32,284 bases of DNA from Clostridia bacterium (GTDB lineage: Bacteria; Bacillota; Clostridia; Christensenellales; Aristaeellaceae), in contig JAFULL010000081.1 of the NCBI GenBank assembly GCA_017473345.1, forward strand, positions 1 to 32,284, written 5' to 3'. Below, piece after piece: positions 1 through 32,284 of the stretch. Each line of letters starts with the position of its first letter. Position 1 is the first letter of the stretch. The notes beneath the pieces are model-generated. The model did not search any database. It had not been told where the DNA came from and saw only the letters and a program-made list of their open reading frames with translations. A program made the translations under genes and the position numbers.

Positions 1-2148
1 ATCTTTGGGGAAACGGTCACGGAAGTGCACGATCATTTTGCCTAAAAACATCAGGCCTTCAACTGAATCAGCATTTTTGACATGAAACAGCTGACTGTCC
101 GAAATACTGAATTTCTGAGCAAGGATTTCACGGTCCTTATCCGCCTGATTGAGCATATACACGAAATCGCTGTTTTCGATGATGTTCTCAATATCGAAGC
201 TGGCGAGCAGATCCTTGGCGTTCTGTGTAATTCCCGTCACAACGCCGCCCCATTTACGGAAGCGTTTCCAGATTTCCACGGTATAGGTCGCCGTCTGCTT
301 TTCTCTCAGCAGCAGATGCAGTTCGTCAATGTAGTACCGCGTGGAGCGGCCTGCGGAACGGTTGGATGAAACGCGACTCCAAATCTGATCCTGCACAATG
401 AGCATGCTGATCTTTTTGAGCTGAGTTCCCAGATCTTTGATGTCATAGCAAACCACACGGTTGTGGATATCCACATTGGTTTGATGGTTGAATACGTTCA
501 GGCTGCCTGACACGTACAGTTCCAGCGCTGCCGCAATTTCTTCCGCCTGCCTTTCCGGCTGGCGAAGAATCTCCGCATGCAAGTCACTCAGAATCGGCAT
601 TTTTGCCGTGTGGGGATTGGCCAGAAACGGAAGGTAGATATTGCGGATGCTGCGGTCGATGATGGATCGCTCAACGCCCACAACGCCGTCCTTTCTGTCC
701 AGAATCAGTTCAAACAGAGAAAGCAGAAATTCTGACTTCAGTGCAACAGGATCGGCATTGTCATCGCTATAACCCAGATGGATATCCAGTGGATTGATAT
801 AGTCGGTGGAATTGGGCGAAAACCTGATCACCTGACCGTTCAGGCGCTCAACCAGCGGGAAGTATTCACCTTCAGGGTCGCATATCATGATGTCATCCTG
901 CGTGGACAGGAACGCATTGGTGATCTCTCTCTTGGCTGCAAAGGATTTGCCGCTGCCCGAAGAGCCAAGAATCAAACCATTCGGACATTTGAGCGTCTTT
1001 CGGTTGGCCATGATCAGGTTATTGGACAGCGCGTTCAATCCGTAGTACAGCGACTCGCTGCCCTCTTGAAACAATTCCTGTGTCATGAAGGGCATATAGC
1101 CGCCTGTGGCCGTCGTAGACAAAGAACACTGAATGGGGATGCGGTTCAACCCCAGCGGAAGCGTAGACACAAGTGCATCCTCCTGCTGGTAGTCCAGACG
1201 GGTGATATGGCATTCATGTTCCTGGGCCAGGTTTTTCAGGCGAAGCATCATGTTTTCAAGGTTCCGGCGCGTATCGGCAGTATGCATTACAATCGCCGTT
1301 ACCAACAGCATGTGTTCGCCTTCATCCTGCAAAAGCTCCATCCATCGCATCAGATCATCCGCGTTGGTAGTCAGCTGTTTAGGAAGGATCATCATGTCAT
1401 AACCGGAACGCACAGCCTTTTTCTGTTCGTCGATCTTGCTCTGATCGGTGTCAGTAATCAGGCGGCGAATACGCTTGAGCGCTTCCTGCTGTTCCAGCGG
1501 CTGAATATGAAGCGTCACGCCAATGCTCGTATCCAGTCCCAGCACTTTGGCAAGGAAATCATCATCAAGCATCTTGCCAGTGGCCTGAATAAAGCTGAAC
1601 GCTACGAGTTTGCCGCCAATACTGCAGCTTCGTGCGTCCTTGAATGAAAAGCTGCTGGGGGCAATGAAATCCTTGGTGGACAGGCCGCTCTTGGGAAGCC
1701 AGTCCCACTCAAACTGGAAGACTTCCTGCGGATCGTCCATATGGAGCATGGTGTGCATCAGTGCAAGTCGCGCATGGCCATCCAGCACTTCCGCAATGAC
1801 GTCCATCGTTTTAAATCGGCTGAGCAAATCCACTTCAATGCTGTGCAGGCGGGAACGCGCTTCCTTTAAGCTGTCGGCATGCACTCCAAAGGTCAGATAC
1901 TTGCTCTGCACATAGCCATTGTTGCCCTTGGCCATCTGGTTCTGAAGCATGCAGGAATACTCCTCACGGATTTCATCAAAGCTGTCTTCCTGCGGTTCTA
2001 TAACGATGGCGCTTTCCATCGCTTCTTCGTTTCCCTGTACCTTCAGGAAGGTGAGCTGCACGCTGATGGACGGAGAGAAATAATTGAGGATGTTGCACCA
2101 GTGGTCGAGGATCACATTCTGTTCAGATTCCTGTGCCAGCCGGTACTT
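1..2148 (-). pseudogene. VirB4-like conjugation ATPase, 5'-truncated, 3' end outside window
   Basis: The minus strand is open across this interval and reads as the VirB4-like ATPase of integrative conjugative elements (CD1110-type family), which powers DNA transfer through the mating channel. Visible features are a Walker A segment (GSSGSGKSFAAKRE, about 915-960), a following ICDPEGEYFPLVERL segment, the STDYINPLDI segment and a Walker B-like YYIDELHLLL near 310-335. Similarity begins abruptly near 2145 at YRLAQ, a point well inside the family's N-terminal region. The expected upstream residues were not found in any minus frame, and no start codon with a ribosome site is in position. Immediately upstream, the opposite strand carries a small gene with its own ribosome site. 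I infer a recombination scar that removed about 60-80 N-terminal residues. The last residues lie beyond base 1. Family assignment is firm; loss of function is likely but not certain. Confidence 0.75.
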
Positions 2149-2172
2149 TGATTTGAAAAGGAGATTGTCTCT

Positions 2173-2403
2173 ATGAAGAATATCGTTGCTTTCGCTATGA
2201 AAGAATACGGCCACTACTACAAACATGACACCGATACCCTGACCGTCACGAAGAACTTTCTGAAGAACAGCGAACAGATGGACACGCCTGAATGCAAGAC
2301 GATCGTTGCTCTCTATGCCCTGCACCCCAACATGAAAATCGTAACGTTCATGACCGAAAAGAAGAAGAACGTTGCGATTCCCTACGACCTGATGATCCAG
2401 TAG
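2173..2403 (+). CDS. Small hypothetical protein (76 aa)
   Basis: Family not recognised. The 76-residue product is lysine- and tyrosine-rich, starts MKNIVAFAMKEYGHYYKH and has no signal peptide, membrane segment or cysteine pair. A good AAAAGGAG ribosome site lies 9 bases before the ATG, and the gene ends with two consecutive TAG stops, which favours a real gene over a shadow. It sits exactly at the point where the VirB4-like gene on the other strand loses its similarity. It may therefore be cargo of the mobile element or the first gene beyond the scar. Confidence 0.55.
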   Translation: MKNIVAFAMKEYGHYYKHDTDTLTVTKNFLKNSEQMDTPECKTIVALYALHPNMKIVTFMTEKKKNVAIPYDLMIQ

Positions 2404-2465
2404 TAGAATATGTTTATAGTCAGCTCCATATTTATGCTTTATAATTGGCAGCGGAGGTGTTCATT

Positions 2466-3156
2466 ATGAACATATACTTTACCGGTGATACTCACGGCAG
2501 CTTCAGTCGTATAGAAAACTTTTGTTCCAAGATGGAAACTTCAAAAGACGATGTTATGATCATTCTTGGTGATGCCGGAATCAACTTCATATGGTGGTTG
2601 GCGTGACCAACACAAGAAAGAGTTTATAAGTGCGTTGCCTATCACGCTATTTTGTATCCATGGCAACCACGAGCAACATCCTAGCACTATCCCCACATAT
2701 ATTGAAAAAGAATGGCATCAGGGCATTGTATATGTTGAGGAACGCTTTCCCAGCATTCTATTCGCTAGAGATGGTGAGGTCTATGACCTGAATGGGAAGA
2801 AATCAATTGCCATTGGTGGAGCTTACAGCATCGATTGGATGTTGCGGATTCCCAGCAGGAGCTGGTGGTCAGATGAACAGCCACCTCAAGAAATTAAGGA
2901 ACGAGTTGAATGCAAGCTGGATCAGCTGGACTGGAAAGTTGATATTGTCCTTTCACACACAGTTCCGCTGAAATATGAACCTGTAGAGGTATTTCTCCCC
3001 GGCCTTGACCAGCGAAAGGTTGATAAATCTACTGAAGAATGGCTGGACTCTATTGAGCAACGCTTGCAGTATGACAAGTGGTACGCAGGACATTTCCATA
3101 CAGCCAAAAAAATCCTAAATCTTGAGTTGTTATTCGAGAACTACACAACATTATAA
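2466..3156 (+). pseudogene. Calcineurin-like metallophosphoesterase, frameshifted
   Basis: The gene starts at ATG 2466, 7 bases after a GGAGGT ribosome site, and encodes MNIYFTGDTHGSF followed by IILGDAGINF. The frame then stops at TGA about 2604. In the next frame the protein continues from YGGWRDQHKKEF through HGNHE and ends with GHFH and LLFENYTTL. Together these give the full set of metal-binding motifs of calcineurin-like phosphoesterases (GDTHG, GDAG, GNHE, GHFH) at about the usual 230-residue length. Removing one base around 2589-2591 restores a continuous frame. The downstream part could start at TTG 2566, but it would lack the first metal-binding motif, so an active shorter product is unlikely. 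The substrate is unknown. A sequencing or assembly error is possible. Confidence 0.8.
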
Positions 3157-3203
3157 ACTCACAAATTCATTCTGCGCGCGATTATACTTTGTTTCTTCCC
3201 ACA

Positions 3204-3232
3204 TAAAAAGGCGTTCTCATCCGAACGCCTTT
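3204..3232 (-). terminator. Intrinsic terminator of the minus-strand Opp/hydrolase operon
   Basis: Perfect 10-bp stem (AAAGGCGTTC 3207-3216 with GAACGCCTTT 3223-3232) and a six-base loop. Read on the minus strand, the stem runs into a TTTTTA tract. It lies about 85 bases after the stop of the hydrolase-like gene ending at 3317. Confidence 0.75.
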
Positions 3233-3301
3233 AGTAAAATGCTGTTGTCTGCCGCCTGAAGTCATTGATTTATAAATTTTTCCATCAATACTTCACAGAA
3301 C
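3206..3301. repeat. Direct repeat copy 1 (~96 bp, intergenic)
   Basis: This segment closely matches 16701-16796 in the same orientation. The first 45 bases or so are nearly identical, and later blocks (CATTGATTTATAA, TTTCCATCAA-like) are also shared. It begins with a perfect 10-bp hairpin. The two copies bracket the block of genes at 3317-16519. Confidence 0.8.
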
Positions 3302-3316
3302 GCCCATAACGTTTTG

Positions 3317-5431
3317 TCACTCTTTATAGGTGATCTCCAACACATCCATGCCGCGGCCGGGCACACTGCTGGATACCGTGTATTCCGTCGTAGGCGCGGG
3401 GTAGCCCACAGGCTTGGTGAGAAACTCCACCTTTTCGATGGGCCGCTTGACATGCAGCACCGGCATGCAGTAGAAATAGGCTTCGTTTTCGATGAGGAAA
3501 CGGTCCTTATTCTCCGTCATCTCAACCTGCTCCACATGGCAGAAGCCTTCATCCTCGGCAGATTCCGCATGATTGCCGTCGGAGGTGAAGTAGTTTTCGC
3601 ACGTCATGGTAAGGGTGGGATAATCGCAGTCAGTCTCCATCCATTTGGCCAGCTGCTCGATCAGTTCAGCCGCAACAGGATGATAGGTCATTTCATGACG
3701 CCAGCTTTCGCGCAGCTCGGGCAGGCCTCCAAGATTGGCGGGCTTTGCGCCAGGCACGCTGTATACGGCTACATGCTCTGCGGGCTGATCGGTCCACGCA
3801 GCGATGGTCTTCCATTCGTTGACGGACACAAACAGGCAGTCCTCGTGCTCCTTTCCTTCCGGCAGCGCACCCACATACAGCACGCGGCCGCGGTTGTAAG
3901 CGCCGATCTTCGCTCGTTCCTCCTGCGGCAGCAGATCAGGGTTGGCCACCACGATGGGGCCGCTGACAGCGTCCAGATATTCGATGGGGGCGATCTTGAA
4001 CAGCGGCGCGCCTTTGGCCTTCAGCTCGCCCAGCCATTTGGCGGTGATCCACTCGCGGTCTGCCGCCATGGCGCTCACCTCATTGAGCGACTTGGCGTTG
4101 GACCAGATCATGGTATAGCCGGGCACATTGCGCACCTGCGGAGTATAGCCGTTGTCCCAGGCCATGCGCACATCGCGCCATTCATGCGCGTCCAGACCGT
4201 CGCCCAGGCAGAACCACGGGCCGTTGGTCACCGGGGTAAAGCCGTCCGGCGTGACCAGATAGTTGTTCAAGTTGGTCGCAGCTGCGCGCTGCATGGCTGT
4301 AGGCATGTGATGCAGCACATCCCACTGCTCCAGCGTGTCGCGGATCATGGACAGAGGAGTCATCTTCAAATTGGGCATAGCCGCCTTGTTGCACATGAGA
4401 TTGGCGGCAAACTCATAATGCACATAGCGCCTGCGCGCATCGGAAATATTGAAGCCCTGGCCGTCTGCGCCCAAAATCTGCAGGTCAGCGGAAACATCCT
4501 CCACCACAAAGTTGTGCGCACCAGCCTTTTCCAGCGCCACATAGTCGGTGCCGTAGCGGAACATGGACTCGGTGGGGTCCTTGGTCCAGGCGCTGTTGAA
4601 GGCGGAAAGCGTGCCGTTTTCCTTCAGTGCGCGAATCAGCTCGCAGGTGAAGTCGCTCCACTGCTTCATCATCCAGCGCACCCACTGCATGCGGTGATTT
4701 TTGCAGATCCAGTTTGCACGGGCGAAGATAGCTTCCTTATTTCCGTCACAGCAGCCGGCGGCCTCGGCGTCCGGGGTGATGCCAGTGTCTTTAAAGAAGC
4801 GCAGCACGATATCGTCGGAGAACTCAGCATGCTCCAAAGACATACGCGGGCTGGACAGGCCGTCGGCAATCTGCACGCCGTCCACGCCGTAGTCGTTGAC
4901 CGTCTGAATCAGGCGGGGCCTGAGGAAATCCACAAACGGCGTGCCGTCCTTAAAGCGCTTGGGCATGTAGATGAACGAATGCACATTGCCGTTAAGGTCC
5001 ACGCAGCGCAGCTCAGGATGATTGTCGGTAAACAGGTTGGGCAGATGCTCGCGCCCTGCCGGGAATTCCAGGTCAAACAGGCTGAAGAACACGCGCACGC
5101 CGCGGGCATGCAGCGCGTCCACAAGGCCCTTCATCTGCCAGTTGGTCCAGTCCTGACGCTCGCGGTCGTCATTGTGCGTATGTCCGCCGTAGGAGCAGGC
5201 ATAGATGGGCAGCACGCATTCCTTTTCCATACCCTGATGGGTGTTGACGAAGTCCACGCTGGATAAATGGAAGGATACAATGTCGGGCACATAGCCAGCC
5301 GTTTCAATGAAACGGTCCACACCATAGTCCTCGCTGGTATTGTCAAAGCCGATCAGTTCAATCCATACGCAGTTGAGAAACCGGTTGTCCTTGCTGTCAA
5401 AGTAGGCATATTCACGTCCGTAGCAGCTCAT
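3317..5431 (-). CDS. TIM-barrel glycoside hydrolase-like protein, family unclear (704 aa)
   Basis: A large soluble protein without a signal peptide. A strong AGGAGGT site precedes the ATG at 5431. The first ~440 residues look like a glycosidase TIM barrel: FSLFDLEFPAGREHLPN (~116-132) and YGVDGVQIADG (181-191) resemble strand ends that carry acidic catalytic residues, and NFVVEDVSAD (307-316) supplies another acidic patch. Around 455-530, the segment with GPIVVANPDLLPQEERAKI resembles the glutamine-amidotransferase-like domain that follows the barrel in GH42-type enzymes, and a beta-rich C-terminus follows. I could not assign a CAZy family or name the catalytic pair. It is the last gene of the Opp-type transporter operon, 24 bases after the OppC-like permease, which suggests it acts in the cytoplasm on the imported compound. 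A non-catalytic role is possible. Confidence 0.6.
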   Translation of the reverse strand: MSCYGREYAYFDSKDNRFLNCVWIELIGFDNTSEDYGVDRFIETAGYVPDIVSFHLSSVDFVNTHQGMEKECVLPIYACSYGGHTHNDDRERQDWTNWQMKGLVDALHARGVRVFFSLFDLEFPAGREHLPNLFTDNHPELRCVDLNGNVHSFIYMPKRFKDGTPFVDFLRPRLIQTVNDYGVDGVQIADGLSSPRMSLEHAEFSDDIVLRFFKDTGITPDAEAAGCCDGNKEAIFARANWICKNHRMQWVRWMMKQWSDFTCELIRALKENGTLSAFNSAWTKDPTESMFRYGTDYVALEKAGAHNFVVEDVSADLQILGADGQGFNISDARRRYVHYEFAANLMCNKAAMPNLKMTPLSMIRDTLEQWDVLHHMPTAMQRAAATNLNNYLVTPDGFTPVTNGPWFCLGDGLDAHEWRDVRMAWDNGYTPQVRNVPGYTMIWSNAKSLNEVSAMAADREWITAKWLGELKAKGAPLFKIAPIEYLDAVSGPIVVANPDLLPQEERAKIGAYNRGRVLYVGALPEGKEHEDCLFVSVNEWKTIAAWTDQPAEHVAVYSVPGAKPANLGGLPELRESWRHEMTYHPVAAELIEQLAKWMETDCDYPTLTMTCENYFTSDGNHAESAEDEGFCHVEQVEMTENKDRFLIENEAYFYCMPVLHVKRPIEKVEFLTKPVGYPAPTTEYTVSSSVPGRGMDVLEITYKE

Positions 5432-5455
5432 GCAGCATACCTCCTGTTGGTTTGC

Positions 5456-6607
5456 TTATGCGTTGGGGTCCAAAGCGTCGCGCAGGCCGTCACCAAGGAA
5501 ATTAAAACTCATAACTGTGATCACCACGAACAAACCGGGGATCAGCGTCCAGGGATAAAGGGCTACGTTGCGGAATTTCTGCGCATCGTAGAGCAGCACG
5601 CCCCAGCTGACGGCAGGTGCTCTGAGGCCGATGCCCAGGAACGAAAGCGACGTTTCGCCCAGAATCATATTGGGAATGGACAGGGAAAGCGATGCGATCA
5701 GGTGGCTCATAAACATGGGCAGCATGTGCTTGGTAATCACACGGAAGGTGCCCGCGCCCGCCACCGTGGCTGCCTTGACGTAATCTTCGTTTTTCAGCGA
5801 GAGGATCTTGCTGCGCACGGTACGCGCCATGCCCGGCCAGCTTAAAAGCGACAGGATGATGGTAATGGCAAAGTACACGCGCGTAACCGGCCAGTTTGCC
5901 GGCACGGCCGCCGAAAGCGCCATCCACAGGGGAATCGTGGGCAGCGACATCGTAAAGTCGATCAGGCGCTGAATGACAGAATCGATCCAGCCGCCGAAGA
6001 AGCCGGAAATACCGCCCAGCATGAGGCCCAGCAAAAAGCTGAGCAGCACGCCCACAAGGCCGACGGTGGAGGAGATGCGCGTGCCGATCAAAGTTCTTGA
6101 GAACAGGTCGCGGCCCTGGCTGTCTGTACCAAACAGATAGACATGCCCGTCCTCCACGCCAAACAGGTGGATATCGGTGGGAATCAGCCCCAGCAGCTTG
6201 TACGGTTCGCCATGAACAAAAAACTGCAGATACTGCGGGTTTTCCATGTCTGCCTCAAAAATGGGCTTCCACGTCACGGGGTGATAGCTGCCCTTCATGG
6301 GGTACACAAAGGGGCGCAGCGAAAAGCCGTTTTCCTCATGCACGAAGTGCAGCGCCTGAGGCTGCTGGTTAACATGCTTGCTGTCGATGTAGCCGCCGCT
6401 GTACGGGGCCAGAAAGTCGCAGAAAGCAGCCAGCAGGTACACAAAGATGAGTACCACCATGCCTACCACCGCCAGCTTGTTTTTGCAAAAGCGGCGCCAT
6501 TTCAGTTTGCCCTGCGACAGCACATACATCTCGTCCGCCTCACGGCGCTTTTGTTCCAGCGCAGCGCTGCGGCGAAGCCTGGCTTCTTTTCTGGAAATTT
6601 TCTGCAT
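5456..6607 (-). CDS. Opp/Dpp-type ABC transporter permease, OppC-like (383 aa)
   Basis: Inner-membrane permease of a peptide/oligosaccharide importer. A cytoplasmic, charged N-terminus (~1-35) precedes the first membrane helix (~42-70). A long extracytoplasmic loop (~72-150) follows, then five helices, as in OppC/DppC. The loop that couples to the ATPase reads EDYVKAATVAGAGTFRVITKHMLP, the EAA motif of binding-protein-dependent permeases. The start has a GGAGG site 9 bases upstream, and the gene begins 13 bases after the OppB-like gene ends. The loop is longer than in standard OppC, which is also seen in Opp-type systems dedicated to plant oligosaccharides. Substrate is inferred only from context. 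Confidence 0.9.
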   Translation of the reverse strand: MQKISRKEARLRRSAALEQKRREADEMYVLSQGKLKWRRFCKNKLAVVGMVVLIFVYLLAAFCDFLAPYSGGYIDSKHVNQQPQALHFVHEENGFSLRPFVYPMKGSYHPVTWKPIFEADMENPQYLQFFVHGEPYKLLGLIPTDIHLFGVEDGHVYLFGTDSQGRDLFSRTLIGTRISSTVGLVGVLLSFLLGLMLGGISGFFGGWIDSVIQRLIDFTMSLPTIPLWMALSAAVPANWPVTRVYFAITIILSLLSWPGMARTVRSKILSLKNEDYVKAATVAGAGTFRVITKHMLPMFMSHLIASLSLSIPNMILGETSLSFLGIGLRAPAVSWGVLLYDAQKFRNVALYPWTLIPGLFVVITVMSFNFLGDGLRDALDPNA

Positions 6608-6620
6608 CTTCGCCGCCTCC

Positions 6621-7607
6621 TTACATGGAATTGCGGATACGGGGATCCGTCAGGGCCAGCAGGATATCCGACACCAGGTTGCCAATCATGGCCATCAGGC
6701 CCATAATGAACACGATGGAGCCGGCCAGGAACATGTCCTGGTTTTTCAGCGATGTAATCAGCAGCGGGCCGATGGTAGGCAGGTTGAGCACCATCGACAG
6801 AATGGTCTGGCCGGAGATGAGCTGCGGGAACAGCCAGCCCACGGTGCTGATGAAGGGGATCAGCGCGATGCGTACCGGATATTTGATCAGCAGCTTCAAA
6901 TGCGGCACGCCCTTGGCCCGCGCGGTTTTCACATAGGGCTTGCTCAGCTCGTCCAGAAGGTTGGCGCGGAAGGTTTTGAAAAGGCCTGCCGTGCCAGTGA
7001 TCACAATCACCAGCAGCGGAATCCATACATGGTTGAGCATATCGCCAAATTTCGCCAGCGACCACGGCGCGTTGGCAAAATCATCCGAGAAAAGACCGCC
7101 GGCGTATTTGCCGGTTGCCTGAAAATACACATACATAATGCCGATCGCCAGCAAAAACTCCGGCACGGAGACGCCAAAGAAGCTGACGGCGGTAAAGGTG
7201 TTATCCGCCAGAGAGTATTTATGTGTGGCCGAGTAAAATCCCATGGGGAAGGCCACAATCCAGATGCAAAAAAGACTGACGATGGAAAGCGTAACCGTTG
7301 TGGCCAGACGTGCGCCGATGAGCGCGTTCACCGAACGGTTGTGCACGAAGGAATAGCCCATGTTGCCCTGCAGCAGCTGGCCAAACCATTTGAAGTACTG
7401 CACATACATGGGCTTGTCCAGACCGTAGCGCACCTTGAGCGCCTCTACATATTCCTCGTTGACTGCCATGCCTGTGCTTTGCAGTTTGCTGATGTAAGTG
7501 GTCAGAAAATCTCCGGGAGGCAATTGGATGATCACAAAAACCATGACAGACAAAAGCAGCAGCAATGGGATCATGATCAGCAGCCGCTTGACAATGTACT
7601 TAAACAT
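6621..7607 (-). CDS. Opp/Dpp-type ABC transporter permease, OppB-like (328 aa)
   Basis: Partner permease of the OppC-like protein. It has the OppB layout: an N-terminal helix (MFKYIVKRLLIMIPLLLLLSVMVFVI), an extracytoplasmic segment of about 70 residues containing YGLDKPMYVQYFKW, then five helices. The coupling motif is PYVKTARAKGVPHLKLLIKYP, and the C-terminus ends in LTDPRIRNSM, the usual OppB ending. A GGAGG site lies 8 bases before the ATG. It follows the binding-protein gene after an 87-base gap that contains a hairpin, which probably lowers permease expression relative to the binding protein. Confidence 0.92.
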   Translation of the reverse strand: MFKYIVKRLLIMIPLLLLLSVMVFVIIQLPPGDFLTTYISKLQSTGMAVNEEYVEALKVRYGLDKPMYVQYFKWFGQLLQGNMGYSFVHNRSVNALIGARLATTVTLSIVSLFCIWIVAFPMGFYSATHKYSLADNTFTAVSFFGVSVPEFLLAIGIMYVYFQATGKYAGGLFSDDFANAPWSLAKFGDMLNHVWIPLLVIVITGTAGLFKTFRANLLDELSKPYVKTARAKGVPHLKLLIKYPVRIALIPFISTVGWLFPQLISGQTILSMVLNLPTIGPLLITSLKNQDMFLAGSIVFIMGLMAMIGNLVSDILLALTDPRIRNSM

Positions 7608-7641
7608 AAATCAGGCCTCCGAATGCGGGAAAGTAAGAGAA

Positions 7642-7673
7642 GGGGGGAGGAGGAACGCCGAAACGTTCCCCCC
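7642..7673 (-). terminator. Hairpin between binding-protein and permease genes (attenuator or mRNA stabiliser)
   Basis: GC-rich stem: the G-rich arm at 7642-7657 pairs with CGTTCCCCCC at 7664-7673 around a six-base loop, with a small bulge. There is no T tract on the minus strand, so partial termination or 3'-end protection of the binding-protein transcript is more likely than a full stop. Confidence 0.6.
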
Positions 7674-7694
7674 TCAGGATTCATGCCGGATGCA

Positions 7695-9623
7695 TTACTG
7701 GGCTTCGATCCAGTAAGCCTCGGGACGGGTGTTGCCGGATACGCCGTAGTCCCAGTTGAAGGTCAGGGGATAAACGTTGTGCACGTTATTCTTGATCATG
7801 TAAGCGCTGGGCAGGCGGCGGGCCAGACCGAGTACGTAGAAATTGTCTGTCAGGATCTGAACCATTTCCTTGGCCAGGGTGTCGCGAACTTCAGGGTTGG
7901 GCTCGATAACGATCTGAGCGCCGATCTCCCACAGACGCTTGGTGCCTTCGTCGGGCTCAACAGCGCCTTCAGCAGAGGGGTCCTTACGCCAGATCTGGGC
8001 GCCGGACTGCCACCATACGCCCCAACCGCCCACGTCGTAGCCGGTCAGCTTGGAAACAGCGGTAGCATCCAGCACGGCCAGGCCGGTAGAACCAGTCTGC
8101 ATGCTGATGTCGAAGTCGTTGGCTTCCATACGGGTGGTCCACAGGCTGGTATCCACGGAGGTGGCGGTCACGTTGAGCTTGAGGTTGTTGCGCCACTGCT
8201 GGGCAACCGCTTCGCCGATCTCGATCCACACGTCGTCAAACGCGGGCACCTGAATGACCAGAGAGAATTCTTTGCCGCTGGGGCTGAGGCGCCAGCCGGC
8301 AGCGTCATACTGGTTCATGCCCAGTTCGTCGAGCATCCTGTTGGCTTCATCAGCCTTGAACTCGGTGTACTGGTTGCTCATCTGCTCGCTGTAGTAGGGA
8401 GAAGTCTCGATGGGAGAAGACTGAGCGATCTTGGCAGCGTACGGGCCAACAGTCCAGAAGCTGGCAACCAGATCTTCACGATTAACGCCGTAGGACAGCG
8501 CGATGCGGAAGTTCTTGTCGCCCAGCACAGCGCGCTTGTCAGCGTCGCGATGCAGGGTGTTGATGCTGATGTTCATGGCGTTAGGCTCGTTGGGGTCGAA
8601 GGTGCCCAGCGTGTAGTTCTGCTCTTCCATGTGCTCAGCCAGCAGCGGGTAATTGGCGAAGTTTTCGGACAGAGTGGTGATCTGCACATCGGTCTCGCCG
8701 GCGATGGCCTTCATGATGCCGATGTCGATGCTTTCAACCATGTTGATGACGCACGCGTCAATGTAGGGCAGCTGCTTGCCTTCCTCATCCACGGCCCAGT
8801 AGTAGGGGTTGCGGATGAAGGTGACCTGATTGGTGGTGGCGGGGTCGACCGTCATCATGAACGGGGCCATGGTGGGCAGCTCGTAGTTGGAGGTAAAGCT
8901 CATGCGGTCCATGAACAAGGTGATCCAGTCGCTGGCACCATACTTGTCCAGAGTGGCCTTCAGCTCTTCCTCGGTGACGTAGTCCTTATGGAACTGCTTG
9001 AGGTAGTGGGAAGGACGGAAGAAGTTGGAACCATCGGTGAAGGTGCCGTTGACGTTGGAGAACGCCAGCTTGGTCAGCATGAAGGGCATGGGGTTGGCGA
9101 AGGTAATGGTGAAGGTGTAATCGTCAACCTTGGCGAAGGCAGCGCCTTCCCAGGTGCCCAGAGACGGAGTCAGGTCGGGATTGTTGAGGCATTCCCACCA
9201 GAATTCCACGTCGTGCATGCCAAAGGGCGCGCCGTCGGACCACTTCAGCCCCTTGCGCAGGGTGATGGTGATGGCGGTGGCGTCTTCGCTGACTTCATAA
9301 GCAGCCGCGATGTTGGGAACGACTTCCTTGCCGGTCTCGTCCCAAACCAGCAGCTGATTGCCGCCGTAGAAGCCGATGTGGTGGATGGTATCCAGCATGG
9401 AGATGGCAGACTGACGCCAGGTGCCGCCATAGGTGCCAATGCTGTCCTTTACCTTGACGACCAGCGGGTCCTCGGGCAGACGGTCCTTCACGGCAGGCAG
9501 TTCGCCGGCAGCCACCTTTTCAGCAAGCATGGGCGCTTCCTGATAGACTGCTTCCGCATGGGCAAAGGGAATCATGCCCAGCAGCATGCACAGAGCCAGA
9601 ACCAACGACAGAGTTTTCTTCAT
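7695..9623 (-). CDS. Extracellular solute-binding protein, family 5, Opp-type (642 aa)
   Basis: Captures the substrate outside the cell for the OppBCDF-like importer. I chose ATG 9623 (MKKTLSLVLALCMLLGM) over ATG 9641 because an AAGGAG-AGG ribosome site lies between them, 9 bases before the inner start. The signal peptide ends at AHA-EA. The only cysteine in it is preceded by Leu, so there is no valid lipobox. The mature part has SBP_bac_5 features: YEVSEDATAITITLRKGLKWSDG, a DVEFWWECL segment and RIALSYGVNREDLV. About 640 residues is long for the family, as in the oligosaccharide-binding branch. It lies third in the operon after two ATPase genes. Confidence 0.92.
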   Translation of the reverse strand: MKKTLSLVLALCMLLGMIPFAHAEAVYQEAPMLAEKVAAGELPAVKDRLPEDPLVVKVKDSIGTYGGTWRQSAISMLDTIHHIGFYGGNQLLVWDETGKEVVPNIAAAYEVSEDATAITITLRKGLKWSDGAPFGMHDVEFWWECLNNPDLTPSLGTWEGAAFAKVDDYTFTITFANPMPFMLTKLAFSNVNGTFTDGSNFFRPSHYLKQFHKDYVTEEELKATLDKYGASDWITLFMDRMSFTSNYELPTMAPFMMTVDPATTNQVTFIRNPYYWAVDEEGKQLPYIDACVINMVESIDIGIMKAIAGETDVQITTLSENFANYPLLAEHMEEQNYTLGTFDPNEPNAMNISINTLHRDADKRAVLGDKNFRIALSYGVNREDLVASFWTVGPYAAKIAQSSPIETSPYYSEQMSNQYTEFKADEANRMLDELGMNQYDAAGWRLSPSGKEFSLVIQVPAFDDVWIEIGEAVAQQWRNNLKLNVTATSVDTSLWTTRMEANDFDISMQTGSTGLAVLDATAVSKLTGYDVGGWGVWWQSGAQIWRKDPSAEGAVEPDEGTKRLWEIGAQIVIEPNPEVRDTLAKEMVQILTDNFYVLGLARRLPSAYMIKNNVHNVYPLTFNWDYGVSGNTRPEAYWIEAQ

Positions 9624-9725
9624 TGTTTTCCTCTCCTTCATCAGTTTTTGGGATGCAGTAACTCTATTTGCAGGATGGCGCCGGCCGTCAGGCCTTCAAC
9701 AGCAGGCGCGGTCATCCCCGCAATC

Positions 9726-10736
9726 TTATTTGACGCCTTTAAGGCTGAGCTGCGCAAAGCGCATGCAGCTGGTGCGGTGGCCAAGTGGGTCGTCGCCCAC
9801 GGGCAGCAGCTGCTGCGAACAATGCTTGCAGTCCTCTGTGGCGTATTTGCAGCGCGGGTGGAAGAAGCAGCCCTCGGGCGGGTTAGACGGGTCGGGCACT
9901 TCACCCTCCAGCGTTTCGCTGCGCTGATTTTTGGAAGCGATCAGCTTGGGCACGGAGGCCAGCAGCGCCTCGGTATAGGGGTGCTTTGGGTTTTCAAACA
10001 ATTCGTCGGTCTCGGCGATCTCAACCACCTTGCCCACATACATCACCACCACGCGGTCGGAAATGTGGCGCACGGCGGACAGGTCGTGGGCAACGAAGAG
10101 ATAGCTCATGTGGTACTCCGCCTGCAGGTCCTCCAAAAGCCCAAGCACCTGTCCCTGCACAGATACGTCCAGCGAGCTGACCGCCTCGTCACAGATGACC
10201 AGACGCGGGTTCATGGAAATGGCGCGGGCAATGCCGATGCGCTGGCGCTGACCGCCGGAGAAGGCGTGCGCATAGCGCGTCATGTATTCAGGCCTGAGGC
10301 CCACGCGCAGCATCATCTGCGCCACGCGGTCAGAAATGTCGTTTTTGTCGATCATTTTGTTGATGACCAGCGGCTCAGCGATCAGGTCGCGCACGCTCAT
10401 GCGGGGATTGAGCGAGGAATAGGGGTCCTGAAACACCATTTGAATTTCACGGCGGTAGGGGCGGATCTCCTCGCGGCTGGCGGTGGCCAGGTCGATGGTG
10501 ACGCCGTTTTCCGCAGTGTAGAGAATGCTGCCCTCTGTGGGATCCAGCAGCCTTACGATACAGTTGCCGGTGGTGGATTTGCCGCAGCCGCTTTCGCCCA
10601 CAAGGCCCACGGTTTCGCCGGCGTTGATCTCGAACTCGATATCGTTGACGGCTTTCACATAGCCGACCGTCTTGTTGAAAAAGCCCTTCTTGATGGGAAA
10701 GTATTTCTTAAGCCCGCTGACACGAAGGATCTGCAC
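9726..10736 (-). CDS. Opp-type ABC transporter ATPase, OppF-like (336 aa)
   Basis: One of two nucleotide-binding subunits of the importer. It has Walker [10 protein letters not shown], the Q-loop segment [16 protein letters not shown], signature FSGGQRQR and Walker [14 protein letters not shown], the form usual for OppF/DppF. The C-terminal oligopeptide-transporter extension carries a cysteine cluster around [15 protein letters not shown]. The start is GTG 10736, placed 8 bases after an AAAGGAAG site that overlaps the end of the OppD-like gene. It is translated with its neighbours as part of one operon. Confidence 0.93.
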
Positions 10737-10751
10737 GCTTCACACTTCCTT

Positions 10752-11735
10752 TCACAGCAGATGGCAGCTGACCGTATGGCCGGGCGCCGCTTCCCTGGGC
10801 TGAGGCATCACCCTGTCGCACAGTCCCTTCTGCGCGCGGCTGCAGCGCGGGTGATAGGGGCAGCCGGCGGGGATGGAGTAGGCGTCGGGCACATTGCCGT
10901 GAATGTATTCCAGCTTCTTGCCGCGTGCGTCGGTCACCTGAGGGATGGAGCGGAACAGGTCGCTGGTGTAGGGATGCAGCGGGTTTTGGAGTAGCTCGGC
11001 AGTATCGGCCATTTCCACGATACGGCCCAGATACATCACCGCCACCTTATCGGTGGTCTCGGCGATCACGCCGAAGTTGTGGTTGATCATCATGATGGAC
11101 ATGCCGTATTCCTGCTGCAAATCTTTCATCAGGTTCAAAATCTGCGCCTGCACCGTCACGTCCAGCGATGTGGTGGGTTCGTCGGCGATCAGCAGCCTGG
11201 GATGGCTGGCCAGCGCCATGGCGATCATGGCGCGCTGGCGCATGCCGCCGGACAGCTGGTAGGGATATTCGTCCACGCGCTGCTCAGGCTTGGCGATGCG
11301 TACCTTGCGCAGCAGCTCCACCGCATAGCCCTTCTGCTCGGACTTGGGAATGTCCGTATGCAGGCGAATGGCTTCCATGATCTGATTGCCGATGGTGTAT
11401 ACCGGACAGAACGACGTCATGGGCTCCTGAAAGATCATGGCGATCTCCTTGCCGTGCAACAGTTCCAGCCGCTTGTCACGCGGCGACAGCCTGGCCACGT
11501 CAAACGTGCCCTTCTGGCTGTGATAGAGAATCGAACCGCTTTCAATCCAGCCGTTTTCAGGAAGAATGCGCATCAGCGCGTTGGAGGAAACGCTTTTGCC
11601 GCATCCACTCTCGCCCACAATGCCCAGTGTTTCACCAACATTGATATCGTAGCTGATGCCGTTGACAGCGCTTACGATGCCCTCGTCCGTGCGGAAGCGT
11701 ACAACCAGATCACGTATTTCGACCAGCTTCTCCAT
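10752..11735 (-). CDS. Opp-type ABC transporter ATPase, OppD-like (327 aa)
   Basis: First gene of the transporter operon and partner of the OppF-like ATPase. It has Walker [13 protein letters not shown]-loop [15 protein letters not shown], signature [15 protein letters not shown] and Walker [15 protein letters not shown]. The C-terminal extension has the usual Cys motif ([16 protein letters not shown]). An AGGAGG site lies 9 bases before ATG 11735; GTG 11738 is an alternative start. A 155-base gap with promoter-like sequence separates it from the CBM9-like gene upstream, so it may be transcribed both from its own promoter and by read-through from the GRE operon. Confidence 0.93.
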
Positions 11736-11818
11736 CACTGCGAGCCTCCTATGCTTTTTGCGTTGCAGATATCAACAGCGCGTTCGTCCTATGCAAATGT
11801 TCTCTAACTGTTGATTTT

Positions 11819-11874
11819 ATGATAGCACTTCTGTGCGTAATCGAACATTTTCAAAATTGACCCGATTTTGCACA
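11819..11874 (-). promoter_or_regulatory. Probable promoter region of the Opp operon with AraC-type half site
   Basis: On the minus strand there is a -10-like TATCAT (complement of 11819-11824). A GCAC-TTCT-GTGC palindrome (11825-11836) lies just upstream, and no good -35 is visible, as expected for an activator-dependent promoter. Further upstream, CGATTTTGCACA (11863-11874) matches the core of elements at 18941-18952 and 15562-15574. Function is inferred. Confidence 0.4.
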
Positions 11875-11893
11875 ATCCGCTACAAATACTGTG

Positions 11894-12553
11894 CTATTCC
11901 AGAATCATGTCTCCAAACAGCGTGGGCTGATGAAAGTCCGGCTGCGGAATCACAGCGGGGTCAAAGCCCTGCCACATACCGAAGTGCGACTGCGCCGTGA
12001 GCTCGCCGCAGATGTAGAAGTTGCCCTTCAGTCGGCGGCCGGATGCAAGCGGACTGCCGTACAGCTGGGTGATGAGTTCCATGGACACGGTGTAGCTGAC
12101 GGCCCACCACTTGCCGCAGTGCTTTGAAGCCTGCGGAGCAATACCCGGCGGCGGCACGGCAAAGTCGGCACGGTGATGGCGGTCGCTGCCAAAGCTTAAG
12201 AACATGGCGGGATAATCCGTCACTTCCAGGTTGAAATAATTGGGCGACGTTTCCGGGCTGCACTGCACAAAGAATTCCATACAGCTGTCATCGCAGACGC
12301 GTCCGCCAAAGTGGTGTACCTCCGTGCGGATTTCCTGTTCCTTTGCATACATCAGCACATGCAGTCCGCGGCTGTTCCAGCCTACGCGGGCATGGCAGGG
12401 CGGGCGGTAGCCCGTATCGTCCCACGGGTAATCCTCCAGTGAGGCTTCCTCCAGCGTGTTCCACGGCGCTGGAATCGTCTCAGGCTGAAATTCACCCTCC
12501 AGCGGCATCTGCCCGTATTCTTCCGGCAGGTAACGAATGCGATAGCTCCTCAT
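11894..12553 (-). CDS. Carbohydrate-binding family 9-like protein (219 aa)
   Basis: A single-domain beta-sandwich protein resembling the CBM9/DOMON-like domains that bind sugar chain ends. Typical segments are ARVGWNSRGLHVLMYAKE (~58-75), the DDSCMEFFVQ strand (~86-95) that carries ligand residues in this family, and the final GNFYICGELT. It has no signal peptide and no attached catalytic domain, so a stand-alone cytoplasmic role is likely. I chose ATG 12553 because the AAAGGAAG site abuts ATG 12559 with no spacer but leaves 6 bases before the second ATG. It follows the activase gene by about 13 bases and closes the GRE operon. Its role there is unknown. Confidence 0.7.
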   Translation of the reverse strand: MRSYRIRYLPEEYGQMPLEGEFQPETIPAPWNTLEEASLEDYPWDDTGYRPPCHARVGWNSRGLHVLMYAKEQEIRTEVHHFGGRVCDDSCMEFFVQCSPETSPNYFNLEVTDYPAMFLSFGSDRHHRADFAVPPPGIAPQASKHCGKWWAVSYTVSMELITQLYGSPLASGRRLKGNFYICGELTAQSHFGMWQGFDPAVIPQPDFHQPTLFGDMILE

Positions 12554-12566
12554 GCCCATCTTCCTT

Positions 12567-13421
12567 TCAAGCCTGTCTGCGGTATTTGGCAGGTATGTCC
12601 ATCTGGGAAAGCGCGTCAGCCAGCTGGTTCAGCCGGCTGGGTTCGGGGGGCTCAAACGTCTCTTCGTAGTTCCAGTCCAACAGGGGATATTTGGCGCCGG
12701 CCATGGTGTTGTACGGCAGCAGTTCCACCGTGCGCAGGGTAGCGCAGCCGCGCAGGCGATCGCCCAGCTGACGAATGTTTTCAAGGCTGTCGTTTACGCC
12801 GGCAATCACCGGCACGCGAATGGTAAACGGCACGCCGGATGATTTGAGCGTTTCCAGGTTTGCCAGAATGCGCTGATTGCTGACGCCGGTGTAATGGCAG
12901 TGGCGTTCATCGTCCATGATTTTAACGTCCATAAAGACGAATTCCAGCTTCTCAAGCGCCTGTGCAAATACGTCCTGAGCACAGTATGCGCTGGTTTCAA
13001 TGGCACGGTGCAGGGGCTTTAAGCATTCCAGCAGCTCCAGCAGGAACTGCGGCTGCATGAACACCTCTCCCCCCGAGAGCGTCACGCCGCCTTTGACGCC
13101 CGCAGGAAAGCTGCGCTTGACGCGCAGGGCCAGATCGGCCGCCTCCCAGTACTCGCCCGCAATACGGATGAGCCCCATGGGGCAATAGGCGGCGCAGTGC
13201 CCGCAGGCCGTACAGTCGTCTGACGTGGGACAGGCCCCCGCGCAGCGGCCGCACTGTACGCAGCCGTTGTGATTGCGGATGCGCTGGGGTTTGGGCAGAA
13301 GACCTTCCGGGTTATGGCACCAGCGGCACCTGAGCGGACAGCCTTTGAAAAACACGGCTGTGCGCAGCCCGTCTCCATCGTGTACGGCAAATTCCTCGAT
13401 GGAAAAAATCAAACCTTTCAT
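12567..13421 (-). CDS. Glycyl-radical enzyme activating protein, radical SAM (284 aa)
   Basis: Uses S-adenosylmethionine and an iron-sulfur cluster to place the glycyl radical on its partner enzyme. The radical-SAM motif CxxxCxxC is at C28, C32 and C35 (GCPLRCRWCHNPEG). An inserted ferredoxin-type region has two four-cysteine clusters (C54-C64 and C70-C80), as in activases of GRE dehydratases and decarboxylases and unlike the short PflA of pyruvate formate-lyase. The SAM-binding SGGE motif is at ~115-118. It starts 8 bases after the GRE gene ends, so the pair is co-transcribed. The first residues (MKGLIFSIEEFAVHDGDG) match the family start. Confidence 0.93.
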   Translation of the reverse strand: MKGLIFSIEEFAVHDGDGLRTAVFFKGCPLRCRWCHNPEGLLPKPQRIRNHNGCVQCGRCAGACPTSDDCTACGHCAAYCPMGLIRIAGEYWEAADLALRVKRSFPAGVKGGVTLSGGEVFMQPQFLLELLECLKPLHRAIETSAYCAQDVFAQALEKLEFVFMDVKIMDDERHCHYTGVSNQRILANLETLKSSGVPFTIRVPVIAGVNDSLENIRQLGDRLRGCATLRTVELLPYNTMAGAKYPLLDWNYEETFEPPEPSRLNQLADALSQMDIPAKYRRQA

Positions 13422-13429
13422 ACAACGCC

Positions 13430-15493
13430 TCAGATGCCGAATTCAGTTCTGGCGATGATCTGATCCTGATAGGCCTTGTCCAGCTCCACAAAGTGGCCGC
13501 TCCAGCCCCATACGCGCACGATCAGGTCGCCGTATTCCTCGGGATGTTCCTGCGCCTTTTTCATCTTTTCACGGTTGACGGCGTTGAGCTGCAGCTGATG
13601 ACCGCCCTGCAGCATGAAACTTTGTACAAGGCGCGCCACTTTTTCCACGCTGTCCTCCGCCTTAAAGACGGTGTCGTGCAGTTCGAGGGTCATGGGACCG
13701 CCGTTGACAGCCAGTGGAAGCGCGGAAAGTGCAAATCCGCGCAGAACGGACAGCGGACCCGTGCGGGTGATGAACAGCGCCGGAGAGAAGTTGGCAGGCA
13801 GCGGCTGACCGGCGTCGCGGCCATCCGCCGTTGCAGGCAGCTCGCGGGAGTGCCACAGATAGTACATGGCCGAACCGGTGCCCGCGCGGTAGCATCCGCC
13901 GCGCTCGTTGTGCAGGCCGTCAAGCGCTTCGGCAAACATTTTCAGCAGGCGGTTGCCCAGCATGCGCGCTTCTTCGTCGCGGCCAATCTTGGGCGCCTCG
14001 GTGCGCAGCCTGTGCCGCAGCTGTTCATGGCCTTCGAAGTTGGCTCCCAGCGCCTCCAGCAGCTCTTCCCTGCTTACGCTGCCCTCTTCAAACACAAACC
14101 TGCGCACGGCTGCCAGCTGGTCCACCGCGCAGGAAAAGCCCGTGCCATGTACGCCGTAGTTGTTGTACTTGCCGCCTTCGCTGATGTCGCGCTTGGCTTC
14201 CAGGAAGCCGCGCATCAGGATGGAGGCCATGGGCGAAGGCTCCATGTACAGGCAGGCATGCTTCTGCACCATCTTCAGCGCGCGGTTGTGCAGCCGGCAG
14301 CTGATCTCCTGCAGCAGATCCTCAAAAGTGGATGCATACGGCAGGCATTCGGAGATCACACCATGAGCGACCTCCGCCATGGGCATGGCGTCGATATTGA
14401 CGATATCCATCGACACATTGGGCACAATGTATTCCCAGCAGGCAGCCACGGTGTAGTCACGCGCATCCTCGATGTCGTACCCCCAGCGCAGCAGGCCGGG
14501 AATGACCACGTCGTCGTTGGCATACTGGGGAAAGCCCATGCCCATGCGCGTAAGCTGCGTGCCCAGCTCATACAGCGCCAGCGGGGTATTCTTGTCCACG
14601 CGCAGATTGAGCTTGGGATCGATCTGGCGAATGGCCAGACTGGCTTTCATCGCAAGCGTGGTCAGTTCGTTGACGGCACTGCTGCCGTCTCGCTTGCAGC
14701 CTCCCAGCATCAGGCTTTGGCCGTTGTCGCCCCACTGCAGGCTGTAATACAGGTCAGAGTCCACATTAAAGGACAGGAAAAAGTCCTCGATGAGCGAAAG
14801 TGCGCTTTCCTCATCCAGCAGGCCTGACGCAATATCCTTCTGGTAGAACGGATACATATACTGGTCAAAGCGGCCCACGGTGTTGTGGTAGTTGTCCGCT
14901 GCCCAGAAGCTGAAATGGATCATGCGGAAGCACTGCATGGCTTCCTCCATGGTCTGCGCCCCGTAGCGGATGGCCCGGCTCAGCGCCTGCGCACGCGCCA
15001 TGTCGCCGTGCGCTTCGTACAACTGAGCATAACGGTCGGCAAACTGTTCCACGGCGTCCAGCGTGCGGTCGGTATAGGCGGCAAAGGCCTTCGCGGCCTC
15101 ATCCTCCTGCTCAAGCCCCGCATGCAGGCGCGCCCGGCGGCCCTCAAGGCCCTCGGTGAGCACGGTTCCGTAATCACAGGCGATGTTGGTCACCTTGCCT
15201 TTTTCGTGCACAAAGTGACGGGTTTTGATTTCATCCATCTCGCCTGGGGCATAAATATCCGGAAACTCTATGATTGTTCTGAGACCCTGAATGTGCGTAT
15301 GCTCCATCCAAACCGGCTGTTCCATTTCCAAAAACAGCTCCAGCCTGCGGGTAACACGCTCAGCCATGGGCTTTGACGGATCGCGAATTTCATCACAGAT
15401 CCGCTGCCATTCATCCGGCATAAGGTTTCTGCGAAGTTTGCGGTGCTGCCGTTCTTCAATCCACTGCAAATGCTTACGAATCTGATCGTTCAT
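13430..15493 (-). CDS. Pyruvate formate-lyase-like glycyl-radical enzyme, substrate unknown (687 aa)
   Basis: A glycyl-radical enzyme by two signatures. The C-terminal motif RVWGWSGHFVEL has the radical glycine at about G663. The thiyl-cysteine loop DYTVAACWEYIVP has Cys at about 352 and Glu at 354. Other family segments are GRFDQYMYPFYQKDI (~207-221), PQYANDDVVIPGLLRWG (~322-338), KYNNYGVHGTGF (~442-453) and ALGANFEGHEQLR (~481-493). The loop is ACWEY, not the GCVEP usual in dehydratases, so this is probably a different subgroup. About 690 residues is shorter than most GRE dehydratases (~790-850). No microcompartment genes are nearby. A GGGGGGA site lies about 7 bases before the ATG. It is divergent from an AraC regulator and followed by its activase. 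The reaction could be C-O or C-C cleavage of a sugar-derived compound; I cannot tell which. Confidence 0.88.
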   Translation of the reverse strand: MNDQIRKHLQWIEERQHRKLRRNLMPDEWQRICDEIRDPSKPMAERVTRRLELFLEMEQPVWMEHTHIQGLRTIIEFPDIYAPGEMDEIKTRHFVHEKGKVTNIACDYGTVLTEGLEGRRARLHAGLEQEDEAAKAFAAYTDRTLDAVEQFADRYAQLYEAHGDMARAQALSRAIRYGAQTMEEAMQCFRMIHFSFWAADNYHNTVGRFDQYMYPFYQKDIASGLLDEESALSLIEDFFLSFNVDSDLYYSLQWGDNGQSLMLGGCKRDGSSAVNELTTLAMKASLAIRQIDPKLNLRVDKNTPLALYELGTQLTRMGMGFPQYANDDVVIPGLLRWGYDIEDARDYTVAACWEYIVPNVSMDIVNIDAMPMAEVAHGVISECLPYASTFEDLLQEISCRLHNRALKMVQKHACLYMEPSPMASILMRGFLEAKRDISEGGKYNNYGVHGTGFSCAVDQLAAVRRFVFEEGSVSREELLEALGANFEGHEQLRHRLRTEAPKIGRDEEARMLGNRLLKMFAEALDGLHNERGGCYRAGTGSAMYYLWHSRELPATADGRDAGQPLPANFSPALFITRTGPLSVLRGFALSALPLAVNGGPMTLELHDTVFKAEDSVEKVARLVQSFMLQGGHQLQLNAVNREKMKKAQEHPEEYGDLIVRVWGWSGHFVELDKAYQDQIIARTEFGI

Positions 15494-15513
15494 TCAGTTA
15501 TCCCCCCTGTCTA

Positions 15514-15542
15514 TTGACATTGTATCGCTTAGGTTGTATATT
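15514..15542 (+). promoter_or_regulatory. Sigma-A-type promoter of the divergent AraC gene
   Basis: TTGACA (15514-15519), a 17-base spacer and TATATT (15537-15542) form a near-consensus promoter on the plus strand, with a start expected near 15549. It overlaps the region that must also hold the promoter of the GRE gene on the other strand. Confidence 0.7.
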
Positions 15543-15566
15543 GTATTTATACATTCCACAACGCAT

Positions 15567-15585
15567 TTTGCACATTCCGTGCAAA
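15567..15585. promoter_or_regulatory. Perfect inverted repeat, likely operator
   Basis: TTTGCAC-ATTCC-GTGCAAA is a perfect 7-bp inverted repeat in the 111-base gap between the GRE gene and the AraC gene. It lies just downstream of the AraC gene's start site and upstream of the GRE promoter, a position suited to autorepression and GRE activation. Its left half resembles the element at 11863-11878. Confidence 0.5.
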
Positions 15586-15604
15586 GATTGGAGTGATTTG
15601 GGAA

Positions 15605-16519
15605 ATGTATTACCATCCGACGCATCTGCGGGATATCATCCATGTAGAAGAAATCTTCACGGTGCACTATTTTGAATACTACAAAGACTACACCTTCAAC
15701 GGCGAACAGCATGACTTTTGGGAGCTTTTGTATGTGGACAAAGGCCAGGTGCTGGTAACCGCCGGGCAGCGGCAGCTGTGTTTGCATCAGGGGCAGATCA
15801 TCTTTCATCAGCCCAACGAATTTCATAATGTTGCAGCCAACGGCACCATTGCCCCCAACACCATCGTGGTTTCATTCTCCTGCCACAATCCTGCCATCAA
15901 CGACCTGTGCGGCCGCATCTGCTACGTCAATCGGCAGGAACGTGGTCTTTTGGCCAGCATCATTAGTGAGGCTAAAAATGCCTTCTCCACCAATCTGGGG
16001 GATCCGGAGTATCAGAAGCTGGACGTGCTGTCCCAGCCAGCGTTAGGCAGCGAACAGATGATCCGCCTGCATCTGGAAACGCTACTGATTGGCTTCATCC
16101 GAAAAAACCAGCACTACGACCAGACCGTTGCCGCAAGCACCACCGCGCAGCACAACGCCGAGGCGCATTACTTCAACACCACCTGCAAATACATTGAAGA
16201 TAACATCGACAATGCGTTCACCCTCAACCATTTAAGCCAGCATGCCATGGTCAGCCCCTCCTATCTGGAGCGTCTGTTTAACCGTTATGCAGGCATGAGC
16301 GTGATTCAGTACTGCAATCACCGCAAAATCGAGCGTGCCAAACAGTTCATCCGCGAAGACCGTATGAATATTTCACAGATCGCTGAGTCGCTGGGCTTTT
16401 CGTCCATCCACTATTTTTCGCGCACCTTCAAGCTCATCGAGGGTATGTCGCCCAGCCAGTACGGCCGGTCGGTCAAATCACTGGAGGACCATTCTCAAAA
16501 GGTTTCCAGCACTGAATAA
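15605..16519 (+). CDS. AraC-family transcriptional regulator (304 aa)
   Basis: Sugar-responsive activator type. The N-terminal cupin domain includes EQHDFWELLYVDKGQVLV and GQIIFHQPNEFHNVA. The C-terminal AraC DNA-binding domain has two helix-turn-helix units (TLNHLSQHAMVSPSYLERLF and the signature MNISQIAESLGFSSIHYFSRTFK) and ends with GMSPSQYGRS. I prefer ATG 15605; GTG 15593 is in frame, but the GGAG ribosome site overlaps it. It is divergent from the GRE gene over about 110 bases, so the GRE-activase-CBM9 operon is its probable target. The effector is unknown. Confidence 0.9.
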   Translation: MYYHPTHLRDIIHVEEIFTVHYFEYYKDYTFNGEQHDFWELLYVDKGQVLVTAGQRQLCLHQGQIIFHQPNEFHNVAANGTIAPNTIVVSFSCHNPAINDLCGRICYVNRQERGLLASIISEAKNAFSTNLGDPEYQKLDVLSQPALGSEQMIRLHLETLLIGFIRKNQHYDQTVAASTTAQHNAEAHYFNTTCKYIEDNIDNAFTLNHLSQHAMVSPSYLERLFNRYAGMSVIQYCNHRKIERAKQFIREDRMNISQIAESLGFSSIHYFSRTFKLIEGMSPSQYGRSVKSLEDHSQKVSSTE

Positions 16520-16646
16520 CACCTGAAAATGTCGCATTACTCTGCAGATCAATACTTTTTTAAATGGCATTCGTGTTTGTGATCGAACTGCCCTGTTTCT
16601 CTCTTGCTCTTGACTCGCTTCGCTCGTTTCCTTATGGCTAAAGCTT

Positions 16647-16704
16647 TTTTATTATCTCACCGGCATAGCCGGTGGTTTTATCAAGCTAAAGTGAGACAAT
16701 AAAA
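16647..16704. other. Nested long-stem hairpin
   Basis: TTTTATTATCTCAC (16647-16660) pairs with GTGAGACAATAAAA (16691-16704) with one mismatch. Inside it, CACCGGC (16658-16664) pairs with GCCGGTG (16668-16674) and is followed by GTTTTA. The two stems share three bases, so they compete. It may terminate transcripts from either side, or it may be part of a small non-coding repeat. Confidence 0.55.
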
Positions 16705-16796
16705 GGCGTTCTCACCCGAACGCCTTTAGTAAAATGCTGTTGTCCACCGTCCAAAACCATTGATTTATAAGGCTTTCCATCAACATCCTATAAGAA
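16701..16796. repeat. Direct repeat copy 2 (~96 bp, intergenic)
   Basis: Counterpart of 3206-3301 in the same orientation. The perfect 10-bp stem (16702-16711 with 16718-16727) is conserved and the loop differs by one base (TCACCC against TCATCC). Divergence grows toward the right end. Confidence 0.8.
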
Positions 16797-16817
16797 CACT
16801 CGCATCAATAAGAAAAT

Positions 16818-16847
16818 GCTTGATCCATAAGGGATTGAGCGTTTTTT
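16818..16847 (+). terminator. Intrinsic terminator
   Basis: GCTTGATCC (16818-16826) pairs with GGATTGAGC (16832-16840), including two G-T pairs, around an ATAAG loop and is followed by GTTTTTT. Its orientation fits the AraC gene ending at 16519, though it is about 300 bases away. Confidence 0.65.
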
Positions 16848-16917
16848 GTTATCTTTGTTTAGACTCCTTTTTCGCTCTTTTTGCGTGAAAAATCACATTT
16901 CTCATCACATGCTCTTT

Positions 16918-16957
16918 CCTCAAAGCCTTACGCCATAAGGCTTTGAGGTTCTTTTTT
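16918..16957 (+). terminator. Strong intrinsic terminator
   Basis: A 13-bp perfect stem (CCTCAAAGCCTTA 16918-16930 with TAAGGCTTTGAGG 16936-16948), a five-base loop and a TTCTTTTTT tract. It insulates the pectin region from the regulator upstream. Confidence 0.8.
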
Positions 16958-17141
16958 GCGTCATAAAATCATGGTTTCATTAAGTTTGTCCAATTCAGCA
17001 TTTACCATCACACTTTCGTGACAGGTTAGCCCAAATACAACAGGAAAACTTCATTTTGCGGCGAATCTTTGCCATCAAAGGAGAAATTCCGCGGCCTCCA
17101 CAAGAAATCCCTCTTGGCAGCCGCGCAGAAAGGAAAAACTT

Positions 17142-18002
17142 ATGCTGCAGATCGGCATTCGTCTTCACGACGTCAATACCCATGCTTCCGTGCAGGAGCA
17201 AACGCTTGAAGCACGGGCCGCCAAAGCAAGAGAAGAAGGTTTCGGCTGCGTTCATTTGGCGCCTCAGAAAGTGATGAAAGGCATCACCTTCGACGGTCCT
17301 GCTTTTCATGAAGGGCTTGCCCATTATTTCAGGAACGTCTTTGCCAGGAATGAACTGGACGTTGCTGTTCTGGGCTGTTACATGAATCTGGCTGATCCGT
17401 CCCCACAAAGGCTTGAACTGTTCAAAGAACGTTACTTCGGTTCGATCCGCGTTGCGGCGCTGGCAGGAATGGGCATGGTGGGAACAGAAACAGGCTCCCC
17501 CAATTCCGAGTATAAAAGCGACCGAAACACCCATTCAGAAGAGGCACTGCAAACGTTCATCCATAATCTGGCGGATGTAGTCGCCTGCGCAGAACATTAC
17601 GGCGTGACCATCGCCATCGAACCGGTGTGGAAGCACATCGTCTTTGATGCGCAGCGTGCTTTGAAGGTAATCCGCAGCATTGCCAGTCCCAATCTGCGAA
17701 TCATTTTCGACCCTGTCAATCTGCTTTGCATGGACAATATCGACCGGCGTGATCAGGTGATTAATGAAACGCTTGATCTGTTGTGTGATCGTATTGCCGC
17801 TGTGCACCTGAAAGATTACACCATTCAAAACGGCGAACTGCATTACATAGCCGCCGGAAAGGGCGAGATGGATTTCCGCCCGTTGATTGGAGATCTCATC
17901 AGCAAAAAGCCCTATATTCAGGCAACGCTTGAAAACACCTGCAATGAAAACGCGGTTGAAGCCAGACAGTTTATCGAAACGCTCTGTATGACCCATTCAT
18001 AA
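17142..18002 (+). CDS. Sugar phosphate isomerase/epimerase-like TIM-barrel protein (286 aa)
   Basis: Belongs to the xylose-isomerase-like/AP-endonuclease-2 fold. Metal-binding and catalytic positions are visible: GTETGSP (E116), IAIEPVW (E160), IFDPVN (D190), VHLKD (H222) and the final LEN (E264). Members isomerise or epimerise keto-sugars or inositols; the exact substrate cannot be read from sequence. An AAGGAAAA site precedes the ATG. Its end abuts the end of the convergent pectinesterase gene with no gap. A role in converting a uronate or rhamnose-derived intermediate fits the neighbours but is inference. Confidence 0.82.
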   Translation: MLQIGIRLHDVNTHASVQEQTLEARAAKAREEGFGCVHLAPQKVMKGITFDGPAFHEGLAHYFRNVFARNELDVAVLGCYMNLADPSPQRLELFKERYFGSIRVAALAGMGMVGTETGSPNSEYKSDRNTHSEEALQTFIHNLADVVACAEHYGVTIAIEPVWKHIVFDAQRALKVIRSIASPNLRIIFDPVNLLCMDNIDRRDQVINETLDLLCDRIAAVHLKDYTIQNGELHYIAAGKGEMDFRPLIGDLISKKPYIQATLENTCNENAVEARQFIETLCMTHS

Positions 18003-18860
18003 TCATCGCATCCATTCCACCCGTCCTGGAATGGGTGGTTTTTCGTAAAAACGGGCTGTTTTGTCACGATTCGTATCATTCCATTTGTCAAAACCTTCCG
18101 CAGCAATATGCTGCTGATAGCTGCAGCCTTCAAACTGTGCCAACCCAAAGTCCCGCCAGGGCCTGGCCAGATAAACGCTTCCCTGCGGCACGCTTTCTTC
18201 GCAGGTAAAACAGCATTTGCGGAACAGAAATCCCCTTTGCTGTTCTGCCGCATGAGCAGGCGCAGCTGCATACCCCACCTTGCGTACATCATGTACAGAA
18301 CGAATCTCACATTCATCAAACAATGCGTCTGCACACCCAAAAATAAAATCAACCGATCCCTCAATCAGGCAGCGGATATATTTATGAACAAATGGGCCGG
18401 GCACGCGCAGTTCATCCCTCAGAAAACCGTCATATCGCTCGATCAGATCAGCCGGAAGCGGACCTGCAAACAGCGTATCCTGCATAGAAGACAATCGACA
18501 GTTTTCCATCCAAAAATCATTGCCCAGTACAGAAAGCGCCACTGCCTGTCCCTTCTTTTCAGGTTCAAGCGCATCATTGACAATGGCCAGTTCCCTCATG
18601 CGAACACCGTCTGCGCATACCGCCATTGTCCATGTGCGAAAGGTGTTGTACTCCTCGCCATTTGCATCTTTTTTCAGCGCATAGTCGTCCCAGACGATGA
18701 TCGTTCTCTCTGCGCCTTCCCCCTCCAGCACAATGCCGTCGGTGCGCAAAAGAACCTTTTGACGGTAAATACCCGCTTTCAGGTGGATTACATCGCCTTT
18801 TTGAGCCACATCAAGTGCCTGCTGCAGACTGTCTTTCGGGTTCAGAATGATTTTCCTCAT
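18003..18860 (-). CDS. Pectinesterase, CE8 family (285 aa)
   Basis: Removes methyl esters from galacturonides. It has the right-handed beta-helix family motifs: GQAVAL (Q105), QDTLF (D128, the general acid position), GSVDFIFG (D171, the nucleophile position) and YLARPWR (R233). At 285 residues it is a compact single-domain enzyme. It starts MRKIILNPKDSLQQALDVA, without a signal peptide, so it should act inside the cell on imported oligosaccharides rather than on polymeric pectin. It is transcribed divergently from the sugar-importer operon, over a gap with a shared regulatory element. A second-site start is unlikely because the first residues already belong to the first helix turn. Confidence 0.93.
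   Translation of the reverse strand: MRKIILNPKDSLQQALDVAQKGDVIHLKAGIYRQKVLLRTDGIVLEGEGAERTIIVWDDYALKKDANGEEYNTFRTWTMAVCADGVRMRELAIVNDALEPEKKGQAVALSVLGNDFWMENCRLSSMQDTLFAGPLPADLIERYDGFLRDELRVPGPFVHKYIRCLIEGSVDFIFGCADALFDECEIRSVHDVRKVGYAAAPAHAAEQQRGFLFRKCCFTCEESVPQGSVYLARPWRDFGLAQFEGCSYQQHIAAEGFDKWNDTNRDKTARFYEKPPIPGRVEWMR
18012..18043 (+). terminator. Terminator of the isomerase gene inside the pectinesterase coding end
   Basis: CCATTCCA (18012-18019) pairs with TGGAATGG (18027-18034) around a seven-base loop and is followed by GTGGTTTTT on the plus strand. The hairpin overlaps the last codons of the convergent pectinesterase gene. Confidence 0.65.
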
Positions 18861-18934
18861 CAGTGTTCCCTTCTTTTTCAGTTGCTGATACAGTTATATC
18901 ACACTTCCTGTAATCCCGTCCCGCCCAAATGTGA

Positions 18935-18963
18935 AAAAGTCGATTTTGTACATATAATCATCC
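18935..18963 (+). promoter_or_regulatory. Shared 29-bp element, probable AraC binding site (copy B)
   Basis: Matches 30802-30830 at 23 of 29 positions by eye (AAAAGTCGA, then TTTGT, then CATAT, then TCC at fixed spacing). It ends 10 bases before the -35 of the importer operon promoter, a usual place for an AraC activator site. Confidence 0.6.
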
Positions 18964-18973
18964 GTTTTGGTTA

Positions 18974-19002
18974 TTAACCCATCAGGCAATGGCATGTACA
19001 AT
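18974..19002 (+). promoter_or_regulatory. Promoter of the pectin-oligosaccharide importer operon
   Basis: A weak -35 (TTAACC, 18974-18979), a 17-base spacer and a -10 TACAAT (18997-19002). The weak -35 beside the shared 29-bp element suggests activation. The expected leader is about 80 bases. Confidence 0.5.
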
Positions 19003-19089
19003 AAGAATCGATAAAACGGCTGTAAATTTGACATATCATCCAACCCAATCAGCAAACGCATGCTTCCATCATCGGCAAGGAGGAAACCT

Positions 19090-19677
19090 ATGCGACGCTC
19101 CATCACATTCCAGCAGTACCGAATAATGGATCTGTTGTTCTGGACGATCCTGCTGTGTCTGTGTGAAGCACTAATCGTTTTGGGCGCAAGACTTTGGTTT
19201 CCCTTTGAGGCTTACACGCTTTCGATTATCCCGGCCGTTTCAGCCATCGTAATGGTGCGCTGGGGTGCAGCTGCTGCGCTGCCGACATTTGCTGGTCCTT
19301 TTGTGTTTTGCACATTGTCTGATGCTTCACTTTCACAATACCTGATCTATTGTCTTGGCTCCATGGCCATTCTTGCATTGCTGCCCATTATCAGAAATAC
19401 AGGCTGGAAACGCCTGCGCGAAGACGTACTGTTGTGCATGCTTTACGGATTTGCTGCCGGTGTACTCGTGCAGGCCGGTCGATTTATCCTGGCTTTGGTT
19501 CTGGGCACCGCCCCATCTGCAGCAGTTGCTTTTTTCACCACCGATGCTCTTTCGGTATTTTTCAGCGTGCTGCTTGTATGGATTGCTCGCAGACTGGATG
19601 GAATCCTCGAAGATCAACAGCATTATCTGACCCGTATTCGCAAAGAAACCGAACAGGAAAGGGGGATGAACCCATGA
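19090..19677 (+). CDS. Multi-pass membrane protein, ECF S-component-like (195 aa)
   Basis: About six hydrophobic helices (roughly residues 13-35, 40-57, 60-76, 83-101, 112-132, 148-176) and a charged C-terminal tail. The overall pattern and the SIIPAVSAIVMVRWGAAAA segment recall S-components of energy-coupling-factor transporters, but no ligand motif confirms this. Start ATG 19090 has an AAGGAGG site 6 bases upstream; an in-frame codon at 19060 has none. It is the first gene of the importer operon and overlaps the next gene (ATGA), so the two are translationally coupled. It may support the importer or be a separate transporter subunit. Confidence 0.6.
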   Translation: MRRSITFQQYRIMDLLFWTILLCLCEALIVLGARLWFPFEAYTLSIIPAVSAIVMVRWGAAAALPTFAGPFVFCTLSDASLSQYLIYCLGSMAILALLPIIRNTGWKRLREDVLLCMLYGFAAGVLVQAGRFILALVLGTAPSAAVAFFTTDALSVFFSVLLVWIARRLDGILEDQQHYLTRIRKETEQERGMNP

Positions 19678-20729
19678 TGACGTCAAAAGCTGCGGATTAC
19701 CTGATTTACGACGAGGCTGCAGGCGTTTACAGGGAGAATCCTGAACAGGCAGTGCGCGATGATGTAGAAAAACACACATGGCGTCACGTAGGCATGACGG
19801 TTATGAAGGACTGGCGGCTGTATGCAATGCTTGTGCCAATGCTTCTGGTTTTCCTGTTCTGGCGCTATCTGCCCATGTATGAGCTGTTGGGCTGTTTTAA
19901 GGTGCCTGACGAGGTAAAACCGGTTGCCGACCAGCTGTTCTGCGGTTTTTCCTATTTCAAGCGTTTGCTTGTCGGCGGAGATACCATGTCCGCCGAATTC
20001 TGGCGTGCACTCAGAAACACCTTCCTGCTCAGTTTCTATGGTCTGTGCTTCGGCTTCCCCATGCCCATCATTCTGGCGCTGTTCTTCAATGAGATCCGCT
20101 CCAATCTGGTGCGCAGCACCTGTCAGGTACTCACCTATCTTCCCAAATTCATGTCCACGGTCGTTATGACCTCTCTGGTCACCATGCTGGTCAAGCAGGG
20201 TTCTCTCACATCCGGCATGGGCATCATCAGCCAGGCACTCGCTTCGCTCGGGCTGATCTCCACCGAAACGGCACACGCGGGTCTGCTCAACAACCCGGAT
20301 TTCTTCCGTTCCATTTACCAGATTTCCGGCATCTGGGAGGGTGCGGGCTACGACAGCATCGTCTACTTTGCCGCCATCATCGCCATCGCCCCCACCAGCT
20401 ATGAAGCAGCACAGATCGACGGTGCCGGCAAAATGGCACAGATGCGCTATGTGGTGCTGCCCAGTATTCTGTCCACAATCGTCATCATGCTGATCACCCG
20501 CATCGGCTCGCTGCTCAACATCGGCTATGAAAAAGTGCTCCTTCTTTACAACACCAATACCTATGTAACGGCAGACGTTGTATCCACCTTTGCCCAGCGC
20601 TATGGTCTGGCGGGCACGCAGAAGGGTCTTGCCGCCGCAGCTGAAATGATGAACAACGTTATCGGCATGCTGCTGGTGATCAGCGCCAATACCATCGCGC
20701 GCAAGGCCTCCGACACATCGCTGTACTAA
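19674..20729 (+). CDS. Sugar ABC transporter permease, LplB-like (351 aa)
   Basis: First permease of a carbohydrate importer of the LplB/YtcP type, found for rhamnogalacturonan and other pectin oligosaccharides. A hydrophilic N-terminus of about 50 residues precedes six helices, the first near LYAMLVPMLLVFLFWRYLPMYE. The coupling motif is EAAQIDGAGKMAQMRYVVLPSI, and the end (LLVISANTIARKASDTSLY) is typical of the family. The ATG at 19674 overlaps the previous stop and follows a GGGGG-rich ribosome site. The reading frame is open far upstream, but that part is antisense-like and out of context. Confidence 0.93.
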   Translation: MMTSKAADYLIYDEAAGVYRENPEQAVRDDVEKHTWRHVGMTVMKDWRLYAMLVPMLLVFLFWRYLPMYELLGCFKVPDEVKPVADQLFCGFSYFKRLLVGGDTMSAEFWRALRNTFLLSFYGLCFGFPMPIILALFFNEIRSNLVRSTCQVLTYLPKFMSTVVMTSLVTMLVKQGSLTSGMGIISQALASLGLISTETAHAGLLNNPDFFRSIYQISGIWEGAGYDSIVYFAAIIAIAPTSYEAAQIDGAGKMAQMRYVVLPSILSTIVIMLITRIGSLLNIGYEKVLLLYNTNTYVTADVVSTFAQRYGLAGTQKGLAAAAEMMNNVIGMLLVISANTIARKASDTSLY

Positions 20730-20742
20730 CGAGGTAAAAGCC

Positions 20743-21633
20743 ATGAAAAGAAAGCTCGAAACGTCGGAGATGATCTTCAAGGTCATCAGCTACACGCTTT
20801 TGTCCATCTTTGCCCTTGCCTGCCTGTATCCGTTTGTATACGCCGTTTCTGCCTCCATCAGCGGCGGCAATGCAGTGGATTACGGCAAGGTAGTTCTCTT
20901 CCCCAAGGATATCCAGTTTGAAGCCTTTGGGCGCATGTTCCACGACAACATGTTCTGGAACGCCTATTCCAACACGCTTTTCCTCACCTTCTACGGCACG
21001 GTGTGGGCGCTGTTTGTGGCCATTCTGGGCGCTTATGCCCTTTCCAAGAAAAGGCTGCTCTTCCGCCGTTTTTTTAACTTCTTCCTTGTCTTTACCATGC
21101 TGTTCTCTGCCGGCATCGTTCCCCAGTATCTCAACTATCTGGACACAAAGGCAGTATTCAACGCCGTAGGCATCAAGGATGACAAATGGCTGGTCGTCAT
21201 CGCCATGGGCATGGCCGCCATGAACATTATCCTGCTGCGCAATGCCTTTGAAGGCGTGCCCAGCGAAATTGAAGAAGCCGCCATCGTGGATGGCGCAACG
21301 GAGTTTCAGGTGTTGGGCAAGGTGTACATTCCCATGTGTAAGTCCACCATTGCCACCGTTGCCCTGTTCTTCGCCATTTCCCGCTGGAACGGTTACTTCT
21401 GGGCCAGGCAGATGATCTCCAATTCCAACGAGCACCCGCTGCAGGTTTTCATTCGTCTGAGGCTTGAAGAATACATGGATCCTGAAGCTATGGCCGGCTG
21501 GAATGAGATTTTCTCCTCCGACTCCGTCATCTATGCCCTGATCGTGTGCTCTATTGTGCCCATTCTCATCATTTATCCCTTCATCCAGAAGTACTTTGCC
21601 AAGGGCGTCAACGCCGGCGGCGTGAAGGAATAA
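20743..21633 (+). CDS. Sugar ABC transporter permease, LplC-like (296 aa)
   Basis: Second permease of the importer, carbohydrate subfamily of binding-protein-dependent inner-membrane components. Six helices are predicted by eye. The segment ISGGNAVDYGKVVLFPKDIQ in the first loop and the coupling motif EIEEAAIVDGATEFQVLGKVYIPM are typical, and the C-terminus PFIQKYFAKGVNAGGVKE is the family hallmark. It begins 13 bases after the LplB-like gene with a GAGG ribosome site. It works with the binding protein encoded next. Confidence 0.94.
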   Translation: MKRKLETSEMIFKVISYTLLSIFALACLYPFVYAVSASISGGNAVDYGKVVLFPKDIQFEAFGRMFHDNMFWNAYSNTLFLTFYGTVWALFVAILGAYALSKKRLLFRRFFNFFLVFTMLFSAGIVPQYLNYLDTKAVFNAVGIKDDKWLVVIAMGMAAMNIILLRNAFEGVPSEIEEAAIVDGATEFQVLGKVYIPMCKSTIATVALFFAISRWNGYFWARQMISNSNEHPLQVFIRLRLEEYMDPEAMAGWNEIFSSDSVIYALIVCSIVPILIIYPFIQKYFAKGVNAGGVKE

Positions 21634-21693
21634 TGTATCTTCCCGGAGGATTCCGGTGAACAGATAAAAAAGACCATGAAAGGAATGACCGTG

Positions 21694-23760
21694 ATGACCA
21701 AACGTATCGTCTCCTGGATCCTGGCTTTGACCATGATTCTCTCCCTGTGTGCTGTCTCCGCTTCTGCTGAGGGCGTTGTGCTCCGCATGGCGACCGGCTA
21801 CAACAGCACCAAAACCGGCCTGTCCTTCGACGCTGAAGTGGCAGGTTCCGGCGTGACCCTGGCCGACGGCAACACCTACCATGCCGGCGACCTCAAGCCT
21901 ACCTGGGTGAAGGTTCAGGAAGTGCTTGGCGTTACCTTTGAAAACCTGTACCAGGGCAACAATGCCACCAAGGAATTCGAGTTCTGGAAGGACCGTCTCA
22001 ACGAAGTGGACATGGTCAGCGGCACCGCTGCCAAGCTGACTGAGTATGGCGAGGCCGGCAGCATCGTCAACATCGGCGCCTACCTCGACAAGATGCCTAA
22101 CTTCAAGGCCTATCTGGAGGCCAATCCCATCGTGCGCCTGTCCATCACCGGCAACACCTCCAACGGTGCCATCTACTTCTCCCCCTACTTCGACGGTGTC
22201 AACGACATCGAGCGTATGCCTCTGATGCGCGCTGACTGGGTTCAGAAGCTGCTGGACGGCGAAGGCGAATTTGCTGCTGAAGCCTCCAACAAGCTGGCTG
22301 CTCCCGTGTACGAGCCTTACATGCCCACCGCCGGTTCCGTGACCGTTGACGTTGTCAACGCTGAAGGTACCGCCGTGGAAACCGTTACCAAGAATTACGA
22401 CGCTGCCGGCAACATCGTTGCCAAGATGAACGCCGCTGGCGAGCTGGATGGCGTCGCTGCCGTCAACATGCTGCGTGCCTACATCGACACCGCGTACGCC
22501 GGCTACTACGGCACCGAGCGTTCCAACCTGTTCATCGGCCAGAACGCTGCTTGGGATGCTGACGAGCTCGTCGCCCTGCTGCGCTGCGTGGTCGCCAACC
22601 CCCAGACCCTCAACGGCACCGACTCTGTTCAGGGTCTGTTCAGCCGCGAGGACAACAACAACCAGCGTCGCGTTGACATGAAGCGCTTTGCTGGCGTGCT
22701 GTTCGGCGTGCGCGGTCTAGAATCCCGTCAGGATTCTCTGTGGATCGACTCCGAAGGCAAGCTGCGTGACGCCCGTCAGGACACCGAAGCTTATGCCGCT
22801 ATGGAAAAGCTGCACAACATGGCTCTTGAAGGCCTGATCTCCAAGGCTTTCCTGGAGACCTCCGAGGAATCCACCAAGACCTATCTGCAGAACGACCTGG
22901 GCTTCATGCACTACGACTACAACCAGACCCAGACCGTGTACAACGCCACCGTGCTGGGCGAGGGCGAAAAGTACATGGCCGTTATGGTTCCCGTTGCCCG
23001 CTGGTTCGACGGCACTGCTGAAGACGGCGTGTATATGCGCTTTACCGAATCCTGGCGCTCCGTCAAGGTTGACGGCTGGGGCATCTCCGTTGCCGGCACC
23101 GAAGGCAGCCCTGAAAAGCTCGAAGCTGCTCTGGCTCTGATCGACTACGCCTACAGTCCCGAAGGCCAGATCCTCATGAGCTACGGCCCCGACGCCTTCA
23201 TCAAGAAGAACGACGACGGCTCCTACGCCACCTTCAACTTCAACGGCGCTGAAATGCCCGTGATCGCCGACGCCACCTACGCCGAACTGTGGGAGAAGGC
23301 CTCCGGCAACTACACCAACTATGCCCGTCAGTTCCTGGGCTCCACCCTGTCCTTCGCCAAGAGCCAGGCTTTCGAGTACCAGTGCACTCACGAAGTCGGC
23401 AAGGAAGGCGCCGGCAAGATCTCCACTGCCATCGGTCTGGGCACCATCAAGCACCCCGAGCTGGCCGTGACCGAGAACCCCTGGTACACCTCCATCCCCA
23501 CCGTTCTGCCCAACACCACCGTTGAAAACAACATGATCAACGAGTACGCCGACCTGAACACCAACAAGTTCGGCGAGAACAAGGGCGGCCAGACCCTGTT
23601 CATCGATCAGATCGTGAACGGTTACGCCGTGGAAGACATGTCCAGTGCTGAGGAATCCGCTGAGTACGTTGCCGGCACCATGGGCGGCGCGCAGTACCTG
23701 GCTCTCAAGCAGCGTGCCTGGGATCGTCTGACCCAGTACTATGCTGAGCTGACCAAGTAA
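21694..23760 (+). CDS. Large extracellular sugar-binding protein (688 aa)
   Basis: Substrate-binding component of the LplBC-type importer. Of three in-frame ATGs (21676, 21685, 21694) I chose 21694 because AAAGGA lies 9 bases upstream of it. The signal peptide is MTKRIVSWILALTMILSLCAVSASA, with cleavage before EG. The cysteine follows Leu, so no lipobox is apparent. It is about 130-150 residues longer than usual LplA-type proteins. A region around 190-340, with repeated VNAEGTAV and DAAGNIVAK-like beta segments, may be an inserted domain. Codon choice is strongly biased to GGC, CTG, AAG, AAC and GCC compared with neighbours, which suggests high expression. Two strong hairpins follow the stop. 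Confidence 0.88.
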   Translation: MTKRIVSWILALTMILSLCAVSASAEGVVLRMATGYNSTKTGLSFDAEVAGSGVTLADGNTYHAGDLKPTWVKVQEVLGVTFENLYQGNNATKEFEFWKDRLNEVDMVSGTAAKLTEYGEAGSIVNIGAYLDKMPNFKAYLEANPIVRLSITGNTSNGAIYFSPYFDGVNDIERMPLMRADWVQKLLDGEGEFAAEASNKLAAPVYEPYMPTAGSVTVDVVNAEGTAVETVTKNYDAAGNIVAKMNAAGELDGVAAVNMLRAYIDTAYAGYYGTERSNLFIGQNAAWDADELVALLRCVVANPQTLNGTDSVQGLFSREDNNNQRRVDMKRFAGVLFGVRGLESRQDSLWIDSEGKLRDARQDTEAYAAMEKLHNMALEGLISKAFLETSEESTKTYLQNDLGFMHYDYNQTQTVYNATVLGEGEKYMAVMVPVARWFDGTAEDGVYMRFTESWRSVKVDGWGISVAGTEGSPEKLEAALALIDYAYSPEGQILMSYGPDAFIKKNDDGSYATFNFNGAEMPVIADATYAELWEKASGNYTNYARQFLGSTLSFAKSQAFEYQCTHEVGKEGAGKISTAIGLGTIKHPELAVTENPWYTSIPTVLPNTTVENNMINEYADLNTNKFGENKGGQTLFIDQIVNGYAVEDMSSAEESAEYVAGTMGGAQYLALKQRAWDRLTQYYAELTK

Positions 23761-23770
23761 GTTTGCCCAT

Positions 23771-23835
23771 CGGCAGGGGTGCATTCGCTCCCCTGCCGGT
23801 TTCCCTGAGTTTCCCCTCGTGGGAGACTCAGGGAA
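23771..23835 (+). terminator. Double hairpin after the binding-protein gene
   Basis: Two stems in tandem: CGGCAGGGG (23771-23779) with CCCCTGCCG (23790-23798), and TTCCCTGAGT (23801-23810) with ACTCAGGGAA (23826-23835). Both are perfect. T tracts are short, so partial termination or transcript protection favouring the binding protein is likely; the operon probably continues. Confidence 0.75.
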
Positions 23836-23887
23836 GCTTCTCTTTTCGAAGCAGCGAAAAAACGCACGACGAATACAGGAGGTCGCC

Positions 23888-24478
23888 ATGTACAGGAAAC
23901 AGATGACTTTGCAGAAAATCCTCTGCTTTGCAGCCATTGCGGCCAGCGCCATTATGTTCCTCTATGCGCTGGGGCTGATGACAGATCTGTACGACAGTCT
24001 GTACTACACCATGATGGATCCCAATAACCCAAAAGATACATGGGTGACCGGTTCCTGGATCTATTATGACATGCAGCCGTTCAACCGTACGCTGCTGAGC
24101 GTTTCCATCATGATGATCCTGCTTTCCTGCCTGCTGTTCATCACCGGCACGCACAAGCGCCGCAGATATTATGTGGGCAACGCGCTTTCCACCTTTGCTT
24201 TCGTTGCTGCCGGTGCGGTTTCTTCAGTGTGGTGCCATCAGCAGGTCACGCTGTACCGTGAGCAGTTCCTGCAGGTAAATTTTGACGAGCTGGAATTTTT
24301 CGCCGATCTGATGAAAACATCCTACACCACTTCTACCTTCTGGTTCGATGTGCATTATGCGGTATTGGCGCTGATTGCGATTGTATGCGCAGCATTGATT
24401 GCCAATTTCGTCTGGAAGCACAGTCTGATGCGCGCCGAAAAGAAACTGATCGACGCCGGAAGGGAGGCAGTCAAATGA
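23888..24478 (+). CDS. Small membrane protein M1, unknown (196 aa)
   Basis: Not recognised. About four membrane helices (near residues 14-33, 73-93, 102-122, 160-182). A non-helical extracytoplasmic loop lies between the first two and contains MMDPNNPKDTWVTGSWIYYD. ATG 23888 follows an AGGAGGT site by 5 bases; the frame is open upstream but without another site. It lies between the binding-protein gene and the ATPase gene of the importer and overlaps the next gene by ATGA. It therefore belongs to the importer operon and may be an accessory or sensing component. No enzyme motif is seen. Confidence 0.7.
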   Translation: MYRKQMTLQKILCFAAIAASAIMFLYALGLMTDLYDSLYYTMMDPNNPKDTWVTGSWIYYDMQPFNRTLLSVSIMMILLSCLLFITGTHKRRRYYVGNALSTFAFVAAGAVSSVWCHQQVTLYREQFLQVNFDELEFFADLMKTSYTTSTFWFDVHYAVLALIAIVCAALIANFVWKHSLMRAEKKLIDAGREAVK

Positions 24479-24978
24479 CGCAGTTTTCGCCTGAAGAACA
24501 AAAGCTGATCCGTCTTGACCGGATGCGTTACACCAAAAATGTCCTCTCCTCCCGACTGGCACTTCTGGCCATTGTGTTTGACGTGCTGTATTTTGTCAGC
24601 ATCTATTCTTCTGATGTTGGATCCTGGTACTACACTCTGCTGATCGGCGCCTCTATTGTGTACAACCTGCTGTTCATGCTGATGGCTTTCCTTTCTTCTG
24701 AAGGGGTAAAAAGCTATCGCATCGGTTATGCCTGGCTGCTGATGGCATTGGGAATCGGACAGATCGTACGCATTTTCATCCTGCCCATGCAGGCATGGCA
24801 TGCCGAGGTGACCATCAGCAAAGTAACGTATCCCATCATGGAAACGCCGCAGTTCACCTATGTCGTCATCTGCCTTTCTCTGTCGGCTGTCTGCTGTCTG
24901 GTCGCCGGGATCATCGGCGTCATCCGCAGCCGCACACTGAATGCCTACACTGCTACCCTCAGTGAAAAGGCCGCGTAA
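24475..24978 (+). CDS. Small membrane protein M2, unknown (167 aa)
   Basis: Not recognised. A short charged N-terminus (MTQFSPEEQKLIRLDRMRYTKN) precedes about four helices (near 25-45, 50-70, 80-100, 125-150). The start overlaps the M1 stop, implying coupled translation and perhaps a complex. It is followed after 11 bases by the ATPase gene. Confidence 0.68.
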   Translation: MTQFSPEEQKLIRLDRMRYTKNVLSSRLALLAIVFDVLYFVSIYSSDVGSWYYTLLIGASIVYNLLFMLMAFLSSEGVKSYRIGYAWLLMALGIGQIVRIFILPMQAWHAEVTISKVTYPIMETPQFTYVVICLSLSAVCCLVAGIIGVIRSRTLNAYTATLSEKAA

Positions 24979-24989
24979 AGGAGATCCCT

Positions 24990-26063
24990 ATGGCAAACAT
25001 CAGCTTACAGCATCTGGACAAGATCTATGACAACAAGGTACAGGCTGTCTACGATTTCAATCTGGAAGTCAAAGACGGTGAATTCATTGTGCTTGTCGGC
25101 CCCTCTGGCTGCGGAAAATCCACCACGCTGCGCATGATTGCCGGTCTGGAGGACATCACTGCCGGCAAACTGCTGCTGGACGGCGAAGACATCACCGCCA
25201 CGCCTCCCAAAGACCGTGATATGGCAATGGTTTTTCAGAACTATGCGCTCTATGGCCATATGACGGTTTATGAAAACATGGCTTTCTCCCTGACGCTTCG
25301 CAAGGAAGATCCCAACCTGATTCATCAAAAGGTGATGGCTGCCGCAGAAATCCTGCACCTTACTGATCAGCTGAACAAAAAGCCCAAGCAGCTTTCCGGT
25401 GGTCAGCGTCAGCGCGTTGCCATGGGCCGTGCCATTGTGCGCAATCCCAAGGTCTTTCTGTTTGACGAGCCGCTTTCCAACCTTGACGCCAAGCTTCGCG
25501 GCGCAACAAGACGCGAGATCCTGCTGCTGCACAAGCGTATGAAGGCTACTATGCTCTATGTCACGCACGACCAGACAGAAGCTCTTACGTTGGCGGACCG
25601 CATTGTTTGCATGTCCATGGGCCATGTACAGCAGATCGGCACGCCTCTGGAACTGTACGACACGCCCGCTAACCTGTTTGTAGCAAGCTTTATCGGCCTT
25701 CCGCCCATGAACTTTTTCAAGGTACAGGTGGAGGAAAACCGCGTGTGTCATCCCCTGTTTTCCATGCAGCTTACCCCGGAAGAACAACAGTTGCTTAAAA
25801 AATATATCGGTCAGGAAGTCACCCTTGGCGTTCGTCCCGAGAACATTGCCGAGGGCGACGAAATCAGCATGAAGGTCGTTTCCAATGAAAACCTGGGCAT
25901 GAGCACGCTGGTGCACGGTTATCTTGGCGATGTTCGCACATCCGATTCTTCACTCACCTGCAAGCTGCGCGGCTGGTGTGATTACCGTTCTGGGGACGTA
26001 GTAAAGCTCTCCTTTGAAAAACGGCATTTCTTCGACAGTCAGACCACCGCTGCGATCCGATGA
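24990..26063 (+). CDS. Sugar ABC transporter ATPase, MsmX/UgpC-like (357 aa)
   Basis: Drives sugar import. It has Walker A GPSGCGKST, Q-loop MVFQNYALYGHMTVYENMAF, signature LSGGQRQRVAMGRAIV, Walker B VFLFDEPLSNLDAKL and H-loop VTHDQTEA. From about residue 235 a C-terminal OB-fold (TOBE-like) region includes GVRPENIAEGD. The Q-loop has Gly where most relatives, and the second ATPase in this window, have Pro (YALYPHM). The start has a AAAGGAG-type site. Its place between two pairs of unknown membrane proteins suggests either energy supply for LplBC or for a separate complex with them. Confidence 0.93.
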   Translation: MANISLQHLDKIYDNKVQAVYDFNLEVKDGEFIVLVGPSGCGKSTTLRMIAGLEDITAGKLLLDGEDITATPPKDRDMAMVFQNYALYGHMTVYENMAFSLTLRKEDPNLIHQKVMAAAEILHLTDQLNKKPKQLSGGQRQRVAMGRAIVRNPKVFLFDEPLSNLDAKLRGATRREILLLHKRMKATMLYVTHDQTEALTLADRIVCMSMGHVQQIGTPLELYDTPANLFVASFIGLPPMNFFKVQVEENRVCHPLFSMQLTPEEQQLLKKYIGQEVTLGVRPENIAEGDEISMKVVSNENLGMSTLVHGYLGDVRTSDSSLTCKLRGWCDYRSGDVVKLSFEKRHFFDSQTTAAIR

Positions 26064-26077
26064 AAGGAGCTATGCTC

Positions 26078-26650
26078 ATGAGCAGGCAAAAGACAAAACT
26101 CAGCGCACGCATGCACGAGTTCGTCCGTAAATCTCTTGTATCGCTCAAGCGCAAGCCGCAAACCATTCCCCTGGTTGTGCTTGCCGTCGCGTTTGTACAG
26201 TATTCCTTCAACCTTACCCACATTTCTGATACCACCGCCAAAATCCAGCTCAGCGGCATGGGGCTTGCAGGCTTCTGCACAATGCTGTTTTCCCTGCTTT
26301 CCTTTGTTTGTTTTCTCAACGCCTATCCGCATCGAAAGAAAACCAATCTCCCCATGCTGGTGCTCATGCTGCTGATGCTGGGCGTGCTGATTTTCTGTGA
26401 CACATACTACGCAGGCCGCATCACGCAGGCGCTTACCCGTGAGGATCACCCCATCGTGCTCGAAGCAGGTACGCAGTATATCGCTCAGGCACTTCGGGTG
26501 CTGAAAGTGCACCGTGTCATCGTTGCGTTTGGCGCCATTTTTACGCTGCTGGTACCTGTGCTCCGCAAGCTTCTGCGCCGCATTGACACCTCTTTGCCTG
26601 TAGAAGCCGTTGGCGAAATGGAAACCCTGCAGCTTTCCTCTGAGGACTGA
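26078..26650 (+). CDS. Small membrane protein M3, unknown (190 aa)
   Basis: Not recognised. A basic N-terminus (about 30 residues) is followed by four helices (near 33-47, 60-80, 90-107, 140-160) and a short acidic tail. ATG 26078 sits 8 bases after AAAGGAG; the earlier in-frame ATGs at 26060 and 26072 are badly placed. The ATPase stop lies just upstream, so the genes are coupled. Confidence 0.68.
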   Translation: MSRQKTKLSARMHEFVRKSLVSLKRKPQTIPLVVLAVAFVQYSFNLTHISDTTAKIQLSGMGLAGFCTMLFSLLSFVCFLNAYPHRKKTNLPMLVLMLLMLGVLIFCDTYYAGRITQALTREDHPIVLEAGTQYIAQALRVLKVHRVIVAFGAIFTLLVPVLRKLLRRIDTSLPVEAVGEMETLQLSSED

Positions 26651-26654
26651 CGTT

Positions 26655-27275
26655 ATGAAGCCCACGCCGAACAAAGAACAGGATAAAAGCTCCTCCTATT
26701 ACCAGCTGCACACACAGGCAGTGGACACGCTGGTGAATGCCACTGCGGAAAATACGCCCCGGTATTCAAAAGAGGAACTGGAAAAATACCGTTCCTTCCA
26801 TGGAAAGTGGCGCTTGCCTGAAACGCTGAAGGTGCTGCTGATCAAAGTATGGTTTTACGGAGCAGTATGCTTTTTCGTATTCTGGGGGCTTGGACTGTAT
26901 GTAACGGCCCAGTTGGATCTGTACTTCATTGCTGCTGTGATCCTTGGCATGGTCACCGATCTTCTGATCAACCGGTTTTTGCGTTTCACCGAAAAAATGC
27001 CCGGAGGCAGCAGGCGCTGGCTTATGGTATCCCGACGCGGAACCATGGGCTTTGTGATGAACCTGTTCTATGGCTTTGTACTGTTGTTTTTGGTTATCAC
27101 CATCTATTATGCGCTGAACACCCTTTTGCAGCTGCTGTTTGGCCCGTCAGCGCCGGTTTTAAACGTGGAACCTATGCTGTTTGGCGTTTTCACCACTGCT
27201 GCCGATACCCTGTGTATTCTTATCAGGCAGACATCTGCAAGCATCCTAGCTGATGCAGGACGCAAAACGCACTGA
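26655..27275 (+). CDS. Small membrane protein M4, unknown (206 aa)
   Basis: Not recognised. A soluble N-terminus of about 60 residues (MKPTPNKEQDKSSSYYQLH, then YSKEELEKYRSFHGKWRLP) precedes about four helices (near 63-85, 87-107, 133-155, 170-195). A positively charged loop between helices 2 and 3 contains KMPGGSRRWLMVSRRG. It begins four bases after M3 ends with a weak GAGGA site. Its position just before the GH28 gene keeps it in the pectin operon. Confidence 0.68.
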   Translation: MKPTPNKEQDKSSSYYQLHTQAVDTLVNATAENTPRYSKEELEKYRSFHGKWRLPETLKVLLIKVWFYGAVCFFVFWGLGLYVTAQLDLYFIAAVILGMVTDLLINRFLRFTEKMPGGSRRWLMVSRRGTMGFVMNLFYGFVLLFLVITIYYALNTLLQLLFGPSAPVLNVEPMLFGVFTTAADTLCILIRQTSASILADAGRKTH

Positions 27276-27291
27276 AAGGAACGATTCTGAT

Positions 27292-28848
27292 ATGATTCAG
27301 CTGATCTACGCCGGCTCTACCAGCGCGTGTTTTGAACTGGACAGTACCGAACCCTATTTTTCACCCAAACCGTATGATGTTTATCTCAACGGCAAATTCC
27401 TGTTTTCCAGCACCACCAACGTGGTTTCGCTTTTTTCTCTCAAGCCCGATACGGAATATACGCTGCTCATCGATTCATGTGAGCTGACATTCCGTACCGC
27501 ACAGGAGACTTTTGCTGCTGACGTACGCAGCTTTGGAGCAGTGGGCGACGGTGTTCATGATGATACTGCCGCCATTCAAAGCGCCCTCTCCTTCCTGCCA
27601 GACGGTTCAAGGCTGTTCTTCCCCGAGGGCATCTGGCTTACACGCCCGCTTTGTCTGCGCAGCCACATCACGCTGGAACTGTCAAAGGGAGCCGTGCTGT
27701 TGGGATCACCCGACCGTTCCTGTTACCCCATTCTCCCGGGTAATGTTGTTCCACTCTGTGAAGGGCCCGATTTGATGATCGGCGCTTTTGAAGGCCTTGC
27801 GCGACCGATGTATCAGTCGCTGCTGCATGGTTCGTACTGTGAGGACGTATCCATCGTCGGCGAAGGCATTGTGGACGGCAATGCTCAGAATAGCGATTTC
27901 TGGACAGCATTCAGGCAGTTTGAAACCGCCCGTCCCCGTCTGATGTTTTTCAACAACTGCAAAAACATCACTCTGCATGGGGTGACGGCTAAAAACTCAC
28001 CTTCCTGGAACCTGCATCCTTTCTACAGCGAAAACGTCTCTTTTTTCGATGTAAAGGTACAGGCGCCCAAAGACAGTCCAAATACTGACGCCATCGATCC
28101 CGAAGCCTGTATCGACGTCAACATCATAGGCTGCCGTTTAAGTGTCGGCGATGACTGTGTAGCCATCAAATCGGGCAAGATCGAGTTATGCCGTCAGCGG
28201 CTTCAAAGCGCTCAGAAGCATGTGATTCGCAACTGCCTGATGGAATTTGGCCATGGCGCCGTTACGCTTGGCAGTGAAATTGCCTGCGGCGTACATGGGC
28301 TGACTGTGACACGCTGCCTGTTCAAAAGCACCGATCGTGGCCTTCGCATCAAAACGCGACGCGGCCGCGGCAGGGACTGCAGTATTACCGATGTTGTCTT
28401 CGACCAGATCCGTATGGAGGACGTTATCACGCCCGTTGTGATCAACATGTGGTATAACTGCTGCGATCCTGACCGCTACTCGGATTATGTGAAGTGCCGC
28501 GAACCTCTGCCCGTGGATGACAGGACGCCGCATCTTGGGTCCTTCGTCTTCAGCAACCTCACCTGTACCAATGCACATGCTGCTGCCTGTTATATTGACG
28601 GTCTGCCGGAATCCCCCATCGATGAGGTTGCTTTTTCAAACGTTTTTGTCAACTTCCATCCAGATGCACAACCCTTTGCGCCAGCCATGCAAAATGATGC
28701 CACTGCAAAGTGCAAACTGGGTCTTTATTTCAACAATGTACGAAAAGTGCACATTGAAAACGTGACGGTACAAGGTGCCAACGGGCCTGCTCTGGTTACC
28801 GAAAACTGTGTTGACATATCTGCCGAAGGCCTTGACGAGGTAAAATGA
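27292..28848 (+). CDS. Polygalacturonase-like glycoside hydrolase, GH28 (518 aa)
   Basis: Cleaves galacturonide bonds by inversion. The right-handed beta-helix starts near VRSFGAVGDGVHDDTAAIQ (78-96). The GH28 catalytic set is complete: NTD (264-266), GDD (286-288), GHG (320-322) and RIK (352-354). A small beta-sandwich-like N-terminal domain (1-75) precedes it, as in many bacterial exo-acting members. No signal peptide is present, so it should act on imported oligomers. ATG 27292 has an AAAGGAACG site; the in-frame ATG at 27253 lies inside the previous gene. The stop overlaps the GH105 start. Activity on rhamnogalacturonan is also possible. Confidence 0.94.
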   Translation: MIQLIYAGSTSACFELDSTEPYFSPKPYDVYLNGKFLFSSTTNVVSLFSLKPDTEYTLLIDSCELTFRTAQETFAADVRSFGAVGDGVHDDTAAIQSALSFLPDGSRLFFPEGIWLTRPLCLRSHITLELSKGAVLLGSPDRSCYPILPGNVVPLCEGPDLMIGAFEGLARPMYQSLLHGSYCEDVSIVGEGIVDGNAQNSDFWTAFRQFETARPRLMFFNNCKNITLHGVTAKNSPSWNLHPFYSENVSFFDVKVQAPKDSPNTDAIDPEACIDVNIIGCRLSVGDDCVAIKSGKIELCRQRLQSAQKHVIRNCLMEFGHGAVTLGSEIACGVHGLTVTRCLFKSTDRGLRIKTRRGRGRDCSITDVVFDQIRMEDVITPVVINMWYNCCDPDRYSDYVKCREPLPVDDRTPHLGSFVFSNLTCTNAHAAACYIDGLPESPIDEVAFSNVFVNFHPDAQPFAPAMQNDATAKCKLGLYFNNVRKVHIENVTVQGANGPALVTENCVDISAEGLDEVK

Positions 28849-29981
28849 TGTATACACAAATCGACCGCTACGTTCTGAGCCTGATTGAGCATTCCTCCGT
28901 CGATAAAACCGCCTGGAACATTGAGCGCGTACGTCAGGGCAAGCCTGCCAGCTGGAATTACATCGACGGCTGCATGCTTATGGCGCTGCTTGAAATGAGC
29001 AGCCTGACCGGTGATACACGATATGCTGATTTTGTGGAATCCTTCGTTGACAGCTTCATCGACGCAGACGGCAGTATCCGTACCTGGCAGCCCGAAAAGC
29101 AGACGCTGGATGACATTAATGAGGGACGTGTTCTCTTTCCCCTGTACCACAAAACCGGAAAAGAAAAGTATCATCTTGCTGCTGAACGGCTTCATGAGGC
29201 GCTTCTGCAGCAGCCCCGTACATTTGAGGGCAGTTACTGGCATAAGGCGATCTATCCCCATCAGGTATGGCTGGATGGCATCTACATGGCTCAGGTTTTT
29301 GCCGCACTTTATGAAAAACACTTTGGCTCCGGCTGTTACACCGACATCATTCGCCAGATTCAAACGGTTCGCACTCATATGTTTGATGAGCACAAAAGGC
29401 TGTACTATCACGGTTATGATGCCAGCCGCCGTGTCTTTTGGGCCGATCCCGAAACAGGGCTTTCCAAGAGCTTCTGGCTGAGAGCCATGGGATGGTTCGC
29501 CGCCGCTTTGGCCGACCTGGCTGAAATCCTTCCCGCTGGCGAAGAACGTCTTGTCATCGAAAAACTGCTGAACGAAATGATAGAAGGCCTTCTCCACTTT
29601 GCCGACCCGGAAACAGGCATGTTCTATCAGGTGGTAGATAAAGGCGGCGAAGAAGGCAACTATCTGGAAACCAGCGGATCAAGCATGATGGCCTACACCA
29701 TGCTCAAGGGCGCACGGCTTGGCGTGCTGCCAAAGGAATATGCCGCCCAAGGCCTGAAGACCTTTGACGGCATCGTAAAGAAATATCTGTCTTTCCACGA
29801 GGATGAAATTGAACTGGGCGGCATATGTCTGGTAGCCGGACTTGGCCCTGAAAACGATCATCGCCGAGACGGAACGTACGCCTATTATCTGTCTGAACCA
29901 GTTGTGAAAAACGACGCCAAGGGCGTTGCGCCGCTGGTGATGTGTTATACAGAAGTGCGACGCATCAATCCGGCAGAATGA
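28845..29981 (+). CDS. Unsaturated rhamnogalacturonyl/glucuronyl hydrolase-like, GH105 (378 aa)
   Basis: Removes the 4,5-unsaturated uronic acid left at the end of oligomers by lyases. The alpha/alpha-barrel signatures are visible: NYIDGCMLMALLEM (38-51), LDDINEGR (88-95), YWHKAIYPHQVWLDGIYM (131-148, with D144 at the catalytic position known from YteR), WLRAMGW (~218) and NYLETSGSSMMAY. The end has YYLSEPVVKNDAKGVAPL. No signal peptide. The ATG overlaps the GH28 stop (ATGATG). Its last 17 bases overlap the end of the convergent AraC gene. Its presence implies that lyase-cut substrates enter the cell, although no lyase gene lies in this window. Confidence 0.93.
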   Translation: MMYTQIDRYVLSLIEHSSVDKTAWNIERVRQGKPASWNYIDGCMLMALLEMSSLTGDTRYADFVESFVDSFIDADGSIRTWQPEKQTLDDINEGRVLFPLYHKTGKEKYHLAAERLHEALLQQPRTFEGSYWHKAIYPHQVWLDGIYMAQVFAALYEKHFGSGCYTDIIRQIQTVRTHMFDEHKRLYYHGYDASRRVFWADPETGLSKSFWLRAMGWFAAALADLAEILPAGEERLVIEKLLNEMIEGLLHFADPETGMFYQVVDKGGEEGNYLETSGSSMMAYTMLKGARLGVLPKEYAAQGLKTFDGIVKKYLSFHEDEIELGGICLVAGLGPENDHRRDGTYAYYLSEPVVKNDAKGVAPLVMCYTEVRRINPAE

Positions 29982-30756
29982 TCTTCTGACTGTCTGAATC
30001 AAGATCCTGATTCTGGTGCTCCAGCAGTTTCTGACGGTAATAAGTGCTGGGCGATACTGCAAATTTCTTCTTGAACAGACGTGAAAAGTAGAGCGGGTCG
30101 CGGAAACCGCACAACAGCGCCACTTCTGAAATGTTGGTATGGCTGCCGGTGCACAGCATATCAGCCGCGGCACGCAGGCGCTGATTGGTCAGATAACGGT
30201 GCGGCGTCATGCCCATATCCTGTTTGAACATTCTGCACAGGTAATCATAGCTGTAGGGCATTTCCTTCAGCACCTGATCCACCTCATACGAAGCATCGGC
30301 ATAGTTCTCCACAATGCTTCTGGAAATGGTATCCGTTGCTCGGTTTTGCGGATGCGTCGCCCATCCGGCTGCCATATGCCGCACAATCAGTTCGCCGTAG
30401 GCAGAAAGCAGCCCCAGTTTTCCTTCGTTTTCGCTGTGAAACAAATAATACGCATCTGAAAACAGGTGCAGAATGGACTCGTTGCCGTCATCGCGGATCA
30501 AAACCGGGTCGTGAAAGGGCAAGGTAGCGTTGTCAATATTCAGGTGATAGTTCATAAAACCGTTCAGGCTGCGGTTTTCGTGCGGCGTATCATTGGGAAT
30601 GACCACAATATCCCCCACGCCATAGGGAATGGTCATATGGTCAAAGATGAAAGTGCCGCACTTGTCCGTGCAGTAGATCAATTCCCAGCTTTTATGCTGA
30701 TGCCGGCTTACATTGTAGGTTAAAAAATGTTTGCCAGCAAAAATGATATCGTTCAT
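29965..30756 (-). CDS. AraC-family transcriptional regulator (263 aa)
   Basis: An N-terminal cupin sensing domain (HQHKSWELIYCTDKCG, then DIVVIPNDTPHENRS) and a C-terminal AraC domain with YSYDYLCRMFKQDMGMTPHRYLTNQRL and ISEVALLCGFRDPLYFSRLFKKKFAVSPSTYYRQ. It is divergent from the second MsmX-like ATPase and kduI. Its own promoter overlaps a 29-bp element that recurs upstream of the importer operon, so it is the likely regulator of the pectin genes. The inducer is probably an unsaturated uronate or galacturonide; this is inferred from context only. Confidence 0.92.
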   Translation of the reverse strand: MNDIIFAGKHFLTYNVSRHQHKSWELIYCTDKCGTFIFDHMTIPYGVGDIVVIPNDTPHENRSLNGFMNYHLNIDNATLPFHDPVLIRDDGNESILHLFSDAYYLFHSENEGKLGLLSAYGELIVRHMAAGWATHPQNRATDTISRSIVENYADASYEVDQVLKEMPYSYDYLCRMFKQDMGMTPHRYLTNQRLRAAADMLCTGSHTNISEVALLCGFRDPLYFSRLFKKKFAVSPSTYYRQKLLEHQNQDLDSDSQKIILPD

Positions 30757-30789
30757 TTTCTGTTCCCCCTGAACGTTTTCTATGAATTC

Positions 30790-30819
30790 ATTATAGCATA
30801 GAAAAGTCGAATTTGTCCA
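30790..30819 (-). promoter_or_regulatory. Promoter of the second AraC gene
   Basis: On the minus strand, -35 TGGACA (complement of 30814-30819), an 18-base spacer and a perfect -10 TATAAT (complement of 30790-30795). The -35 lies inside the shared 29-bp element, which suggests autoregulation. Confidence 0.7.
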
Positions 30820-30830
30820 TATGACTGTCC
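30802..30830 (+). promoter_or_regulatory. Shared 29-bp element, probable AraC binding site (copy A)
   Basis: Counterpart of 18935-18963, in the gap between the AraC gene and the ATPase-kduI operon. It overlaps the -35 of the AraC promoter and lies about 60 bases before the ATPase start codon. Confidence 0.6.
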
Positions 30831-30890
30831 AGATCCCCCTTCTTCAGCAAAGTTTTCCACCCCGAATGCCAAGTAAAGGAGCGTACACAA

Positions 30891-31982
30891 ATGGCCTACT
30901 TAACGCTCAAAAACGTAAACAAGATCTATCCCAACGGCTTCCACGCAGTTCATGATTTCAACCTTGAAGCCGAAAAAGGCGAGTTCATCGTATTTGTCGG
31001 CCCTTCGGGCTGCGGCAAATCCACCACACTGCGTATGATTGCCGGTCTGGAGGACATCAGCAAAGGCGAATTCTTCATCCGTGATCAGCTTGTCAACACC
31101 TGGGGACCGCGCGAGCGCGAAGTTGCCATGGTTTTTCAGAGCTATGCGCTCTATCCGCACATGAGTGTGTACGACAACCTTGCATTCGGCCTTTCACTGC
31201 AGGGTGTGGATGAAGACGTGATTGATGAACGCGTGCAGAAAACCGCCAAAATTCTGGGGCTTACCGACTATCTGGACCGCATGCCCCGCGCGCTTTCCGG
31301 CGGCCAGCGTCAGCGTGTGGCTGTAGGCCGGTCCATCATCCGCAAGGTAGGCATTTTCCTGATGGACGAGCCTCTTTCCAACCTCGACGCCAAGCAGCGT
31401 GTAACCATGCGTTCTGAAATCACGCAGATTCATCGTGAAACCGGTGCAACCACCATTTACGTCACACATGACCAAACAGAAGCAATGACCATGGCGGACC
31501 GTATTGTAGTCATGAAGGACGGTTACGTGCAGCAAATCGGCACGCCAAAGGATGTGTATTTCCATCCCAACAACATGTTCGTAGCCGGCTTCATCGGCGA
31601 GCCCCCCATGAACTTTGTTCGCCTTACCGTCAGCCAGGGCTGTATTGCCGTCGCTGGCAGTACCATCGATCTGGTGCCTCTGCTTGGCAGCCGCGCCGCC
31701 GACTATGAAGGGAAGGAAATCGTGATGGGGTTCCGTCCGGAAGCTATCACATTAAGTTTGCAGGAACACGCATGTCAGCTTGAAGGCAGCGTGGAACTGA
31801 CTGAAATGTTGGGCGATAACGTAAACGTATACATCACGCTGGATGGCGAGCCCGCCATTCTGAAGGTATCTCCGCATGAAACTTCCGAATTGGACAGTTT
31901 GCTTTCTTTCTGCATTCCCTACGAAAATATTTACCTGTTTGATGCACAGACCGAACAGGCCATCGCTGCAAATAACCTGTAA
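30891..31982 (+). CDS. Sugar ABC transporter ATPase, MsmX/UgpC-like, second copy (363 aa)
   Basis: It has Walker A GPSGCGKST, Q-loop MVFQSYALYPHMSVYDNLAF, signature LSGGQRQRVAVGRSI, Walker B IFLMDEPLSNLDAKQ and H-loop VTHDQTEAMTMADR. A TOBE-like C-terminal region contains VMGFRPEAITL. This copy has the standard residues at every motif. An AAAGGAG site precedes the ATG by about 9 bases. No permease gene is adjacent; the next gene is kduI. It may be the general ATPase serving the LplBC importer, as MsmX serves several importers in Bacillus, or a partner of permeases further right. Confidence 0.94.
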   Translation: MAYLTLKNVNKIYPNGFHAVHDFNLEAEKGEFIVFVGPSGCGKSTTLRMIAGLEDISKGEFFIRDQLVNTWGPREREVAMVFQSYALYPHMSVYDNLAFGLSLQGVDEDVIDERVQKTAKILGLTDYLDRMPRALSGGQRQRVAVGRSIIRKVGIFLMDEPLSNLDAKQRVTMRSEITQIHRETGATTIYVTHDQTEAMTMADRIVVMKDGYVQQIGTPKDVYFHPNNMFVAGFIGEPPMNFVRLTVSQGCIAVAGSTIDLVPLLGSRAADYEGKEIVMGFRPEAITLSLQEHACQLEGSVELTEMLGDNVNVYITLDGEPAILKVSPHETSELDSLLSFCIPYENIYLFDAQTEQAIAANNL

Positions 31983-32005
31983 CAACCCGATTGGAGGAAA
32001 TCATC

Positions 32006-32284
32006 ATGGACATCCGCTATTCCTGCAACCAGCGTGATTTCAAGCGCTACACCACCCAAGAAACCCGCAAAGAATTCCTGATTGAAAAGCTGTTTGTGGC
32101 TGATGAGGTCGTGCCTGTTTATTCCCACGTGGACCGCATGGTGACTGTTGGCATCATGCCCGTCAGCGAGAAGGTATCGCTGGACAAGGGGATTGATATC
32201 TGGGCCAATTTCGGCACCCATTTCTTCCTGGAACGCCGCGAACTGGGTATGTTCAACGTCGGCGGCGAAGGCACCGTCACGGTG
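32006..32284 (+). CDS. kduI: 5-dehydro-4-deoxy-D-glucuronate isomerase, N-terminal part (KduI)
   Basis: Isomerises 5-keto-4-deoxyuronate, the product of GH105 or lyase action, to 2,5-diketo-3-deoxygluconate in the cytoplasmic pectin pathway. The 93 visible residues match the KduI start: RKEFLIEKLFVADEVVPVYSHVDRMVTVGIMPV, then FFLERRELGMFNVGGEGTVTV. A GGAGGAAA site lies about 6 bases before the ATG. It begins 23 bases after the ATPase gene, in the same operon. The remaining two thirds, with the metal-binding histidines, is beyond the window. Confidence 0.94.
   Translation, partial: MDIRYSCNQRDFKRYTTQETRKEFLIEKLFVADEVVPVYSHVDRMVTVGIMPVSEKVSLDKGIDIWANFGTHFFLERRELGMFNVGGEGTVTV

Follow-up and report, generated by a model that had tools for sequence, protein, structure and literature searches.

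A glycyl radical enzyme (GRE) gene of a Clostridia bacterium stands at the head of nine genes on one strand that also encode its activase, a CBM9-type protein and an Opp-type importer, and the locus raises the question of whether these genes are one conserved pathway and on what substrate the GRE acts. The window, that is, the whole stretch of 32,284 nucleotides that was analysed, is an entire contig of a 2.4-Mb MAG that is 65% complete. From the GRE end, the order on the minus strand is the GRE itself (687 aa, of the clade with AACWE and RVWGWS motifs; 13430..15493; PF02901 at 9e-81 and PF01228 at 3e-15), a GRE-activating radical SAM enzyme (284 aa; 12567..13421; PF04055, and above the TIGR02494 cut-off), a CBM9_2 (PF16011) protein (221 aa; 11894..12559; Pfam 2e-23) in which no signal peptide was seen on inspection by eye, the ATPases OppD (10752..11738) and OppF (9726..10736), a family-5 solute-binding protein (SBP_bac_5; 7695..9641; Pfam 7e-48), the permeases OppB (6621..7607) and OppC (5456..6607), and a 704-aa protein (3317..5431). 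An AraC-family regulator is divergent from the block (15593..16519, plus strand). The preliminary description had reported this gene set on one strand with a divergent AraC gene, and all of the open reading frames are present, with profile matches for every one except the 704-aa protein. Within the block, neighbouring genes are separated by 7 to 24 bases, apart from OppF-SBP (84), SBP-OppB (87) and CBM9-OppD (155), and the GC content of the nine genes is 0.55 to 0.61, that of the flanks 0.47 to 0.59. Outside the block are a pectinesterase-like gene (18003-18860), GH28, GH88 and a second ABC sugar system, which by their predicted products are a pectin-degradation setting. No tRNA was found in the window by ARAGORN, and no Rfam family at gathering score.

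The window GRE was examined for features of the characterised families. Its PFL-like and glycine-radical superfamily domains both score above the curated Pfam cut-offs, and C352, E354 and G663 occupy the expected thiyl, base and glycyl positions, C352 being the central cysteine. The fingerprint RVxG[FWY] given for GREs (PMC11528403) is matched by RVWGW, and the radical SAM activase expected as a superfamily partner adjoins the gene. An aminoacyl radical enzyme was considered and rejected because residue 663 is glycine. The GRE scores under every NCBIfam equivalog cut-off, the best equivalog being formate C-acetyltransferase (256.9 against 1109) and the top score overall that of the PFL2-3 subfamily (299.8 against 678); the cut-offs for CutC, HypD, HpfG-type, HpsG-type, HPAD, indoleacetate decarboxylase and formate acetyltransferases are all far above it. 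The closest solved structures include the C-O eliminases glycerol dehydratase, PflD and diol dehydratase, with PflD (8yjo) the best match by single sequence and glycerol dehydratase (1r8w) the best by profile. In the profile alignment, N103 and N366 of the window GRE face H164 and D447, which we take to be the catalytic His and Asp of glycerol dehydratase, and the residue pair of the B12-independent glycerol and propanediol dehydratases is thus missing from it.

Phylogenetic analysis (one quick maximum-likelihood tree of 69 rows, one gene entered twice, with SH-aLRT values alone and no bootstrap) separates 50 clade rows, the window GRE among them, from 19 others by a single branch of length 1.12 with SH-aLRT support of 100. 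On the other side of that branch are CutC, HypD, PflD, YbiW, the pdu-linked propanediol-dehydratase type, a GRE beside a sulfite-exporter-family gene (a sulfolyase-type row) and other GREs of the order; in this one quick tree PflD and YbiW do not group in one clade with the window GRE. The nearest outsider, L025, has GCWE and RIWGFS motifs (support 91). A351-C352-W353-E354 and W662-G663-W664 are kept in 75 of 75 aligned rows (from 81 rows of at least 600 aa, window included, six long, cut or duplicate rows being omitted). When 50 clade rows were compared by column with 18 other GREs, A351, W664, D245, N257, H449 and E604 were found in all of the former and none of the latter; A351 takes the place of G in all clade rows, and the E604 column holds K or R in all others. 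W353, W662, D247, D256, D292 and K294 occur outside the clade only in L025, and every clade row has R536 and N296, which few other rows share. N366 is likewise found throughout the clade, and in 5 of the 18 other GREs as well; N103 is found in 49 of 50 clade rows, at a position where 15 of the 18 others have H. The clade as aligned here carries a coherent change of polar residues, and by its profile scores and tree position the window GRE belongs to a clade separate from those characterised clades that could be tested here. The preliminary description had named membership of a characterised clade with a known substrate as an outcome that would refute its proposal.

This orphan clade is widespread. 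A scan of genome contigs, preselected by two motif patterns and then confirmed by tblastn at E 1e-3 or better, yielded at least 554 related stretches. The best 80 of these share at least 45% identity with the window GRE. Their sources span Clostridia, Bacteroidales, Spirochaetes, Verrucomicrobia, Lentisphaerae and Kiritimatiellae, and many have record titles that name the gut of ruminants or other herbivores; Acetatifactor muris, Diplocloster, Eisenbergiella tayi and Hungatella hathewayi are named carriers among the 80, and through such named strains the clade could be tested. Among 396 sampled genomes of the order, 21 (the source genome included) carry relatives of at least 42% identity, after which identity drops to 35% or less; among the matches listed, at the identity limit used, five congeners have no clade GRE. 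No paper on this clade was seen among the matches listed from the open-licence literature, though one may exist.

Gene neighbourhoods were compared in 98 loci, comprising the window and 97 others after removal of four duplicates, with genes called by a simple script so that small or spurious frames occur. At least 5 kb downstream of the GRE is available in 65 of the 97 and less in 32; both sides are covered to that depth in 50. The activase is the only gene common to most GRE loci, its cluster being found in 86 of 98; the 12 without it include the close relative L057, which has no activase within its 22 kb. The preliminary description had grouped the GRE and activase with the CBM9 and Opp genes in a single locus, and one of the outcomes that it named as refuting was that GRE and Opp genes do not occur together in relatives. 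That is what was found: relatives of SBP, OppB, OppC and CBM9 are present in none of the 97 other loci, 65 of which extend at least 5 kb downstream (32 are shorter), and the nine genes as one conserved pathway were rejected. OppD and OppF match ABC ATPases in 19 and 20 of the other loci, and since OppB, OppC and SBP relatives are absent there, we take these matches to belong to other ABC systems. The nine-gene ensemble is, on this comparison of gene content, local, and neither the importer nor the CBM9 gene is a conserved companion of the GRE; any novelty would lie in the GRE clade and not in the ensemble.

Sugar-related genes are frequent around the clade. A XylE-like symporter lies within about 1 kb of the GRE in 27 of 33 Bacteroidota, Verrucomicrobia, Lentisphaerae and Kiritimatiellae-type loci (sorted by hand from record titles) and in none of the 65 others; it resembles neutral-sugar symporters. 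Within the flanks of the 98 loci are aldose 1-epimerase (15 loci), GH51-like (11), GH127 (10), GH36 (8) and L-fucose-isomerase-like genes (7) and LacI regulators (19), while GH106, GH5, GH3, GH109-like, raffinose-synthase-like, class II aldolase and FGGY kinase genes are found in single loci or small groups. The variety of these genes (GH127, GH51-like, GH36, GH106) suggests that the sugars differ among loci, and several neighbour genes have no sugar role. Compared with control stretches of the same genomes, sugar-catabolic families were found in 11 of 20 GRE loci (14 genes) and 3 of 40 controls (5 genes), with a Fisher p of 1e-4 that serves as a guide only, the 17 catabolic clusters having been picked after the GRE loci of other taxa had been viewed. 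Transport and regulator families were found in 7 of 20 GRE loci and 12 of 40 controls, without enrichment. The control stretches, either contig starts or predefined segments, were 2 to 20 kb long and averaged 16.1 kb, compared with 16.9 kb for the GRE loci; profiles were trained on loci outside the 20 tested genomes, and the clusters were drawn with all loci included. Most single families are too rare for such a comparison. Catabolic families being above background, a link of the GRE to sugar enzymes is supported, in line with the earlier expectation of a derived sugar (or aglycone) as substrate; transport and regulator families not being above background, no link to transporters is supported in this order. 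An L-arabinose substrate, considered by way of arabinose isomerase loss, was set aside as uninformative, AraA occurring in 3 of the 21 genomes that carry the GRE and in 14 of 101 from the order, in overlapping sets.

The importer of the window has all of its parts, OppB, OppC, OppD, OppF and the family-5 binding protein, matched by Pfam; Opp-type NCBIfam models are the best for these genes, and no equivalog cut-off was passed among the matches listed. The best solved relative of the SBP is 5IPW (OppA-like, from Thermotoga maritima), followed by the pectin-binding SPH1118 and the alpha-galactoside-binding 6epy protein. SPH1118 is described as recognising pectin and hardly binding peptides, despite its annotation as oligopeptide-binding (PMC9314435). 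The proposal that the importer carries a glycan fragment thus gains a pectin-binding protein as second-best solved relative, but the import substrate is predicted from this likeness. In the order sample, where the three best candidates were scored per genome, close SBP relatives are found in one genome only, G274, which has two; one of them sits in an OppD-OppF-SBP-OppB-OppC cassette, in the gene order of the window, on another contig without a GRE and followed by a gene with a melibiase match below cut-off. Of the 396 genomes, 19 have CBM9 relatives, counting the source genome, and in the four CBM9 loci fetched with flanks no further window gene was found.

The 704-aa protein has no Pfam match, GHL6 and GHL10 included, and its family profile has no relative among solved structures, where three chance-like matches lie near E 0.1. 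Its earlier description as TIM-barrel hydrolase-like is plausible and unproven: the open reading frame is present and a relative in L060 matches GHL10 at E 0.0019, but at 17.8 bits against a curated cut-off of 27.9, and through this one relative the family appears weakly glycosyl-hydrolase-like at most. The preliminary description also counted it with the GRE locus, and it does recur beside the GRE, but solely in 4 of 97 loci (L057, L058, L059 and L060), which hold the four closest GREs by identity; few genomes in the order sample have it (4 of 396, the source genome included). L057 also has a close AraC relative divergent from the GRE. The AraC-GRE gap of the window contains two 12-base direct repeats 21 bases apart (15546..15578, plus strand), a possible regulator site. 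The window has 12 matches to the repeat against 8.4 expected, and L057 has 22 against 10.6, spread along its contig; its own AraC-GRE gap holds one match, with two mismatches.

We are about evenly divided on the reading that we favour, namely that the block is a regulated sugar-catabolism operon in which a sugar eliminase of a separate GRE clade has been joined to a pectin-type oligosaccharide importer. The preliminary description had the GRE act on a derived sugar or aglycone; from the gene content, clade, motifs and sugar context observed, we infer an import substrate, a hydrolysis step, and a substrate and chemistry for the GRE, which probably cleaves a bond in a plant-derived sugar. The substrate of the Opp-type importer would be an oligosaccharide, most likely a fragment of pectin type, which the 704-aa glycosyl-hydrolase-like protein would cleave in the cytoplasm. 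The activase would set a glycyl radical on G663, and the thiyl radical of C352 would abstract a hydrogen atom at a hydroxyl-bearing carbon of the sugar so released, E354 acting as the base; the adjacent C-O bond (to a hydroxyl, ring or other ether) would then break, yielding a deoxy-keto or deoxy-lactone product. On this proposal the GRE clade would act on sugars in many organisms, the importer and CBM9 gene having been joined to it in this lineage. More tentatively, the clade as a whole may consist of radical eliminases on free monosaccharides, with a sugar symporter or ABC importer for uptake, followed by anomer exchange and C-O cleavage of the sugar itself; if so, sugar breakdown in anaerobes of several phyla would have a radical entry route that needs no kinase step first, joined in the window to a pectin-oligosaccharide importer. 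Several GRE clades, when assigned, have revealed unsuspected anaerobic pathways, and this one deserves attention as numerous (at least 554 stretches), consistent in its polar-residue change, and found near sugar porters, epimerases and glycosidases.

It is unlikely, in our estimation, that the GRE is a 1,2-diol dehydratase of the propanediol or glycerol type, acting on a three-carbon product of sugar breakdown and not on a sugar. Glycerol and diol dehydratases are among its closest solved relatives, L074 has an FGGY kinase, a DeoC/LacD-type aldolase and an aldo-keto reductase before the activase and GRE, and a class II aldolase cluster (c10) is present in 7 of 98 loci; yet the clade is separate from the propanediol-dehydratase row in the tree, and asparagines (N103 and N366, the latter shared with 5 of 18 other GREs) stand at the catalytic His and Asp positions of glycerol dehydratase. 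Of the 33 Bacteroidota and Verrucomicrobia-type loci, moreover, 27 have the XylE-like symporter, and the two aldolase clusters looked for hit one (L109). A decarboxylase or C-C lyase acting on an acidic sugar or phenolic aglycone is less probable still. Arylacetate decarboxylases also have the C-x-E motif, uronic acids predominate among the sugars of pectin, and pectin enzymes are encoded nearby, but the arylacetate-decarboxylase models score 155.6 against 1150 and 155 against 1100, the corresponding structures rank low as solved matches, and the porter near the clade in other phyla resembles neutral-sugar symporters.

With the same low probability as the diol-dehydratase reading, the GRE and activase could be chance neighbours of the CBM9-Opp-hydrolase block in this MAG, without a joint pathway. 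The absence of CBM9, SBP, OppB and OppC relatives from all 97 other GRE loci would fit this, as would the G274 cassette of equal gene order on a contig without a GRE, and the 155-base CBM9-OppD gap could separate two transcripts. The nine genes, however, share one strand with mostly short gaps, and the 704-aa gene, the one most distant from the GRE in the block, adjoins the GRE in its four closest relatives.

The sugar-eliminase reading can be set beside several known systems. Aminoacyl radical enzymes are described as orphan GRE relatives, many from gut MAGs, encoded beside an activase (Fu et al. 2024, PMC11528403); the window GRE shares the adjacency to an activase and differs in retaining glycine at 663 and the canonical fingerprint. 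The window SBP, like SPH1118 and the 6epy protein, is of family-5 type, and it aligns with these sugar-binding proteins over almost its full length, although its best match is 5IPW and the comparison is one of overall alignment. With the B12-independent glycerol and propanediol dehydratases, for which 1r8w is the best profile match, the window GRE shares Cys, Glu and Gly, whereas their His and Asp are replaced by N103 and N366 and they stand apart in the tree; no microcompartment family was seen among the neighbour Pfam results viewed, which for two of the result sets were the first 25 families each. E. coli PflD and YbiW are reported to be 1,5-anhydro-sugar-6-phosphate GREs, which convert sugar-derived substrates to 1-deoxyfructose-6-phosphate (PMC12441222). 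Among the same viewed neighbour Pfam results no PTS family was seen. PflD and YbiW are of another clade, are longer (765 and 810 aa, against 687 aa) and have a His where the window GRE has N103, yet they share with it the Cys, the Glu and the glycyl loop, and PflD (8yjo) is its best single-sequence match among solved structures.

The source genome encodes a second glycyl radical enzyme (GRE) of the AACWE/RVWGWS clade to which the window GRE belongs (55% identity between the two), located on contig 99 (L034:9012-10982) and immediately adjoined by an activase gene and two GH127-type genes. There is also a third, GRE-like protein of 704 amino acids with the motifs GGCTE and RVGGFS, encoded on contig 20 beside an activase gene (L055:7692-9806); it has a very long branch in the GRE tree and may represent another unassigned type. 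Acetatifactor muris has two adjacent clade GREs (L127:6604-12810), each with its own activase, at a locus that also contains GH109-like and GH3-cluster genes. Three loci (L141, L142 and L143), the fetched stretches of which contain no clade GRE, encode proteins distantly related (28-30%) to the 704-aa protein encoded in the window at 3317-5431.

The genes at 16995-31982 of the window, beside the GRE block, are a separate pectin cluster, encoding a pectinesterase, LplB/LplC-type permeases accompanied by a 694-aa protein resembling a secreted binding protein, two MalK-like ATPases, GH28 and GH88 proteins, and a second AraC protein. Ahead of the GRE gene are two copies of a 12-base direct repeat (15546-15578) with a spacing of 21 bases, and a further copy with one mismatch is present between the CBM9 and OppD genes (11867-11878); across the window, the number of matches to this repeat is not above chance.

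The closest outsider to the clade in the GRE tree is a GRE whose motifs, GCWE and RIWGFS, are of an intermediate kind (L025:1489-3723).
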